Of a stretch of 64,000 nt of DNA, positions 1 to 64,000 are shown piece by piece. The position numbers and the translations under genes were made by a program. The stretch's first letter is position 1. Every line of letters starts with the position of its first letter. The notes below the pieces were generated by a model. That model worked only from the letters and a program-made list of their open reading frames with translations, did not search any database and was not told the DNA's origin. Where the stretch lies: positions 2,046,001 to 2,110,000 of the forward strand of contig NZ_CP074372.1 of NCBI RefSeq assembly GCF_018362995.1, in the 5' to 3' direction. Origin of the DNA: Chryseobacterium indologenes. GTDB taxonomy: Bacteria; Bacteroidota; Bacteroidia; Flavobacteriales; Weeksellaceae.

Positions 1-793
1 CGGCACACATGGCAGTAGGTTTTACTTCTTCCAGTGCTTTGGCTACATTTTTAGGATCTTCCAGGAAATAAACACGGGCACCGCCATACAGACAAAGTAA
101 GCTCCAGCTTCTTTCAAAGACGTGGCTCAATGGTAAGAATGCCAGTGAAAGTTCTTCTTCAAAGTTTTTAAACTTAAAAAATTCAAAATGAGAATCAAAT
201 GCTTTGATGAAATTTCCATGGGTAAGCATTACTCCTTTTGGAATTCCCGTAGTTCCTGAAGTATAGATCAATGTGGCTGTATCATCATTTTCCTTCTTAA
301 AAATCTCCAGTTCCGGTGAAGCTTTAGCAATAAAATCTTCAAGATAAAAATTGTTGAATTCTTTCTTGATCCACACTGCTTTTTTAGAAACAATAATGGT
401 TTCAAGATTGTTTTCTTCTTTATGTAAAAACTCAAGACAGGCATCATACTGCATCTGATTTCCCACTAAAACAGCTTTAGCTCCGGAATCGTTGATGATA
501 TGTTCTGCCTGCTCAGCATTATTAGTTGAATAAATAGGCACCGTAACAGCACCGATGGCCATTGAAGCCAGGTCAACGATCATCCATTCGGACGAGTTAT
601 CTGAATAAATAGCGACTCTGTCATTCTCCTGAATTCCAGCTTCCTTTAGGGCATTGGCTGTTTTAAAAATAACCTCACTGAATTTTTTCCAGCTCAACTC
701 TTTCCAGGCTCCCTCTTTCTTTTTAAATCCGATGGCCGCTTTTATAGGATGTTTTTCTACATTTTTAAGGATAATTGCCTCTGCAAGATTCAT
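1..793 (-). CDS. Long-chain acyl-CoA synthetase (AMP-binding), 3' part cut by window edge
   Basis: Partial gene: the N-terminal about 264 residues are visible and the reading frame runs off the left edge. It should activate fatty acids to acyl-CoA with ATP through an acyl-adenylate. The AMP-binding signature YTSGTTGIPKGVM lies near residue 177, followed by LPLSHVFER, both typical of FadD15-like long-chain synthetases of about 590 residues. The ATG at 793 overlaps the TGA of the upstream SDR gene by four bases (ATGA), so the two are translationally coupled. The C-terminal lid domain is not visible. The family is confident, the acyl chain preference unknown. Confidence 0.9.
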   Translation of the reverse strand, partial: MNLAEAIILKNVEKHPIKAAIGFKKKEGAWKELSWKKFSEVIFKTANALKEAGIQENDRVAIYSDNSSEWMIVDLASMAIGAVTVPIYSTNNAEQAEHIINDSGAKAVLVGNQMQYDACLEFLHKEENNLETIIVSKKAVWIKKEFNNFYLEDFIAKASPELEIFKKENDDTATLIYTSGTTGIPKGVMLTHGNFIKAFDSHFEFFKFKNFEEELSLAFLPLSHVFERSWSLLCLYGGARVYFLEDPKNVAKALEEVKPTAMCA

Positions 794-1803
794 TTCTTCA
801 GCTTTTTGTCGTTAATATAATTATTCAGGTGAAAGTCGATACTTTCTTTTACGGGAATAAACTGATAATTCAGTTTTTCTTTGACTTTGTGATTGGAAAT
901 GGTGTTGAAGGAAGAAATGGCTTCAATATTTGATTTGGTAACCATTTTCAATTTAGGAATCAGCCATCCGAAAAGGATGTTGGCTATTCTTCCGATATTT
1001 AATACAGATTGTGAAAGAATTCTGGCATCTTTAAGGCCGAGACGGGTTCTTACCTGTTTTGCAAGGTCTGCATATCTGTTATTTTCAGCAACAATGATAA
1101 AACGTTCTCCGAAAAGATTATTTTCCATCAGTTCAATTGCTGTATTGGCCACATCTCTTACATCAACGTAAGCAGAACCGCCGGAAAAGGTAAAACTATT
1201 GTCTTCAAAAGTAGAGAAAAGCTCACCGCTGCTTTGATTCCAGTTTCCGCTTCCTACAATCATTCCCGGATTGATAATGACTACATTCAGGCCTTCTGCT
1301 GAAGCTCTCCATGCTTCCATTTCAGATAAATGTTTTGAAATGGCATATGCAGAGTGTTCCAGTTTGGGATTAAAGTCAGAATCTTCGTCCAGTTCTCCTT
1401 TTTCATTGTAGCTATCGAGCACAGCAACAGAACTTACATGAAGAAATTTTTTAACGTCTGATCCTTCGCAGGCAAACAGGAGGTTTTCTGTACCCTTGAT
1501 GTTTGTACGGTACATTTCTTTTTCATCTTTGGGATGAAAGCTCACTTTTGCAGCACAGTGATAGACCTCATCCACACCTTGCAGTGCAGTTTTCAAAGAA
1601 TCTAGGTCATCAAAATCTACGTTTACCCATTCAATCTTGTTGAAAAAATCGTCTGGATTCTCCGTATAAAAGCTGTATGAATGCTTTACTTCGTTTAAAT
1701 TGCTGCCCGGTCTTTTGGAAGCACGTACATTTTTACCTCTTTTAAGAAGTTCCAGTACAATTATTCTTCCCAGAATTCCGGTAGCACCCGTTACAAAAAT
1801 CAT
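790..1803 (-). CDS. NAD(P)-dependent epimerase/dehydratase, extended SDR family
   Basis: A 337-residue Rossmann-fold enzyme. The N-terminal nucleotide-binding motif TGATGILG is at residues 5-12, and the SDR catalytic pair appears as YAISK near residues 151-155, with a serine in VSSVAVL upstream of it. This pattern fits the extended SDR group (NAD-dependent epimerase, dihydroflavonol reductase or 3-beta-HSD-like). It has no cleavable signal and should be cytoplasmic. Its stop overlaps the start of the acyl-CoA synthetase, which suggests a joint role in lipid or acyl-CoA metabolism, but the substrate cannot be read from the sequence. Confidence 0.85.
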   Translation of the reverse strand: MIFVTGATGILGRIIVLELLKRGKNVRASKRPGSNLNEVKHSYSFYTENPDDFFNKIEWVNVDFDDLDSLKTALQGVDEVYHCAAKVSFHPKDEKEMYRTNIKGTENLLFACEGSDVKKFLHVSSVAVLDSYNEKGELDEDSDFNPKLEHSAYAISKHLSEMEAWRASAEGLNVVIINPGMIVGSGNWNQSSGELFSTFEDNSFTFSGGSAYVDVRDVANTAIELMENNLFGERFIIVAENNRYADLAKQVRTRLGLKDARILSQSVLNIGRIANILFGWLIPKLKMVTKSNIEAISSFNTISNHKVKEKLNYQFIPVKESIDFHLNNYINDKKLKK

Positions 1804-2004
1804 TAATTATTTTACTTGATTGCTGACTAAAATATAACAATATTTTCTATCCGGCAATTCTTCCGGATCCGGCAAAAATTCCTTAGAAAAACTGCTTCTG
1901 CAAATTTGCGATTTTTAAAGCATAATTCCACTTTATTTAACCAATATTATCACTCAGAAATCAACAAACCAGAAAAATTTTAATCACAGTAGGTTATTAC
2001 ATTT

Positions 2005-2041
2005 AAAAGTCCTGAAAGAATGTACAACTTTCAGGACTTTT
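2005..2041. terminator. Bidirectional intrinsic terminator
   Basis: A perfect 14-bp inverted repeat (AAAAGTCCTGAAAG and its complement) encloses a 9-nt loop. The A-rich and T-rich ends make it work in either direction. It lies just beyond the 3' end of the graspetide operon (stop at 2062) and separates it from the SDR operon. Confidence 0.85.
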
Positions 2042-2061
2042 ATGATTAAAATGCTTTGTTT

Positions 2062-3066
2062 TTAAGCCATTACCTCATTATTTCTTCTTGGAGCTTTGTC
2101 GCAAAGAACGTCTGCAATGCTCCTGGAAATAAGGTTTCCTTCTGTAAGATTATCCAGCCAGAAGAATTCTCCTGCGGCATTGATCTCGATGAAGTAGTAT
2201 TCATCTTCAGGAGAAACAATCATGTCTATTGCTCCGTAATCTACATTGTAAATATCCAGGAGTTCAAGCAGTTTTGCTTCTACATCTGCCGGAAGTTCTG
2301 TTCTGCTCCATTTATCAATCAGATTGATTCCGTCTTTTCTCCAGTCTACTTTGGCATCTTCGGATTGCTGGGAATCTATTTCAAATGCATAAACATCTCT
2401 TCCCACAATGGTAATACGAAGTTCTTTTTTCTTTTGAATCATCTGCTGAAACTGCATTGGGCAATACAGCAAGGAATCCAACTCTTCCAGCTTATTTTCA
2501 CTGACAACATTGGTAAAGACTACACTTTCAACACCGTCTTCATAGATGGCAAAACCGGTCTGCATTTTTGCCACTACATTTTGATGTTTCAGAATAAATT
2601 TTCTAGCTTCATCAGGATTATTGGTAAGGCAGGTTGCCGGAATGGTCAGTCCTAATTTATCTGCAATTTTCAATTGTTCTTCTTTGCTGTCCAACCTTCT
2701 GTAAATACTTGGTTTTCCCAAAGAATAAGCATCTACAGACTCAAAGAAACCGAAAAGTGTATTTCTGATTTCGCCCATGGCCGCACCGTAAAACTTAGAG
2801 TCCATTTCTTCTTTTAAGCCTTTTCCGATATTGTAAGCTCTTCTGTACCAAATGGCTGAAATATCATCTAGACGGTGCTTTGCATCCGGAGTTTCAAGAA
2901 AACTTACCCATTCCCCATCCTGAAAAATGGTGGAAAGCTTGTTTTGTAAAGGATAAACGTCAACATCAAAGCGAATAACTTCACAGTTATTTTTCTCGAT
3001 GTATTCTGTTACTTTTTCAATAGAAAAGTTATCTGCGGTATGGGTTATAATTAAAATTTTATTCAT
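2062..3066 (-). CDS. MdnC/MvdD-like ATP-grasp graspetide ligase (ester-forming)
   Basis: A 334-residue ATP-grasp enzyme expected to form omega-ester (lactone) bonds between Thr/Ser and Asp/Glu side chains of the precursor peptides. Hallmarks of the MdnC/MvdD branch are WYRRAY near residue 90, LRITIVG, VDWRKDG and the C-terminal metal/ATP-binding run IEINAAGEFFWL. The start ATG at 3066 was preferred to an upstream in-frame codon at 3111 because family members begin with M-(K/T)-(I/V)-L-I-(I/V)-T-H. It overlaps the preceding ligase gene by eight bases, so the ligases are coupled. In microviridin pathways this enzyme acts first. Neighbours on the 5' side are the second ligase and two precursors. 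Confidence 0.9.
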   Translation of the reverse strand: MNKILIITHTADNFSIEKVTEYIEKNNCEVIRFDVDVYPLQNKLSTIFQDGEWVSFLETPDAKHRLDDISAIWYRRAYNIGKGLKEEMDSKFYGAAMGEIRNTLFGFFESVDAYSLGKPSIYRRLDSKEEQLKIADKLGLTIPATCLTNNPDEARKFILKHQNVVAKMQTGFAIYEDGVESVVFTNVVSENKLEELDSLLYCPMQFQQMIQKKKELRITIVGRDVYAFEIDSQQSEDAKVDWRKDGINLIDKWSRTELPADVEAKLLELLDIYNVDYGAIDMIVSPEDEYYFIEINAAGEFFWLDNLTEGNLISRSIADVLCDKAPRRNNEVMA

Positions 3067-4015
3067 GGAAATTAATTCTGTTGATAAGATTATCGGCAAT
3101 TCTTTCTGCAATGGGAAATCCCAGCTCTTTTTGCAGCATTCCCCACTCTCCCTGCGGATTCACTTCAAGGAAATAATATTCCCCGTCTCTTCCTTTGATC
3201 ATATCAATGGCTCCTATGTAAAGTCCCATTTCATGCATCATGGAAGTGAGATTGGCTTTTACAGGCTCCGGAAGTTCGTACGCTGACCAGAAATAGCCTT
3301 CGTGAGCTACTCTCCAGTCTGCATTTTCACTGTTATTGATCTTTCCTGTAAAGAAATCACCGTCTACATAAACGATTCTCAATTCGTATTCTTTTTCAAT
3401 ATAAGGCTGAAAAATCATCGGGCAGTATGCAATGTCTGAAAGGTTTTCAAGTGATTCCTCTTCAATTATTGTAGTGGAAATCATGTTTTCACCTGACATT
3501 GTTTTCGCCGTTACTCCGTGAAGCTTAGCAATTGCTTTTCCCTGACAGTATTGATGGAAAAAATTCGTTATTTTCTCTTCATCATTGGAAAAAATAGTTT
3601 TGGGGATCGTTAAGTTATTTCTTTCTGCAATTTTAAGCTGAAATATCTTATTGCCGTCAACTTTTTTTTCATTTTCATAGGGATTGATCCACGGAATATG
3701 CTCTAAGGCAGTTATCAGGTTGTAGCGCAGGCTTCCATATTCGTTCAGGAAGATTTTTTCATAATCCTGGTCCAATTCTTCAGGAGTACTTATTCTCCAC
3801 GCTTTTCTGTGCCACACTCCTTTGATTGCATCAGAATGAATGGTATTTCCGGATTCATCAGTCAGTTCAAATGAATTTTCATCAATGCTGATTTTCTGAA
3901 GATGATTCAGTCGGTCAGAATTCAGTCTGAAATAAGGAATACTTTTGGAAGCCAGGTATTCGAAAAAGAGATCAATATTATAAAAATCCTGTGAATGGGT
4001 GATGCAGAGAATCAT
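3059..4015 (-). CDS. MdnB/MvdC-like ATP-grasp graspetide ligase (amide-forming branch)
   Basis: A 318-residue ATP-grasp ligase. It begins MILCITHSQDF and ends with LEVNPQGEWGML, the GEWGML block that marks the MdnB/MvdC branch, which in microviridins closes the Lys-Glu lactam after the ester rings are made. Other shared blocks are WHRKAWR near residue 90, YCPMIFQPYIEKEYELR and GAIDMIKG. It is the first enzyme gene after the two precursors and overlaps the MdnC-like gene by eight bases. The split of ester versus amide activity between the two ligases is inferred from family membership. Because the cores here carry unusual acidic tails, its actual bond could differ. Confidence 0.88.
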   Translation of the reverse strand: MILCITHSQDFYNIDLFFEYLASKSIPYFRLNSDRLNHLQKISIDENSFELTDESGNTIHSDAIKGVWHRKAWRISTPEELDQDYEKIFLNEYGSLRYNLITALEHIPWINPYENEKKVDGNKIFQLKIAERNNLTIPKTIFSNDEEKITNFFHQYCQGKAIAKLHGVTAKTMSGENMISTTIIEEESLENLSDIAYCPMIFQPYIEKEYELRIVYVDGDFFTGKINNSENADWRVAHEGYFWSAYELPEPVKANLTSMMHEMGLYIGAIDMIKGRDGEYYFLEVNPQGEWGMLQKELGFPIAERIADNLINRINFHE

Positions 4016-4034
4016 TTGCCGGTTTTTATTAAAA

Positions 4035-4061
4035 AGGGAAACTTACTATTTAAGTTTCCCT
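4035..4061 (-). terminator. Terminator-like attenuator between precursor and ligase genes
   Basis: A perfect 10-bp stem (AGGGAAACTT / AAGTTTCCCT) with a 7-nt loop is followed on the minus strand by five T residues. It sits between the second precursor (stop at 4087) and the first ligase (start at 4015), where no operon end is expected. It probably ends part of the transcripts, giving more precursor than enzyme. Confidence 0.7.
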
Positions 4062-4086
4062 ACTATTTTTTATTATATTCTACTTA

Positions 4087-4311
4087 TTATAGCGGAATAA
4101 AGATTGTATCATCATCACCGTCAGATGGATATTTCAGCGTGTGCATCATATCGTCTTTTGGGGAAGTTACCGTGTCTACTGCCGGCTTTGTAATCAAATC
4201 TGTTTCAGCAAGTGTTATATCACCTCCTCCTTTTACGGTTTCAGGATCTTTAACCTGCTTTTCTAAGAATGATGCGAAAAAAGGCTTCTTCTTTGAGTTT
4301 TGGTTTTTCAT
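4087..4311 (-). CDS. Graspetide (microviridin-type) precursor peptide 2
   Basis: A 74-residue precursor. The leader holds SKKKPFFASFLEKQ (residues 6-19), matching the PFFxxFL helix that ATP-grasp ligases recognise, and a KGGG run at 27-30. The C-terminal core is TLKYPSDGDDD (58-68) followed by TIFIPL. It keeps the microviridin TxKYPSD signature, but the acidic pair that is normally Glu-Glu is replaced by Asp-Asp-Asp. The spacer has an 8-residue rhythm (D38, D46, D54). It sits 52 bp after its paralogue and 71 bp before the first ligase gene. A protease-inhibitor role is typical of the family but not shown here. Confidence 0.9.
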   Translation of the reverse strand: MKNQNSKKKPFFASFLEKQVKDPETVKGGGDITLAETDLITKPAVDTVTSPKDDMMHTLKYPSDGDDDTIFIPL

Positions 4312-4363
4312 AATGTTTAGTTTTGGTTTGATATATAATTAAGCTTAAGCTGTATGTATATTC

Positions 4364-4600
4364 TTATACATCTAAAACATCCTCATCTCCGTCAGAAGGA
4401 TATTTCATTGTTACATTATCATTATCAGGCTTGGTAACATTATCCTTAAGAGGAGTAGTGATCTGATCCTGGAGAGATGTAGTAATCTGATCTGCCAATA
4501 CAGAAGTAATACCTCCACCTTTTACTGTTTCAGGGTCTTTAACCTGTTTTTCTAAGAATGTTGCGAAAAATGGCTTCTTTTTTGAATTTTTGTTTTCCAT
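4364..4600 (-). CDS. Graspetide (microviridin-type) precursor peptide 1
   Basis: A 78-residue precursor, first gene of the locus. The leader is nearly identical to that of the neighbouring paralogue: KKKPFFATFLEKQVKDPETV then KGGG at residues 27-30. The core is TMKYPSDGDED (64-74) with tail VLDV. Residues 37-64 form four octads starting D37, D45, D53 and D61, each with Thr at the fourth position (T40, T48, T56, T64); the last one runs into the core. Canonical microviridin rings use Thr-Asp, Ser-Glu and Lys-Glu; here Asp-Glu-Asp follow Gly71. No exporter or N-acetyltransferase of the mdnE/mdnD type lies beside it. Confidence 0.92.
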   Translation of the reverse strand: MENKNSKKKPFFATFLEKQVKDPETVKGGGITSVLADQITTSLQDQITTPLKDNVTKPDNDNVTMKYPSDGDEDVLDV

Positions 4601-4714
4601 AAGTTAATATTTTTATCGTTTTGGAAATCCAAAGTACAAAAAATTCAAATCATGGAGAAATAATATTACATTTTAATAAAATTTTAACATAATATTGAAA
4701 ATCAAAGTATAATA

Positions 4715-5494
4715 TTAATTTAATCCAAGAAACTCCTTCACAACATTTGCGAAATCAACCGGATTTTCTGCCTGAACCCAATGTCCTGCATTTTTTACCG
4801 TAACGACTTTAGCTTTAGGAAACTGCTGTCTGATCCCAAATTCATCCTGCGGCAGAATATAATTGGATTTTGCTCCTGCTATAAACAGTGTCTCACCTTC
4901 AAAAACTCCAAACTTAATGGCATTGGATACAAATTCCGTATATTTCTCAGACAGGGTTTTAAGGTTAAATCTCCAGCCCAGTTTTTTATTGTCATCCCAA
5001 TACAGGTTTTTCGTTAAAAACTGTACGGTAGATCTTTCCGGAATATATTGGTTCAGGACTGCTTCCACCTCATTTCTTGAAGTTACCGTATTAAAATCAA
5101 CAGTTTCCAGTGCTTTGATAATTCCCTGGTGATGTGGCGGATATGCTTTAGGTGAAATATCCACAACAATCAGTTTTTCAACGTGTTCAGGATATTTTAT
5201 AGCAAACTGCATCACTGCTTTACCTCCTAAAGAATGTCCTAAAACATTAGCTTTCTGAATTCCATAATGATCCATATAACGGGCAATATCATCTGCCAGA
5301 TCATCATGAGACATACTTTCGGAATGAAAGCTTCTGCCGTGGTTTCTAAGGTCGATCAGATGTACAGTAAGGTATTCTCCCAGGTCTTTTCCGAAGCTTC
5401 CCCAGTTGTCAAGCATTCCAAATAATCCGTGAAATACAAGAAGCGGCGTATGAGTTGAATTTTCGCCGAATATTTTTGAGTTTAAAATTTCCAT
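4715..5494 (-). CDS. Alpha/beta hydrolase, YbfF-like esterase
   Basis: A 259-residue alpha/beta-hydrolase-fold enzyme of normal length for YbfF-type esterases. The nucleophile elbow is GHSLGG (Ser near residue 107), the oxyanion motif is HGLFG near residue 22, and the catalytic His is probably that of NAGHW near residue 239. There is no signal peptide. It is transcribed alone or with the upstream pdxJ, 142 bp away. The substrate is unknown; short-chain acyl esters are usual for the family. Confidence 0.85.
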   Translation of the reverse strand: MEILNSKIFGENSTHTPLLVFHGLFGMLDNWGSFGKDLGEYLTVHLIDLRNHGRSFHSESMSHDDLADDIARYMDHYGIQKANVLGHSLGGKAVMQFAIKYPEHVEKLIVVDISPKAYPPHHQGIIKALETVDFNTVTSRNEVEAVLNQYIPERSTVQFLTKNLYWDDNKKLGWRFNLKTLSEKYTEFVSNAIKFGVFEGETLFIAGAKSNYILPQDEFGIRQQFPKAKVVTVKNAGHWVQAENPVDFANVVKEFLGLN

Positions 5495-5636
5495 ATTTTA
5501 GAAGTTAAATGTGAGAAATCAGAAGTCAGATTAAAAGTTCTCATCATTTTATTTACATTATCAGTGTGTAAACTATATGAAAGATCAGAAACGAAGTTTA
5601 CTAGCTTCTAATCTCTAAATTCTGATTTCTTATTAA

Positions 5637-6356
5637 TTACCATTTTGCCAGTCTCTTCAGATAAGCCTGAACCGTATTTTCCAATCCCATATAAAGTGCT
5701 TCGGAAATCAAAGCATGCCCTATAGATACTTCCAACAGGTTGGGAATGGTGTCTGCAAAATATTTAAGGTTTTCTAAGCTTAGATCATGACCCGCATTGA
5801 TTCCCAATCCGAAATTGGTAGCCTCAACTGCAGTGTCGTAATAAGGTTTTATAGCTTGTTCTTTATTGATCAGATAATTTTTTGCGTAAGCTTCAGTATA
5901 CAGTTCTATTCTGTCTGCGCCCGTTTTAGCAGCATATTCTACCAATTCCGGCAAAGGATCAAGAAAAACAGAAGTACGGATTCCCGCCTTTTTGAATTCT
6001 GCGATAATGTCTGTAAGGAAACCGAGATGCTTTTTGGTATCCCAGCCTGCATTGGATGTAATTGCATCATCAGCATCCGGCACTAAAGTTACCTGCTCCG
6101 GCTTCACCTCCAATACCATATCGATAAAACTCTGATGTGGATTTCCTTCAATATTAAACTCAGTCGTAACCAACGGCTTCAGATCATAGACATCTTTTCT
6201 TGTGATATGCCTTTCATCAGGTCTTGGGTGGATGGTAATTCCTTGTCCTCCGAATTCCTGAATTTTTACAGCAGCTTCTGTAACACTTGGGGTTTCTCCT
6301 CCTCTTGCATTTCTTATCGTCGCAATTTTATTAATGTTTACGCTTAGTTTTGTCAT
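5637..6356 (-). CDS. pdxJ: Pyridoxine 5'-phosphate synthase
   Basis: A 239-residue TIM-barrel enzyme that condenses 1-deoxy-D-xylulose 5-phosphate with 3-amino-2-oxopropyl phosphate to pyridoxine 5'-phosphate in the DXP-dependent vitamin B6 route. It begins MTKLSVNINKIATIRNARGG, with the N-terminal substrate-binding region typical of PdxJ, then ITIHPRPDERHI and a C-terminal VSIGHALISEAL phosphate-binding segment. The length matches the family. Cytoplasmic. No other pdx gene is in the window. Confidence 0.97.
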   Translation of the reverse strand: MTKLSVNINKIATIRNARGGETPSVTEAAVKIQEFGGQGITIHPRPDERHITRKDVYDLKPLVTTEFNIEGNPHQSFIDMVLEVKPEQVTLVPDADDAITSNAGWDTKKHLGFLTDIIAEFKKAGIRTSVFLDPLPELVEYAAKTGADRIELYTEAYAKNYLINKEQAIKPYYDTAVEATNFGLGINAGHDLSLENLKYFADTIPNLLEVSIGHALISEALYMGLENTVQAYLKRLAKW

Positions 6357-6532
6357 TTTTTATTTTAGATGTTAGATATAAAATGTTAGAAGCTGAAAGC
6401 ACGGGCTGGAAATAAATCCAGACTTTGTACTTCTATTGGTCTTCCACATTTATGATCATTTAAAAGTTTAATTTAAAATTTGTTTAAAAAGTGCTGAAAC
6501 TTCCAGCTTCCCTCTTCTGCCTTCCAGCTTTT

Positions 6533-7801
6533 CTATACTTTCACACTTACCTGCATCACCTGAAGTTCAAATTCTTTGGATGCCACCAATAAATGGTCAA
6601 AAATATCGGCCTGAATCTGCTCAAAACGTTCCCATTTGGAATCATTCGCAAAACAATATACTTCAAGAGGCAGTCCTTGTGGGGTAATGTCCAGCTGACG
6701 TACCATGCGGGTTCCGTTTTTATCTATGTCCGGATCATTTTCAATATATTTCTGGGCATAATATCTGAAAACCCCGATATTGGTAAGCTGCCTTCCATTC
6801 ACAATTTTATCCTTATGCTCAAGACTTTCTTTCTCTTTTTTGATCTCTGATGTTCTTTCCTCCAGATAATCTGAGATCAGGTTAATCTCCTTTAAACGCT
6901 CAACATCTTCATCCGTCAAAAATTTAAAAGAATTGATATTAAAGTAAATTGATTTTTTTATTCTCCTTGTATTGGATTCAGACATCACCTGCATATTCTT
7001 GATTTCAGTGGTCATCAGGTCATAGGTAGGAATGGTGGAAACGGTCTTATCAAAATTGGTAATTTTGGTAGTCAAAAGATTGATTTCTGTAATATTTCCT
7101 TCAATACTGTATTTGGGAATGCTTACCCAATCTCCTACTTTTAAATTTTTAGAAGTGGCAACATGAAGCCCTGTTACAAACCCTAAGATCGTATCTCTGA
7201 AAACCAATACCAGCACCGCTGTAATCGCCCCAAGACTTCCTACGATAGTGGTTCCTTTGATCCCAAAAATGACACAAAGTCCTACTACAGTAAATATAAA
7301 AAGTCCTAAAATCTTTACGGTTTCTGAAATGGCATTAAGTGCCATAATCTTGTAGAAATCCTGTTTGATGCTGAAATAATTTCTAAAAGCAGTCAATGAT
7401 CTGTATAGCATTCCTGCTAACATCAGTACCAATCCCAGATTAATACATCGTATTATAAAAATGGTTGTTTTGGGCAATGCATTTTCCGGAAATATAGATC
7501 CCTGAATGCCGGCAACAGCAATCAAAGCTGCAAAATGGGCTACAGAATTGGTGATTTTGGCCTGATAAATAGATTTTAAGATGGGAAATTTCTGTTCATT
7601 ATGAAATAACCTGAAGACAGAATTAATGATGAATTTAAAAACAAAATCAGTGATAAAAAACAGAACGAGAAGTAAACTCAACTTTACAATGATATGGAAA
7701 ACCCAGTCCAGCCCGGAAGGTGATATCTGGGTAATATAAATGTAAAGCTGTTCACTCAGCTCCTGTATAAAGTTTTTAGTTTCTTGTAACTGGTCATTCA
7801 T
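6533..7801 (-). CDS. Mechanosensitive channel, MscS family
   Basis: A 422-residue inner-membrane protein with four or five hydrophobic segments before residue 180 and a cytoplasmic C-terminal half. The pore-lining TM3/beta-domain region is recognisable as GSLGAITAVLVLVFRDTILG followed by KNLKVGDWVSIP, typical of YbdG-type MscS proteins. It should release osmolytes on hypo-osmotic shock or tune cell volume. The C-terminal domain has a charged stretch near residues 310-330. It is separated from pdxJ by 176 bp and is divergent from the next lipoprotein gene. Confidence 0.9.
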   Translation of the reverse strand: MNDQLQETKNFIQELSEQLYIYITQISPSGLDWVFHIIVKLSLLLVLFFITDFVFKFIINSVFRLFHNEQKFPILKSIYQAKITNSVAHFAALIAVAGIQGSIFPENALPKTTIFIIRCINLGLVLMLAGMLYRSLTAFRNYFSIKQDFYKIMALNAISETVKILGLFIFTVVGLCVIFGIKGTTIVGSLGAITAVLVLVFRDTILGFVTGLHVATSKNLKVGDWVSIPKYSIEGNITEINLLTTKITNFDKTVSTIPTYDLMTTEIKNMQVMSESNTRRIKKSIYFNINSFKFLTDEDVERLKEINLISDYLEERTSEIKKEKESLEHKDKIVNGRQLTNIGVFRYYAQKYIENDPDIDKNGTRMVRQLDITPQGLPLEVYCFANDSKWERFEQIQADIFDHLLVASKEFELQVMQVSVKV

Positions 7802-8034
7802 TACAGCAAATTTATGAAATTAAGAATCATCATTTTACTATTCGCAATCAATTTTCATCCCAAAAAGCATTCATTGGGAAATATTTAATAAAATTTTTTA
7901 TTGAATAATAATTATAAAATATAGAATCTTCCACAACCCTTAATTATAAATGAAAAATTAACTACAAATAACAATTTTAAATAAAAAATATTAAAATAAA
8001 TTACACATTTAATGTTTAAATATTAAAAAATTAT

Positions 8035-8042
8035 TAAATTTG
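8035..8042 (+). promoter_or_regulatory. Promoter -7 element for lipoprotein gene
   Basis: TAAATTTG matches the Bacteroidota -7 consensus TAnnTTTG and lies 33 bp before the ATG at 8075. The upstream 230 bp are extremely AT-rich, and no clear -33 TTG was found. Confidence 0.5.
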
Positions 8043-8074
8043 ATTAAAACTAAACCAATCAAAATCAAATAAAT

Positions 8075-9262
8075 ATGAAACAAAATTACCTGTTGATTAT
8101 GCTATGCAGCCTTGTGCTTCTAGTTAATTGTAAAGGAGACGACTCTGTTACTCCTGAAGAAAATCCTACTAAAGTAGTTGCCACAGGAAAAGTGGAAGGT
8201 AAAGTATTCGCAAAAAACGGTACCAAACCAGTGGGAGGAGCTCTTGTATTCACTACCGACAGCCAGAGCAATATCTACCATACGTATTCCGGTGCTGATG
8301 GCAGCTTCAGTTTAACAGCACCTGAAGGCATTACAACGCTTCACATTCAGACCGGTGACGGTAAAAATTTCAGATCCGAAGTTCCGGTCACGATTAAAAA
8401 GAATGAAACGGTTACTGTAGCCGCAACGGACTCAAAGTTGGATCAAATCGCAAAAATGGCTTATATAAAAGGAAATTATGATGAAATTGAAGCGATCATA
8501 AGTTCTCTTGGATATACTGCTACTGAAATTACTTATCAGGACTTAAAAAACATCAATACCATTTCCCAGTATGATATTATCTTCCTGAACTGCGGATCCC
8601 GTACTTATGCACAAACCGGCACTTCATCGCCAAGCAATGACAATAATGTATATTCCAATCTTTCTACTTTTGTAAGCAATGGCGGAAGTCTTTACAGCTC
8701 AGACTGGGCATCGGCTTATCTGGTAGGTGGAAATACAAATACGGTAAGCTGTAATGCTCCTGGTGGTTTTATCAATGATAATCTTCTTTGCCTGAAAGAC
8801 ATTGGAGCTGCAGGCGCATATACTGGCTGTAGTGTTTCAAATCCTGCATTGGCAACCGCATTAGGGTTTAATACATTAGACATTGACTATGATATGGGTT
8901 CATGGGAGAAAATTCAGAACTATGATCCCGCATTCTGGGATGTTCTTGTACAGAAAGGCAACGAGCCACTGATGATAAGAACAAGACATTATACAAACCC
9001 TTCTGCTCCGCTAACTCCTGTAGGAACTTCTTTAAACAATAATCACATCACGATCTGCCATCATACAGCAAGCGGGAATAATATTACCATTACTATCAAT
9101 CAGAATGCATGGAATGCACATCAGGCACATGGAGATACCATGGGACCTTGCTCCGGAAATTCCAGCAGCGGAAATATCTACTATACCACATTCCATAACC
9201 ACGCCAGTGGAAATATCGGTAAAGCAGGACCGATTCTGGAATACGTAATCTTAAATTTGTAA
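8075..9262 (+). CDS. Lipoprotein with regulatory-like beta domain and ThuA-like domain
   Basis: A 395-residue SPII lipoprotein (lipobox LLVNC near residue 19). Residues about 35-110 resemble a carboxypeptidase regulatory-like beta-sandwich (GKVFAKNGTKPVGGALVFT). Residues about 130-230 look like a Rossmann or glutamine-amidotransferase-like fold (YDIIFLNCGSR, FVSNGGSLYSSDWAS). Near residues 324-359 is a module with Cys328-His329, His349, His352-Gly-Asp354 and Cys359, a CH...AHxxHGDxxGxC pattern that recurs in secreted Bacteroidota proteins. The function is unknown; an outer-membrane surface role is likely. It carries its own promoter and a downstream terminator. Confidence 0.8.
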   Translation: MKQNYLLIMLCSLVLLVNCKGDDSVTPEENPTKVVATGKVEGKVFAKNGTKPVGGALVFTTDSQSNIYHTYSGADGSFSLTAPEGITTLHIQTGDGKNFRSEVPVTIKKNETVTVAATDSKLDQIAKMAYIKGNYDEIEAIISSLGYTATEITYQDLKNINTISQYDIIFLNCGSRTYAQTGTSSPSNDNNVYSNLSTFVSNGGSLYSSDWASAYLVGGNTNTVSCNAPGGFINDNLLCLKDIGAAGAYTGCSVSNPALATALGFNTLDIDYDMGSWEKIQNYDPAFWDVLVQKGNEPLMIRTRHYTNPSAPLTPVGTSLNNNHITICHHTASGNNITITINQNAWNAHQAHGDTMGPCSGNSSSGNIYYTTFHNHASGNIGKAGPILEYVILNL

Positions 9263-9285
9263 TAAAATTTTATAACTCAGTTCTC

Positions 9286-9316
9286 AAGGTGGTCTTTTAT
9301 AAGGCCACTTTTTTTA
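9286..9316 (+). terminator. Intrinsic terminator
   Basis: AAGGTGGTC and GGCCACTT pair, with one G-T wobble, around a short AT-rich loop, followed by eight T residues. It ends the lipoprotein transcript 24 bp after its stop. Confidence 0.75.
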
Positions 9317-9338
9317 TATTGCATCTATATTTTAAAGA

Positions 9339-9830
9339 ATGGATACAACAATTATTAATATTTTCTGCCTTATTCTTCTGTTTATAGGAATATTGGGAAC
9401 TTTTCTTCCTGTTTTGCCGGGGCTTTTACTAAGCATCTGCGGGCTTCTGATCTATAAATTCGGGACGGATGCGGACCTTCCTATGATCTATATCTGGGCT
9501 TTCGGGATTCTTACCATAGCATCTGTGGTATTAAGTTATGTCATTCCTGCAAAAACCAACAGAAAATACGGAGGTACGCGTTGGGGAAGCATCGGGTCTG
9601 TGATAGGAACCATTGTTGGTATATTTATTCCGATTCCCTTAGGTTTTCTTATCGGAATGTTTGCGGGTGTATTTATTGGTGAATTACTTCATGACAGTAA
9701 GGATATGAATAAAGCCTTACAATCTACCAAAGGAGCACTGATTGGATTTATTTATGGAACTGGATTCAGTTTTGTGGTAGGAGTGGCAATGTTTTTGGTA
9801 GTACTTCTTAATATGTTTAACGTTATTTAA
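9339..9830 (+). CDS. DUF456 family membrane protein
   Basis: A 163-residue polytopic membrane protein of the DUF456 family. It opens with a hydrophobic helix containing GILGTFLPVLPG, the conserved Pro-rich motif, and later has two Gly-rich helices (GSVIGTIVGIFIPIPLGF and GALIGFIYG) separated by a GELLHDSKD loop. About four to five membrane segments. The function is unknown. It is followed after 17 bp by a lipoprotein gene, so the two probably form an operon. Confidence 0.85.
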   Translation: MDTTIINIFCLILLFIGILGTFLPVLPGLLLSICGLLIYKFGTDADLPMIYIWAFGILTIASVVLSYVIPAKTNRKYGGTRWGSIGSVIGTIVGIFIPIPLGFLIGMFAGVFIGELLHDSKDMNKALQSTKGALIGFIYGTGFSFVVGVAMFLVVLLNMFNVI

Positions 9831-9847
9831 TTAAAATATAAGAAACT

Positions 9848-10357
9848 ATGTTCCATAAAGTTATCATACTCAGTCTGGGAATATTTGCATTAACCGGATG
9901 CGATGCCCAAAAGAAATCTAAGATGAACACAAAAGCTACTGAAATGCCAGCAAGTACAAAAACTACAAACACAGGTAATCAACAGGATGGCATTCTATAC
10001 CTTAGTGAAGGAGAAAATAAGTTCTTAAGAGAATACCAGATGAATGTGACATTCAAAGGGGTTTCTGAAGACAGCCGCTGTCCTGAAGGAGCGAATTGTA
10101 TCTGGGCCGGTGTTGCTCTTGCTCAGGTGGAGGTAATGGGAACTTCTACACGACCAATGATTCTGAACCTGGCCAGCGCAGATTATCCCGGAAAAGATTA
10201 TCACCAGTCGGCGGAATTCAATGGATATATTCTTACACTACAAGATGTTGCCCCATCCCCAAAATCACAGGATGGCACAAAAGCACTGTCAGGAAATTAT
10301 AAAATCGGGATTACTATAAAAAAGGCAAATCCATCAACTGATTCTACCAGGAAATAG
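9848..10357 (+). CDS. Hypothetical lipoprotein
   Basis: A 169-residue SPII lipoprotein (lipobox LTGC near residue 18) with a low-complexity Thr/Lys linker and then a compact beta-rich domain. The block DSRCPEGANCIWAG, with two cysteines four residues apart, is a recurring motif of uncharacterised bacterial lipoproteins. No enzymatic motif is visible. Its 3' end overlaps the 3' end of convergent ung by 14 bp, and no terminator lies between them. Confidence 0.75.
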   Translation: MFHKVIILSLGIFALTGCDAQKKSKMNTKATEMPASTKTTNTGNQQDGILYLSEGENKFLREYQMNVTFKGVSEDSRCPEGANCIWAGVALAQVEVMGTSTRPMILNLASADYPGKDYHQSAEFNGYILTLQDVAPSPKSQDGTKALSGNYKIGITIKKANPSTDSTRK

Positions 10358-10985
10358 GCTTCTTCCCTTTGGAAACAAGATACTCATTAATTTTTGAGAA
10401 AGGCTTGCTTCCAAAAAAACCTCTGTACACAGAAAATGGTGAAGGGTGTGCCGATTTCAGAATAAAATGCTTAGCCGGATTTATGAGTTCGGCTTTTTTT
10501 TGTGCAAAAGCGCCCCACAAAACAAACACTACGTTCTCTTTTTTGTCTGAAATTTCTTTAATAATAAAATTTGTGAATTTTTCCCAACCCAGATCTTTAT
10601 GGGAATTGGGAGAATGAGCGCGAACCGTTAACGTTGCATTCAAAAGTAAAACTCCTTGTTTTCCCCAGTCATCCAGTTCTTTGGAAGTTCTTACTACTCC
10701 TAAATCATCTTTTAACTCAATAAAAATATTCTTAAGTGATGGCGGTGCTGCAACCTGTTCAGAAACAGAAAAACACAAACCATTTGCCTGAAAATCATTA
10801 TGGTAAGGATCCTGCCCGATAATAACCACCTCAATATCATCAAAAGGCGTCAGCTCCAGCGCTCTGAAAATCTGATTCTTCGGTGGAAAAACTTTAGTTG
10901 TTGCATATTCATTCTTTACTTTCTCCCAAAGGGTTGTAAAGTATTCTGTACTCTTTATAGGGGCTAAAATTTCTGTCCACGTCAT
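10344..10985 (-). CDS. ung: Uracil-DNA glycosylase, family 1
   Basis: A 213-residue base-excision repair enzyme that removes uracil from DNA. The water-activating motif GQDPYHN is near residues 57-63, the uracil-binding Asn lies in LLLNATLTVR, and the Leu-loop motif is AHPSPFSVYRGFFG near residue 180, with Phe in place of the common Leu in HPSPLS. Length is normal for family 1. The gene converges on the lipoprotein gene with a 14-bp coding overlap. Confidence 0.97.
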   Translation of the reverse strand: MTWTEILAPIKSTEYFTTLWEKVKNEYATTKVFPPKNQIFRALELTPFDDIEVVIIGQDPYHNDFQANGLCFSVSEQVAAPPSLKNIFIELKDDLGVVRTSKELDDWGKQGVLLLNATLTVRAHSPNSHKDLGWEKFTNFIIKEISDKKENVVFVLWGAFAQKKAELINPAKHFILKSAHPSPFSVYRGFFGSKPFSKINEYLVSKGKKPISW

Positions 10986-11021
10986 AATGCAAAAATAATA
11001 ATATTAAAATAAGAGCCTGCA

Positions 11022-12026
11022 TTATACTTTAAATATCTTCAGTTTTCTTTCGATCAGCATATAAGAAATATAAGACAGTAACAACGAAAAGGATATTAAT
11101 AAAAGATTATTAAAATGATAATTACTGACAACAGCGAAATCCTGCTTCTTTACAATATAATGGATAATATATAATGAATAAGAGATATTTCCCAGGAAAT
11201 AAATTGGTTTGGTTTCCAAAAATGTTTTTAAATAGTTTTGCTTTCCTTCATACAGATATTTTATCATAAATGCAGACAACAAAGGAATAAACAACAGTCC
11301 TTTTTCCACAAACAGCATAGAGAGAAACAATATAAGAATGATATAAATAATGAGATTTTCTTTTTTCATTTTAAATGGTGACAAAAGAGCTACTCCAATT
11401 CCAAGAAAATAAGAGGAAACTGTTCTTAATAAAGAAACAAGACCATAAGGAAGATCAAGATATCTTGGTGATTCTCCTACTTCCATGAGGTGTTCGGAAC
11501 CTATGTACAAGTGGCCGGGTAAATAAGGAAGTACAAATCTCAAAACCAAACTTGCAATAATTAAAACTTCGCTTCGTATTTTATAATGCAGGATAAGCCA
11601 CAGCATAAAAGGAAAAATCAGATAGCAAACCCACTCTGTACTGAGTGACCAGTAAACAACATTCAGCAGATAATCAGGATTAAAAAAACATTGTAATAAT
11701 GTAGCATTTATAAAGAATCCGCCGATATTACTTTTCTCTAAAAACAAAACAATAAAAATGACTGATATAATGTATACAGGATAAATTCTATTGATTCTTT
11801 TTTTATAAAAAACCTCTATTTCTTTATAATTCAGTTCTTTAAATTTTCCTGCATAAGAAACAGTTAATAAAAAAGCACTTAATACAAAAAAGATATCCAC
11901 CGCCACATATCCCTTCCCTACTATATCCTGAATGAATTCATTCCTAAAAAAACTAAAATGAAAAAAAGCTACCCATAATGCAACAACCCCTCTAAGCCCC
12001 GTTAAAGATTTTATTTCATTTTTCAT
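11022..12026 (-). CDS. Acyltransferase family 3 membrane protein
   Basis: A 334-residue integral membrane O-acyltransferase of the OafB/OatA type with about ten hydrophobic segments. The N-terminal signature [17 protein letters not shown] carries the conserved Arg and the catalytic-type His. It likely acetylates a surface polysaccharide or other glycan using acyl-CoA. The ATG at 12026 was chosen over an upstream TTG at 12038. The gene is more AT-rich than its neighbours, which hints at variable surface-glycan genes. It follows the GNAT gene by about 45 bp. Confidence 0.85.
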
Positions 12027-12071
12027 ATATAATTTCAATCGGTGATAAAGATAGAAAAAACCTGTTAGATT

Positions 12072-12596
12072 TTATATTCCCTCATTACCGGACAGTCTTT
12101 TTAAACTAAAAATAATGTTATCCGGAAAACCTTCATCTTTCTTTCCCTCCAGCAAAATAAAATCATGCTTTACAAGAAGTCCTTTTGAGTTTTCATTGAA
12201 TCTATTTGTGATTGCTACAATTTCCTGTAAATGCAGTTCGTCAACTCCAAAATTTAAAACTGCTTTCAATGCTTCAGATATGATCCCCTGTCTGTGGTAT
12301 TGCGGCAGCAATTCATACCCGACTTCTGCTGTTTTCCGGTCTTCAGAAAAATTCCACAGACAGATTGTACCGATAAGATTCGGCTGGTCTTTTAGAGAAA
12401 TTCCCCAATATACAGTTTGATTATTTTGAACTTTTTCCTTAATCGTTAAAATAAACTGAAGCGCATCATAGTTTGTCTTGGGTGATACCCTTTTCACAAA
12501 CTTATTGACCTCCGGATTGCTTCGGATTTTTAAAATATCTTCTGTATGGCTTTCATTGATTCCTTTTAAAATCAACCTTTCAGTTTCCAGTTTCAT
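12072..12596 (-). CDS. GNAT N-acetyltransferase, RimJ/RimL-like
   Basis: A 174-residue GNAT enzyme. It begins with the RimJ/RimL style LETERLILKGI and has acetyl-CoA binding region VGYELLPQYHRQGIISEAL near residues 91-110 (the Q/R-x-x-G-x-G/A loop), followed by a NENSKGLLVKHDF segment. The substrate is unknown; ribosomal protein N-termini or small amines are family options. It lies upstream of the membrane acyltransferase gene on the same strand. Confidence 0.85.
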   Translation of the reverse strand: MKLETERLILKGINESHTEDILKIRSNPEVNKFVKRVSPKTNYDALQFILTIKEKVQNNQTVYWGISLKDQPNLIGTICLWNFSEDRKTAEVGYELLPQYHRQGIISEALKAVLNFGVDELHLQEIVAITNRFNENSKGLLVKHDFILLEGKKDEGFPDNIIFSLKRLSGNEGI

Positions 12597-12833
12597 AACT
12601 CAAATGTAATAAAAAGAATATCATAAATAAATGCAAAGGTTATTATATTCTATTACTCATTTTGAGTAAGCAAAGAAGCGCGGCTAAGCCACTGATGAAT
12701 GAAGGATAGCCCACACGCTTAGAAGAATCAATTTCATTGATTCCGTCTTTAAAAGAACAATTCTAAAATCATCAATTCAAAGTTAATTTATTCTGTAAAT
12801 CTCTCAGATATACGTAATAATCAAAATTCTCAC

Positions 12834-12841
12834 TAAATTTG
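12834..12841 (+). promoter_or_regulatory. Promoter -7 element overlapping the mutS2 start region
   Basis: TAAATTTG fits TAnnTTTG and ends only four bases before the GTG start codon at 12846. Transcription normally begins a few bases downstream, so the mRNA would be leaderless or nearly so. The TAA in the box is also an in-frame stop, which excludes any start farther upstream. Confidence 0.55.
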
Positions 12842-12845
12842 CACT

Positions 12846-14993
12846 GTGTATATAGATAAAGAAGATTTAGACGAATTAGAGTTTCCGCAATTGCTCGCGG
12901 AAATCTCCCCATTTGCGTATTCTCCGAAAACAAGAGAAAAAATTCTTCAACTTCGCCCAATGGAAATAGATGAGGCGGAACTTTCATTAAAAAAAACGTC
13001 GGAATATCTGTCGAGTTTTGAAAGTTCAAATGCGATTCCGTTTGATGAATATGAAGATATTGAAAGTGAGCTGAAACTGATGCTGATTGAAAACTATCGT
13101 TTGGAAAATGCTGCTTTCATCAAAATAAAAACCATCACGGAACAGATCGGAAAACTACAGAAGTTCTTCCCTACCATGCCGGAAACATTTCCTACTTTAT
13201 TAGAAGAAGTTTCTGTACTGGAATTCAGAAAAGAGATCATTGATAAAGTAGATAAGGTTTTTAACCGTTTTGGTGAGGTGAAAAATGAAGCTTCCCCTGC
13301 TTTGAAAGGCATAAGAACTGAAATTCAGCTTGCCAAAAAAGCGATCCAAGAAAATTTCAACCGCGCACTCACCACATATGGACAGAGTGACTTTTTGGAT
13401 GACATACGGGAAACCATTATTGATGACCAAAGGGTTCTGGCTGTAAAATCAGGATTCAAAAAAAGAGTGCCCGGAAGAACGCTGGGAATTTCCAAAACAG
13501 GCTCCATTACTTACATCCAGCCGGACAGTGTTGTAAAGCATTACTTCAAGCTTCGTGAAAGTGAAGAGGAAGAGAAAAAAGAAATCGACAAAGTTCTCCG
13601 ACAGCTTACCGCAGAACTGGCAGAGTTTCAACCTCAGCTATGGAGATATCAGGTTTATATTTTTGATCTGGATCTTACAAGAGCGAAAGCTAAGTTTGCT
13701 GATTTAGTGAACGGAATTCTTCCAAAGATCAACCGTCACAAGACATTGAAACTTAAAGATGCCTACCATCCCTTATTATGGCTAAGAAATAAAGTAGAGA
13801 ATAAAACGATTCACCCTCAGACTCTTGCTTTAACGGAACATAACAGGATTATTTGTATTTCCGGGCCTAATGCCGGTGGAAAATCAATTACCCTGAAAAC
13901 AGTAGGCCTATTGCAGCTGATGATTCAGAGTGGTATTCTGGTTCCGGTTCATCCCAAATCTGAAATGTTTTTCTTTGAGAAGATTATGACTGATATTGGT
14001 GATAATCAATCCATTGAAAACCACCTATCGACCTATTCATCGAGATTGAAGAAAATGTCCGGAATTATCCGTGAGGCTGATGCCAATACCCTTCTATTGA
14101 TTGATGAATTCGGTACCGGTTCTGACCCTGAACTTGGAGGTGCTCTGGCAGAGAGTTTCATGGAGTTTTTCTATGATAAAAAGAGTTTCGCGATTATTAC
14201 CACTCACTACACCAATATTAAACTGGTGATAGAACAGCTTCCCAATGCCCAGAATGCAGCCATGCTCTTCAATGAAGAAACACTGGAGCCGATGTATAAA
14301 CTGGAAGTAGGCCAGGCAGGAAGTTCATTTACCTTTGAAGTTGCGGAAAAGAATAAAATTCCAAGATTTATAATTCATTCTGCCAAGAAAAAGGTAGAGC
14401 ACGATATCGTTAACCTCGACAAGACTATTGTAAAGTTGCAACAGGAGAAATTTGAAGTTGAAAAACTGAAATCCGATCTTGCAGAAAGAAAAGAGTCTGT
14501 AGAAGATAAGCGTGACAATCTTCAGAAACTGAATGATCAGCTTCAGCAGAAACTGTTCAATTTTCAGAAATTATATGAAGAGGAACACCGTAAGCTTCAG
14601 TTCGGGAATAAGATTGAAACCTTCATCGACAGCTATACAAAGGGAAAATCCAGAAAGGATGTTGTAAAAGACTTTGTAAAACTTCTTGAGCAGGAGAAAT
14701 TCAGGAAATTAGGGCATGATAAGGATGAAACAAAACGTCTGCAGGTTGTTAAGAGAAAAATTACGCAACAGTTGAAAAAAGAGGAAGTGATTGAAAAAAT
14801 TGCAGAAACCAATGAAAAACTGGAAGAACAGCGTAAAAGCGACCGTGCTATTTGGATGAAAATCGGGCAGCGTGTTCGTATTACGGGAAGTACCAGTGTG
14901 GGAACCATTGAAAAGATTTCCAGAAACAAGGTAATTGTCAACTATGGAACCTTCAAGACAACGATTAATGCGGATGAACTTGAGAGAATTTAA
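12846..14993 (+). CDS. mutS2: MutS2-type ATPase lacking the Smr domain
   Basis: A 715-residue MutS2 family ATPase. Walker A is GPNAGGKSITLK near residue 340, Walker B is LLLIDEFGTGSDPELGGAL near residue 417, and the ABC signature-like STYSSRLKKM precedes it. A long charged coiled coil (about 500-670) and a C-terminal KOW-like segment (GQRVRITGSTSVGTIEKI) follow. The nuclease Smr domain that closes many MutS2 proteins of about 780 residues is absent. MutS2 proteins suppress homologous recombination and act on collided ribosomes in other bacteria. GTG start; an in-frame stop is just upstream. Confidence 0.92.
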   Translation: MYIDKEDLDELEFPQLLAEISPFAYSPKTREKILQLRPMEIDEAELSLKKTSEYLSSFESSNAIPFDEYEDIESELKLMLIENYRLENAAFIKIKTITEQIGKLQKFFPTMPETFPTLLEEVSVLEFRKEIIDKVDKVFNRFGEVKNEASPALKGIRTEIQLAKKAIQENFNRALTTYGQSDFLDDIRETIIDDQRVLAVKSGFKKRVPGRTLGISKTGSITYIQPDSVVKHYFKLRESEEEEKKEIDKVLRQLTAELAEFQPQLWRYQVYIFDLDLTRAKAKFADLVNGILPKINRHKTLKLKDAYHPLLWLRNKVENKTIHPQTLALTEHNRIICISGPNAGGKSITLKTVGLLQLMIQSGILVPVHPKSEMFFFEKIMTDIGDNQSIENHLSTYSSRLKKMSGIIREADANTLLLIDEFGTGSDPELGGALAESFMEFFYDKKSFAIITTHYTNIKLVIEQLPNAQNAAMLFNEETLEPMYKLEVGQAGSSFTFEVAEKNKIPRFIIHSAKKKVEHDIVNLDKTIVKLQQEKFEVEKLKSDLAERKESVEDKRDNLQKLNDQLQQKLFNFQKLYEEEHRKLQFGNKIETFIDSYTKGKSRKDVVKDFVKLLEQEKFRKLGHDKDETKRLQVVKRKITQQLKKEEVIEKIAETNEKLEEQRKSDRAIWMKIGQRVRITGSTSVGTIEKISRNKVIVNYGTFKTTINADELERI

Positions 14994-15004
14994 TTAATCT
15001 TAAA

Positions 15005-15076
15005 ATGAGTTTAAAAATGAACTCATCTACGCAAATATTAAGAGAGAGCACCAAAAAGGTACTCTCTCTTTTTTAT
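15005..15076. terminator. Tandem hairpins between convergent mutS2 and T9SS cargo gene
   Basis: Two stem-loops follow mutS2: ATGAGTT/AACTCAT (15005-15026) and AAGAGAGAG/CTCTCTCTT (15040-15070), the second followed by a T-run. They serve the convergent genes on both sides. Confidence 0.75.
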
Positions 15077-15078
15077 TT

Positions 15079-16166
15079 TTATTTCTTAATGAATTTTAAA
15101 CGGATTGCACTGTTTTTATCTTTCAATTGAATAAAATAAATTCCTGCGGATAAATGACTAAGGTTTACTTTATGATCAGAAACTTTTCCTTCACCTCCTT
15201 TCTGTCCCAATACATTATAAATTTCATAATTCGTTGCTTTTGAAATTCCGGAGATATTTAAAACATCAGATGCTGGATTGGGAGAAATTTCCGGTTTTAC
15301 AGACTTCCCTGATTCTTCCACTCCAAGTGTTAAATTTATCAAGTCTACGCCATAATCTTCAACTTCTCCGTAGGTAAATGTGCTACAGGCATCTGCAGGC
15401 ATCGTTTGACTTGTGACAACCCTCATGGTTACGCCACAAGTTATCAATGCTGCCAGACTTGGAATCGTAAAAACAGAAACTCCCGGAGCAGCCTGAGTGA
15501 TATTATTGGCCACCATAACTCTTTCTGTAGATTCAAAAATTCCGTTGGCATTAAGGTCTATCCATGCTGTTACAGTTGTTGTACCCGGAGTACCGGTCCA
15601 GGTATTTGCTACTGAAAGTTTATTTCCTGTACTTCCTATATAAAACTTTACCCTACGGCTCAGATCACTTCTGTAATCTGTGTAATTGGAAGCGCCGGAA
15701 TCGCTTATCATTGGAGATGCTATTCCGGAAGAAGTTACTGTAACGTTGGAGATATGCATCATACTTGTATCTGTAGAGGCACTTGAACAGTAATTCAGTG
15801 TTGTTGTAAAAAATATAGGGTTCGACCACATTCCCTGGGTAGTGCATATTTTACTACCTGCACTTCATAAACTGTACAAGGCTGCAGATTCGTAATCGTA
15901 AATAAATTTTGCCCCGGTGTAGGAGTAGCTACCATCCAGCTAGTAGTTCCGGGTATTCTGTATCTGATGAAATTATTCGGGGTATCAGGATCAGCGGTCC
16001 ATGTAACAGTTCCGGTGGTAAGGGTTATAGCAGACATCTGAACACCGGTGGGAACGTTCGTATCACAATAAAATAAAGATTCTGATCCTGCTTCTATTTT
16101 GTTTTCTGCCTGAAAGCTGGAAATGCCCAAAATAAAAGAGAATACATAAAGTAGTTTTTTTGTCAT
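15079..16166 (-). pseudogene. Frameshifted T9SS cargo protein with GEVED domain
   Basis: One gene is split into two frames. The 5' part (16166 to about 15849) encodes a signal peptide and an Fn3-like segment ending TVYEVQVVK. The 3' part (from about 15850 to 15079) resumes with ICTTQGMWSNPIFFTTTLNY, a GEVED domain (TYGEVEDYGVDL) and a C-terminal T9SS type A sorting domain (PNPASDVLNISG ... GIYFIQLKDK). Adding one A to the AAAA run (15849-15852 on the plus strand) restores about 362 residues. It is either a real inactivating deletion or a homopolymer error. Intact, it would be a secreted, surface-anchored or released protein. Confidence 0.85.
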
Positions 16167-16392
16167 GTTTATTAGTTTTAAAATTCTCTTGAAAAATAGG
16201 GATTTTATAGAATATACTTGATATTTGCACCATATATTATTGTTTTTTTTAATACTTTTAAATTATACACATAAAAAACATATCCATTAACAGAATATCA
16301 CTGTCAAAAGCTCTTTCTTATCATTATTTGAAACAAATACAAGATTTTAAAGAACTACCCGTATAATTATCTTCCGAAAAGCATTTAATTTA

Positions 16393-16400
16393 TATATTTG
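16393..16400 (+). promoter_or_regulatory. Promoter -7 element
   Basis: TATATTTG matches TAnnTTTG and lies 20 bp before the ATG at 16421. The leader would be about 15 nt. Confidence 0.5.
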
Positions 16401-16420
16401 GGGGATCAAAAAATTTCATA

Positions 16421-17218
16421 ATGACTTTCATAAACAAAGCATTCTATGTATCGGCCTTGAGTATTTTTTCTTTAGCCTTTGTAAAAGGGCAGAATAAAGT
16501 TCCTTTCGGAGTGGTAAAAGCTGAAGAAGGATATGCCAATGTAAGGGTTCATAAAGACAATTACAGGAAAATTGTGGACAAGATCCGTATGCGTAAAGGA
16601 GATGTATTTGTTTATGTAAAGCCTGCCCCCGGAGAAACAGAATGGATCTGGATCAAATATCCTGAAAAGCAGGATGAAGACAAACCATTTGTACGCTATG
16701 AAACACTTGATAAAGAAGGAATGGTTAACAAAGAACGTATTGCTTATATTGATCAGCTCCCAGCCTACACTCCTTCCAGATCCAAAAACGGAAAATCACT
16801 TATTTTCACAGATAATTCTGATCCTAAAGTCCCTACTGCCCAAAGAAGCAAAGTAGTAATTGATATCTACCCTTCCAATGCAGGCTATCGTAAGAAAGAA
16901 AAAGATGCTGAAGGAAAACTTCTGACCATCGATAAAGTAAAACCTTGGGGAATCGGAAATGATCTTCCTGAAGGAATGACTGAAATCAAATCAATCAGAG
17001 TGCAACAGCCAGGAAGAGGTTCTGTCTTTGTAAGAGAAGCCATCAAAAATATGTTCCAGCCTACTATGGATTTTGAGAACATTGGCGTAACGTCCCTGGA
17101 TACCGACAATATTTTCTTATACATGATAAACGGTTCAGGAGAAAACAGATACACTACATTGTGGACGATCAAGAAAGGAAGAGTAATCAGCCAGATTATT
17201 TACCATAATCCGGAATAA
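16421..17218 (+). CDS. Secreted hypothetical protein
   Basis: A 265-residue protein with an N-terminal signal peptide (hydrophobic residues 9-22, cleavage likely after VKGQ). I do not recognise the family. The first mature segment (FGVVKAEEGYANVRVHKD) resembles an SH3b-like repeat that starts with short strands, and the rest is beta-rich and charged. No lipobox, no T9SS domain and no catalytic motif were seen. It has its own promoter and precedes the cobalamin riboswitch without an obvious terminator. Confidence 0.65.
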   Translation: MTFINKAFYVSALSIFSLAFVKGQNKVPFGVVKAEEGYANVRVHKDNYRKIVDKIRMRKGDVFVYVKPAPGETEWIWIKYPEKQDEDKPFVRYETLDKEGMVNKERIAYIDQLPAYTPSRSKNGKSLIFTDNSDPKVPTAQRSKVVIDIYPSNAGYRKKEKDAEGKLLTIDKVKPWGIGNDLPEGMTEIKSIRVQQPGRGSVFVREAIKNMFQPTMDFENIGVTSLDTDNIFLYMINGSGENRYTTLWTIKKGRVISQIIYHNPE

Positions 17219-17224
17219 ATTCAT

Positions 17225-17232
17225 TATTTTTG
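17225..17232 (+). promoter_or_regulatory. Promoter -7 element for the riboswitch RNA
   Basis: TATTTTTG fits TAnnTTTG and lies about 33 bp before the riboswitch aptamer, right after the preceding stop codon at 17218. Confidence 0.5.
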
Positions 17233-17264
17233 CCCCGAAAAGTTTTAACGCTTATTCATCACAG

Positions 17265-17418
17265 AAATTGGTTCTGCATCACTGCAGATTAAAAGGGAAC
17301 CGTGTGAAAATCACGGACTGTCGCGCAACTGTAAGTAACTGAAATCTTTATCAAAGATCCACTGTGCGAGGCATGGGAAGGAGATAAAAGATGTTACAAG
17401 TCAGGAGACCTGCCTATT
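17265..17418 (+). ncRNA. Cobalamin riboswitch (AdoCbl type)
   Basis: The conserved blocks appear in order: TTGGTTCTGCATCACTGCAG then AAAAGGGAACC, GTGAAAATCACGGACTG, CGCGCAACTGTAA, CCACTGTGCGAGGCATGGGAAGG, and the B12 box AGTCAGGAGACCTGCC at 17399-17414. It should bind adenosylcobalamin and repress the RNA downstream. The next full gene on this strand is an acyl-CoA thioesterase at 17550, not btuB, metE or a ribonucleotide reductase. The 130 bp between holds a 25-codon reading frame. Confidence 0.93.
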
Positions 17419-17462
17419 TCTTTAAACAAATAACTTTCGCGATTTGAAGTTGTATTGATCTG

Positions 17463-17540
17463 ATGGATTGTTTCAGGGGTTCTCTAAGTTCCTGTCATTA
17501 TTCTGTTGTTTTAATATCGTTTTCATTTCGCTTTAATTAA
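17463..17540 (+). CDS. Possible 25-residue leader peptide between riboswitch and thioesterase
   Basis: An ATG reading frame of 25 codons starting MDCFRGSLSSCHYSV ends nine bases before the thioesterase ATG. It has two cysteines and a hydrophobic second half. No strong Shine-Dalgarno is seen, which is normal for Bacteroidota. It may be a translated regulatory leader, the remnant of a lost B12-regulated gene, or chance. Confidence 0.25.
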   Translation: MDCFRGSLSSCHYSVVLISFSFRFN

Positions 17541-17549
17541 TAATGATAT

Positions 17550-17933
17550 ATGACTACAGAAGAAAGAATTGAAGCATCCGAAACCAGAATCTTTAAAGCG
17601 GTTTTCCCTAACACAACCAATCATTACGATACCCTTTTTGGTGGTACGGCCATGCAGCTGATGGACGAAGTAGCTTTTATTACAGCCACCCGATTTGCCA
17701 GAAAAAGAGTGGTAACGGTAAGCAGTGACAAGATCGATTTCAAAAAACCTATTCCTGCCGGAACAATTGTAGAACTGATCGGGAAAGTTTCCTACGTGGG
17801 AAAAACCAGTATGAAAGTAAATGTTGAGATCTATACTGAGCAGATGTATTCCTATGAAAGAGAAAAAGCCATTGTAGGAGATTTTACTTTTGTAGCGATT
17901 GACGAATTCAAGAAACCAATCCAGATACTATAA
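17550..17933 (+). CDS. Acyl-CoA thioesterase, hotdog fold (YciA-like)
   Basis: A 127-residue single hotdog domain that hydrolyses acyl-CoA to fatty acid and CoA. The motif FPNTTNHYDTLFGGTAMQLMDE (residues about 18-40), with N21/H23 and the helix D39, is the YciA/cytosolic ACOT signature, and a KRVVTVSSDKIDFKKP strand follows. Length fits. Cytoplasmic. It is the first complete gene behind the cobalamin riboswitch and ends at a strong terminator, so it is the only long coding sequence in that unit. Confidence 0.88.
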   Translation: MTTEERIEASETRIFKAVFPNTTNHYDTLFGGTAMQLMDEVAFITATRFARKRVVTVSSDKIDFKKPIPAGTIVELIGKVSYVGKTSMKVNVEIYTEQMYSYEREKAIVGDFTFVAIDEFKKPIQIL

Positions 17934-17943
17934 ATGATAAATT

Positions 17944-17976
17944 TTCGGGCGGCCAGAGGCCGCCCGAAGCTTTTTC
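17944..17976 (+). terminator. Strong GC-rich intrinsic terminator
   Basis: An 11-bp perfect stem (TTCGGGCGGCC / GGCCGCCCGAA) closes over AGA and is followed by a T-run. It ends the riboswitch-thioesterase unit, and may also act for the convergent HD-domain gene (stop at 17991). Confidence 0.92.
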
Positions 17977-17990
17977 TATGTTCTTTACAC

Positions 17991-18581
17991 TTATTTCACA
18001 ACCTTTTCCGTTTCCAGACTTCTGTTCAACAGCAGTTCAAAAGCCTCTCCCATTTCATCCGACGCTCTGTTGATGGCATTTTCAAGCATATTTCGGATTT
18101 GTCTTTCTGTTACTCCGGCTTCCGTCCAGCTTTTTCCTGAAGTATGAGAATTTAAGATAAACGGCATAATTCTGTCAATCCCACAGGCAAAAATAGCATC
18201 AGGGGTTTTCTCTTCTTCAAACTCAAGCCACAGATTGAAAAACTCTGTACGCAGAGGTTGGTCCAGAATTCCGAAAATCTTTTGGGCAGATGCTTTCTCT
18301 CTCTCAAACTTTCCTACCATTGCTTTTTCATCAAAAATAAAAGTATCACCAGCTTCTATTTCCACCAGATCATGAATAGAAAGCATTCTTATTACTCTCA
18401 ACAGATCAATATCCGCGCGGTTTTTAGCATACGGAAAAAGAACCTGAGCCAGAATAATAATCTGCCAGGAGTGTTCTGCCGTGTTCTCTCTTCGGGAATC
18501 GTCAGCATTATAATTTCTTCGCTGTACATTTTTCAAAGCATCCACTGCCAGGATAAAATCTATCTCTTTCTGAATTTTCAT
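17991..18581 (-). CDS. HD-domain hydrolase, YfbR-like
   Basis: A 196-residue metal-dependent phosphohydrolase. The HD motif residues appear as ENTAEHSW (His near residue 38), LSIHDLVEIEAGD (His-Asp near residue 70) and a later CGIDRIMPF. This is the YfbR/HDDC2 arrangement, whose members act as 5'-deoxyribonucleotidases. Cytoplasmic. It starts one base after the stop of the upstream secreted protein gene, so both are co-transcribed. Confidence 0.88.
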   Translation of the reverse strand: MKIQKEIDFILAVDALKNVQRRNYNADDSRRENTAEHSWQIIILAQVLFPYAKNRADIDLLRVIRMLSIHDLVEIEAGDTFIFDEKAMVGKFEREKASAQKIFGILDQPLRTEFFNLWLEFEEEKTPDAIFACGIDRIMPFILNSHTSGKSWTEAGVTERQIRNMLENAINRASDEMGEAFELLLNRSLETEKVVK

Positions 18582-18582
18582 C

Positions 18583-19284
18583 TTACTTTTTATTTCTGTT
18601 ATATTGATCTGCCGGATATACCTTTGTTTTGGTAATCCATTTATTATTGATCTTTTCTTTCGTGATTACCCTTACCTGATCCTCATCGGTCATATCTTCC
18701 TCTTTTTCAAGCACCCTGTCCAGTCCTTTATTCGGAATAACGGCATATTCAGTGGTGAAAATCCTGCAACATCCGGATTTACCATAGGAAATAAGACGTT
18801 TGCGTTTGGCATCTGTTTCAAAAAAATCAAAGCCACTTGAGCCCAGGTCTGTAAGTTCTTCACTTTTTACAAATGCCATTCTGGTACTGTTGAATACATA
18901 CACATCATAAGAAGCCGAACTGTAATTTCCCATATTTCCGTTTCTTATCGCCACATCTTCAGTTCCGTCAAAATTAAAATCATCTATAATTACTGAACGC
19001 TGGTCATTTGTCAGAGAAATCAATTTCCCCGGAATCAATTTTTGCCCCTGTTCCGGATTTAAAACAAGATTATCAGAAACAAAACTCTGTATCTTGCTGT
19101 TATTATTGTCAAACAATTCTACCGTTCCTTTCCCCCCACATTGGCCATCATTACAATTTTCTATATGGATGATTGCGTTATATTTATTTGATACATTTTT
19201 TACTTCAAACTGATATTGTCCAAAACATACAGGCCCTAGTAAAACAAAAGCCGATAAATGCTTATATGTATTTAATAGATTCAT
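18583..19284 (-). CDS. Secreted XAC2610-like protein
   Basis: A 233-residue protein with an N-terminal signal peptide (cleavage probably after CFG, near residue 22). The middle block VIIDDFNFDGTEDVAIRNG, followed by YDVYVFN, is the FG-GAP-like element seen in the XAC2610 family. Cysteines at NCNDGQCGG and SGCC may form disulfides. Its function is unknown. It is coupled to the HD-hydrolase gene downstream (1-bp gap). Confidence 0.72.
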   Translation of the reverse strand: MNLLNTYKHLSAFVLLGPVCFGQYQFEVKNVSNKYNAIIHIENCNDGQCGGKGTVELFDNNNSKIQSFVSDNLVLNPEQGQKLIPGKLISLTNDQRSVIIDDFNFDGTEDVAIRNGNMGNYSSASYDVYVFNSTRMAFVKSEELTDLGSSGFDFFETDAKRKRLISYGKSGCCRIFTTEYAVIPNKGLDRVLEKEEDMTDEDQVRVITKEKINNKWITKTKVYPADQYNRNKK

Positions 19285-19727
19285 GGTAAAAGTAAATAGA
19301 TTTAGGTGTTTTTTTTCCTAACAAAAATACGAATCATAATACCGATCTCAAAATCCCGGCCTTATTATCTGTAAAGATCTGAAACAATTTAACAGCCATT
19401 AAATAAAGAGTATTCACTGATAAGAAGCCGTTTCCCGCTATATGCTCATACTCCTCGCGCCCGCCCAGAAGCCAATCTGCTGTGGGGTAACCGCTGCTAT
19501 CGGGGCTAGATGAGGCAGTGAGCAATGAAATAATTAATGAATAATGAGCATTAGTAATGGGATAGTCTGAATTATTTCTGATTATTTTTCTCAATCACAT
19601 CAAAAATTTCAACACATTTTCAAGTATTTTTTACCCAAATTCATTTTTCTTAAAATTCACAATAAAAATTATAAAATTGATTATCAGTTGTTTAAATTAT
19701 TTATTTTAAAAATTTCACTACTTTGTA

Positions 19728-19759
19728 TTGCATAATACCATTTTATTTACATATCTTTG
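19728..19759 (+). promoter_or_regulatory. padR-pspC operon promoter
   Basis: TTG (19728-19730), 21-nt spacer, TATCTTTG (19752-19759): a full match to the Bacteroidota promoter pattern. The leader to the ATG at 19841 is about 75 nt and includes a CTAGCTAG palindrome. Confidence 0.7.
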
Positions 19760-19768
19760 TAATGTAAA
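19746..19768 (+). promoter_or_regulatory. Likely PadR operator
   Basis: Perfect inverted repeat TTTACAT-N9-ATGTAAA that spans the -7 element. PadR-family repressors often bind palindromes with ATGT/ACAT half-sites, so autoregulation is a reasonable reading. Confidence 0.55.
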
Positions 19769-19840
19769 ATCGAAATAGGTACAACTAGCTAGGTTCCGAA
19801 CTTCGAAAATTATATAACTAATTAACAAAACTTATCAAAG

Positions 19841-20170
19841 ATGAATACCGAAAATACCAAAGCGCAAATGCGAAAAGGAATTCTGGAATTCTGTATTCTA
19901 AGTCTCATCAATAACCGCGAAATGTATGTTTCTGATCTTATTGACGAGCTGAAAAAAGGAAAACTGGATGTAGTGGAAGGAACCCTCTACCCTCTTCTTA
20001 CAAGACTTAAAAACGGAGAGTTTCTCTCTTACAGATGGGAAGAATCTACAGGAGGACCACCCAGAAAATATTACCAGATCACAGAAAAAGGAAAACTTTT
20101 CCTGGATGAACTTCAAAACACATGGAATGAGCTGACAGCCTCAGTAAACCACATCACTCAACAAAATTAA
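19841..20170 (+). CDS. PadR-family transcriptional regulator
   Basis: A 109-residue winged-helix regulator. It carries the PadR core: KGILEFCILSLINNREMYVSDLI (helices 1-2), then the recognition block VVEGTLYPLLTRLKNGEFLSY and the wing ESTGGPPRKYYQITEKGK. It should bind DNA as a dimer and respond to an unknown signal. It is 11 bp upstream of a PspC-domain membrane protein gene, a pairing common in Flavobacteriia, and probably represses its own operon through the inverted repeat at its promoter. Confidence 0.93.
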   Translation: MNTENTKAQMRKGILEFCILSLINNREMYVSDLIDELKKGKLDVVEGTLYPLLTRLKNGEFLSYRWEESTGGPPRKYYQITEKGKLFLDELQNTWNELTASVNHITQQN

Positions 20171-20181
20171 AAAACAAAGCT

Positions 20182-21903
20182 ATGAACAAGACACTCTCAA
20201 TAGGACTCGCAGGTTTTTCTTTTACAATAGAAGAACACGCATATATAAAGCTCAGCGATTACCTGAACGCACTGAGAAGCTCACTGGATGCTTCTGAAGC
20301 TGATGAGGTAATGCATGACATAGAAATAAGAATGGTGGAGATCTTCAAAGACTCCCTGGGAAAACGCGAGGTGATCAACGATACCGATGTAGAAAAGGTA
20401 ATCGCACAGATCGGAAGCCCGGAAAAAATTGAAGAACAGGAAGAGGCTTATTTTTCTGAAAAAACATCTACCAGAAAGAACTATTCAGGAAACAATTATA
20501 CTGATAAAAAACAACTGTTCCGTGATCCGGAAAAACAAAAAGTAGCAGGGGTTTGCGCAGGTTTAGCTCAATATGTAGGAATGGACATTACTACTATGAG
20601 AGCTATCTGGCTGGGAATTTTCATCTTAGGAATTTTCACTGCAGCCATCTCTTCTTCATTGATCGGTCTTTTATATGTAATCCTTTGGATCGTACTTCCA
20701 AAAGCTGAAACAGCGGCAGATTTCCTGAAAATGCAGGGAAAGCCTATGAACTTCGACAATCTTAAGAATGAGTCTAATAAATTGGTTCAGTTTGCCAATG
20801 AATCTACTCAGAGGGTCGGAGAAATATACAACGAAAATAAACCTTACATCAACAACGCAGGAAGCGGAGTTTGGAATATATTCAAGTATATCGTAGGAGG
20901 ATTTTTCGTATTGATGGCTGTAAGCAGTATCATTGGAGTATTTGTACTATTCGGTCTTTTCGGGATGGATACAGACTTTCCAGGTGCCAATGAAATCAGA
21001 TTCTATATGGATGACCAGGGGCTTGATAAAGTATTGGCAGCTATGATGGTCATCGGAAGCTTAATTCCGGCAATCCTTTTCAGCTTATTAAGTATCAAGA
21101 TTTTCTCTCCGAAAACAAAACTGAGAAATATCGGATGGGTTGTAGGTGGTCTTTTCCTTATTCTGATTGGTCTAGCAACTTATTTCGGAATAAGCATGGC
21201 TAAGAAAGACATGATCTACAGAGGAAGTAAGGAAGATGTAGAGAATGTTGCCATCAACACTCCTTCAGATACAGTATATGTAGATGTAAAGCAGATCAAC
21301 ATTCCTCAGAACTTCAAAGCTTACAACAATGACATTTATTCTGACAAAAGAACAGTTTTTGAAGAAGATTATATCTCAGTAGATGTAACAAGAAAGCCAG
21401 ATATTAAAACACCTTATCTGATCATCAAAAAAGAAGGAAAAGGATATAACTTCCCAATCCAGATGACAGTTCCTGTAGAAGTTGTAAACAATAAAATACT
21501 ACTTCCAAACTATATCAAGTATCCATATGAACACAGATTCAGAGACTATAGCCTGAATTATGAACTTGTAGTTCCGCAAAAAACAGTTGTTATCTCTATG
21601 AAAAAAGACGGTATCCATATAGATGGAGATTTAGATGGAGACGGTATCAATGACGACGAACAGGACAGTGATGAAGATAACAACAATGTAAGAATTGAAA
21701 AAAATAAAATCACCGTAAACGGTTCCAGTATTGAGTACAACTCTGATGATAAGGATAGTATCATCGTAAACGGTAAAAAAGTTCCGAACAACCAGGCAAA
21801 GAAAGTAATTGATTCTGCAGTGTCCAATATCAAAAAATCAAATAAAGATATGGACATCAAGATCAAAGACGGAAAAAACGAAATTTCCATACAAACTAAA
21901 TAA
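20182..21903 (+). CDS. PspC-domain membrane protein with HAAS-like N-terminus
   Basis: A 573-residue membrane protein. Residues 1-90 form a helical region resembling HAAS/DUF1700 (MHDIEIRMVEIFKDSL). Residues about 112-175 are a PspC domain (LFRDPEKQKVAGVCAGLAQY plus a membrane helix with LYVILWIVLPKAE). Three more helices follow near 235-335, then a C-terminal soluble part. Near residues 479-496 an Asp-rich run, DGDLDGDGINDDEQDSDED, has the spacing of calcium-binding thrombospondin type 3 loops. It likely senses envelope stress. Co-transcribed with the PadR gene. Confidence 0.85.
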   Translation: MNKTLSIGLAGFSFTIEEHAYIKLSDYLNALRSSLDASEADEVMHDIEIRMVEIFKDSLGKREVINDTDVEKVIAQIGSPEKIEEQEEAYFSEKTSTRKNYSGNNYTDKKQLFRDPEKQKVAGVCAGLAQYVGMDITTMRAIWLGIFILGIFTAAISSSLIGLLYVILWIVLPKAETAADFLKMQGKPMNFDNLKNESNKLVQFANESTQRVGEIYNENKPYINNAGSGVWNIFKYIVGGFFVLMAVSSIIGVFVLFGLFGMDTDFPGANEIRFYMDDQGLDKVLAAMMVIGSLIPAILFSLLSIKIFSPKTKLRNIGWVVGGLFLILIGLATYFGISMAKKDMIYRGSKEDVENVAINTPSDTVYVDVKQINIPQNFKAYNNDIYSDKRTVFEEDYISVDVTRKPDIKTPYLIIKKEGKGYNFPIQMTVPVEVVNNKILLPNYIKYPYEHRFRDYSLNYELVVPQKTVVISMKKDGIHIDGDLDGDGINDDEQDSDEDNNNVRIEKNKITVNGSSIEYNSDDKDSIIVNGKKVPNNQAKKVIDSAVSNIKKSNKDMDIKIKDGKNEISIQTK

Positions 21904-22023
21904 TTAACTTCAGAGAGTGGTTAGAAGGTGTGGGTGGATGGCAACCGTTTGAAATTCACACCCTTCTTCTCTCAGAAAAGTGAAAATAAAGCTATATTTA
22001 GTTTCTTATGTAAAAAAAAAGTT

Positions 22024-22043
22024 TTAATTTCGTAGAGCTAAAA
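22024..22043 (+). promoter_or_regulatory. Possible promoter of small peptide unit
   Basis: TTAATTTCGTAGAGCTAAAA includes TAATTTCG, one base from TAnnTTTG. It agrees with the region before the hydrolase gene at 50759 in 18 of 20 positions. Confidence 0.4.
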
Positions 22044-22078
22044 TTTAATAACCAATCAACCAAAAACGCAACCTTATC

Positions 22079-22141
22079 ATGATACAATTTGCAATGGAAT
22101 TCGTAATGAAAATCGTAGATTTAATTAGCGGTTTGTTTTAA
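22079..22141 (+). CDS. Orphan 20-residue hydrophobic peptide
   Basis: The reading frame encodes MIQFAMEFVMKIVDLISGLF, an amphipathic or membrane-active looking helix. It lies in a 316-bp spacer between two longer genes, with a possible promoter at 22025 and an intrinsic terminator at 22168-22199, so it forms a self-contained unit of about 160 nt. It could be a short toxin-like peptide, a signalling peptide, or a non-coding RNA that merely contains an ORF. No homology is claimed. Confidence 0.4.
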   Translation: MIQFAMEFVMKIVDLISGLF

Positions 22142-22167
22142 GAGCGATAATATTTCAATATATTTGT

Positions 22168-22199
22168 AAAGTATAACCAAAATTTGGTTATACTTTTTT
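22168..22199 (+). terminator. Intrinsic terminator of small peptide unit
   Basis: AAAGTATAACC and GGTTATACTTT pair as an 11-bp stem around an AT-rich loop, followed by T residues. It lies 26 bp after the small ORF and 20 bp before the next gene. Confidence 0.85.
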
Positions 22200-22219
22200 G
22201 TTTTTAATTCAAGAAATCT

Positions 22220-22807
22220 ATGAAAAAGCTGATAGGCAAAGCAATGTTAAAAATATTAGGCTGGAAAGTCGTTTTGCAGGGCGATGTCAACAACCTGAAC
22301 AGGTGTATCCTTGTGGTAGCACCGCACACCCATAATATGGAATATATTTTAGGAAATTTCGCCTATTGGTCCCTGGAAAAGCCTTTAAAAATCATTATTA
22401 AAGATGCCCACACCAAAGCCTGGTACGGAAGCCTTGTAAAAGGACTTGGAGGTATCGGGATCGACAGAAGCCAGAAAAATGACCTGGTTAATTTCGTAGC
22501 CAAGCAGTTTGCTAAAGAAGATTTCAGTCTTGTTATTACCCCAGAAGGAACCAGAAGCTGGGTCCCGAAATGGAGAAAAGGGTTCTATCATATGGCATTA
22601 GCCGCAAAAGTTCCTATCGTACTGGCCGCAGGTGATTTCAAAAGAAATATTGTTTATCTGGGTTATACCATTCCGTATGAAAGAATAGCATCCGTCCCTT
22701 TTTCAGAAATCATGCAGGAAATTCAGGACTATTATGTGAAAAACGATATTGTCCCAAAAGTTCCGGAAAACTGGAATCCCAATATTATGGGAACCGGTAC
22801 TGAATAG
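22220..22807 (+). CDS. Lysophospholipid acyltransferase-like protein (PlsC family)
   Basis: A 195-residue PlsC-type acyltransferase. Blocks are VVAPHTHNMEYILG near residue 35, which replaces the canonical NHxxxxD with HTHNMEY, then GGIGIDRSQKNDL and the phosphate-binding TPEGTRSWVPKWRKGF. Members acylate glycerol phosphate or related lipids at the inner face of the membrane. The shift in the catalytic box suggests another acceptor. It precedes the DHNA-CoA thioesterase gene by 34 bp. Confidence 0.82.
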   Translation: MKKLIGKAMLKILGWKVVLQGDVNNLNRCILVVAPHTHNMEYILGNFAYWSLEKPLKIIIKDAHTKAWYGSLVKGLGGIGIDRSQKNDLVNFVAKQFAKEDFSLVITPEGTRSWVPKWRKGFYHMALAAKVPIVLAAGDFKRNIVYLGYTIPYERIASVPFSEIMQEIQDYYVKNDIVPKVPENWNPNIMGTGTE

Positions 22808-22841
22808 ATGCCAGATGCAAAATTAAAATCAATTATAAGAA

Positions 22842-23270
22842 ATGAAAGGTCAGACAAAAGAAGAAATATTAGAATTCATCAATAACTGGGGTGATGTAAC
22901 TCTTGCAAAAACCCTTGAAATAAAGTTCATCGATATTGATCTCGAAAATGAAACCCTTACCGCCACGATGCCTGTTCTTCCGAGAACCCACCAGCCGTTT
23001 GGGATCATGCACGGGGGAGCGAGTTGTGTTTTGGCTGAAACTTTAGGGTCAAGCCTGTCCAATATATTTATCGATGGTGAAAAGTATTACGGAGTAGGAA
23101 CCAATATTAATTCCAATCACTTAAGAAGCAAAAAGGACGGAATTGTAACTGCTACAGCACGTTTTATCAGGAAAGGAAAAACCATGCATGTTTCAGAAAT
23201 TGAAATCCGTGACGAAAAAGGGGTTTTGATCAATCATACTACGATGACTAATAATATCATTAACAGATAA
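22842..23270 (+). CDS. Hotdog thioesterase, probable DHNA-CoA hydrolase (PaaI/MenI-like)
   Basis: A 142-residue PaaI-type hotdog protein. The active-site block is PFGIMHGGASCVLAETLGS near residues 48-66, with HGG and the catalytic Glu, followed by GVGTNINSNHLR. Its position immediately upstream of isochorismate synthase suggests release of 1,4-dihydroxy-2-naphthoate from its CoA ester in menaquinone synthesis. This role is inferred from context; other acyl-CoAs remain possible. Confidence 0.82.
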   Translation: MKGQTKEEILEFINNWGDVTLAKTLEIKFIDIDLENETLTATMPVLPRTHQPFGIMHGGASCVLAETLGSSLSNIFIDGEKYYGVGTNINSNHLRSKKDGIVTATARFIRKGKTMHVSEIEIRDEKGVLINHTTMTNNIINR

Positions 23271-23292
23271 GTTATCACAGCATAAAAAAAAT

Positions 23293-23326
23293 AAAGAGCT
23301 TAAAATAAATTTAAGCTCTTTTTATT
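23293..23326 (+). terminator. Intrinsic terminator
   Basis: AAAGAGCTTAAA pairs perfectly with TTTAAGCTCTTT and is followed by a T-rich tract. Its 3' end directly touches the -33 element of the next gene's promoter. Confidence 0.88.
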
Positions 23327-23356
23327 TTGACATCTTTAAGACTAGTAATACCTTTG
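23327..23356 (+). promoter_or_regulatory. Promoter of isochorismate synthase gene
   Basis: TTG (23327-23329), 19-nt spacer, TACCTTTG (23349-23356). Full agreement with the Bacteroidota consensus; leader about 70 nt. Confidence 0.72.
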
Positions 23357-23429
23357 CAGAAAGGAAAATTACTCCGGGAATTCCCTATAGAATTTCCGGT
23401 CGTTGATTTTCAAAACTCCTTCATAACTC

Positions 23430-24398
23430 ATGATTTATTTCAAACTTCCTTTCGACGAAAGACTACTGTCTGCCGATGAAAAAAATATAAAAAATGCAGT
23501 CAATTTTTATTCCTACAATGGTTCAGAGCAGATCAGTTTCCATGGAAATATTGTTGAAGTTAATTTTGAAGAATTTGCTCATACTTCAATCACAAACGAA
23601 GATTTGATCAAAGATCCAACAAATTCTACTGCTGAAACAAAGGAAGAATATTGTCAAACATTACAGGAAGTGATTGAAGTAATCAAAGAAAACAATCTCC
23701 CCAAACTTGTTTATTCAAGAAGAAAAATTTTTACAGATTTTAATACAATCAATTATAAAGAGAGCTTTAAAAACCTCTGCAAAACTTACCCAAATGCTTT
23801 CAGGTATCTTTTTAATGACGGCGAAAATGCCTGGATGGGTGCTTTTTCCGAGCTATTAGGGAAATTCAATAAATCTACTCATCAATTTGAAACTATGGCC
23901 TTAGCGGGTACTCTTCCGGTATCTGAACAATGGTCTGAAAAGGAAATTGAAGAACAAAAACCTGTCACAACTTATATTCAGAGTATTCTTAAAAATTATT
24001 CTGACAATGTAAATCAATCGGAAACTTACGATCATATTTCCGGTAATATAAAACATTTAAGAACGGATTTTAAAACCACCATCCAATCAGGGGATCTTGA
24101 TAAGCTCATTCAGGATCTGCACCCCACTCCAGCGGTCTGTGGAATTCCTAAAAATTTCTGCAATGAAAACATTCGTAAATACGAGAAATTTCCACGCGAA
24201 TTCTATGCCGGATATATTAAAATCGAAACTGAAGAGAGTATTCTGTATTTTGTAAATCTACGTTGTGCAAGGCTTTATAAAAACGCTGTACATGTTTTTG
24301 TAGGAGGTGGAATTACAGCACAAAGCAATCCGGAAAAAGAATGGACCGAAACAGAACTGAAGTCTGAAGCCATATTGAAAAATCTGGTGATTTCTTAG
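23430..24398 (+). CDS. menF: Isochorismate synthase (chorismate-binding)
   Basis: A 322-residue chorismate-utilising enzyme, shorter than the usual 430 residues because the N-terminal part is reduced. Conserved blocks are KLVYSRRKIF, GAFSELLGKF, the TMALAGTLP strand, LHPTPAVCGIPK and the C-terminal CARLY...GGGITAQSNPEKEWTETELKSE with the magnesium-binding glutamates. It converts chorismate to isochorismate, the entry to menaquinone. It follows the likely DHNA-CoA thioesterase gene; menC is at 52.5 kb. Confidence 0.92.
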   Translation: MIYFKLPFDERLLSADEKNIKNAVNFYSYNGSEQISFHGNIVEVNFEEFAHTSITNEDLIKDPTNSTAETKEEYCQTLQEVIEVIKENNLPKLVYSRRKIFTDFNTINYKESFKNLCKTYPNAFRYLFNDGENAWMGAFSELLGKFNKSTHQFETMALAGTLPVSEQWSEKEIEEQKPVTTYIQSILKNYSDNVNQSETYDHISGNIKHLRTDFKTTIQSGDLDKLIQDLHPTPAVCGIPKNFCNENIRKYEKFPREFYAGYIKIETEESILYFVNLRCARLYKNAVHVFVGGGITAQSNPEKEWTETELKSEAILKNLVIS

Positions 24399-24567
24399 AA
24401 AAGAAAAAAGTAGGCATTCAGCACAATATCTTTATTATATTTAACCAAATATTTCACAGACTTTCACAGAGATGTTGAGTATACTTTTTCTTTGCTGAGT
24501 GTAACGCCTTTGCGAACGGCTCCAATGCTATTCATTAAAGCTTTGCGAATATTGCGTTGGAATTATG
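24399..24567. other. Intergenic stretch with degraded repeat-like words
   Basis: No gene is supported. Words such as CCTTTGCGAACG and GCTTTGCGAAT recur within 60 bp, suggesting a worn intergenic repeat. It leads into the first REP doublet. Confidence 0.35.
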
Positions 24568-24632
24568 TTTTGGCTAAAGCCGTTGGAATTTTTATTATTT
24601 ATTTAAATGGGCTAAAGCCCATTCCTATTGAA
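24568..24632. repeat. REP doublet copy 1
   Basis: TTTTGGCTAAAGCC, about 24 AT-rich bases, then ATGGGCTAAAGCCCAT (24607-24622) followed by TCCTATTGA. Same orientation as the copy at 25243. Confidence 0.75.
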
Positions 24633-24705
24633 TAGAATAATCTGTGTTAATTTTTTGATTATTTTTGATTATTCTTTTCTCTAATTAATTTCAACATATA
24701 AAAAT

Positions 24706-24770
24706 CAATAGGAACGGGCTTTAGCCCGTTTTCACATTATATACCATTCCATTGGCTTTAGCCAAAACTT
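24706..24770. repeat. REP doublet copy 2 (inverted, left flank of transposase)
   Basis: CAATAGGAACGGGCTTTAGC begins a palindrome AACGGGCTTTAGCCCGTT (24713-24730); a second, TTGGCTTTAGCCAA, is at 24752-24765 followed by AACTT. It is the inverted counterpart of the copy at 25243. Confidence 0.82.
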
Positions 24771-24810
24771 ATTAAAAATAAAAAACATTACTTTTGATAA
24801 AACAACACAA

Positions 24811-25239
24811 ATGGCTTTTATCAAAATTTACATTCATCTTGTCTTTTCTACAAGAAACAGAGATCCTTTTCTCAATACATTTGACATACGTCTTAAGGTT
24901 TGGAAACATATCAAAGAATATGCTACAGAAAAAGGAATATTTTTAGATATGATTAATGGATATTCAGACCATTGCCACTGTCTTATTTCTCTAGGCTCTG
25001 ATCAGAATATTGAAAAAATTGTACAATTAATAAAGGGAGAATCATCTCATTGGATTAATAAAAATGATCTTGTAAAAGGAAAATTTTCATGGCAGGATGA
25101 ATATTTTGCTGTGTCTGTTTCCGAGTCTATGATAGAATCTGTGAGACATTATATTAAAAATCAGGAGAAGCATCATCAGAAAAAGAGTTTTACTGAAGAG
25201 TATAGAGAATTTGTTGAAAAGTATAATTTTAAAACTTAA
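24811..25239 (+). CDS. REP-associated Y1 (IS200-like) transposase
   Basis: A 142-residue HUH single-strand transposase. It opens with IYIHLVFSTRNRDPFL, the HUH motif is HCHCLI near residue 53, and the catalytic tyrosine is probably that of VRHYIKNQEKHH near residue 112. It is flanked by inverted REP doublets with GGGCTAAAGCCC and TTGGCTAAAGCCAA palindromes, the arrangement of RAYT genes, which process and spread REP elements rather than moving as a classic IS. Length and motifs are intact, so it may be active. Confidence 0.9.
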   Translation: MAFIKIYIHLVFSTRNRDPFLNTFDIRLKVWKHIKEYATEKGIFLDMINGYSDHCHCLISLGSDQNIEKIVQLIKGESSHWINKNDLVKGKFSWQDEYFAVSVSESMIESVRHYIKNQEKHHQKKSFTEEYREFVEKYNFKT

Positions 25240-25242
25240 TTA

Positions 25243-25306
25243 AGTTTTGGCTAAAGCCAATTGAATTTTATTCTATTTAAACGGGCTAAAGCCCGTTCCT
25301 ATTGAT
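25243..25306. repeat. REP doublet copy 3 (right flank of transposase)
   Basis: TTGGCTAAAGCCAA (25247-25260), about 19 AT-rich bases, then AACGGGCTAAAGCCCGTT (25280-25297) and CCTATTGA. Forms an inverted pair with the copy at 24706. Confidence 0.82.
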
Positions 25307-25359
25307 ATAAAAAACAGTATTGAAATCTAATGGCAACAATTCCCTGCTCCCTGATAAAA

Positions 25360-25391
25360 AAACAAAAACCTCCTTCAAAAAGAAAAGAGGT
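25360..25391 (-). terminator. Weak intrinsic terminator of the marC-bat side
   Basis: On the minus strand ACCTC pairs with GAGGT around a T-rich loop and is followed by TTTTTG. It lies 27 bp beyond the stop of the small membrane protein. Confidence 0.55.
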
Positions 25392-25417
25392 CTGTATCTA
25401 TATTGAAAAGATTCAAT

Positions 25418-25618
25418 TTATTTCTTTACACCAATTCTGCTCCAGGTATCCATTACAAAAAGCAGAATAAGACCTATTGCAGCTGCTGATGCTGAAAATA
25501 CAAATCTTACGTTATCTTCATCTCCTAAGATATCTGTTGTCTGCCAGTTGATCGCATAAAGATTGATGGCGATGAATACAATAAACAGTACTAAAAATAC
25601 TTTATAAAACTTCTTCAT
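25418..25618 (-). CDS. Small two-helix membrane protein
   Basis: A 66-residue protein with two predicted membrane helices: FYKVFLVLFIVFIAINLYAI (4-23) and an Ala-rich segment ending LILLFVMDTW (about 43-60). The intervening loop is acidic (ILGDEDN). The family is not recognised. It follows marC by five bases and is surely co-transcribed with it. Confidence 0.75.
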   Translation of the reverse strand: MKKFYKVFLVLFIVFIAINLYAINWQTTDILGDEDNVRFVFSASAAAIGLILLFVMDTWSRIGVKK

Positions 25619-25623
25619 GACTC

Positions 25624-26226
25624 TTAAAAATTAATATAATTCTGCACCAACTGGGCAAAATTTGCGGTGAATAATTTAATTGAAATTGCCAAAAGGATAA
25701 TTCCGAAAACTTTCTGAAGGATCATCAAAGTAGCATCCCCAATTTTTCTCTCCAACCATTTCGCTGATTTCAGCACCAAATATACGAAAATTGTATTAAG
25801 AATAATTCCGAGGATAATATTAATATCATGAAATTCAGCTCTCAGAGACAGTGCTGTAGTTAACGTTCCAGCTCCAGCAACCAGCGGAAATGCGATGGGT
25901 ACAATAGATGCAGCCTTTGCTTCAGTTGTTTTATTGATTTCAATTCCTAAAATCATTTCCAGAGCTATGACAAAAATCACAAAAGCACCGGCAATGGCAA
26001 AAGAATTTACGTCTACTCCAATAAGTTTAAGAATCTTATTTCCTACGAAAAGGAAAACAATCATAATAGCACCGGCAGTAAGTGCAGCCCTTCCGGCCTC
26101 AATCTGTCCGAACTTCTGCTGAAGACTTACGATAATGGGAACCGAGCCGATAATATCGATAACGGCAAAAAGAACCATAAAGCTGGTAACGACCTCTTTA
26201 AAAGAGAAACCATCAAAAATTTCCAT
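25624..26226 (-). CDS. MarC-family integral membrane protein
   Basis: A 200-residue protein with six hydrophobic segments and the MarC family blocks FKEVVTSFMVLFAVIDIIGS at the N-terminus, AFVIFVIALEMILG, and AFPLVAGAGTLTTALSL in the fourth segment. Family members were once linked to antibiotic resistance, but no transport activity is established. It lies 44 bp downstream of batD and five bases before a small membrane protein gene. Confidence 0.92.
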   Translation of the reverse strand: MEIFDGFSFKEVVTSFMVLFAVIDIIGSVPIIVSLQQKFGQIEAGRAALTAGAIMIVFLFVGNKILKLIGVDVNSFAIAGAFVIFVIALEMILGIEINKTTEAKAASIVPIAFPLVAGAGTLTTALSLRAEFHDINIILGIILNTIFVYLVLKSAKWLERKIGDATLMILQKVFGIILLAISIKLFTANFAQLVQNYINF

Positions 26227-26270
26227 CTCTTTGTAATTAAAAATTTCGCAAAAATATGAAAATAAACTGA

Positions 26271-28010
26271 CTATTTGCTAATTTGTGAATACAAATTAAC
26301 AATTGTTTTCAAAAGTTCTTCAAGTGCATCAGCAGATTTCACAGGATTATATTTTTCCATCTGAACTCTCTGCTGCAATTTGTTGTAATCTTCTGCAACT
26401 GAAGCGCCTTTGTGTTTTTCAAGAAAAGTCTTAAACTCTGCTGTAGAGCTTTGGAAATACTGACTTCTCACTTCCTGATCCAATTCCTCCAGTGTCGTAA
26501 AGAACTTTTCGTACTCACTGTTATCCTTAAGATTTTCCAGGTACCCGAAATAATCATTGATATCTGTTTTCAGCAATTCTCTGATCTCTTTTTCTGTTTC
26601 AGCCACTGAACCTAAAGGTTTTGACGGTACACTTTCCCTAACTAATGTACGTTTTTTTTGCCAATTTTTAAATAACAGATAAGCAACAAATAAGCTTATT
26701 AAAATGGCAATATTTGTTAAAAGGATATTCCAGTGGAATTTACTTTTTTCTTTTACTTTAAATGAAGTTGTTTTTAAAACCGGAGTATTCACCGTCTCCA
26801 GAAGGTTATTGGTATACTCGTTTACCTTTTCTACCGTAGAGCGGGCCTCCAGGATCTGATCATGAGAAAAGGCATTCAGATCCAGTGTTTTTTGTCCCAG
26901 ATCTACATATTCTTTGTTTTCAGGATCAAAGAAAGCAAATTGCTCAGTTTTAATAGAAATTGCCCCTGATTTTTTTGGAATAATGACATAATTCGCCAGA
27001 ATCTCACCTTTCATTCCAGTAGTTCCCGGAGAAACTTTGGAGGTGATTTTCGGAGGAAAGATTTCATAATCCGGCGATGCTGCAATTTTAGGAAGTTGCA
27101 TGTCCGGTAAATTTCCTTCTCCTGAAACCTTCACAACAACATTCAGTGGTTTCTTAGCTTCCGGTTTTTCTTTGGAAGCATTATATACGTTGACATTAAA
27201 GTTTCCGACAGCATTTTTAAAACACTCAGGTGCTCCTTCAGGAAGCTTCCTTACATTAATTTTTACTTTATTGGAAACAATCTTGGTTTTATTGGAATAA
27301 GTACTTACAGAAGCTGACACTCCTGGAACCTCCACATACCCGGCTTCATTAGGAAATACCATAAACATGGCCAGCACCTGTGAAGGCATATTTCCATATC
27401 CGGACGGATCTATCTCAGATTTATCAAAATTGATAGGATGTACGTTGATATTATCCTGCTGCGGAAGATGGATATTCTTCACCTTTCTGAGGTTATCCAT
27501 GTTTCTTGAGTATACCCTAAGAACAGCTACTGTAGGCTGATCCTGATAGACTTCCCGGTCATCAATTTCCATATTCAGATAGACATCATTGGAGGTATTG
27601 GCAGCTAATGATCTTCTGTCAACAATATCCCGGATATTAACGTCGAAAGGTTCTGTTTTATAGATTCTGTTGTTTACCGTAACCAGAACTGAGCCTATTT
27701 TTATTTTTCCTTTTTTCTTAGGTTCAAGGGCAATTCTGGATACTTTTTGGGTAATTAAAGTATTGGTCGCTGGATCAATCACGGTATTGGTAACAGATCC
27801 GCTTCCTATGATATTAAATTTTGAAAGATCCGGAAGCTGAAAACCTGTCTGCTGTACAAGGTCACTTCCGTTAAGTTCAAGAACAATGGTAAGGTTTACA
27901 ATATCTTTCCCTCCATACTCGGATTTATCAGCATCCAGAGTAAGATTTACCTGTCCGTAAGTAATTACGGATGCGAGGGTAAGTAATATGTAAATCAATT
28001 TGTGCTGCAT
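26271..28010 (-). CDS. batD: BatD, aerotolerance-type membrane protein
   Basis: A 579-residue protein with a signal peptide (ending ITYGQ), a long periplasmic beta-rich part, one membrane helix (ILLTNIAILISLFVAYLLF near residue 430) and a cytoplasmic helical tail. Blocks NLTLDADKSEYGGKDIVNLT and PAEPGxxxVPGVS-like segments fit BatD (oxygen tolerance) proteins. The start ATG at 28010 overlaps the batC stop (TGATG); upstream TTG/GTG codons were not preferred. It works with the BatA/B von Willebrand proteins, role unsettled. Confidence 0.92.
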   Translation of the reverse strand: MQHKLIYILLTLASVITYGQVNLTLDADKSEYGGKDIVNLTIVLELNGSDLVQQTGFQLPDLSKFNIIGSGSVTNTVIDPATNTLITQKVSRIALEPKKKGKIKIGSVLVTVNNRIYKTEPFDVNIRDIVDRRSLAANTSNDVYLNMEIDDREVYQDQPTVAVLRVYSRNMDNLRKVKNIHLPQQDNINVHPINFDKSEIDPSGYGNMPSQVLAMFMVFPNEAGYVEVPGVSASVSTYSNKTKIVSNKVKINVRKLPEGAPECFKNAVGNFNVNVYNASKEKPEAKKPLNVVVKVSGEGNLPDMQLPKIAASPDYEIFPPKITSKVSPGTTGMKGEILANYVIIPKKSGAISIKTEQFAFFDPENKEYVDLGQKTLDLNAFSHDQILEARSTVEKVNEYTNNLLETVNTPVLKTTSFKVKEKSKFHWNILLTNIAILISLFVAYLLFKNWQKKRTLVRESVPSKPLGSVAETEKEIRELLKTDINDYFGYLENLKDNSEYEKFFTTLEELDQEVRSQYFQSSTAEFKTFLEKHKGASVAEDYNKLQQRVQMEKYNPVKSADALEELLKTIVNLYSQISK

Positions 28011-28753
28011 CACCAATCTTTCTCGTTGCTTTCAGGCATCGAATAAGAATTTTTGTTTAAAATTCTTCTGGCGGTTTCTTTTTCTTTTTCGTTTATTTTA
28101 TCTAAGATCGCATTTTCAAGATTTTTAGGCATTCTACCTTCATTATTCTGATTCTGCTTAGGATTATCACCTTGGTCGCTTTTACCTTCGTTTTGCGGGC
28201 CATTTCCCTGATCCTGTTTTTTGTCTTTGTCGCCTTTCTGATCGTCACCTTTGTTCTGATCATTTCCGCCGCCGCCTTTTCCTGAGTTGTTCTCCTGGTT
28301 CTTTTGTTGTTCTTTTTCTTTCTCTTTCAGCTTGGCAATCTCATAATTTTTTCTGGTTACCTCACTGTAGGGATCCTGCTTTAAAGCTTTCTTATAAAAA
28401 TCAGCAGCTTTTTCCGGCTGGTTCATCTGCATATAAGCATTCCCTAAATTATGAAGAGCGGCAGTTTTATCAGGAAGTGTTTGTGAAAGTTTTTCTGCTT
28501 TTTCAAACTCCGTTTTTGCCTCTTCGTATTTTTTACTTTTATAGAGTGCATTCCCCATATTATAATGAGCAGTAAAATCTTTATCATTGGATTTTATTGC
28601 TTCCATATATTTTGAAGAGGCTCCGTCATAATCTTTACCGTCAAATTTCTGATTACCTTCATGAACCAAATTTCTGTAGCTTTCCTGCCCAAACAACAAG
28701 CCTGAGAATGAGATGACAACAATAAACGATAAAAATATGATTTTAGTATTCAT
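28010..28753 (-). CDS. batC: BatC-like TPR protein
   Basis: A 247-residue exported TPR protein. After a signal peptide (ending LLFGQ), about three TPRs occupy residues 25-130 (AHYNMGNALYKSKKYEEAK, ALHNLGNAYMQMNQPEKAAD). The second half is low complexity, rich in Lys, Gln, Asn, Gly and Asp, which is typical for BatC. The chosen ATG is 28753; an upstream TTG at 28762 lies inside a promoter-like box. It links BatB and BatD in the operon. Confidence 0.9.
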   Translation of the reverse strand: MNTKIIFLSFIVVISFSGLLFGQESYRNLVHEGNQKFDGKDYDGASSKYMEAIKSNDKDFTAHYNMGNALYKSKKYEEAKTEFEKAEKLSQTLPDKTAALHNLGNAYMQMNQPEKAADFYKKALKQDPYSEVTRKNYEIAKLKEKEKEQQKNQENNSGKGGGGNDQNKGDDQKGDKDKKQDQGNGPQNEGKSDQGDNPKQNQNNEGRMPKNLENAILDKINEKEKETARRILNKNSYSMPESNEKDW

Positions 28754-28759
28754 CACTTG

Positions 28760-28767
28760 CAAAATTA
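28760..28767 (-). promoter_or_regulatory. Internal promoter -7 element before batC
   Basis: On the minus strand TAATTTTG fits TAnnTTTG and ends six bases before the batC ATG. The 99-bp gap between batC and batB is the widest inside the bat part of the operon. Confidence 0.45.
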
Positions 28768-28852
28768 TTCCTTTATATGTTAAGAAACAGAGTTTTATTT
28801 GTTAAAATTCGGTTAAAGTACTTGTAGAATTTCTTCTATATAAAGAGGAAAT

Positions 28853-29860
28853 CTACACATTAAAATCCTTTTTAGGATTAAAAATATAAATTAAAAAGAA
28901 AAACAGGATGGATACTGCAAGGAAATATTGATAATAATGAATGGCATTCTGTGATTTCACCATGGTTTCAGCACCTGCGGACTTTTTATTGACTGCATCA
29001 ACAATTCTGTCCGGCGCTTCATTGATATTATTACCGTCGATATAAGTTCCGTCTGTAGATTCTGCCATTTTCTTTAAGGCTTCAGTCTGTCTCTTTGAAA
29101 TAACTGTGCCTCCGTTCACATCTGTTTTGTACCCCATCAGCTGTCCGAATACATATTCCGGAACGGGAGCTCCTTCATCTGTGCCAATTCCTACGGAAGT
29201 AATGCTTATCCCTTCTTTATTGGCCAGTCTTATCGCTGCATTATCATTTCCTTCGTTATCTTCACCATCACTCAGCAGGATTACCTTTCTGGATCCTTTG
29301 CTTACATTTTTAAATTTATCTACGGCAGCCTGCATCCCTTTCAGAAAATCTGTCCCCTGAATCTGCATAGAATTGGTTTCAATCCCGCTGATATAAGTCT
29401 CTGCAGAATTATAATCTGTGGTAAGAGGCATGATGGACATTGCGTGCCCGGCAAAGATGACGATACCTACCTTATCATTATTCATTTTCTTCATCGTGGC
29501 CGTCATCAGGTTTTTAGCTTCTGTAAGACGGCTTGGGTCTATATCCTCAGCATTCATAGAGTTGGATACATCCAGCATGAAGATTACATTGTTCAGCTTC
29601 TGAGTACTTTTCACCTCTTCTGAACCATTCAAAAGATCAATGATGGAAAATATCAGAAACAATGTTCCTAATAAATATAATGCAGGAAAAAACTTCGTAA
29701 ATCCTGATCTCTTTTCAAATAAGTTATCATGAAACTGGCTGGCTGCAAAAATTTCCCTTCTTCTGTTTCTCCATTTCAAAAAACGGATCAAAAGGGTAGC
29801 TAACAGCGGCAGAAGCAACAGTAAAAATAAATACCAATAATTTCCTAAAGACCAACTCAT
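28853..29860 (-). CDS. batB: BatB, von Willebrand factor A membrane protein
   Basis: A 335-residue protein with N-terminal membrane segments, a VWA domain (residues about 90-290) and a C-terminal membrane helix (YFLAVSILFFFLIYIF). The metal-ion-dependent adhesion site is LDVSNSM near residue 96, with later conserved Thr and Asp (LLSDGEDNEGN near 194). Its ATG overlaps the batA stop by one base (TAATG). It forms a membrane complex with BatA and BatD. Confidence 0.94.
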   Translation of the reverse strand: MSWSLGNYWYLFLLLLLPLLATLLIRFLKWRNRRREIFAASQFHDNLFEKRSGFTKFFPALYLLGTLFLIFSIIDLLNGSEEVKSTQKLNNVIFMLDVSNSMNAEDIDPSRLTEAKNLMTATMKKMNNDKVGIVIFAGHAMSIMPLTTDYNSAETYISGIETNSMQIQGTDFLKGMQAAVDKFKNVSKGSRKVILLSDGEDNEGNDNAAIRLANKEGISITSVGIGTDEGAPVPEYVFGQLMGYKTDVNGGTVISKRQTEALKKMAESTDGTYIDGNNINEAPDRIVDAVNKKSAGAETMVKSQNAIHYYQYFLAVSILFFFLIYIFNPKKDFNV

Positions 29861-30852
29861 TAGCTTAAAATTTTATAAAACACCCATCTCAATAATGCAT
29901 CAAATACCAACATTCCTAAAGCAATCCAAAGAAATATCTTGAAATATTCTTCATAATTGTACAGTTTGGAAACTTTCACATCAGATTTTTCCAGTTGGTT
30001 GATCTCATCATATACTTCTTCAAGACTACTGTTTGAGGTTGCTCTGAAGTATTTTCCTCCCGTAGTCTGTGCAATTTCTTTCAAGGTATTTTCATCAATG
30101 GTCACTTCAGTTTCCGTAAAAATAAGATCTCCAAAAATATCCTGTGATGTCGGCATCAAAGCATACCCATTGGTCCCGATTCCGATGGCATATACCTTTA
30201 TATTATTATTTTTTGCCAGTTCAGCTGCAACCTGCGGAGGAATAGCATTCTGAATATTGCTCACCCCATCCGTCATCAGGATGACCACCTTACTTTTGGC
30301 TTTGCTTTTAACCAAATGATTCACTGCAACGGAAAGACCTTCTCCAATGGCTGTACCTGGTTCAAGGCCTGCAGAGTTCAGGTTTTTAATTTCATCAATA
30401 ACCACCTGATGGTCTGAGGTCACAGGAACTTTCGTGAAAGCTTCAGCAGCATAGGCTACAACTCCTATCCTGTCATTGGGACGTTTCTGGACAAATTTCA
30501 CAGCGATATCTTTCAATGCTGTAATTCTGTCGGGGTTCAGATCTTTTGCAAGCATACTTAAAGAAACGTCAATGGACAGCATAATATCTACTCCCTTCGT
30601 ATCATCCCTGTCCTGAGAAATCGTAAATGTTCTCGGTCTGGCCATAGCAATGATCAAAGCAGTAAGAATGATATACTTTGAAATTTTCAGCAAAAAAAGC
30701 ACGCCCCGGATTCCATCGCTGTGATCCATATTTTTTACGGTAGGCACTTTTATACCTTTTCTTTTCCGTTTTCCGGCATCTTTAATAAAGAGCGGGATAA
30801 ACAGTAGAAAAAGCAATAAGAACCACGGGCTGTAAAACTCAAAATTAACCAT
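29860..30852 (-). CDS. batA: BatA, von Willebrand factor A membrane protein
   Basis: A 330-residue protein with a short aerotolerance N-terminal region and membrane helices, a VWA domain with the MIDAS motif SIDVSLSM near residue 92 and LMTDGVSN near 193, and a C-terminal membrane helix. The conserved GVVAYAAEAFTKVPVTSD strand follows the MIDAS. The start overlaps the preceding gene by eight bases and its stop overlaps batB by one, so translation is coupled through this stretch. Confidence 0.94.
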   Translation of the reverse strand: MVNFEFYSPWFLLLFLLFIPLFIKDAGKRKRKGIKVPTVKNMDHSDGIRGVLFLLKISKYIILTALIIAMARPRTFTISQDRDDTKGVDIMLSIDVSLSMLAKDLNPDRITALKDIAVKFVQKRPNDRIGVVAYAAEAFTKVPVTSDHQVVIDEIKNLNSAGLEPGTAIGEGLSVAVNHLVKSKAKSKVVILMTDGVSNIQNAIPPQVAAELAKNNNIKVYAIGIGTNGYALMPTSQDIFGDLIFTETEVTIDENTLKEIAQTTGGKYFRATSNSSLEEVYDEINQLEKSDVKVSKLYNYEEYFKIFLWIALGMLVFDALLRWVFYKILS

Positions 30853-31741
30853 CCTTTCTTAAGTTTTCGAATTCTAAATCTTTGGATGATCTTTTCACAA
30901 AATCTCTGATATTGGCAAAATCAGTCTCCATTGTATTCTGATCAGGAAAAGTTTTGGCAAATTTTACCAGATCTCCTCTCAGGAATACATCTTCTATTAT
31001 TTTTTCATTGTTCTGCGAAATTGTGTTGTTCTTTTTTATGACGTCAATAAGGTCATCCGTAAGAAGAACATCTGCAGGAAGGTGATATTGTTTGGTAATG
31101 AACGTTCTGGAAATATCGATCAGTTCAACATAGAATGAACGGAAATTCCCACCTTCAATATATTTTTTCTTTTTAAGAGAGTCAAGTTCTTTCAACGTCT
31201 GGTTGGTGGCAACAACAGGAGAACTTTTTGATTTTCTTCCCCATTTTACAATCATAATAATTGCAATGATTATAGCAATACCTGCCAATGCTGCCAGAAT
31301 ATAAAACTTGTAAAGCTCCCAATAGTCTTTAGCTTCCAGTTTCACCTGTTTATTCTTCATGATATCATTGATCTGATCTGCTTTTTGAGCAGTATTAATG
31401 ACATCTATTTCATAAGGAATGGTTTTAAGTACTTTATCCCCTACTTTGAATTCCAGTTCCGGAATGGTAAATTTTCCTTCATCAAAAACGGCAAATTCAA
31501 TCTTTCTTTCGTAGGAATTGGCAGTTTGCCCGATGCTGTCTTTGATTTCTTCAAAGTGAAAAGGGAGCAGTTCATTTTTCGGAGCGGAAGTTACCTGCTG
31601 CTCATTAAGGTTATCAATCTTTATGGTGATATGATTGGTTTCTCCAAGAGCGAGGGTTTTCTTTTCTACGTTAGAGGATAATATCTGTGAAAAAGCATTC
31701 GCACAGATCAGAAAAGATAATATTAAAAGTATTTTTCTCAA
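30845..31741 (-). CDS. BatD-like/DUF4381-type membrane protein of the bat operon
   Basis: A 298-residue protein with a signal peptide (ending NAFSQ), a periplasmic beta domain of about 100 residues, one membrane helix near residues 150-172 (FYILAALAGIAIIIAIIMIV) and a cytoplasmic helical tail with FRSFYVELIDISRTFITKQY. It resembles a short BatD or DUF4381 protein, the partner usually found between DUF58 and batA in Bacteroidota. Exact family assignment is tentative. Confidence 0.8.
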   Translation of the reverse strand: MRKILLILSFLICANAFSQILSSNVEKKTLALGETNHITIKIDNLNEQQVTSAPKNELLPFHFEEIKDSIGQTANSYERKIEFAVFDEGKFTIPELEFKVGDKVLKTIPYEIDVINTAQKADQINDIMKNKQVKLEAKDYWELYKFYILAALAGIAIIIAIIMIVKWGRKSKSSPVVATNQTLKELDSLKKKKYIEGGNFRSFYVELIDISRTFITKQYHLPADVLLTDDLIDVIKKNNTISQNNEKIIEDVFLRGDLVKFAKTFPDQNTMETDFANIRDFVKRSSKDLEFENLRKDG

Positions 31742-31797
31742 TGTTAAAATAATAAAGGCAAGTGCCTCATGTTTTTAGTTACGGGCTGAACCCGGTG

Positions 31798-32661
31798 TTA
31801 TTTTTTCTGAAAATAATTATACAACAATTTTGAATAATCTGAGCCGGTATTGATGTTCATGAAACTTGCAGAACTGCTGGCAAAATCTTCTTCCAAAGCT
31901 CTCAGTTTTTGTTTTTGAGCTTCTGCAAAGGTATATCGCCATCTTGCACTGGAAGTATTGGCCCATATCTCTTTACCTGTTTCCACATCGTGCAAAAGAG
32001 CATATCCTATGTCAGGAATTTCATTATCTTTTTCATCAAAAATCCTCATTCCCAACAGCTGATGTTTCTTTGATGCCACTCTCAGCATTTTGGAATCATA
32101 TTCATCATCAAAGTCTGAAAACAGAAAAACCAGTGATTTTCTTTTGAAAATCCCCATCATATATTCCATCGCTTTATCTATTTTAGATTCTGCAGGAACA
32201 TAATCTGCGGTCAGAATATTACTGATTATGGAAAGAATATGTTTTCTTCCTTTTTGAGGAGGAATTACTTTATATACTTTATCCGCAAACAGGATCAATC
32301 CTACTTTATCATTGTTTCCGGCTGCTGAAAATCCTAAGCTTGCTGCTATTTCGGCTACATATTCTCTTTTCAGCTGAACTTTCGTACCATAATCCATGGA
32401 AGCGGAAATATCAACAAGAATCATCATGGTCAGCTCTCTTTCTTCCTCCATTACTTTTACGAATGGTTCACGGAATCTTGCCGTTTTATTCCAGTCGATT
32501 CTTCTGATCTCATCTCCAAACTGGTAAGGACGGACTTCAGAGAAGGTCATCCCCTGCCCTTTAAAAGCGCTGTGATATTGCCCCATCAAAGCAGCCTCCG
32601 TCTTTTTTCTGGTACGGATTTCAATCTGCTTTACTTTTTTTACAATATCTTTTATCTGCAT
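31798..32661 (-). CDS. DUF58 domain protein
   Basis: A 287-residue cytoplasmic DUF58 protein with a VWA-like fold. The DUF58 signature is FSEVRPYQFGDEIRRIDWN near residues 41-59, followed by LVDISASMDYGT, a MIDAS-like motif. The ATG at 32661 was preferred to a TTG at 32673. It is the usual companion of the MoxR ATPase and the Bat proteins, probably linking ATPase activity to the membrane complex. Confidence 0.93.
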   Translation of the reverse strand: MQIKDIVKKVKQIEIRTRKKTEAALMGQYHSAFKGQGMTFSEVRPYQFGDEIRRIDWNKTARFREPFVKVMEEERELTMMILVDISASMDYGTKVQLKREYVAEIAASLGFSAAGNNDKVGLILFADKVYKVIPPQKGRKHILSIISNILTADYVPAESKIDKAMEYMMGIFKRKSLVFLFSDFDDEYDSKMLRVASKKHQLLGMRIFDEKDNEIPDIGYALLHDVETGKEIWANTSSARWRYTFAEAQKQKLRALEEDFASSSASFMNINTGSDYSKLLYNYFQKK

Positions 32662-32722
32662 AGACGAATTCAAGGTTTAAAATTCAAAGTTTACTGTTGA
32701 GTTGCGAGATCCGGGTTTCTGC

Positions 32723-33181
32723 TTAATCTTCAAACTCAATAGATACATTTGACCATTCATTATCAAACTTCGGACTGTATTTTTTATAAAAATTGATGGC
32801 TGGCTCATTCCAGTTCAATACCTGGAACACCATTCCGCTATAGTTGTTGGATTTACCATATTCCAATGTTGCATCAAACAACATTTTTCCGATCTGCTTT
32901 CCTCTGAGTTTTTCTGTCACAACGAGATCTTCAAGATACAGCCTTCTTCCTTTCCATGTTGAGTATCTGTCGTAATACAGTGATATCCCAACGATTTCAC
33001 CTTCAAATTCTGCAACAAAAGCACCCCAAACCGGAGAATTTCCAAAACCATCCTGAATAAATTCATCAAGCGTCACCGTTACTTCATGCAGTGCTTTTTC
33101 ATATTCTGCCAGTTCTTTGATTAAATCCAGCATGGAAGCACAATCTTCCAGAACGGCTTTTCTTATTGTTACCTCACTCAT
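32723..33181 (-). CDS. GNAT acetyltransferase, diamine/thialysine type
   Basis: A 152-residue GNAT resembling SSAT/SAT2. Blocks VRKAxxxD at the start, IKELAEYEKALHEV near residues 22-35, the acetyl-CoA loop LVVTEKLRGKQIGKMLF near 88-104, and FQVLNWNEPAINFYKK near 120-135 all fit that branch. Likely substrates are polyamines, thialysine or similar amines. The ATG overlaps the moxR stop by one base (TAATG), so it is translated as part of the moxR-bat operon. Confidence 0.88.
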   Translation of the reverse strand: MSEVTIRKAVLEDCASMLDLIKELAEYEKALHEVTVTLDEFIQDGFGNSPVWGAFVAEFEGEIVGISLYYDRYSTWKGRRLYLEDLVVTEKLRGKQIGKMLFDATLEYGKSNNYSGMVFQVLNWNEPAINFYKKYSPKFDNEWSNVSIEFED

Positions 33182-34185
33182 TATGGTGCCTGGATTTTTG
33201 CTAAAATTCTATTAACGATTTCTTCTGATGAAACTTCTTCTGCTTCAGCCTCAAAAGTCAAGCCTATTCTGTGTCTCAATACATCTTTTGCCAATGCTTT
33301 TACATCTTCAGGAATAACGAATGCTCTTCCTTTTAAGAATGCATATGCTCTTGAAGCGATAGCAAGGTTAATGGATGCTCTTGGAGAAGCCCCAAAGCTG
33401 ATATAATTTTTAAGTTCAGTAAGACCGTAATTTTCCGGATAACGCGTTGCAAACACCATATCCAGAATATATTTTTCAATTTTCTCATCCAGATAAATCT
33501 GGTTGATCAATTCTTTTGCATCTACAATATCCTGAAGGGAAATCACCGGTTTCACAGCCGGCTGATGTGAAGTGGAAACCATTCTCATTACCTGTCTTTC
33601 ATCTTCAAAAGAAGGATAATCTATGGTACATTTCAGCATAAAACGGTCACTCTGTGCTTCAGGCAGTAAATAAGTCCCTTCCTGATCAATCGGGTTCTGT
33701 GTTGCCAATACCAGGAACGGTTTTGGAAGCTTCATGGTTTCATCACCTATTGTCACCTGCTTTTCCTGCATTACCTCCAAAAGAGCCGACTGTACTTTTG
33801 CCGGCGCACGGTTGATCTCATCCGCCAACACAAAGTTTGCGAATACAGGACCCTTTTTTATAGAAAAATCATTGTCTTTGATATTGTAAATCATGGTTCC
33901 CACTACATCTGCAGGAAGCAAATCCGGAGTAAACTGAATTCTTGAAAATTCACCATGTACAGCATCTGCCAAGGTTTTTATGGCAAGAGTTTTAGCCAAT
34001 CCAGGCACCCCTTCCAAAAGAACGTGACCATTTCCCAAAAGCCCTACCAAAAGACGGTCTACCATGTAATCCTGCCCAATAATAACTTTGTTGATTTCCT
34101 GTCTCAGAAGAGTAAATAAATAATTTTTTTCTTTTACTTTTTCCGTCAATTGGCGGATATCTTCAGCTTGATATATCTCTGACAT
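33181..34185 (-). CDS. MoxR-type AAA+ ATPase
   Basis: A 334-residue AAA+ ATPase of the MoxR class. Walker A is GVPGLAKTLAIK near residue 56, Walker B is VLADEINRAP near 114, and sensor 1 is VLATQNPIDQEG near 150. The start MSEIYQAED at 34185 was chosen over an upstream codon at 34230 because it matches family N-termini. MoxR proteins act as chaperone-like remodelers with VWA partners, here the DUF58 and Bat proteins. It heads the operon. Confidence 0.95.
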   Translation of the reverse strand: MSEIYQAEDIRQLTEKVKEKNYLFTLLRQEINKVIIGQDYMVDRLLVGLLGNGHVLLEGVPGLAKTLAIKTLADAVHGEFSRIQFTPDLLPADVVGTMIYNIKDNDFSIKKGPVFANFVLADEINRAPAKVQSALLEVMQEKQVTIGDETMKLPKPFLVLATQNPIDQEGTYLLPEAQSDRFMLKCTIDYPSFEDERQVMRMVSTSHQPAVKPVISLQDIVDAKELINQIYLDEKIEKYILDMVFATRYPENYGLTELKNYISFGASPRASINLAIASRAYAFLKGRAFVIPEDVKALAKDVLRHRIGLTFEAEAEEVSSEEIVNRILAKIQAP

Positions 34186-34472
34186 AGCTTGATTTAAAAT
34201 AAGTGGTAAATTTCTGATAAATACTTGCATTAATCAACACAATAAATGCCATTTTTGAGTTAAAGTTTGTTAAATATTCCGGTATTAACGCAATATTTAA
34301 AGCTATAATGCTGAATTTCTTGCCTATAAAGAAATCCATACATCTGAGATATTTCAATAGATTCCTCGATCTGTTTTGTGGTGATCCATATAAAAAAGTG
34401 CTGCAAAATTACTTTCACAACACTTTGGTTTTATCTTTTCAATTTTTGTTCAAAATCTAACTTCCAAATACT

Positions 34473-35780
34473 TTAAAGCTTGGTTACTGTAATGGTAAAA
34501 GTATTCTCCGGAGCATCTGTTGTATCATCATAAGCTCCTACATTGATGAAGTAGTCAATCCCGGATACAGTCGTAATTGTAAGGGTTTCAGCAGCACCGC
34601 CACCACCGTTATCCACTGTATCTGTACAGGACAGATTGCTGCAGCTTCCGCTATACACTCCAATTTGAGGGTCAAAGCTGCTTCCGGAAGGCATGGCTAC
34701 TTTTATAGTATATTGACTTCCGTCTCCAGCCAGTTTGAACCATGTACCGTCATTCATTCCCGTATCACCATTGCTCGTGCAGACACTTATATTCCCTGAA
34801 TTATTAGTGGTAGAGACAGCATCATCCTGAGTATAGCTGTAAGGAAACACGGAGGCAAGAAAAGCGCCTGAGCATGCATCATTAGCAGGTATTGCAGGAA
34901 CCGTTTTAAACATAAATTCTGAACATCCTGAGGATTCAACATTAGCAGAAACAGCTGTTATCTTCAAATAGTAAGTCGTTCCTGTAGCAAGAGCGGCCGA
35001 AGGTGAAAAGGTTGTTCCGGATACTACCTGCTGATTAACAACATTAGCACTTCCCGGACTTGTCCCTATCAAAACCTTATAAGAATCCGCCCCGGAAACA
35101 GGGAACCATGTGATATTAGGAGACAGGGAAACATTCTGGGTATTATTTGCCGGATACATAATGAAAGGACAGGCAGGGCCGGCACTGGATGTAAGGCCAG
35201 AGATTGTAATTGCAGATTTATAGTCTGCTCTTATTCCACCCGGTGGAGCAGAAATATCTACCACACTACGATCTCCTTTATAATAAAGGGTTGAATTTGA
35301 AATATGAGAATAGACATGGAAGGCTTCATCAAAATTATTAATATCAATATTCGGAGAATTCTCTTTTGCAGCAACAACCAGATTATCAACATTATTATAT
35401 GCAAAAGGTACTGTAAAAACAACCTGAACTTTATTATTATTCCTGGTTACAGTTCCTGTAAACACTTGTGTCAGCTGTGCGGCAGGAATCCAGTCTGTAC
35501 CGGAAGAAAAAGCCGTTTTTGAGGTATGACCAAGATAAACAGTCCAGTTTGAAGATTCTGTAAGGGTTGAAGAAGGATCTACATAAAATGTAAGACCTGT
35601 AATATTGCCCGCTGCATTGGCATTTATTTCCTGTTTAGGATAAATCTGCTGCACATATGAGTAAGAGAAAAAACTGCTTACAGGTGCTGTCCCTACATTC
35701 GCAGCTCCAATATTGATATTGATCTGAGCGCTCACTCCTACCACTACAAAAAACAAAATTAAAAGTAAAATTCTTTTCAT
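34473..35780 (-). CDS. Secreted Fn3-like/PPC-type protein
   Basis: A 435-residue exported protein with a clear signal peptide (ending GVSAQ). The first 190 residues form a beta-rich domain, residues about 205-295 look like an Fn3 repeat (PANNTQNVSLSPNITWFPVS), and the last 130 resemble a pre-peptidase C-terminal beta-sandwich (ANDACSGAF ... SIDYFINVGAY-like ... FTITVTK). Unlike many such proteins it stops at this point and has no T9SS sorting domain, so it may be truncated or exported otherwise. Confidence 0.78.
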   Translation of the reverse strand: MKRILLLILFFVVVGVSAQININIGAANVGTAPVSSFFSYSYVQQIYPKQEINANAAGNITGLTFYVDPSSTLTESSNWTVYLGHTSKTAFSSGTDWIPAAQLTQVFTGTVTRNNNKVQVVFTVPFAYNNVDNLVVAAKENSPNIDINNFDEAFHVYSHISNSTLYYKGDRSVVDISAPPGGIRADYKSAITISGLTSSAGPACPFIMYPANNTQNVSLSPNITWFPVSGADSYKVLIGTSPGSANVVNQQVVSGTTFSPSAALATGTTYYLKITAVSANVESSGCSEFMFKTVPAIPANDACSGAFLASVFPYSYTQDDAVSTTNNSGNISVCTSNGDTGMNDGTWFKLAGDGSQYTIKVAMPSGSSFDPQIGVYSGSCSNLSCTDTVDNGGGGAAETLTITTVSGIDYFINVGAYDDTTDAPENTFTITVTKL

Positions 35781-35972
35781 TATTAATAATATTAATCCGA
35801 AATATCATGCTAATTTAATAATAAATACCTGGATCACAACAATAAAAAAATATTTTCCATTATATGATTGAACATAATGAAATTAATTAAACAAAAACAT
35901 GTTTTAAAATTAAAATAATTAAATATTTATCAATAAAAAAGCACAAATAACAAAAATAAAAGAAATTAAAAG

Positions 35973-35980
35973 TAATTTTG
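35973..35980 (+). promoter_or_regulatory. Promoter -7 element of the PNGase F-like gene
   Basis: TAATTTTG matches TAnnTTTG, 37 bp before the ATG at 36017. No convincing -33 TTG at the right distance. Confidence 0.45.
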
Positions 35981-36016
35981 ATACTTAATTAATATATTTA
36001 CACTAAACATCAATCT

Positions 36017-37351
36017 ATGTATAAAAGGCTATTTTTTTCAAGTATTTTCATAGCAAATCTGGCTTTATCACAAACAACGATGACGAATGTGATTTCAGAT
36101 GCTGTTTACTACGATGGCTATGCGGCTACAGTATCCAACCCCGTTCCCAGTGGCTTGACACGATTAAATAATGCCAGATACACGAGGAAACTTACTGATG
36201 CTGAACTAGATTCTTTCAAAGCCAAAATCGCGATGCGGGTAACAATAGCTGCATTGTGTGACAATTACGACCGCCTGGGAGAAGTCTTTTTAGCGATGGT
36301 TCCTAAAAATCAATCTACTTACACAATTAGTGATCCGAACGTCAAAAGAATTGAGATAGGAAGATACATCACACCGTTCATGAATAAAAACAGAACTCCG
36401 TCAGAGGTTCCTTATACTTATGATATCAGTAATCTTTACAGTGTTTTTCATGATACAGCGTTACGCAACACCTATGATTTCTATATGGAACTGGATGTTT
36501 TTGGTGTTCCATATGCAGCACAAACTCAGGTTTCCGGCTGTTCAGGGAGAATTGATGTTTTTTCCGGAACCCTTACTTTTTTCTCAACGGATACCGGAGC
36601 AACTCCTTCAGATTCCAACAATCTTATTCCCATATTAAGTTACAATAAACTCAATAACTATAACAGCACCGACGTTACAGGAGAAACCGTGAGAATTGTC
36701 ACTTTCAATCTCCCAAACCCTGTGACTAACGCCCGTTTTTTTGTAATATCTACCCCTCATGGTGCCAACAGTGGCGGTGAAGAATACATCAGAAGACAAA
36801 ACTATACTTATATAGATGATGTACAGGTACTCACTTACACTCCTGGAGGAATTTCATGTGAACCTTACAGGGTATATAACACCCAGGGAAACGGAATCTA
36901 TGGATCTACTCCTAAAACTTTCGCAGACTGGACCTCATGGAATAACTGGTGTCCCGGAAATTCAGTTCCTATCAGAGAATTTACACTTCCAAGCTTAACG
37001 GCAGGCAATCACACTTTGAAACATACGATACCGACAGCTGTTTTCAACCAGCAGCAGGGAGATGTTATGTTATCAGTTTATATGCAGGGTAAAAGCAATG
37101 CAGTCTTAAATGTAAAAGATATCAAAACTGTAGACGTAAACATATATCCTAATCCTACTTCTGATTTTGTACACATACAATCAAAAACAGATGTAACCTC
37201 AATAAGTCTATTCAATGTAGAAGGAAGAAAACTTATAGAAACTTATAATGAGAACAAAGTAAATCTTTCCCCATACAGCACTGGAATTTATTTTTTAAAT
37301 ATTGTTCTAAAGGATGGAACCACATTTAAACATAAAATCATCAAAAAATAA
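36017..37351 (+). CDS. PNGase F-like secreted protein with T9SS sorting domain
   Basis: A 444-residue protein: signal peptide (1-19), two beta-jelly-roll domains like peptide-N-glycosidase F (about 20-345), and a T9SS type A C-terminal domain (about 371-444: NIYPNPTSDFVHIQ ... GIYFLNIVLKDG). Landmarks shared with the Elizabethkingia enzyme are CDNYDRL (Asp85, cf. Asp60), EIGRYITPF (113-121), Glu158 in YMELD, HGANSGGEEYIRR (248-260, Glu255/256 cf. Glu206) and NNWCPGNSVP. It may remove N-glycans from glycoproteins, but overall divergence is high, so activity is only inferred. Confidence 0.82.
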   Translation: MYKRLFFSSIFIANLALSQTTMTNVISDAVYYDGYAATVSNPVPSGLTRLNNARYTRKLTDAELDSFKAKIAMRVTIAALCDNYDRLGEVFLAMVPKNQSTYTISDPNVKRIEIGRYITPFMNKNRTPSEVPYTYDISNLYSVFHDTALRNTYDFYMELDVFGVPYAAQTQVSGCSGRIDVFSGTLTFFSTDTGATPSDSNNLIPILSYNKLNNYNSTDVTGETVRIVTFNLPNPVTNARFFVISTPHGANSGGEEYIRRQNYTYIDDVQVLTYTPGGISCEPYRVYNTQGNGIYGSTPKTFADWTSWNNWCPGNSVPIREFTLPSLTAGNHTLKHTIPTAVFNQQQGDVMLSVYMQGKSNAVLNVKDIKTVDVNIYPNPTSDFVHIQSKTDVTSISLFNVEGRKLIETYNENKVNLSPYSTGIYFLNIVLKDGTTFKHKIIKK

Positions 37352-37390
37352 AACTGACTGTAAAACCATATAGAAAACAGAACAATAAAG

Positions 37391-37420
37391 CCTTCCTGAA
37401 TCTTTTTACAGGAAGGTTTT
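37391..37420 (+). terminator. Intrinsic terminator
   Basis: CCTTCCTG and CAGGAAGG pair around a 10-nt loop, followed by TTTT, 40 bp after the stop of the PNGase F-like gene. Confidence 0.82.
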
Positions 37421-37589
37421 GTGTAAAAATATACATCTTATACGTTTTGTAAAATTAAACGTAAAAACATCATAATAACACTAAAAATTTGTTGGAAAAA
37501 CAACCTAAATCTATCCTTTTTCTGAAAAGTTAAAAAACTTTAACTTCAATCCTTTACCCAAAAAAATTGTCATTTCCAGTTTATTAAAC

Positions 37590-37597
37590 TATTTTTG
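37590..37597 (+). promoter_or_regulatory. Promoter -7 element of dinB-like gene
   Basis: TATTTTTG fits TAnnTTTG and lies 20 bp before the ATG at 37618, giving a leader of about 15 nt. Confidence 0.5.
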
Positions 37598-37617
37598 GTG
37601 ATTAAAAATTTTGCAAA

Positions 37618-38088
37618 ATGAATTATCATTTTCAAGCGCACAGACAGGTAAGAAAGAACCTTTTAGACGTCCTTCAGAACACATCTCATGAAGATCTGAT
37701 CCTGATTCCGGATGGTTTCAACAATAATATGTACTGGAATATTGCCCATACTGTTGCTACACAGCAGCTTTTGCATTATTACCTAAGCGGAAATCCTTTC
37801 CGTATTGACAAATATTGGATCGAAACTTACAAAAAAGGAACTTTACCGAATTTAAATGTTCAGAAGTCGGAAGTGGAAGATTTAGAATTTTTACTTACGG
37901 AAACTTCGAAGATTTTAATGAAGGATTATGACAGTGATTTCTTCTCAGACTACACTCCTTATACAACAAGTTTTGGGATGGATCTGAAAAGCATTCAGGA
38001 TGCCATTATCTTCAACAATATGCATGAAAGCCTTCACTACGGATATTTGATGGCACAGAAAAGAGCAATTTTAGGAGAGAAGTATTAG
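37618..38088 (+). CDS. DinB-family protein
   Basis: A 156-residue four-helix protein of the DinB/YfiT superfamily. Metal-binding type histidines appear as NIAHTVATQQLLHYY near residues 41-55 and NNMHESLHYGYL near 135-146. Family members act as thiol-S-transferases or metal-dependent hydrolases, some bacillithiol-linked; a YpdA-type bacillithiol reductase is encoded at 46.5 kb. The start ATG fits the family N-terminus MNYHFQAHRQ. Confidence 0.85.
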   Translation: MNYHFQAHRQVRKNLLDVLQNTSHEDLILIPDGFNNNMYWNIAHTVATQQLLHYYLSGNPFRIDKYWIETYKKGTLPNLNVQKSEVEDLEFLLTETSKILMKDYDSDFFSDYTPYTTSFGMDLKSIQDAIIFNNMHESLHYGYLMAQKRAILGEKY

Positions 38089-38119
38089 ATTCAAGGTTCT
38101 TAGTTTAAAGTTTAAGGTT

Positions 38120-38468
38120 ATGGCAACAATCAATAGATTTGAAGACTTAAAGATTTGGAAGTTGTCCCGGGAGCTTTGCAATGAAGTTTATCATATCATT
38201 GAATCTACCAACCTTAAGAATAATTTTAAACTTTGTAATCAAATTGATGGATCCTCAGGATCAGTAATGGATATATTGCTGAAGGATTGCGAAATCTTCG
38301 TGCGGAGAAACCAGATCACAATTGTATCGGGTTTTCGAAAGAAATTTTATTTCGCAGGAAAAATTTGAAACATTAATTGAGCAGACAGAAACTTTAAGTA
38401 GAAAGATAAGCTCTTTTATAAAATATTTAAATACAACAGATTTAAAAGGAACAAAGTACAAACCTTAA
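38120..38468 (+). pseudogene. Broken four-helix-bundle (23S IVS-type) gene
   Basis: The N-terminus (INRFEDLKIWKLSRELCNEVY and FKLCNQIDGSSGSVMD) matches four-helix-bundle proteins related to the product of 23S rRNA intervening sequences. After GSVMD the frame shifts: the DNA reads ATGGATATATTGCTGAAGG, where ATGGATAATATTGCTGAAGG would continue as MDNIAEG. A segment after this is also shortened, and the C-terminus FETLIEQTETLSRKISSF to the stop at 38468 lies in another frame. It is therefore a decayed gene with at least one deletion. Confidence 0.82.
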
Positions 38469-38547
38469 AATTCAAAAATTCACATAGTAAGCCTTGAACT
38501 TTAAACGATGAACTTTAAACCTTAAACATAAAATTTTAAACAACTCA

Positions 38548-39297
38548 ATGAAAGACGATTTTATTTTCGGGCTGCGTCCCGTGATTGAAGCAATTGAAGC
38601 GGGAAAAACGATTGACAAGGTCTTTGTGCAGAATGCACTTCAAGGTCCTATTTATGCTGAACTAAAAGCAATTTTAGCGAAAAATAAAATCCGTCCCAAT
38701 TATGTTCCGGTTGAAAAACTGAACCGTTTTACAAGAAAAAACCACCAGGGTGTGGTTGCTTTTATTTCGGATGTACCGTTTCATAAAGTGGAGGATATTG
38801 TTCCACAGTTATTTGAACAGGGAAAAACGCCTTTTCTTTTGATTCTGGACAGACTTACTGATGTAAGAAACTTTGGTGCAATCTGCAGAACGGCAGAATG
38901 TGTAGGGGTTGATGCTATAATCATTCCGGAAAAGGGCGCTGCTCCTATTAATTCTGATGCTATAAAAACCTCTGCAGGTGCTATTTACAATATTAAAATA
39001 TGTAAAGAAAACAATCTGGCTCATGCTGTGGATTTCCTTCAGCAAAGCGGAATTTCTGTGTATGCTGCCAGTGAAAAAGCTCAGAAATTAATTTACGACG
39101 TCAACCTTACAGAGCCTTGTGCTATTGTTATGGGAAATGAAGAAACAGGAATTTCTAAAGAAGTCCTGCACCATGCTGACGAAAAAATTAAACTTCCTAT
39201 TGAAGGAAAAACACAATCTCTGAATGTTTCTGTAGCATGTGGAGCGATTTTATATGAAGCAGTAAGACAGAAAATGGCAGTGATACCCAATTCTTAA
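38548..39297 (+). CDS. rlmB: 23S rRNA (guanosine-2251-2'-O)-methyltransferase
   Basis: A 249-residue SPOUT methyltransferase. The N-terminal substrate-binding domain begins IFGLRPVIEAIEAGKTIDKVF, and the knot domain has LDRLTDVRNFGAICRTAE near residue 98, IVMGNEETGIS near 192 and LPIEGKTQSLNVSVACGAIL near 214, the three classic motifs. It 2'-O-methylates G2251 in the P-loop of 23S rRNA. Cytoplasmic. It has its own spacer on both sides. Confidence 0.95.
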   Translation: MKDDFIFGLRPVIEAIEAGKTIDKVFVQNALQGPIYAELKAILAKNKIRPNYVPVEKLNRFTRKNHQGVVAFISDVPFHKVEDIVPQLFEQGKTPFLLILDRLTDVRNFGAICRTAECVGVDAIIIPEKGAAPINSDAIKTSAGAIYNIKICKENNLAHAVDFLQQSGISVYAASEKAQKLIYDVNLTEPCAIVMGNEETGISKEVLHHADEKIKLPIEGKTQSLNVSVACGAILYEAVRQKMAVIPNS

Positions 39298-39493
39298 ACC
39301 ATCATAATAAAATCACATTGCAGTATCAGCAGGATAAATAATAAATATATGGTTTCCAAATGTATTTCAGATTTATCCATTAAAAAACATAATTCTCTCC
39401 AATAAATCAAGCAGAGAATATGAAACAAAACCACACGATATTGCAGATAATATATTATGAAAAAGTAGTAAAATAAAATTAAAAAAAAATCAA

Positions 39494-40543
39494 ATGAAGA
39501 ATATTGCAGCGCTTGCGCTTATATCATCAATAGCTCTTGTATCTTGTAAAAAAGAAACAGCAAAAATAACGAAAGTAGATCCTAAAACCGGAAAAACAGT
39601 AACTGTAGAAGTTCCTGCGGATTCTGTAGCAAAAGTTGCAGAAAACCCGGCTATCAAAGATTCTGCGGGAATTATTAAACAGACTTTTAAACTTGAAAAA
39701 GGAAAGACATATCCTCTTACCACATATCAGAGAGATGTAAAAACAATGACGGATCCTCAGGGAAAATCCATCACTGCAACCAGCGAATCTACAGATGAAA
39801 TGAACTTTGTCGTGAATGATATCAAAGGGGATGTATACGAAATGACCCTTAACCTTGTAGCGAAAAGAAATTCTCAGTCTGCACAGGGAAAAACAGTAGT
39901 GGTAGATACCAAACTTGCTCTTCCTAAAGAAGATGATCTTAAAATGATCTGGAACGTAAACAAAGCACTTACCGGAAACAAGCTTGCTATGAAAATGGAT
40001 ACAAAAGGTAACGTAATCTCTATCACAGGATTTGATGCTGTTTATACAAAAGTTTCCAATGCGGTAGGGACTCTTATCAAAGATGCCAATCAAAAAGCGA
40101 GCGTTGTGGCAAGCCTTAAAGAATCATTCAATGAAAAGGTATTAAAAGACCAATTCCATAAAAATTTGATGATTATTCCTAAAAAAGGAGTGAAAATTGG
40201 TGAGAAATGGTCTACTTCCGAAAATGCAGATGCAAGCGGAGCTGTAAAAGTAACCTCCAATTATGTAATGAAAAGCTTAGGAAACGGAACCGCAGAAATT
40301 GCCGTTACCGGAGGTATTCCTAAGAAGACTGAAAAGAAAGCTCAGGGACCCATTACACACAGCCTGAGCAGTGAACTGGTTCAGAACGGAACCATTAAGT
40401 TTGACGAAAGCACAGGATGGATTACCAACCAGAATATCAACGTAAAAACGACACAGATAGAAACCATTTCAGATGGAAAACAATCTCAGTCTATGAAAAG
40501 CGTTTCCAATTCATCGGTAATGGTAAACCCATCTGCTAAATAA
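39494..40543 (+). CDS. DUF6263-like lipoprotein
   Basis: A 349-residue SPII lipoprotein (lipobox ALVSC near residue 18). The body is beta-rich with IKQTFKLEKGKTYPLTTYQRDVKTM, a long conserved-looking repeat of strands and VKIGEKWST near residue 238. It resembles DUF6263 proteins of Bacteroidota, function unknown. It is followed by a hairpin and the DUF4834-YfhO cluster on the same strand. Confidence 0.78.
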   Translation: MKNIAALALISSIALVSCKKETAKITKVDPKTGKTVTVEVPADSVAKVAENPAIKDSAGIIKQTFKLEKGKTYPLTTYQRDVKTMTDPQGKSITATSESTDEMNFVVNDIKGDVYEMTLNLVAKRNSQSAQGKTVVVDTKLALPKEDDLKMIWNVNKALTGNKLAMKMDTKGNVISITGFDAVYTKVSNAVGTLIKDANQKASVVASLKESFNEKVLKDQFHKNLMIIPKKGVKIGEKWSTSENADASGAVKVTSNYVMKSLGNGTAEIAVTGGIPKKTEKKAQGPITHSLSSELVQNGTIKFDESTGWITNQNINVKTTQIETISDGKQSQSMKSVSNSSVMVNPSAK

Positions 40544-40557
40544 CTGAATTAAATGCA

Positions 40558-40591
40558 TTCAGGGTTTACCCTTTAAAGAGTAAACCCTGAA
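40558..40591 (+). terminator. Hairpin between lipoprotein and DUF4834 genes
   Basis: TTCAGGGTTTAC pairs perfectly with GTAAACCCTGAA (12 bp) around a 10-nt loop. The downstream tract is CTTTAAATTTT, not a pure T-run, so termination may be partial. Confidence 0.6.
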
Positions 40592-40608
40592 CTTTAAATT
40601 TTAACATT

Positions 40609-40839
40609 ATGAAGTACATTCTTGAGTTAGTACTCACTGCCATTATTATTTTCTTTGTCTGGAATATCCTGAAAAGGATTTTCTTTAAGACATTTTATAG
40701 TTACCGTTTTAATAACAATAATCAAAACAACGGGCAGCAGGATATACACAACTCGAATAAGAATAACAAAAAGAACCTTAAATGGGATGCAGAAACTGTA
40801 GACTATGAAGAGGTGAAAGAGAGTAAGGACAAAAGGTAA
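40609..40839 (+). CDS. DUF4834-family small membrane protein
   Basis: A 76-residue protein with one N-terminal membrane helix (LVLTAIIIFFVWNILKRIFF) and a polar Asn/Lys-rich tail ending in WDAETVDYEEVKESKDKR. The layout, with the tail pointing to the cytoplasm and a final acidic motif, fits DUF4834. It lies 31 bp before yfhO, a common flavobacterial arrangement, and may be an accessory of it. Confidence 0.82.
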   Translation: MKYILELVLTAIIIFFVWNILKRIFFKTFYSYRFNNNNQNNGQQDIHNSNKNNKKNLKWDAETVDYEEVKESKDKR

Positions 40840-40870
40840 ACATTCCAGGAAATAAAAGATAATAACCAGC

Positions 40871-43396
40871 ATGGCAAAAAATAAAAACTTCATTTATATT
40901 GCAGCTTCATTAGTAGTATTTATAGTTTTAGCATTTTTATATTCTACCCCTGTATTTACAGGAAAACAACTTTTCCAGCACGATATTGTGCAATACAGAG
41001 GAGGAGCAAAAGAACTGCTCGACTATAGAGCGAATACCGGAAATGAAACCTACTGGAGCGACTCCATGTTTGGAGGAATGCCGACTTATCAGATGGGAAG
41101 CCAGTTCAAAGGGGACATCATCAAAAAAATAGACAGCAATCTGAATTTCCTGCCAAGACCGGTTAATTATCTCTTCCTGCTGTTTGCTGGTTTTTTCCTT
41201 TTGGGAATGGTAGTGGTAAGAAACTGGAAGTATGCGCTTTTAGGAGCCACTTTCTTTGGACTTTCTACCTATTTTTATATCATTATTGCAGCCGGACACA
41301 ATGGTAAAGTAAACACCATTGAGTATTTTGCACCGCTGTTAGCCGGAATTTTACTGGTTTACATCAGAAAACAATACATCTGGGGATTCATTGTTACGAC
41401 CCTTTTTATGGGGCTTCAGATTGCAGCCAATCACCCGCAGATGACGTATTATCTGTTCCTTGCACTAGGATTTTTATTCTTATCTGAACTGATCAGAGCA
41501 ATACAGAAAAAGACACCGATGAAGCATTTCCTTATTTCATCAGGAATTATTGCAGCATCATGCATTATCGGAGTTGGAATGAATTCACAAAGAATCATGG
41601 CTAATTCTGAATATGTAAAAGAAACAGTTCGTGGAAAACAGATCTTAGATAACGACAGCCATACTCCAGGAAAATCCGGAATGGATAAAGAAAGTATGCT
41701 GATGTGGAGCTATGGACAGCTTGAAACTTTAAACCTTTTCATCCCGAGATTAATGGGTGGCGGAAGTCAGGAACCGGAAGGAAAAGAAATGATGAACAGA
41801 GTTCAGGAACTGGTTCAGGAAAATGTAGGTTCACAGGCGGAAATGGACAGAATTTCAAAAGGATTCAGCGGAATGACATATTGGGGAGATCAACCCGGGA
41901 CTTCAGGACCTGCTTATCAGGGAGCAATTGTATGTTTCCTTGCTTTATTAGGATTTTTCTTTGCCGGAAAAAAATACCGATACTGGATTTTAGGCGCTTC
42001 TATCCTGACTATTTTACTGGCCTGGGGGAGCAACTTTATGTCGTTATCAGACTTCTTTATCGATTATGTTCCGTTTTATAATAAATTCAGAGCTCCTTCT
42101 TCAATTTTAGTTGTCGTGGAATTATTATTCCCTTTAATTGCCATTCTGGGACTATACAGATTCTTCACAGACGAAAAACTGACTGAAGAATATAAGCAGA
42201 AAATCCTTATGTATGTTGGAGGTGGAACTTTAGGATTTTTATTAATTCTTCTGATCTTCGGAAAATCATTACTGGGTTTTTCTACAGAAGGCGAAAAGAC
42301 TTACTTCCCTCCTTTCCTACTGGATTATCTTGTAGATGAAAGATATAAACTGTTCAGAATAGACGCCATAAAAGCATTTATTTATGTAGCCATTACGGTT
42401 GCTGCCTTATTCTTAACTTTAAAGAAAAAGCTTAATCAGAATATTGCTTTGGTAGTGATTGGAGTTGTAAGCTTATTTGATCTATGGACCGTAAACAAGC
42501 GTTATTTGAATGACGAAAACTACGTAGATAAAATCTTTGCTGAAAATCCTTTCCAAACAGAAAGTTCAGATCTGCTGGCTGAAAAAGTTCAGGGAAATCC
42601 CAATCTGGAATCCATTCTATCCAATGTCAACATCAACAAAACATTGGAAACAATCGCTGAAAAAGACAAAACTCACTACCGAATTTACAACCAGACGCTG
42701 GGCGTAACAAGTGAAACCAATACCTCTTATTTTAAAGCTTCAATTGGTGGTTACCACGCCGTAAAGCTAAGAAGATACGATGATGTTCTGAATGAATACA
42801 TCAATAATGTAGACAGTGTAAAAACTCCTAATATTTTAAACTTATTAAATGCCAAGTATATGGTTTTCGGAGGACCTGAGCAGCCACAGGTTGTTCCTAA
42901 TCCAAAAGCCAACGGAAATGCATGGTTTGTAAGTGATTTAAAGTTTGCAGATACCCCTAATCAGGAAATTAAATCCATCGGGACTATTGACAACAAGAAA
43001 ACAGCAGTTATTGCATCATCTGATAAATCATATTTTGACAACAAACCAGTTCAGGCAGATTCTACAGCATTTATCAATCTTACGAAATACCAGCCGAACG
43101 AACTTGAATTTAAATCTCAGTCGAAGACGCCTCAATTAGCTGTATTCTCTGAAGTGTACTATCCTCACGGATGGAAAGTTCTGGTAGATGAGAAAGAGGT
43201 TCCTTATGTGAAAGCAGATTACTTGCTTCGTGCAGTGCATGTACCGGCAGGAAGCCACCATATCAGAATGGTATTTGAGCCTGAAGTAATTGAAAAAGGA
43301 AAATGGCTTTCTCTTCTTTCATTTGGATTATTTATCCTGTTGGCTGCATTTGGAATTTTCTGGATCAATAAAAACAGGAAGCAAAAAACAGCATAA
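40871..43396 (+). CDS. YfhO-family membrane protein (GT-C-like)
   Basis: An 841-residue polytopic protein with about 12-13 membrane segments and two large extracytoplasmic loops. The first loop has DIVQYRGGAKELLDY and GGMPTYQMG, the motif region of YfhO; the C-terminal part has a periplasmic domain (NLTKYQPNELEFKSQS) and a final helix. YfhO in Firmicutes glycosylates lipoteichoic acid from undecaprenyl-linked sugars; flavobacteria lack LTA, so the acceptor here is unknown. It shares a transcription unit with a glycosyltransferase. Confidence 0.9.
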   Translation: MAKNKNFIYIAASLVVFIVLAFLYSTPVFTGKQLFQHDIVQYRGGAKELLDYRANTGNETYWSDSMFGGMPTYQMGSQFKGDIIKKIDSNLNFLPRPVNYLFLLFAGFFLLGMVVVRNWKYALLGATFFGLSTYFYIIIAAGHNGKVNTIEYFAPLLAGILLVYIRKQYIWGFIVTTLFMGLQIAANHPQMTYYLFLALGFLFLSELIRAIQKKTPMKHFLISSGIIAASCIIGVGMNSQRIMANSEYVKETVRGKQILDNDSHTPGKSGMDKESMLMWSYGQLETLNLFIPRLMGGGSQEPEGKEMMNRVQELVQENVGSQAEMDRISKGFSGMTYWGDQPGTSGPAYQGAIVCFLALLGFFFAGKKYRYWILGASILTILLAWGSNFMSLSDFFIDYVPFYNKFRAPSSILVVVELLFPLIAILGLYRFFTDEKLTEEYKQKILMYVGGGTLGFLLILLIFGKSLLGFSTEGEKTYFPPFLLDYLVDERYKLFRIDAIKAFIYVAITVAALFLTLKKKLNQNIALVVIGVVSLFDLWTVNKRYLNDENYVDKIFAENPFQTESSDLLAEKVQGNPNLESILSNVNINKTLETIAEKDKTHYRIYNQTLGVTSETNTSYFKASIGGYHAVKLRRYDDVLNEYINNVDSVKTPNILNLLNAKYMVFGGPEQPQVVPNPKANGNAWFVSDLKFADTPNQEIKSIGTIDNKKTAVIASSDKSYFDNKPVQADSTAFINLTKYQPNELEFKSQSKTPQLAVFSEVYYPHGWKVLVDEKEVPYVKADYLLRAVHVPAGSHHIRMVFEPEVIEKGKWLSLLSFGLFILLAAFGIFWINKNRKQKTA

Positions 43397-43411
43397 ATTA
43401 AAACAGATTTT

Positions 43412-44368
43412 ATGAAAAAAATAATATTGCTGATCATTGCTATTAATTTATTTAACTGCCAAAAAAAAGAGGTAAAATACACATCTCCACCTCTACCTAT
43501 AGAAGCAGTAACTTTAAATAATAATATAACTCCAAAACATGTAAATATTCCCAATACTAAAATATATTTTCTGCCTTTTGACAAAAATTACAAACTAAGT
43601 AATGGAGCTATGATCTCTAATGACAATAATTATTCTATTACTGTAATGGAGTCAGATGGCAATACCGTAAAAAATACTGTTGATGATTTTTCAAAAGAAG
43701 GCTTTGAGGCAAAAGGAATAAAAGTATTTGATGATAAGTTTATTACGGTAAATGGAGTAAAATCTAAAATTGTTTTTTTACAGGGCCAGCCACAATTAAA
43801 AGGAGCAATTCTTTTTATTGATAATAAAACCGAAAAAGAAATGATTACAGTGATGTACGATGCAAATAATATTTTACTTGAAAATAAAGTAAAAAACATG
43901 CTTCATACTATTGTTTATAATAAAGATTCTAAGATAGATTATTTAAGCAATGCAACTTTCAAAATAGATCTTTCAGACACTAAGTTTAAATTTCAAAAAT
44001 ACACCTCAAATTTTTACAATTTTACAGAAGCTGGTAAAAATGTTGGAATATTAGAACCAAACATTTTAATTTCACAAATACCAAATATTGAAAATCCTAG
44101 TTTAAAAAGTTTTTTTGAAGAATCAAAAAAATCTTTACTTAAATATGGGTTTGAAGATTTGAATGAAAAAAACATTATTGAAACAAAAGATTCATTCCAG
44201 GCAGAGATTTATGGGAAATTTAATGGAAAGCCAAGTGTATGTTATTACAAAATTATAAAGGACCCAAAAAAAGATTTTATATTATTTTTAATGGCATCTT
44301 CTAAACAGAATTTAGATCAGGATTTACCACAATTCAAAAAAGTAGGTAATACATTTTCATTTAAATAA
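43412..44368 (+). CDS. AT-rich hypothetical lipoprotein
   Basis: A 318-residue SPII lipoprotein (lipobox INLFNC near residue 14) with KKKEV after the cysteine. The rest is a beta-rich, Lys/Asn-rich body. It is clearly more AT-rich than yfhO before it and the glycosyltransferase after it, and separates those genes with only 15 and 1 bp gaps. I do not recognise the family. It may be an insertion into an older pair. Confidence 0.7.
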   Translation: MKKIILLIIAINLFNCQKKEVKYTSPPLPIEAVTLNNNITPKHVNIPNTKIYFLPFDKNYKLSNGAMISNDNNYSITVMESDGNTVKNTVDDFSKEGFEAKGIKVFDDKFITVNGVKSKIVFLQGQPQLKGAILFIDNKTEKEMITVMYDANNILLENKVKNMLHTIVYNKDSKIDYLSNATFKIDLSDTKFKFQKYTSNFYNFTEAGKNVGILEPNILISQIPNIENPSLKSFFEESKKSLLKYGFEDLNEKNIIETKDSFQAEIYGKFNGKPSVCYYKIIKDPKKDFILFLMASSKQNLDQDLPQFKKVGNTFSFK

Positions 44369-44369
44369 A

Positions 44370-45656
44370 ATGGAACAGAAGAAAATATTGATTATCACCT
44401 ATTACTGGCCTCCTGCGGGAGGTCCTGGTGTTCAAAGATGGCTGAAGTTTGCAAAATATCTGCCTGATTTTGGCTGGAAACCCATTATCTATACTCCTGA
44501 AAATCCAAGCTATCCATTGCTGGATGAAACGCTGATGAAAGATGTTCCGGAAAACATTGAGATGGTAAGAACCAAAATCTGGGAACCTTATCAACTGGCT
44601 GAAAAACTAAATAAAAGCAATAAGAAGTTTAAGGCCGGACAATTTGATGTAGGAAAAAATCAAAGCTGGAAATCCAGACTTTCAATCTGGGTGCGAGGTA
44701 ATTTTTTCATTCCGGATGCCAGAGTCTTTTGGGTAAAACCTTCCGTTACATTTTTGGAAAAATACCTGAAAGAAAATAAAATAGATACGATTGTAACTTC
44801 CGGCCCTCCCCACTCGCTTCATCTCATTGGTTTGGGGCTTAAAAATAAAATACCTAATCTGAAATGGATTGCCGATTTCCGTGATCCATGGACAGAAATT
44901 TCCTATTACAAACATCTGAAATTAACCAAAAGTTCAGATAAAAAACACCGTCAGCTTGAAAGTGCCGTATTTAAAAATGCAGACATCACTTTGGCTACAA
45001 GTTATACCGATGCGGAAAACTTCAGGAAAGCAGGTGCCAATTCCATTTGTATTACGAATGGATTTGATGAAAGTGATTCTGAGGAAAGTATAAAAGGACA
45101 AATGGGAAAGGCATTTACCCTAAGTTATATTGGCGTTCTGGAGCAACTCAGAAATCCTGAAAACCTTTGGAAAGCACTTGATGAGCTGGTGAAAGAAAAT
45201 GCTGAATTTGCCACTGATTTTAAGTTGAAATTCGTTGGAAGAATAGATGATAAAATCCTACAGTCCATTGAAAACTCAAGTCTGAAAAATCATATTCTGA
45301 ACCTTGGATATCTTGCTCATGGAAAAGCGGTAGAAGAAATGCAGAATTCAGATTTGCTTCTAATTACCAATTTCCCGAACGAATCTTCAAAAGGAATTAT
45401 TCCCGGAAAAATATTTGAATATCTGGCTTCAGGAAAGCAGATTCTGTCATTCGGTCCGAATAAAGCTGATGTGGCGAAAATTCTGGAGGAAACCCAGGCA
45501 GGAAAACATTTTAGCTATCAGGATACAGAAACCGTCAAGAAGTTTATTCTTGAAAAATTTATCCTTTGGAAAAACGGAAATCTTCTTGAAAACACTCAGC
45601 ATATTGAGCAGTTCTCAAGAAAAAATCTAACCCGTCAACTGTCTGAAATTTTATAA
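44370..45656 (+). CDS. Glycosyltransferase, GT4-like
   Basis: A 428-residue GT-B fold glycosyltransferase of the GT4 type. The N-terminal start IITYYWPPAGGPGVQRWLKFAKYL has the acceptor-side Gly-rich loop; the C-terminal donor domain holds SYIGVLEQLRNPENLWKAL and GIIPGKIFEYLASGKQIL, where the Glu in KIFEYLA binds the sugar nucleotide. It is cytoplasmic or membrane-associated and ends the yfhO unit. Sugar and acceptor are unknown. Confidence 0.92.
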   Translation: MEQKKILIITYYWPPAGGPGVQRWLKFAKYLPDFGWKPIIYTPENPSYPLLDETLMKDVPENIEMVRTKIWEPYQLAEKLNKSNKKFKAGQFDVGKNQSWKSRLSIWVRGNFFIPDARVFWVKPSVTFLEKYLKENKIDTIVTSGPPHSLHLIGLGLKNKIPNLKWIADFRDPWTEISYYKHLKLTKSSDKKHRQLESAVFKNADITLATSYTDAENFRKAGANSICITNGFDESDSEESIKGQMGKAFTLSYIGVLEQLRNPENLWKALDELVKENAEFATDFKLKFVGRIDDKILQSIENSSLKNHILNLGYLAHGKAVEEMQNSDLLLITNFPNESSKGIIPGKIFEYLASGKQILSFGPNKADVAKILEETQAGKHFSYQDTETVKKFILEKFILWKNGNLLENTQHIEQFSRKNLTRQLSEIL

Positions 45657-45692
45657 TAAAGAAAGGAAGTTAGAGGCTGGAAGCTGGAGTTT

Positions 45693-45730
45693 ACATGCCG
45701 CTTCAACTTCTAACTTCTAACTTTTAAATT
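45693..45730. repeat. Heptamer microrepeat
   Basis: AACTTCT-AACTTCT-AACTTTT at the junction of two convergent genes, facing a partial inverse (GAAGTTAGAGGCTGGAAGC) 30 bp away. Confidence 0.45.
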
Positions 45731-46365
45731 GTCCATTGGTCATTTACCACAGCGACCAGATAATATTTCCCCTGAAATTCTTCAAATACAAAACGGAGTG
45801 TTTTCCAATCCATCTCGCCATTTTTTTCGGTTCCTTTGATATAGTTTTCTGTGAAGTCATCTTTAGGATAAATTTCCTTTAAATTATTCAGAGAATTACC
45901 TCCGCCTATGAATTTATTCAGTGAATATTGAGATGCTGTAAAATCTTTAGCGAAGACCCATTTACCAAGATAATCATTAACCGTTGCCTTATAAGGATCT
46001 CCTGAACCATCATGTGCTCCCCAGGTAAACAGTGTTTTGGTAGGCTGATATTTTTCAAAATCTGCTTTAGAAAAATGCTTGTCTCCTTTTATATCCACAA
46101 AAGCATACATCGAAAAACGGATTCCTTTTTCAGGATGGATCAAGGATGCAAAACTGGTATAATCTTTATTTTTCAGAGCTTTCAAAACCTCATCATTGGT
46201 CTGCTTCAAAACTGCTTCTTTATTAGCAATATTCTGAACGGTACCTGCACTGTCTGTCTTATTTTGTGCGATGGAATCTATCACATTGGGAACAGGTTTT
46301 CCTGCCTCTTTTTTACAGGCTACAACCAGGACCAAAACAACCAGTGGAATAAGTATTTTTTTCAT
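45724..46365 (-). CDS. Hypothetical lipoprotein
   Basis: A 213-residue SPII lipoprotein (lipobox VLVVAC near residue 16) with an Ala/Val/Thr-rich linker and then an alpha+beta domain containing ALKNKDYTSFASLIHPEKGIRFSM. That segment resembles the start of NTF2/SnoaL-like proteins, but no catalytic set is clear. It is oriented against the glycosyltransferase unit; the shared spacer has 7-bp repeats. Confidence 0.7.
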   Translation of the reverse strand: MKKILIPLVVLVLVVACKKEAGKPVPNVIDSIAQNKTDSAGTVQNIANKEAVLKQTNDEVLKALKNKDYTSFASLIHPEKGIRFSMYAFVDIKGDKHFSKADFEKYQPTKTLFTWGAHDGSGDPYKATVNDYLGKWVFAKDFTASQYSLNKFIGGGNSLNNLKEIYPKDDFTENYIKGTEKNGEMDWKTLRFVFEEFQGKYYLVAVVNDQWTI

Positions 46366-46496
46366 ATTTTAAATTTTGCAATTGGTAAAAAGCACCAAAA
46401 CTAATGCCAACCGATAAATGATATAAAGTGATAAAGACTATGGGAGTTGATAGGTTATAGCTTCTCATTTTAAAAATTACATCGTACATTTGTTAG

Positions 46497-47465
46497 ATGG
46501 AAATATTGGATATTCTCATTATCGGGGCCGGACCCATCGGTTTGAACTGTGCCCTTGAAGCTCAAAAAAATAATCTTAGTCATTTAATCATAGAAAAGGG
46601 AACCATTGTCAACTCTCTTTACAATTATCCTTTATATATGCGATTTTTCTCCACTGCAGAAAAACTGGAAATTGACGAAATCCCATTTATTTCGACTGCT
46701 CCAAAACCAGGAAGACAGGAGGCACTGGAATATTACCAAGGGATTGCCCGACAGAAAAAGCTTAACATTAATCTGTATGAAAAAGTGCTGGGTGTTTCCA
46801 AAAACAACGAACTGTTTGAGATAAAAACAACCAAAGCAACTTATGTTGCTAAAAATCTGGTGATTGCTACCGGATTCTATGATATCCCCAACCTCATGAA
46901 TATTCCCGGGGAAAACCTTCCAAAGGTCAAGCATTATTATACCGAACCTTATCCTTATGCAAAACAGAAAATCGTAGTGGTAGGATCAAGTAATTCTGCG
47001 GTAGATGCAGCTTTGGAAACATATAGAAAAGGAGCTGAGGTAACTATGATTGTTCGTCATTCTGAGATTTCCAAAAGTGTAAAATATTGGGTAAAACCGG
47101 ATATAGAAAACAGGATTGCAGAAGGCAGTATTAAAGCTCATTTTAATGCTGAAATGATCGAGATTAAAGAAAACACGGTTGTTTTTAAAGATGAGAAAGG
47201 AGAAATTCATGAAATTGATAATGATTTTGTACTGGCCATGACGGGTTATCTTCCTGATTTTGATTTCCTGAGAAATTCCGGTATTGAACTTAAAGGAGAC
47301 TGCCTGAATCCGTTTTATAATCCTGAAACGATGGAAACCAATGTTCCGAACTTTTATCTGGCGGGAGTGGTGTGTGGAGGAAAAGATACACATCTGTGGT
47401 TCATTGAAAACTCAAGAATTCATGCCAGTATGATTATCAATACCATTCTTTCCAGATCTAAATAA
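46497..47465 (+). CDS. ypdA: YpdA-family bacillithiol disulfide reductase
   Basis: A 322-residue two-dinucleotide-fold flavoprotein. The FAD motif is IIGAGPIGLNCALEA (residues 8-22), the NADPH motif is VVVGSSNSAVDAALETYRKG (near 160-180), and the second FAD block is NFYLAGVVCGG near 288. The diagnostic lack of a CxxC pair separates it from thioredoxin reductase and fits YpdA/Bdr, which reduces bacillithiol disulfide with NADPH. It stands alone and ends in a strong terminator. Confidence 0.9.
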   Translation: MEILDILIIGAGPIGLNCALEAQKNNLSHLIIEKGTIVNSLYNYPLYMRFFSTAEKLEIDEIPFISTAPKPGRQEALEYYQGIARQKKLNINLYEKVLGVSKNNELFEIKTTKATYVAKNLVIATGFYDIPNLMNIPGENLPKVKHYYTEPYPYAKQKIVVVGSSNSAVDAALETYRKGAEVTMIVRHSEISKSVKYWVKPDIENRIAEGSIKAHFNAEMIEIKENTVVFKDEKGEIHEIDNDFVLAMTGYLPDFDFLRNSGIELKGDCLNPFYNPETMETNVPNFYLAGVVCGGKDTHLWFIENSRIHASMIINTILSRSK

Positions 47466-47484
47466 TAACAACTCATATATAGCA

Positions 47485-47529
47485 AAAGCTTCGGGCAATT
47501 TCTACGAAATTGCCCGAAGCTTTATTTTT
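47485..47529. terminator. Strong bidirectional terminator
   Basis: A perfect 17-bp stem (AAAGCTTCGGGCAATTT and its complement) with loop CTACG, flanked by A- and T-runs, lies between the convergent ypdA-like and MFS genes. Confidence 0.93.
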
Positions 47530-47543
47530 AACTGATTCAATAC

Positions 47544-48782
47544 TTATATCATTTCTTCTTCCGCTTTATTCTTATCCTTAAGCATCCATGGTATGATAAA
47601 GTAAAAACCAATGGCAATAGCTGCAGCCAGTACTCCTGTTCCAATCCATAACGTATTAAATCCTAATTTCTCGGCAATCAATGTTCCTATATAAGGAGTA
47701 ACGATAAATGCAATGGAGAATGACATTCCGTTCAATCCCATATAAGCACCTTTATTGTTATCTCCTGAACGTAATGCTGTAATGGTTGACATAAAAGGTA
47801 GTGTCCATATTTCTCCTACGCAAAGTAATGTCATAGACAGCACAAGGGTAATCATACTATAATCGAAAGCCAGCATTGCATAAGAAATTCCACACAGGAA
47901 AGTTCCGATAAGCATGGTAAAAGCTAAAGTAAAATACTTCTCAGCAATCTGTACCAGCCCCATTTCAAGCAATACAATCAGAAAACCGCTATATCCAAGA
48001 ATATATCCGATATTTTGCTGGCTCAGATGTGCCGTGTCTTTATAAAATATGGTCAGCGTACTGAACAACTGGAAGAAACATATTGAAAACAACATACAGA
48101 ATATACAGTAAATCAAAAATTTACCATCCCGATATGGAGAACTTTCTTTTTTAATAACAATAGCTTCTTTTACCTTTTTCGCCTGTTGTTTAGCTAATCG
48201 TGCACGGTCTTTAAAAAACCAGATATACATAAGCCCTGCCAGCAAAGCAGCCAATGCATTACTAAAAAACAGAAATTCATAAGAAATAGCAGATAAAATA
48301 CCTCCTAGTGCGGGTCCGATAGAAAATCCAAGATTAACAGCCATACGGTTCAGTGAAAAAGCACGGGTAATATTTTCAGGCTTCGCATATTTGGTAATTG
48401 CCACTGAGTTTGCCGGACGAAATGTTTCACTGACAATACTCTGAGCCAGAATAATTCCTGCCAATCCTGCTTCCGTTGTGAAAAGCGGAATTAAACAGAA
48501 TAAAGGAACACTGAGGAGTAAACTCAGACTCTGTACCCTATATTCACCTATTTTATCCGTAATCATACCTCCCAGCCATGATCCGATAACCGAACCTATT
48601 CCAAAAAAGCTCAGTACAATTCCGGAATTTTCAATACTGAAATGTAAATGATTGGTCATATAAACTCCCAGAAACGGAAGTACCATAGAACCAGCCCTGT
48701 TGATGAGCATTACCAACGCCAGCATCCAACTCTCCTGCGAGAGTCCTTTGAAAGAATTGGTATATATGTTTATTAATTTCAC
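47544..48782 (-). CDS. MFS transporter
   Basis: A 412-residue permease with twelve hydrophobic segments and a central charged loop of about 25 residues (FFKDRARLAKQQAKKVKEAI). The A-loop motif between segments 2 and 3 is GSWLGGMITDKIGEYRVQ, characteristic of drug/proton antiporter-type MFS proteins. The substrate is unknown; the layout resembles multidrug exporters of the MdtH/YfcJ kind. It has terminators on both sides and is monocistronic. Confidence 0.9.
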   Translation of the reverse strand: MKLINIYTNSFKGLSQESWMLALVMLINRAGSMVLPFLGVYMTNHLHFSIENSGIVLSFFGIGSVIGSWLGGMITDKIGEYRVQSLSLLLSVPLFCLIPLFTTEAGLAGIILAQSIVSETFRPANSVAITKYAKPENITRAFSLNRMAVNLGFSIGPALGGILSAISYEFLFFSNALAALLAGLMYIWFFKDRARLAKQQAKKVKEAIVIKKESSPYRDGKFLIYCIFCMLFSICFFQLFSTLTIFYKDTAHLSQQNIGYILGYSGFLIVLLEMGLVQIAEKYFTLAFTMLIGTFLCGISYAMLAFDYSMITLVLSMTLLCVGEIWTLPFMSTITALRSGDNNKGAYMGLNGMSFSIAFIVTPYIGTLIAEKLGFNTLWIGTGVLAAAIAIGFYFIIPWMLKDKNKAEEEMI

Positions 48783-48879
48783 AATTTATTAAGTTTTAAT
48801 TATTTGATTTTGATCTGATTACAGTACAAAATAGCTCTATGAAATCTGAGAATATCTGTACTTATATTTTTTAAATAAA

Positions 48880-48909
48880 AAAACGGGGCTTAATATCAAG
48901 CCCCGTTTT
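48880..48909. terminator. Intrinsic terminator of glnS
   Basis: AAAACGGGGCTT and AAGCCCCGTTTT (12 bp) enclose a 6-nt loop. It lies 24 bp beyond the glnS stop (48933) and faces the MFS promoter region. Confidence 0.92.
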
Positions 48910-48932
48910 ATTTATCTAATATCAATAAATTC

Positions 48933-50606
48933 TTACTCTGGCTTATATGAGTCTTTTAATGTTAAAGTTCTATTGAACACAAAATTTGTGTCCGTAGAAT
49001 CCTGGTCTTTTGTAAAATATCCTATTCTCTGGAACTGAAGAGGCTCACCAACAGCAACATCTTTCAGGCTTGGCTCAGCAAAACCTTTCACAATGGCCAT
49101 TGATTCAGGGTTGATGAAGTTTAGGAAGTCAACATCTTTCTCAGCATCAGGCTGTTCTACTGTAAACAGTTGATTATAGATTCTTATTTCTACAGGAATC
49201 GCATGTTTAGCAGATACCCAGTGTAGAGTTCCTTTTACTTTTCTTAAGCTTTCTTCTGTTCCGCTTCCGGACTTACTCTTCTCATCGTAAGTAGCATAGA
49301 TGGTCGTGATCTCTCCATTCTCATCTTTCTCTACTCTTTCAGCTTTGATGATGTAAGCTGATTTCAAACGAACTTCTCCGCCTAATTTCAGTCTGAAGAA
49401 TTTATTGTTAGCTTCTTCTTTAAAGTCCTCACGCTCAATATATAATTCTCTTGAGAAAGGTACTTCTCTTGTTCCCGCATTTTCCTGCTCAGGATTATTT
49501 TCTGTCTCCAACCATTCTTCTTTGTCTTCAGGATAGTTTTCGATCACTAATTTTACAGGATCTACAACCGCCATCACACGCTTAGCAACCTTATTAAGAT
49601 CTTCACGTACACAGAAGTCCAGCAATTGGATTTCGATAAGATTTTCTCTTTTCGCAACCCCTACTTTATCAATAAAGTTTCTGATGGAAGCCGGAGTAAA
49701 TCCTTTTCTTCTCATCCCTGAAATAGTAGGCATTCTAGGATCATCCCATCCGGTTACTGCCCCTTCTGCTACCAATCTCTGAAGCTTTCTTTTGGAAGTA
49801 ATCATATAGGAAACATTCATTCTCGCAAATTCTCTCTGCTTATTTTTAACCCTTCCTTCTTCATAAACCTGATCCAGATACCAGTTGTATAAAGGTCTGT
49901 GGTTTTCAAACTCCAAAGAACAAAGCGAGTGTGAAATTTGTTCAATATAATCGGATTCACCATGAGCCCAGTCGTACATCGGATAGATTTTCCATGCCGT
50001 ACCTGTTCTGTGGTGAGGTTTGTTCAAAATTCTGTACATCACAGGGTCACGCATATTCATGTTTGGTGAAAGCATGTCGATTTTTGCACGAAGAGACATT
50101 GACCCACTTTCAAACTCTCCGTTTTTCATCCTTTCAAATAAATCTAAAGACTCTTCAACAGGACGGTTTCTGTATGGAGATTCAATTCCCGGTTCCGAAG
50201 GATTTTTTCTTTGCTCAGTAATCACTTCAGACGGCTGCTCATCTACATAAGCTTTTCCTTCTTTAATTAACTGAACTGCCCAATCGTAAAGCTGCTGGAA
50301 GTAATCGGATGCATACAAAACTTTATCCCATTTGAAACCTAACCATTCAACATCTTTCATAATAGAATCTACGAATTCCTGTTCTTCTTTCTCAGGGTTC
50401 GTATCGTCAAAACGAAGGTTTACGGGAGCATTGTATTTTTCACCCAGGCCGAAGTTGATGCAGATGGCTTTTGTGTGCCCTACATGCAGATAACCATTCG
50501 GTTCAGGTGGAAAACGGAAACGGATCTGATCTCTTTTCAGACCGTTTGCCATATCATCTTCTATAATTTGCTCAATAAAATTGAGTGATTTTTTTTCTTC
50601 TTCCAT
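48933..50606 (-). CDS. glnS: Glutamine--tRNA ligase
   Basis: A 557-residue class I synthetase that charges tRNA-Gln. The HIGH motif is PPEPNGYLHVGHTKA near residues 33-47, the KMSKS counterpart is MITSKRKLQ near 270, and the acceptor-binding block ARMNVSYM precedes it. The C-terminal anticodon-binding beta-barrels are complete (FIEREDFKEEANN-like, QFQRIGYFTKDQ). Length is normal for GlnRS. It is transcribed from its own promoter at 50650, so direct glutaminylation exists in this organism. Confidence 0.97.
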   Translation of the reverse strand: MEEEKKSLNFIEQIIEDDMANGLKRDQIRFRFPPEPNGYLHVGHTKAICINFGLGEKYNAPVNLRFDDTNPEKEEQEFVDSIMKDVEWLGFKWDKVLYASDYFQQLYDWAVQLIKEGKAYVDEQPSEVITEQRKNPSEPGIESPYRNRPVEESLDLFERMKNGEFESGSMSLRAKIDMLSPNMNMRDPVMYRILNKPHHRTGTAWKIYPMYDWAHGESDYIEQISHSLCSLEFENHRPLYNWYLDQVYEEGRVKNKQREFARMNVSYMITSKRKLQRLVAEGAVTGWDDPRMPTISGMRRKGFTPASIRNFIDKVGVAKRENLIEIQLLDFCVREDLNKVAKRVMAVVDPVKLVIENYPEDKEEWLETENNPEQENAGTREVPFSRELYIEREDFKEEANNKFFRLKLGGEVRLKSAYIIKAERVEKDENGEITTIYATYDEKSKSGSGTEESLRKVKGTLHWVSAKHAIPVEIRIYNQLFTVEQPDAEKDVDFLNFINPESMAIVKGFAEPSLKDVAVGEPLQFQRIGYFTKDQDSTDTNFVFNRTLTLKDSYKPE

Positions 50607-50642
50607 TAAAGTAGCTTTTATTTTTTAGCAAAAAAAGTTTCA

Positions 50643-50650
50643 CAAAGTTA
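50643..50650 (-). promoter_or_regulatory. glnS promoter -7 element
   Basis: On the minus strand TAACTTTG fits TAnnTTTG, about 37 bp before the ATG at 50606. Confidence 0.55.
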
Positions 50651-50717
50651 CGGAAAAATAAGCGTTTGTAAAAGTGATAATTTAAAAGCCCTATCCTTTG
50701 TATTTCAGTAATTTTCA

Positions 50718-50737
50718 TTAATTTCGGAAAGCTAAAA
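50718..50737 (+). promoter_or_regulatory. Possible promoter of hydrolase gene
   Basis: TTAATTTCGGAAAGCTAAAA contains TAATTTCG and nearly duplicates the segment at 22024-22043 (18 of 20 positions). Confidence 0.4.
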
Positions 50738-50758
50738 CCATTTAACCAATTAACAATC

Positions 50759-51889
50759 ATGGCCGTTTATATCTTAAGTAACCGGAAGATCGTTCGTCAT
50801 AAAGGCGAAAGAGTAGACTCTTTTTCCAATGATGAATACTCAATTCCCAATTTCAGAATCGCGAAATGTGATTTTGACAACTACAAAGAGCCCACTGCTC
50901 AAGCCAAAAAGAAAAAAGACTACACCAACAGGAATATCTTAAACTACAAGTTTTTCTCCGAACCCGAAAAACAGGGTTATGAAGAAGTTTTGGATGTTCT
51001 TCTGAGTGAAAAAGGAATTAAAAAATCTCCTCTTACAGCCAATAATCTTGGCGGAACTCAAAGAATGTTCTATGAACTGTACAAAAATATGTCTACCACT
51101 AAAGAAAGAAGTGATGTACTGATATTCATTCATGGTTATCTGTATGATTTTGATGATGAATTAAAGGCTATTCTTGATCTTAAGAAAATATTCATCGATA
51201 ATCCGGCATCTCCTGTGGAACATATTTTATTTGTAAGCTGGCCAGCCTCAGGAAGCATTATTCCGTTAAGTTATTTTGATGATAAGGCTTCCAGTATCAA
51301 TTCCGGTACATCTCTGATGAGGTTGTTTTATTTCTATACTCAATTTTTAAAAGATATCTTTTCCAACCGGGATCTCGCACCCTGCAATCAAAGAATTCAT
51401 CTAATGGCCCATTCCCTGGGAAACAGAGTCCTTCAAAGCATGTTATACAGTCTTAAAAGGGAAAATATACTCCGTGTTATCGATCAGGTTTTACTGTTGA
51501 ATGCGGATGTCAGCTATAAAGTATTTGAAGATTCCGAAGATTCATACAACAAGTTACCATTATTGGCCAACAGGATTTCCATTTATCTGAACAGACAGGA
51601 CGCGGTTTTGGGAATTTCTCAGTTTACAAAAAACATTCTTACACCACGACTTGGTAAAAACGGACCAAGTGATATTAGTGATTATAAAGATATTGTTTCT
51701 ATTATCGACTGTACATTTGTAAAAGATGACCTTCTGAACAGTTTCAAATATGAAGTGGGGAACCATTGGGGATACCTCTCCAGTTCGCAGGTACAATCAG
51801 ATATCTTTCAGACTTTAAACGGAATAGACAGAAATCTTATCACCAACCGAACTAAGAATAACGAAAACATTTTCACAATTATTTCTTAA
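50759..51889 (+). CDS. DUF900-like alpha/beta hydrolase
   Basis: A 376-residue alpha/beta hydrolase. The first strand block is DVLIFIHGYLYDFDDEL near residue 120, the VSWPASGSIIPLSYF block follows, and the nucleophile elbow is LMAHSLGNRVLQ with Ser near residue 221. This layout fits DUF900 proteins. The N-terminal 100 residues are charged and unassigned. No signal peptide. Its role is unknown. It is divergent from glnS. Confidence 0.8.
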   Translation: MAVYILSNRKIVRHKGERVDSFSNDEYSIPNFRIAKCDFDNYKEPTAQAKKKKDYTNRNILNYKFFSEPEKQGYEEVLDVLLSEKGIKKSPLTANNLGGTQRMFYELYKNMSTTKERSDVLIFIHGYLYDFDDELKAILDLKKIFIDNPASPVEHILFVSWPASGSIIPLSYFDDKASSINSGTSLMRLFYFYTQFLKDIFSNRDLAPCNQRIHLMAHSLGNRVLQSMLYSLKRENILRVIDQVLLLNADVSYKVFEDSEDSYNKLPLLANRISIYLNRQDAVLGISQFTKNILTPRLGKNGPSDISDYKDIVSIIDCTFVKDDLLNSFKYEVGNHWGYLSSSQVQSDIFQTLNGIDRNLITNRTKNNENIFTIIS

Positions 51890-52316
51890 TAAGTAATTAA
51901 AATAATTCTTAAAAAATGAACTTTATGTTAAAATTAGTTCATTACTGTAGTATGGCATAATGATTGCTAATTCAAACTCTAGGGAATTATAATTTTTTTA
52001 TTATGGAACATATTAAAAAACAGTTTTCTTATATATTAAGCTATATTAAGAAAGCCATCTTTGTAAAAGATGTCATTTAACTGAATAACAACCTTTAAAA
52101 CAAAAAAGTATTCGACCCAACAATTACTCATCCTTATAAAACAGCCCGAAAAAACAATAATTATTCCTCATAAACTCATGCAGGAATCTATTTTCGTGTT
52201 TAAAATTATTGAAACATTTCTTTGATATTGTTAAATATTGCTAAATAATTCCCCACTTGTTGTATAATTAAAAAAAGTTTTCGACATTTACTTATCAGTC
52301 AAATAAAATTAATATC
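51890..52316. other. AT-rich spacer upstream of the GG-leader peptide
   Basis: 427 bp without a long gene. It contains a possible 25-codon ORF (52003-52080) and AT-rich sequence with several weak -7-like boxes. No strong terminator follows the hydrolase. Confidence 0.5.
52003..52080 (+). CDS. Possible 25-residue cationic peptide
   Basis: A 25-codon ATG frame starting MEHIKKQFSYILSYIKKAIF, alternating basic and hydrophobic residues as in an amphipathic helix. Located 237 bp before the GG-leader peptide. No support beyond composition and position; could be chance. Confidence 0.2.
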   Translation: MEHIKKQFSYILSYIKKAIFVKDVI

Positions 52317-52484
52317 ATGAAAAATCTAAAGAAAATCAAAAGAGGAGAATTAAAAACAATCAAAGGAGGAAGACCACCACTTGGATGTAACAGCTGGAAC
52401 CCGGTTGCTATGTGCTGTAGATCATGGGGACCTGACTATTGCGGCCAGACCACATGTCCGGATTCACCTCCACCATTATGCTAA
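52317..52484 (+). CDS. Double-glycine leader, six-cysteine peptide (bacteriocin-like)
   Basis: A 55-residue peptide. The leader MKNLKKIKRGELKTIKGG (1-18) has the typical bacteriocin-type pattern with E11, L12 and I15 before GG. The 37-residue mature part is RPPLGCNSWNPVAMCCRSW followed by GPDYCGQTTCPDSPPPLC, with Cys at 24, 33, 34, 42, 47 and 55 and two Trp. It would be cleaved after GG by a C39 peptidase-ABC exporter, none of which is in the window. Three disulfides are likely. An antimicrobial or signalling role is inferred only from the leader. Confidence 0.8.
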   Translation: MKNLKKIKRGELKTIKGGRPPLGCNSWNPVAMCCRSWGPDYCGQTTCPDSPPPLC

Positions 52485-52496
52485 TTAACTTTTCAG

Positions 52497-53501
52497 TTAT
52501 TTTTTGAACCATAGCAGCTCATTTCTGAGTTCTAAATCGGATTCAAAATTATTTACAAATAAAGCTCCAGTGCCTAAACCTTGAGGCATTGGATTTTTTT
52601 TGGTAAATGTATATTGGGCAATGGCATTCAATCCAATATTGCTTTCCAAAGCTGAAGTGATCCACCAACCGATATTTAGATTTTCTGCCAGGGAAATCCA
52701 TTCATCCGAACCGGAAAATCCTCCTACCAATGCAGGTTTCAAAATAATATATTGCGGCTGTATTTTTTCTAAAAGTCTTTTCTTTTCTTCAGGATCAATA
52801 ATACCGATCAGTTCTTCGTCTAATGCAATCGGAGTAGGTGTTTTAGCACATAACTCCGCCATATCATTCCAGTTTCCTGCTTTGATAGGCTGTTCAATAG
52901 AATGAATATGAAGGTGTGCAAGCTGCTGCAAAACAATTACCGCTTCCTCTTTACTGAATCCTCCGTTGGCGTCCACACGAAGCTCAAGCTGGTCTTTAGA
53001 GAATTTTTCTCTTAATTTCTGGAGAATAATATGTTCAGATTCCCAATCAACCCCGATTTTTAGTTTAATACAATGAAATCCTTTTTCCAGTTTCTCCTGA
53101 ATCTGTTCTTCCATATACCCTACCGCTCCCATCCAGATCAGACCATTGATGGTAATTGCAGATTTACCTTCAGTAAATTTGCTCGGAAAATATATACTGT
53201 CACCATGTTTCAGGTTTTGGACAGCCTGTTCATAACCAAACCAGATGGATGGAAACTCTTTCAGTTCTTCTTTTAGAAAAGATGCATCCTGATTAATATT
53301 TTCACAAAGCCATTTCAATTTTTCTTCGTAATCAGGTCTGTCATCAAAACTCAGTCCTCTGAAAATGGCACATTCACCTACTCCTTTCCTTCCGTCTTCT
53401 GAAATAGTGAGGATAAAGGTTTCCTTATCAAGCAAAACGCCGCGAGATGTTCCACTCGGGCGTTTGAATTGTAATAAATATTGTAAATAACTTGCTTCCA
53501 T
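52497..53501 (-). CDS. menC: o-Succinylbenzoate synthase
   Basis: A 334-residue enolase-superfamily enzyme that dehydrates SHCHC to o-succinylbenzoate in menaquinone synthesis. The catalytic Lys motif is CIKLKIGVDWE near residues 143-152, the metal ligands are LRVDANGGFS, SIEQPI and ALDEELIG, and the second Lys is in ILKPALVGG near 249. Family-specific GECAIFRGLSFDD lies at the N-terminus. Its ATG overlaps the fbp stop by one base (TAATG). Confidence 0.93.
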   Translation of the reverse strand: MEASYLQYLLQFKRPSGTSRGVLLDKETFILTISEDGRKGVGECAIFRGLSFDDRPDYEEKLKWLCENINQDASFLKEELKEFPSIWFGYEQAVQNLKHGDSIYFPSKFTEGKSAITINGLIWMGAVGYMEEQIQEKLEKGFHCIKLKIGVDWESEHIILQKLREKFSKDQLELRVDANGGFSKEEAVIVLQQLAHLHIHSIEQPIKAGNWNDMAELCAKTPTPIALDEELIGIIDPEEKKRLLEKIQPQYIILKPALVGGFSGSDEWISLAENLNIGWWITSALESNIGLNAIAQYTFTKKNPMPQGLGTGALFVNNFESDLELRNELLWFKK

Positions 53502-54517
53502 TATTTTACGCTGTCGATACGCATAAATTCTTCTGCTTTTTCTACCATGTCTATACTTCCACAGAAGAACGGAATTCTCTGGTGAAGTTCTGTAGGTTCT
53601 ATTTCAAGAATTCTTCTGAATCCGTCAGTTGCTTTTGCTCCAGCCTGTTCTGCAAGGAATGCCATAGGGTTACATTCGTATAATAGTCTTAATTTACCAT
53701 TTGGAGCCTGTGAGTATGAAGGATAGATATAAATTCCTCCTTTCAGCATATTTCTATGAAAATCTGCTACCAAAGAACCGATATATCTTGAGGTATAAGG
53801 ACGGTCCCCTTCTTCCATCTGGCAATATTTAAGGTAATTTTTTACTCCCTGAGGAAATTTGATATAATTTCCTTCGTTGATAGAATAGATTTTACCCGTT
53901 TTAGGGAAAGTCATGTTAGGATGAGAAAGATAATATGTTCCTAAAGAAGGATCCAACGTAAATCCGTTTACTCCGTTTCCTGTTGTATAAACGATCATTG
54001 TAGAAGAACCGTAAATAACATATCCCGCTGCAATCTGATTGATTCCTTTCTGTAAAAAGTCTTCCAGCTGTACAGGAGTTCCAGGTTCAGTAACTCTTCT
54101 GTAGATAGAGAAAATAGTTCCTACTGAAACATTTACATCAATATTGGAAGATCCGTCTAAAGGATCAATCAATACTACATATTTACTTAAATGTCCATTT
54201 TCGCCACATTTAATATCAATAAAATCATCATTTTCCTCAGACGCAATACCACAAACCACCTCTCTCTGAGACAAAGCCGTAATAAAAATTTCATTCGCAA
54301 TCACATCCAGTTTCTGCTGTTCTTCACCCTGAATATTCTGGTTTCCGGCAGCTCCTGTAATATCTACAATTCCGGCTTTATTTACTTCTCTGTTTACCAC
54401 TTTCGAAGCCAATCTTATTGCGCTCAGAAGACGAGAAAATTCACCTGTAGAATATTGAAAATCGTCCTGTTTATCTATAAGAAATTCTCCTAAAGTCTGT
54501 AATGGTTGATTTGACAT
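53501..54517 (-). CDS. fbp: Fructose-1,6-bisphosphatase class 1
   Basis: A 338-residue gluconeogenic phosphatase. Metal-binding blocks are ASEENDDF near residues 102-109 and [20 protein letters not shown] near 126-145; substrate-binding blocks are [21 protein letters not shown] and [15 protein letters not shown]. It converts fructose 1,6-bisphosphate to fructose 6-phosphate. Length is normal. It is the first gene of a two-gene unit with menC, an unusual partner that probably only shares a promoter. Confidence 0.97.
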
Positions 54518-54841
54518 ATTTTTCTTTTTACGTTTTGCCCAAATTTCGGAAAATTTATCGCATTAAGAAAATTTAATTAAAAAAGAGCTTACAATCTGTA
54601 TTTCAATACAATACAAATGAAATTCAGCATAACACAGAGCGGTTATTGAAAATTATGTCTCCGGATTTGTTAGATCAGACACAGGAAAAATTCAAATTAT
54701 TTCATTAATTGTTGATTTTAAGGAAATCTTAATTCTATCTCCCGGCCGGGCTATTTCATATCTCGTTGTAAATTTATAATTTTGACGTCCGTAAAAAACT
54801 CATGTAATTTTTTATCTAACAATTTTATTTTTAACAATTTA
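54518..54841. other. Divergent fbp / aspartokinase intergenic region
   Basis: 324 bp with no gene. It contains the perfect palindrome CCCGGCCGGG at 54741-54750 and the -7 element TAATTTTG at 54777 of the aspartokinase gene. Confidence 0.6.
54777..54784 (+). promoter_or_regulatory. Aspartokinase promoter -7 element
   Basis: TAATTTTG matches TAnnTTTG, giving a leader of about 55 nt. The GC palindrome at 54741 covers the expected -33 area. Confidence 0.55.
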
Positions 54842-56080
54842 ATGAAAATTTTCAAGTTTGGTGGAGCATCGGTAAAAGATGCTGACAGTGTAAAAAACGT
54901 GTCCATGGTTCTAAAAAGCCAGGGATTTGCCAAATGCTTGCTGGTGATTTCAGCAATGGGCAAGACGACAAACGAGTTGGAAAAAGTTGTTGAACTTTAT
55001 TTCAAAAAGGATAACTATCAAACTGAGATTGAAAAGATAAAACGAAAACACATTGAGATTGCGGAAGGACTTTTTCCTGAAAATCATGCGGTTTTTGCAG
55101 AAATCAATCTCTTTTTTGACGATATTGACTCTTTTTTAAGAAGAAATAAGTCTCCTAACTACAATTTTGTTTACGATCAGGTAGTAAGCTGCGGAGAAAT
55201 GATTTCTACCAAAATTGTGAGTGAATACCTGAATGAAATTCAATTTACCAATCAATGGCTTGATGCCAGAGATTATGTGAAAACGGATAATTCATACAGA
55301 GAAGGTACGGTAGACTGGGTGAGAACTGAAGAATTTATTTCTAATCTGAATCCTGAGATCTGCTATGTAACCCAGGGATTCATTGGTTCTGACGAAAACA
55401 ATTTTACGGTAACGTTAGGAAGAGAAGGTTCAGACTACTCTGCTGCTATTTTTGCTTATTGCTTAAATGCTGAAGCGATGACAATCTGGAAAGATGTACC
55501 GGGAGTAATGACGGGAGATCCTAGAAAGTTCAATGACGTCTCTCTTCTTTCTAACATATCTTATGAAGAAGCGATTGAAATGGCTTATTACGGAGCGAGC
55601 GTTATTCACCCGAAAACATTACAGCCATTACAGCAAAAAAGTATTCCTTTTTATGTAAAATCTTTCGTAGATCCTACCAAAGAAGGAACCAAAGTAGGTG
55701 CTTCCGACAAAAACCAACAGGAAGAATCTTATATTTTAAAAGAAAATCAGGATCTTCTGAAAATATCAACAAGAGACTTCTCTTTTATTGCAGAAGACCA
55801 TATGAGCTTAATATTTGGCTATTTATCCAAATATAAGATCAAGGTTTCTCTGATGCAGAATTCTGCAATCTCTCTGGCATTGTGCCTTGAAGATAAATTT
55901 AACCATATAGATGAGCTCAACCAGGAGCTTCAAAAAATTTTTAAAACCGAAGCAATTAAAAATGTATCTTTATTCACAGTAAGAAATGCGAAGATGGATC
56001 ACATTGATAAATTTTACCATGAAAAAAATGTATTATTGGAACAAATTTCCAAGAATACTCTTCAAATGGTAACACAATAA
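54842..56080 (+). CDS. lysC: Aspartate kinase
   Basis: A 412-residue monofunctional aspartokinase, first step of Lys/Thr/Met/DAP synthesis. It starts MKIFKFGGASVKDAD, the KFGG(A/T)S nucleotide-binding motif, and continues with VTLGREGSDYSAAIFAY, ATP-binding GVMTGDPRK and EEAIEMAYYGASVIHPKTL. A C-terminal ACT-like pair (about 300-405) is present. The start at 54842 was chosen because the motif must begin there; a TTG at 54782 lies within the promoter. Confidence 0.95.
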   Translation: MKIFKFGGASVKDADSVKNVSMVLKSQGFAKCLLVISAMGKTTNELEKVVELYFKKDNYQTEIEKIKRKHIEIAEGLFPENHAVFAEINLFFDDIDSFLRRNKSPNYNFVYDQVVSCGEMISTKIVSEYLNEIQFTNQWLDARDYVKTDNSYREGTVDWVRTEEFISNLNPEICYVTQGFIGSDENNFTVTLGREGSDYSAAIFAYCLNAEAMTIWKDVPGVMTGDPRKFNDVSLLSNISYEEAIEMAYYGASVIHPKTLQPLQQKSIPFYVKSFVDPTKEGTKVGASDKNQQEESYILKENQDLLKISTRDFSFIAEDHMSLIFGYLSKYKIKVSLMQNSAISLALCLEDKFNHIDELNQELQKIFKTEAIKNVSLFTVRNAKMDHIDKFYHEKNVLLEQISKNTLQMVTQ

Positions 56081-56102
56081 TATTAATTGCGACTAAACAC
56101 AC

Positions 56103-57944
56103 ATGAGTTTAATTTCGAAAAACGATCTGATCAAAGCTTCCGGCTTAAGTAAACTTGGGTTCCTCAAGAACCCGGTAGCATCTGCTGTGATGAGCATTGC
56201 CAAAATAAACGAAGTAAATAAATTATACGACAAACTAAAAGATAAGGAAGGCAAAGACTTTTTCGACTCATTTGTAAGAGAAAGAAACCTAAGCTATGTA
56301 GCTTTTGAAGAAGATCTGGCAAAGATTCCGAAAACGGGACCATTTATTCTGGTTTCCAATCACCCGCTGGGTGCAATTGACGGGATTCTGATGTGCAAAG
56401 TCTTATCAGAGGTTCGCCCGGATTTCAAGGTAATGGGAAATTTCCTTTTGGAAAAGATCAAACCTATGGAACCGTATGTAATCGCTGTAAACCCTTTTGA
56501 AAACAGAAAAGAAGCTTACAGCAGCTCTTCAGGAATGCGTGAAACACTCAAGCATTTACAAAACGGAGGCTGCGTAGGTATTTTCCCGGCAGGAGAAGTT
56601 TCCAACAAGAACAATCCTTACGGAGAAATTTTAGATAAGGAATGGGAAAAAACGGCACTTAAGCTAATCAGAATGGCTAAAGTGCCGGTAGTTCCTATGT
56701 ATTTCCATGCCAAGAACAGCCGTCTTTTTTATCAGGTGGCTAAGCTTCATCCGAATTTGCAGACTTTGATGCTTCCCGCAGAAATGATGAATGATAGAGA
56801 AAAACCTATCAGAATCAGAATCGGGCGCCCTATCACTGTAAAGGCAATGGATGACATGGAAACAATCGAGGAATTGGGTGAGTTTCTGAAGCGTAAGGTT
56901 TATATGATGAAATCTTACTATGAAAAGAGAAAATCCCTTGCTCAAAGCATCAATCTTCAGAATTTATCGGTGAAATTTCCTTTGCTGAAGGAAGAAAATA
57001 TTGTTCAGAATATCATTGATGAAACACCTCTGGAAGACATCATTAAAGATGTTGATAAACTGAGAGGAACAGATAAGATGCTGTTCAGTAACGGGAATTA
57101 CGAAATCTACTTTACCACTTACGAGGAAATCCCTTCTATTATGAGGGAAATCGGACGTCAGAGAGAGCTTACTTTCCGTGCGGTAGGTGAAGGAAGTAAT
57201 CTTCCGTTTGACCTTGATGAGTATGATAAGCATTACCATCACCTTTTCCTTTGGGACAATGGTGAGAAAAAACTGGCGGGTGCTTACAGAATGGCATTGG
57301 GTAGAGAGGTCATGAAGAAATATGGCATCAAAGGCTTCTATACAAGCTCTTTGTTTGAGTTTGAGCAGGATATTCACCCTTTCTTTAAAAAGGTGATTGA
57401 AATGGGCCGTGCTTATATCTGCCAGGAGTATCAGCAGAAACCACTTCCACTCTTCCTTTTATGGAGAGGGATTGTACATGTCTGCCTGAGAAACCCGGAT
57501 CATAAATTCCTTATGGGAGGTGTGAGTATCTCTAATAAATTCTCGGAATTCTCAAAATCTCTGATGATTGAGTTTATGCGTTCCAATTATTTTGATTCCG
57601 CTGTAGCCCAGTATATCACTCCAAGGAATGAATATAAGGTAAAGCTTCGTGACAGGGATAAAAATATTTTCTTTGAGGAAATGGAGTCTGATCTTAATAA
57701 ACTGGACAAAATCATTGATGATCTTGAACCTGAATTGAGACTGCCTGTTCTGATCAAAAAATACATCAAGCAAAATGCTAAAGTAATTGCTTTCAATGTT
57801 GATCCAAACTTCAATGATGCGATAGACGGATTGATGTATATCCGAATTAGTGATCTTCCGGAAAACACAATCAAACCGGTATTGGAAGAGATGAGCGAGC
57901 AGATAAGAAAGGAGCAGGAAAATAATCCGGCTGATAATCAGTAA
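56103..57944 (+). CDS. Bifunctional PlsC-GNAT aminolipid synthase (OlsF-like)
   Basis: A 613-residue fusion. Residues about 80-280 are a PlsC acyltransferase with SNHPLGAIDG (NHxxxxD) near 90 and FPAGEVSN near 162. Residues about 330-560 form an OlsB-like GNAT acyltransferase with AYRMALGREVM, SSLFEFEQDIHPFFKKVIEMGRA-like block and PLPLFLLWRGI. Such fusions (OlsF) make ornithine or glycine lipids: the GNAT half forms the N-3-hydroxyacyl amide and the PlsC half adds the second acyl chain. The amino acid used here is unknown. It follows the aspartokinase gene by 22 bp. Confidence 0.85.
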   Translation: MSLISKNDLIKASGLSKLGFLKNPVASAVMSIAKINEVNKLYDKLKDKEGKDFFDSFVRERNLSYVAFEEDLAKIPKTGPFILVSNHPLGAIDGILMCKVLSEVRPDFKVMGNFLLEKIKPMEPYVIAVNPFENRKEAYSSSSGMRETLKHLQNGGCVGIFPAGEVSNKNNPYGEILDKEWEKTALKLIRMAKVPVVPMYFHAKNSRLFYQVAKLHPNLQTLMLPAEMMNDREKPIRIRIGRPITVKAMDDMETIEELGEFLKRKVYMMKSYYEKRKSLAQSINLQNLSVKFPLLKEENIVQNIIDETPLEDIIKDVDKLRGTDKMLFSNGNYEIYFTTYEEIPSIMREIGRQRELTFRAVGEGSNLPFDLDEYDKHYHHLFLWDNGEKKLAGAYRMALGREVMKKYGIKGFYTSSLFEFEQDIHPFFKKVIEMGRAYICQEYQQKPLPLFLLWRGIVHVCLRNPDHKFLMGGVSISNKFSEFSKSLMIEFMRSNYFDSAVAQYITPRNEYKVKLRDRDKNIFFEEMESDLNKLDKIIDDLEPELRLPVLIKKYIKQNAKVIAFNVDPNFNDAIDGLMYIRISDLPENTIKPVLEEMSEQIRKEQENNPADNQ

Positions 57945-57980
57945 GTTTTTAACTTTATTCAAAAAAAGCACGATGAATAC

Positions 57981-58011
57981 TTGCTTTGTATACCAAAACT
58001 TACTACTTTTG
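57981..58011 (+). promoter_or_regulatory. tRNA-Phe promoter
   Basis: TTG (57981-57983), 20-nt spacer, TACTTTTG (58004-58011), a full consensus match; the expected start leaves about 35 nt before the tRNA. Confidence 0.75.
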
Positions 58012-58052
58012 CATCACTTTAAAACAACGAAGTAATAAACAAAAACATAAAT

Positions 58053-58125
58053 GGTTTCTTAGCTCAGTTGGTAGAGCAATGGATTGAAAATCCATGTGTC
58101 CCTGGTTCGATTCCTGGAGAAACCA
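58053..58125 (+). tRNA. tRNA-Phe (GAA)
   Basis: A 73-nt cloverleaf: acceptor GGTTTCT/AGAAACC with discriminator A, D arm AGCTCAGTTGGTAGAGC, anticodon stem ATGGA/TCCAT with loop TTGAAAA (anticodon GAA at 58086-58088), and T arm with GGTTCGATTCC. CCA is not encoded. It is followed by its own terminator. Confidence 0.97.
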
Positions 58126-58130
58126 CTTGA

Positions 58131-58160
58131 AAACCTCTAATTCAGTTTAGAGGTTTTTTT
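58131..58160 (+). terminator. Terminator of tRNA-Phe
   Basis: AAACCTCTAA pairs with TTAGAGGTTT around a 6-nt loop and runs into seven T residues. Confidence 0.9.
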
Positions 58161-58350
58161 GTTTTTATATACTTCCCTTTTCCTCCCAGTAGTTTCTTCT
58201 TTAATTTTGAAAAACGAATACTTACCTTAATGTGCTTTTAGATAAAAATCTGTTAAAAAAAATAAAAATTAATCAAAAAGATGGGAATTAATTTTTTATT
58301 TGATCGCTAAAACTTAATTTAGTATTGTAAACCAAATTACAAATACTATT

Positions 58351-59697
58351 ATGAGAATAAAATTATTAACCGATACTTTTCTGGGTATCGCTTTGCTTGT
58401 TTTTCAATCCTGTGCAGAAACGCCTATGGTAACAGAGGACACTGCTGCTGCACAAAAAAATGGCTCATCTTTAAAGAACGCATCATCCTTCAATGTACCT
58501 GTTGCCGGGAATTCTTTTTTTACAGTAAAACCTTCGGGAGCCAGCGAAGTGATTACTTCTACTAATTTAGGTAACTGGACAAACTCTGCCACTGTTATCA
58601 GCACATATTTCAGAGTGAGCAATACAGGAACATTAAACATAGGATTAAAAGCTTCTGTTCCTTCAGGTACAAGTGTTGTAAAAGTAACTGTGGGCAGCAC
58701 ATCCAAAAATATTACTTTAACGGGATCGGCTTATACAGATTATACTGTTGGAGATTTTACCGTTTCTACTCCGGGTTACGTAAAAGTTGATCTTCAGGGT
58801 GTTTCTAAAACCGGTGGATACTTCGCAGATGTTACGGATGTTACCTTCAGCGGCGCAGCCTCTACAGGAACCAATATTTACAGCAATGATCCTTCATATT
58901 ATTATTGGGCACGCAGAGGGCCTTCCTGTCATCTAAACTACGTCATTCCAACTACTGATAATGTCAGCTATTATTACAACGAGGTGACAGTTCCTGCGGG
59001 AGAAGATAAAATTGGTTCTTATTTTATGGCCAATGGCTTTAGCGCAGGCTATTTTGGAATGCAGGTGAATTCTGCCACAGAAAGAAGAATTTTATTCTCA
59101 GTATGGAGTCCATTTGAGACGGATGATCCCAATAATATTCCTCCTGATCATAAAATTGTTCTCAACAGAGCAGGTACAGGGGTAACAATTGGAGAATTTG
59201 GTAATGAGGGTTCTGGTGGACAAAGTTATTACAAGTATAACTGGAGTGCAGGGCAAACTTATAAATTTCTACTGAAAGGTGAACCGGACGGAACCGGGAA
59301 AACAGATTTCACCGCCTGGTTCTTATCACCTGATATGACAACATGGAAACTGATCGCCAGCTGGAAGCGACCTCAGACCAGTACTTATCTTAAAAGCTTC
59401 TATAGCTTTGTTGAAAATTTCAATCCTGAAAATGGATATCAGGGCAGAAAAGCAGAATTTAAAAATCAGTGGATTAGAACTTCAAACGGCAGCTGGATCG
59501 CTATTTCCGGAGCAAAGTTTAGTGTAGACAACACCTATAACGCAAAACAAAGAATAGATGCAATGGGAGGAACAAGCGGTAATGCCTTCTATTTACAAAA
59601 TGGAGGATTCTTTAATACAACTGTTGCTCCGGGCTCACAGTTTTCTGTTACAGCACCTACGCAAGCTCCTAATATTGATTTTTCAACGCTTCCTTAA
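58351..59697 (+). CDS. DUF3472 lipoprotein
   Basis: A 448-residue SPII lipoprotein (lipobox VFQSC near residue 21). Residues about 45-165 are a carbohydrate-binding-like beta-sandwich (DUF5077 type: VPVAGNSFFTVKPSG); residues about 175-370 fit DUF3472 (HLNYVIPTTDNVSYYYNEVTV, FSVWSPFETDDP, FLLKGEPDGTGKTDFTAWF). These proteins are thought to act on or bind carbohydrates; no catalytic mechanism is known. Monocistronic, ended by a terminator at 59712. Confidence 0.87.
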   Translation: MRIKLLTDTFLGIALLVFQSCAETPMVTEDTAAAQKNGSSLKNASSFNVPVAGNSFFTVKPSGASEVITSTNLGNWTNSATVISTYFRVSNTGTLNIGLKASVPSGTSVVKVTVGSTSKNITLTGSAYTDYTVGDFTVSTPGYVKVDLQGVSKTGGYFADVTDVTFSGAASTGTNIYSNDPSYYYWARRGPSCHLNYVIPTTDNVSYYYNEVTVPAGEDKIGSYFMANGFSAGYFGMQVNSATERRILFSVWSPFETDDPNNIPPDHKIVLNRAGTGVTIGEFGNEGSGGQSYYKYNWSAGQTYKFLLKGEPDGTGKTDFTAWFLSPDMTTWKLIASWKRPQTSTYLKSFYSFVENFNPENGYQGRKAEFKNQWIRTSNGSWIAISGAKFSVDNTYNAKQRIDAMGGTSGNAFYLQNGGFFNTTVAPGSQFSVTAPTQAPNIDFSTLP

Positions 59698-59711
59698 AAT
59701 TATGACTTAAA

Positions 59712-59748
59712 AATAAAAGCCAGTTCTCATCAAGTAACTGGCTTTTTT
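59712..59748 (+). terminator. Intrinsic terminator
   Basis: AAGCCAGTT and AACTGGCTT pair around a short loop and are followed by seven T residues, 15 bp after the DUF3472 stop. Confidence 0.9.
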
Positions 59749-59829
59749 TATTATAATTTTCCGACTTTCTTTCTTAAATGAGAATAGATGCTTATTAAGA
59801 GTACAATTATTCTGACTGTATTCTCAATA

Positions 59830-61122
59830 CTATTTTTTAGGATGCTGTTTTCTCCATTCTGTTATATTCATAGGCTGATTATCCGGGCCACATGTTCCAT
59901 TGTACTCACATTCTTCTACGAAATATTCGTCATAGTCTGCATTATCCCACCATTCTTTAAATTTTGGAAGATTGAAATAATTGTTCTTCTGTAAAATATC
60001 TCTAGAGCTATCTCCCAAAAAGAAACGCAATCTACCCATCATTTTTGTTCCATCGTTATAAGAAGGATTGTATTTATATTGCTCTGCAAAATAAGTCAGA
60101 TTAGCCATTATTTTTACTTTCTCAGTTTCTGTCAAAACTTTTGATTCAGGATTATCATTATTCTCCAGATATTCTAAATAGGATTTAATATTATCCAGAA
60201 TAAATCTGCTTTCAGAAGAATCATTAGGTAGATACAGTTTTTGCAATACTTTAAAGGTATTGGCATGAAGCCTCAAACTTCCGTCACAGTCTTTTATCCA
60301 GAATAGTTTACCATAATCCGAAGGATCTTTTTTATCAAATTTTGATCTTTCAACAACCCATCTCAACAAATCAGCATCTTGTGTATAACCAAATGTTTTT
60401 ACTAAAGCATCCATAAAATACGAATCATTAAGAGTAAGCCATTTGTATTGAGCTTTATTATCATTAAACAGATAGAGGTTGCGTGCAATTAATGTTTGTA
60501 CATTTTTTTTTCTCTGCTCCTTCAGATTGGAAGTATCTTTCCATAAATATTTCTTAACTTCATTTCCGTTTGCATCTTTATAGTTTTTTGAAGCAGCATT
60601 TTCTTCCTGAGCTGCTTCAGTATATGTTTTCTGATAATCAATAATTCCAGGCAAGGGATAAAGATCGGTAATAAAATTTTGGTTTTTAACCACGAATACT
60701 CCATTATTCTCTGCATTATTTGGAGTGTAATTTAATTCCTTATCACACTTATCAATCAAGTTCATGTGCAGAAATTTACTGGTTGAGTTTTTATCAATAA
60801 TCCGGTTAAATATCTGCTTTATCTTGTTATTAAATTCTTCATTGCTGACGGTTTTATAACCATTATCCAAGAGCAATTGGCTTAATATAGGAGCTGTTAC
60901 TTCCAAATCTTTTTCAGAATACTGGTATGGATTATCAAAAGAAGGTTTTCCATATTCTAATTGTTTTTTTAGCATAGTATTAACATCTTGATTAAACTGC
61001 AAACCTGCCGAACTTTCTTTAACATCAATCGCATTAACATTATGATTATCGCTTTTTTTATCCTGGCATGACACCAGAACTGAAGAGATAATAAGCAAAC
61101 TCATTAAAACTCTATATTTCAT
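59830..61122 (-). CDS. Lipoprotein paired with the GH19/CHAP protein (candidate immunity factor)
   Basis: A 430-residue SPII lipoprotein (lipobox VLVSC near residue 19). The mature part is largely helical and polar; a cysteine pair near the C-terminus (EECEYNGTC) and another pair, DKCDKEL and KDCDGS, may form disulfides. I do not recognise the family. It starts 14 bp after the stop of a cell-wall hydrolase gene on the same strand. A periplasmic lipoprotein next to a peptidoglycan-degrading protein suggests self-protection, but this is inference. Confidence 0.65.
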   Translation of the reverse strand: MKYRVLMSLLIISSVLVSCQDKKSDNHNVNAIDVKESSAGLQFNQDVNTMLKKQLEYGKPSFDNPYQYSEKDLEVTAPILSQLLLDNGYKTVSNEEFNNKIKQIFNRIIDKNSTSKFLHMNLIDKCDKELNYTPNNAENNGVFVVKNQNFITDLYPLPGIIDYQKTYTEAAQEENAASKNYKDANGNEVKKYLWKDTSNLKEQRKKNVQTLIARNLYLFNDNKAQYKWLTLNDSYFMDALVKTFGYTQDADLLRWVVERSKFDKKDPSDYGKLFWIKDCDGSLRLHANTFKVLQKLYLPNDSSESRFILDNIKSYLEYLENNDNPESKVLTETEKVKIMANLTYFAEQYKYNPSYNDGTKMMGRLRFFLGDSSRDILQKNNYFNLPKFKEWWDNADYDEYFVEECEYNGTCGPDNQPMNITEWRKQHPKK

Positions 61123-61136
61123 TTTCTTTTTTTATT

Positions 61137-64000
61137 TTAAAGTTCAGATCCTTTTGCACCAGGATTTCCTTTATATTCCGGCAAATTATAATCTGCGTCT
61201 GTAATTTCGTAATTTGTTGGAACTACATAGGCATAATAATCAGAAATATCATAAGATACACAATATAACTTTTGTGATTGATTTCCTCCTAATATAACAA
61301 CTTTATCTCCTTTCTTTCCAGCAACAAAACCTACGTGCCCTCCTCCTGTTCTTGTTTTCACGGCAATTGCACCGTAAACAGGTTTTTTCAGGTCTTTTCC
61401 TTCTGCCCATGTTGCCCATTTTAATGCTCTCACAGCATCATATCCTTTATCAGTTGTAACTCCTTCGTAACCGTAATGTTTCATAATCCAGTTGACAAAA
61501 GCCGCACACCATGCTATATTCGTTTCATTTTTTGTACCATTTTTCATATCATTTTCATAAGGAGTCCCATCAAAAAACTTTTGAATTTCTTCATTGGTTC
61601 CGGTTTCTACCAGATTCTTCGCTTCTTCTTTCCAAACTAGGGCCATCCATGGCGCTCTTCCTTCAAGGTTTGGCATTGCCACTGCTTCCCCATCGCAAAC
61701 TTTCTTATCGTATTTAAACCATGTTTTTAATTTCCCTAAAGCTTTTTTACGACCTTCCCATCCTATTGGCGGCTTTTCTAATCTATGTTCAGGAGAATAT
61801 CCATTTAAAATTTTTCCTTGTAAGAAAAAATACTTCTCCTCTTCTTCTTCCATCAAAATTCCAAGTTCGGTAAGACTTTTTCCTAATCCTTTACTAAAGT
61901 ATGTGCGTTTCCATGCTAGAGTTTCTGTCAATTCTTTAGAATATGTTTTTTTAGGATTAAGCTCCCATAAAGGAACTTTTTTAAAATTAAAAATCCAACC
62001 TCCTACATCAACGGCATTATGAAGATTTTTGGAAATAAGATCAGCATTATCATCTAAAAATTTATTTTCATCAGCATATTTATCTTTTCCATAATTTTTA
62101 TAAGGACCGGGATTATTATAATATCCTGTTCCATCATCAGTTCCGGTAATCTGAAGTATCCCTCTCCCTTTATATTTACTTACACTTGACAAATGCTTGC
62201 TTTCTTCTTCTTTACTCTGTACAAAAAAACCAGTTTCCTCAGATACATTCGCCAGAAATGACATCTTCTGCATACATCGATTAATACCATTGCTTGCAAA
62301 CATAGCATTAACCTCAGCCGTTAAACTCTTAATAGTTTTATCGGTAATATCACAGCTTTCTTTTATACCCTTCCAAATTTCTGTACCTCCCGTCATTGTT
62401 TTAATGAGGTCTTCCATTTCTTTATCTGTAAAACCACGATTGCAATAGCATGTTTTCTGCTTTCTTACTTCCGCCATTTCCACCACTACCGGCACAACAT
62501 CATTATCAATAGCTTCAGGAGTTTCTTTCTGAGAAACTTTCAGACAACCACTTTCGTAGAAAATAAATTGTTTTCTTAGTTCCAACATTTCCTGTTGGGT
62601 AAATGCCGTTCCATCTTTCTTTTTCGCATGAATTCCCAGCTTTTCCATATCCTCCGTTCTGACCAGATCTGCAGGAAGTGTGTTATTAATCGTAAACTGG
62701 CTTTTTTCTATTTTCCAGACTTTCTTTTTAGGGTCGGCGGGGTCTTGCACTTGCCGGGAAACCTGAGCTATATAGTAATCAAAGTTTTTTGGTGGATTTT
62801 TCCATTCTTCTTTGGCTGTGAAAGAAACTTCGAGCAGACCGTCTTTTCCTGTTTTTTCTTCGTTGTAGCTTTGTTTACTTTCGTGGGTATAGGTTATACG
62901 GTCTTTTTCGTTTAATCCTTCTTTAGGAATCTCCTTTAAAACATCAATCTTCAGAACTTCTTCTGTCATATTGACGGTATGTACCCAAAGTTTATGAGTT
63001 TTACCATAGAAGGTCTGCTCCCGCTGAATATCTTTACCGTTTTCTGTGGAGAACATGATGGAGACAATTTTCTGTTCGGAAGTCATCACCAGTTCTTCAT
63101 TGGAATCCAGAACTTCCAGATAGGTAGTCGTATTGTCTATAACTACGGGACGTGTTCCCAAAATGGTAATATTGCCCGGAAGAACAATATCTGCAGATGA
63201 GCTTGCCTGAAGCTCTACGGTAAATACCAGGCGGTAAGATGGATTAGGATTTTCCGTCGTTTTTGGAATAGCTGCCACCAGTTTTTTCTTATAATCATCA
63301 TTGGTGGTAATAAGGAAGGAAGCCTTACCCACATTGTTAAGGGTAACAGTTTTTTCTTCCAGCATGTATTTGTCTTTCTCTTTGTAGAAGTCATCTCCTT
63401 CACCCTTTACCCATACTTTTACTTTTAAAGCCTGGTTCTGAAGACCATCAATTTCAAGAAAGCCATACGTTTCCTCTCCAAAACCGGTTTCCGTACGTTT
63501 CACTCCTGTTCCATAGGCCCAAAGCGCTCTTTTTACGGTAGGTTCTGAGACTTTTACTTTCGCTTCAATTTTCTTCCCGTCGGTATAATCTCCGGTTAAA
63601 TAGGCCGAAATAGTATATTCTCCCAGATCATTAAATGTAATGGTTCCGTCCCCGTTATTAGTCACTTTATCCGGAACTTCTATCTTGATGGCTTCATTGC
63701 CTGCCAGTGTTGCAATTCTTGCCGTGGCTGTATATTTTATTTTGGTTCCTTTTGGAATATTGGTGGCGGGAAGGGTAAATTTATCTATTACATTTTGAAT
63801 CACCTCAAAATTAAAACAATCTGATCCTGAAAATCCAGGTTGCTTTCCTTCTCCAATCGGACTGGCATAGGCTTCCAGTATATATTTTCCGAAATACTGA
63901 TCACTGCCCAGTTTTGCATCATTATACAGCAATTCAGCTACTTTTTTACTGATGACACCTGTCTTGAAAGAAGGTGAGTTCTCAAATAAAGCCACTCTGC
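61137..64000 (-). CDS. Large GH19-like + CHAP cell-wall hydrolase, 5' end outside window
   Basis: Open to the right edge; about 954 codons are visible and the frame continues beyond 64000 (an in-frame GTG at 63995 is not trusted as start). N-terminal half: repeated Ig-like beta domains (NNGDGTITFNDLGEYTISAY). Then a GH19/lysozyme-like domain: CNRGFTDKEMEDL, NVSEETGFF (Glu587 in visible numbering, aligned to the chitinase HETG Glu) and YKGRGILQITG. C-terminal CHAP/TIGR02594-like peptidase: NIAWCAAFVNW (Cys830), GGGHVGFVAG (His) and ILGGNQS (Asn). No signal peptide is visible. The combination resembles T6SS-delivered effectors of Bacteroidota; the target is inferred. Confidence 0.85.
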   Translation of the reverse strand, partial: RVALFENSPSFKTGVISKKVAELLYNDAKLGSDQYFGKYILEAYASPIGEGKQPGFSGSDCFNFEVIQNVIDKFTLPATNIPKGTKIKYTATARIATLAGNEAIKIEVPDKVTNNGDGTITFNDLGEYTISAYLTGDYTDGKKIEAKVKVSEPTVKRALWAYGTGVKRTETGFGEETYGFLEIDGLQNQALKVKVWVKGEGDDFYKEKDKYMLEEKTVTLNNVGKASFLITTNDDYKKKLVAAIPKTTENPNPSYRLVFTVELQASSSADIVLPGNITILGTRPVVIDNTTTYLEVLDSNEELVMTSEQKIVSIMFSTENGKDIQREQTFYGKTHKLWVHTVNMTEEVLKIDVLKEIPKEGLNEKDRITYTHESKQSYNEEKTGKDGLLEVSFTAKEEWKNPPKNFDYYIAQVSRQVQDPADPKKKVWKIEKSQFTINNTLPADLVRTEDMEKLGIHAKKKDGTAFTQQEMLELRKQFIFYESGCLKVSQKETPEAIDNDVVPVVVEMAEVRKQKTCYCNRGFTDKEMEDLIKTMTGGTEIWKGIKESCDITDKTIKSLTAEVNAMFASNGINRCMQKMSFLANVSEETGFFVQSKEEESKHLSSVSKYKGRGILQITGTDDGTGYYNNPGPYKNYGKDKYADENKFLDDNADLISKNLHNAVDVGGWIFNFKKVPLWELNPKKTYSKELTETLAWKRTYFSKGLGKSLTELGILMEEEEEKYFFLQGKILNGYSPEHRLEKPPIGWEGRKKALGKLKTWFKYDKKVCDGEAVAMPNLEGRAPWMALVWKEEAKNLVETGTNEEIQKFFDGTPYENDMKNGTKNETNIAWCAAFVNWIMKHYGYEGVTTDKGYDAVRALKWATWAEGKDLKKPVYGAIAVKTRTGGGHVGFVAGKKGDKVVILGGNQSQKLYCVSYDISDYYAYVVPTNYEITDADYNLPEYKGNPGAKGSEL

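What the first reader, a model, noticed from the sequence alone, without database searches (positions are those of the whole stretch)
2062..4600. Compact graspetide locus with microviridin-like cores ending in unusual acidic triplets
Two precursors keep the leader motif PFFAxFL and the core TxKYPSD, beside both MdnB- and MdnC-like ATP-grasp ligases. The acidic residues that follow differ from canonical Glu-Glu: Gly-Asp-Asp-Asp in one and Gly-Asp-Glu-Asp in the other, then a hydrophobic tail (TIFIPL, VLDV). Three candidate acids compete for the Ser ester and Lys amide, and an Asp-based lactam would be unusual. Transporter and acetyltransferase genes common in cyanobacterial loci are absent. Microviridin-type chemistry is known; this variant and its ring topology are not evident from the sequence.
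Basis: partly seen in the sequence, partly recalled or inferred. Interest (0 to 1): 0.78.

Follow-up and report, generated by a model that had tools for sequence, protein, structure and literature searches.

The report
Ordinary chryseoviridin locus of Chryseobacterium
This stretch encodes a known type of ring-tied bacterial peptide, probably a blocker of protein-cutting enzymes; its supposedly unusual ending is the commonest one among close relatives, so the locus itself is ordinary.

Summary
It is a chryseoviridin (cdn) locus on a Chryseobacterium chromosome: CdnC matches solved C. gregarium CdnC (7mgv, E 7e-190), and the flanking epimerase and alpha/beta hydrolase are those published for cdn loci.

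The endings are not unusual: of 188 cores from 79 loci, GDDD (75) and GDED (29) are the two commonest tails, and a Lys-Asp13 lactam is stated for microviridins in PMC9826346.

I predict seven and six water losses, not three.

Conservation suggests the bonding: residue 12 is Asp in 188 of 188; residue 13 is acidic in all 185 Lys cores and non-acidic in the three Arg cores, which belong to one clade. Hence Ser-Asp12 and Lys-residue 13 are likely; Asp14 stays possible for the GDDD precursor. No bond was tested.

New member of a known kind; low interest.

The parts
4364..4600 (-). precursor A (CdnA-type), 78 aa, tail GDED
   Evidence: NF033738 70.8 bits
4553..4573 (-). leader motif PFFATFL of A
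4511..4519 (-). GGG of A, probable leader cleavage region
   Evidence: position; cleavage inferred
4418..4507 (-). four TxxxxD units of A: TSVLAD, TTSLQD, TTPLKD, TKPDND, predicted single ester rings
   Evidence: rings inferred
4379..4411 (-). microviridin-like core of A, TMKYPSDGDED (residues 64-74); predicted T64-D70, S69-D72, K66-E73
   Evidence: bonds inferred
4087..4311 (-). precursor B (CdnA-type, next to cdnB), 74 aa, tail GDDD
   Evidence: NF033738 71.3 bits
4264..4284 (-). leader motif PFFASFL of B
4222..4230 (-). GGG of B, probable leader cleavage region
   Evidence: position; cleavage inferred
4150..4215 (-). three TxxxxD units of B: TLAETD, TKPAVD, TSPKDD, predicted single ester rings
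   Evidence: rings inferred
4108..4140 (-). microviridin-like core of B, TLKYPSDGDDD (residues 58-68); predicted T58-D64, S63-D66, K60-D67 (or D68)
   Evidence: bonds inferred
4035..4061 (-). hairpin with T-rich tail between precursors and cdnB, probable partial terminator
   Evidence: perfect stem of 8 or more pairs at this place in 73 of 79 loci against 3 of 78 shuffled
3059..4015 (-). cdnB, MvdC/MdnB-type ATP-grasp ligase, probable lactam former
   Evidence: TIGR04185; 7m4s, 5ig8
2062..3066 (-). cdnC, MvdD/MdnC-type ATP-grasp ligase, probable ester former
   Evidence: TIGR04184; 7mgv CdnC E 7e-190
2005..2041 (-). inverted repeat after cdnC, probable end of the operon
   Evidence: seen by eye in the sequence; not scored by a tool
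790..1803 (-). flanking NAD-dependent epimerase-family gene
   Evidence: present in 74 of 78 related loci; flank named in PMC8939145
4715..5494 (-). flanking alpha/beta hydrolase gene
   Evidence: present in 78 of 78 related loci; flank named in PMC8939145

Best explanation
A chryseoviridin biosynthetic locus. The leader (PFFAxFL) recruits CdnC, which uses ATP to activate Asp side chains and closes a row of six-residue Thr-to-Asp ester rings (four in A, three in B), then the two esters of the C-terminal core (Thr4-Asp10, Ser9-Asp12). CdnB then closes one lactam from Lys6 to residue 13 (Glu in A, Asp in B). Expected losses are seven waters for A and six for B. The leader is probably cut at the GGG by a C39-type peptidase-transporter encoded elsewhere. 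The product is probably a serine protease inhibitor; Met or Leu at core position 5 suggests elastase- or chymotrypsin-like targets. Shown: genes, homology, gene order, repeat spacing, conservation. Inferred: every bond, cleavage, export and target.
For: CdnC is a close relative of solved CdnC and CdnB of solved MdnB-type ligases. Gene order matches 78 of 78 related loci for CdnB-CdnC and the hydrolase, 74 of 78 for the epimerase, and the published cdn locus. T-x4-D is found 556 times in 174 distinct precursors against 107.3 +- 8.4 shuffled, while the other nine gap lengths tried (0-3, 5-9) show no excess. Residue 12 is Asp in 188 of 188; residue 13 acidic in 185 of 185 Lys cores and 0 of 3 Arg cores. 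Over 173 genus genomes, Thr-x-Lys/AGR-Tyr-Pro-Ser-Asp-x-Asp followed by a non-acid was found 7 times, all with Arg. Passages of PMC9826346 give Thr4-Asp10, Ser9-Glu12, Lys6-Glu/Asp13 for microviridins. PMC5934393 passages report a short single-lactone quasi-core in AMdnA.
Against: No peptide or bond was tested. The Arg co-loss is one clade, so one event. Asp13 goes with an acid at 14 in 76 of 89 cores, Glu13 in 38 of 96, and cdnB-proximal precursors have an acid at 14 in 73 of 79, so Asp14 could be the lactam acid of the GDDD type. Precursor A has two, not three, residues between the last ring Asp and the core Thr, so it does not match the published motif strictly, as is so for 57 of 174 distinct precursors. 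PMC8939145 and others are computational; the experimental chryseoviridin paper was not held. A proteome study did not detect microviridin in C. herbae (PMC10459008), which has such a locus (L043).
Confidence: 0.85

Rival explanations
1. Same locus, but in the GDDD precursor (B) CdnB joins Lys6 to Asp14, one residue further, because Asp13 is one carbon shorter than Glu13.
For: An acid at 14 accompanies Asp13 in 76 of 89 cores but Glu13 in only 38 of 96; cdnB-proximal precursors keep an acid at 14 in 73 of 79.
Against: 13 of 89 Asp13 cores have no acid at 14; microviridins with Asp13 followed by Tyr or Phe are listed in PMC8310014 and PMC9826346 states the Asp13 lactam. The association may only reflect one orthologous group.
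Confidence: 0.12
2. Only the C-terminal core is cyclised (three waters); the TxxxxD units are a spacer.
For: Only the C-terminal core resembles canonical microviridin cores (model match).
Against: T-x4-D is five times over the shuffled count at that one spacing; PMC8939145 counts extra linkages in the variable part; chryseoviridin itself is described as multicore in the title of the JACS 2021 paper (reference list), and recalled as having four consecutive small rings.
Confidence: 0.05
3. A silent or decayed locus whose peptides are not made.
For: Microviridin was not detected in C. herbae cells or culture by proteomics (PMC10459008).
Against: All four genes are open and the order is kept in related loci; family precursors are in 144 of 173 genus genomes. 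Unmodified-peptide searches would miss a multiply dehydrated peptide.
Confidence: 0.03

Closest known systems
Chryseoviridin (cdn) loci, Chryseobacterium gregarium and relatives
   Same: Two ATP-grasp ligases CdnB-CdnC, tandem precursors, PFFAxFL leader, GG motif, TxxxxD units before a TxKYPSD core, epimerase and hydrolase flanks
   Different: Two precursors here against four in C. gregarium (L064); C. gregarium's longest core ends SDEGG with a long Pro/Gly tail, these end GDED-VLDV and GDDD-TIFIPL
Microviridins of cyanobacteria (mdn/mvd)
   Same: Two-ligase scheme, core TxKYPSD with two acids, leader PFFAxFL
   Different: Asp instead of Glu at residue 12, leader Ser/Thr in place of Arg in PFFARFL, extra single-ring units, no N-acetyltransferase in the locus
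AMdnA of Anabaena PCC 7120 (multicore microviridin)
   Same: One leader for several cyclised segments, including a single-lactone quasi-core (PMC5934393 passages)
   Different: Repeats there are mostly full cores; here only the last unit is a full core

Membership tests
Chryseoviridin loci | CdnC-type ligase closely related to C. gregarium CdnC | tested here: met
   7mgv, E 7e-190 over the whole length; L064 C. gregarium at 81% identity
Chryseoviridin loci | Flanking epimerase and alpha/beta hydrolase | tested here: met
Chryseoviridin loci | Consensus TxxxxDxxxTxKxPSDxD[DE] | tested here: met
   B strictly; A with two instead of three residues before the core Thr. Strict in 117 of 174 distinct precursors
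Chryseoviridin loci | Several single Thr-Asp macrocycles plus a microviridin-like core in the product | not testable with these tools
   residues are present; bonds need mass spectrometry
Microviridin precursor family (NF033738, PF12559) | Score over the curated cut-off | tested here: met
Microviridin-type ligase pair | One MvdC/MdnB-type and one MvdD/MdnC-type ligase | tested here: met
   TIGR04185 431.5 bits (cut-off 425), TIGR04184 498.1 bits (cut-off 475)
Microviridin biosynthesis (cyanobacterial class I) | N-acetyltransferase in the locus | tested here: not met
   no such gene among the neighbours at 2-9830; nearest GNAT gene at 12072-12596, unlinked as far as seen
Serine protease inhibitor | Inhibition of a serine protease | not testable with these tools
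   inferred from the family only

The most novel reading that the evidence does not exclude
One CdnB serves two sibling substrates whose lactam acid differs (Glu13 in A, Asp13 in B). Both kinds are present in 60 of 79 loci (57 with only these two, 3 with an Arg-type core as well), so single loci would make two lactam ring sizes as a matter of course. A side clade with Arg6 and Ala/Ser13 would have given up the lactam and make ester-only products.
Probability: 0.55. Interest if true: 0.35.

Novelty: new member of a known kind. Interest (0 to 1): 0.2.

Why it matters
The locus is a routine member of a published family, so little follows from its existence.

Tried and rejected
Arg variants by DNA pattern over 320 family genomes: matches in 118 genomes, most of them chance. 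I picked 14 places from it by eye and fetched them. Seven (L122, L124-L129) hold an Arg precursor, all with Ala at residue 13; L123 and L130-L134 show only leaderless frames and L135 showed none.

Export partner: the genome has two C39 peptidase matches. C39 is found in 169 of 173 genus genomes. The four without it (G078, G082, G089, G121) are all among the 29 without a precursor match, so 144 of 144 against 25 of 29; the chance is 6.6e-4 without correction for relatedness. C39 is a general family (8 of 14 control genomes), so this is a hint only.

Promoters: sigma-70-type matches did not exceed shuffles (16 found, 12.5 +- 4.0); a loose flavobacterial-type motif was upstream of the first precursor in 49 of 79 loci, with no control: inconclusive.

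Structure prediction was not run: both ligases have solved relatives and a single-chain model would not place the lactam.

Limits of the precursor set: frames of 40-160 aa bearing a PFFAxFL-like motif, so precursors with other leaders would be missed; two frames without a core (L063, L069) were dropped before the counts. The 173 genus genomes and the 78 loci overlap and are not independent.

Full report
Setting. The window lies on a single-contig genome of 5,008,467 bases. Its CdnC is 99% identical to that of Chryseobacterium rhizoplanae (L003). In this genome the MvdD-type pre-ATP-grasp domain has two matches and the microviridin precursor family two, all of them in this locus.

Check of the observation. 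Both precursors, leader motifs, cores and tails read as reported and pass the NCBIfam and Pfam cut-offs. 3059-4015 is the MvdC/MdnB-type ligase and 2062-3066 the MvdD/MdnC-type ligase. The second is a near relative of CdnC (7mgv, E 7e-190); the first matches 7m4s and 5ig8 of the MdnB type.

What it is. PMC8939145 (outline, sections 5 and 8, and passages seen) examined 47 species close to C. gregarium for chryseoviridin loci, with CdnB, CdnC and two flanking genes, an alpha/beta hydrolase and an epimerase. It gives the motif TxxxxDxxxTxKxPSDxD[DE] and says that the variable part of the core could form one to three more linkages. The window has these flanks: epimerase-family gene 790-1803, hydrolase 4715-5494. 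In the collection scan, 83 stretches encoded a relative of CdnC, 80 were kept, 78 distinct loci resulted. CdnB directly precedes CdnC in 78 of 78, the hydrolase is in 78 of 78 and the epimerase in 74 of 78. Family precursors are in 144 of 173 genus genomes.

Neighbours. Examined by Pfam in the window: 2-793 AMP-binding, 790-1803, 4715-5494, PdxJ 5637-6356, a mechanosensitive channel 6533-7801, and the genes from 8075 to 12596. No peptide exporter or acetyltransferase is in the locus. An acyltransferase (11022-12038) and a GNAT acetyltransferase (12072-12596) lie 6.4 to 7.5 kb beyond the first precursor; nothing seen links them to it. DNA to the left of window base 1 was not examined.

The acidic tails. 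From the 78 loci and the window I read 190 small frames with the leader motif; two without a core were dropped, leaving 188, of which 174 distinct. Of 25 different tails, GDDD (75) and GDED (29) are the commonest. In microviridin numbering, residue 12 is Asp in 188 of 188; residue 13 is Glu in 96, Asp in 89, Ala in 2, Ser in 1. Exactly the core TMKYPSDGDED occurs in 25 and TLKYPSDGDDD in 28 of 79 loci, the window included. PMC5934393 (passages) writes the microviridin core as TX1KYPSDX2 D/E E/D; PMC9826346 (passages) states the lactam as Glu/Asp13 to Lys6; a table in PMC8310014 (passages) lists many microviridins with Asp at 13. In that table residue 12 is Glu except one Gly, so Asp12 does set the Chryseobacterium cores apart from those cyanobacterial ones, but as a trait of all 188.

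Which acid pairs with which donor. All 185 cores with Lys6 have an acid at 13; the three with Arg6 (L057, L059, L061) have Ala, Ala and Ser. Over 173 genus genomes, a pattern for Thr-x-(Lys or AGR-coded Arg)-Tyr-Pro-Ser-Asp-x-Asp followed by a codon beginning with A, C or T gave 0 hits, and followed by Ala, Gly or Val codons gave 7, all Arg. Three plus seven fetched Arg sequences form one clade of 10 (support 0.978), so this is one event; L122 and L124 lie on contigs of the same length as L057 and L059, so eight loci are distinct. Residue 14 is acidic in 114 of 188. This supports Ser9-Asp12 and Lys6-residue 13. Against a clean assignment for B: Asp13 goes with an acid at 14 in 76 of 89, Glu13 in 38 of 96, and precursors next to cdnB have an acid at 14 in 73 of 79. 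Thirteen Asp13 cores without an acid at 14 show that it is not always needed.

The missed rings. Between the GG and the core, T-x4-D occurs 556 times over the 174 distinct precursors against 107.3 +- 8.4 in shuffles; the other gap lengths from 0 to 9 show no excess. Three precursors have no such unit, 25 have two, 78 three and 68 four. A has four, B three. Between the last ring Asp and the core Thr lie three residues in 117, two in 52 of 174 distinct precursors, and 5 fit neither; B has three, A two. Recalled, not read: the JACS 2021 chryseoviridin paper (10.1021/jacs.1c02316; not held) reports four consecutive five- or six-residue macrocycles before a microviridin-like core. So seven and six water losses are predicted.

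Sibling pairing. The precursor next to cdnB has Asp13 in 71 and Glu13 in 8 of 79 loci; the other precursors have Glu13 in 88 and Asp13 in 18 of 109. Both acids occur in 60 of 79 loci. One CdnB thus faces both.

Expression. A hairpin with a T-rich tail lies between B and cdnB (4035-4061). A perfect stem of at least eight pairs is found in the 110 bases after the last precursor in 73 of 79 loci, against 3 of 78 shuffled stretches. Inference: partial termination keeps precursor transcripts in excess over ligase transcripts.

Function. Inference from the family: serine protease inhibition. Core position 5 is Met in 115 and Leu in 49 of 174 distinct precursors; that this residue enters the S1 pocket is recalled. 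[quoted passage not shown] PMC10459008 (passages) did not detect microviridin in C. herbae.

Literature limits. Searches: chryseoviridin; microviridin and KYPSD; graspetide and Chryseobacterium; microviridin, Bacteroidetes, ATP-grasp, core peptide; microviridin and Chryseobacterium; graspetide, lactam, MdnB. In the papers I opened I saw no solved topology for a GDDD or GDED chryseoviridin; most subscription papers are not held. Passages only of PMC7823629, PMC8386392, PMC13003496, PMC12291112 and PMC9576775.

Verdict. A sound observation of an ordinary member of a published family; the claimed oddity is the norm of the genus.

Noticed in passing
L057, L059, L061, L122, L124-L129: A clade of cdn precursors has Arg in place of the core Lys and Ala or Ser in place of the lactam acid, so these products probably lack the lactam.
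   Followed up: partly
window 4035-4061 and the same place in related loci: A hairpin GGAAACTTA...TAAGTTTCC sits between precursors and ligases in 73 of 79 loci.
   Followed up: partly
L063 4380, L069 4401: Short leader-only frames with PLFA in place of PFFA and no core, perhaps decayed precursors.
   Followed up: no
genus genomes: The four genus genomes without a C39 peptidase match are all without a precursor match; a hint that C39 exports these peptides, uncorrected for relatedness.
   Followed up: partly
window 26271-34230 (-): MoxR ATPase, VWA and two BatD-like genes in one stretch, an ordinary Bat-type operon by the four genes scanned.
   Followed up: no
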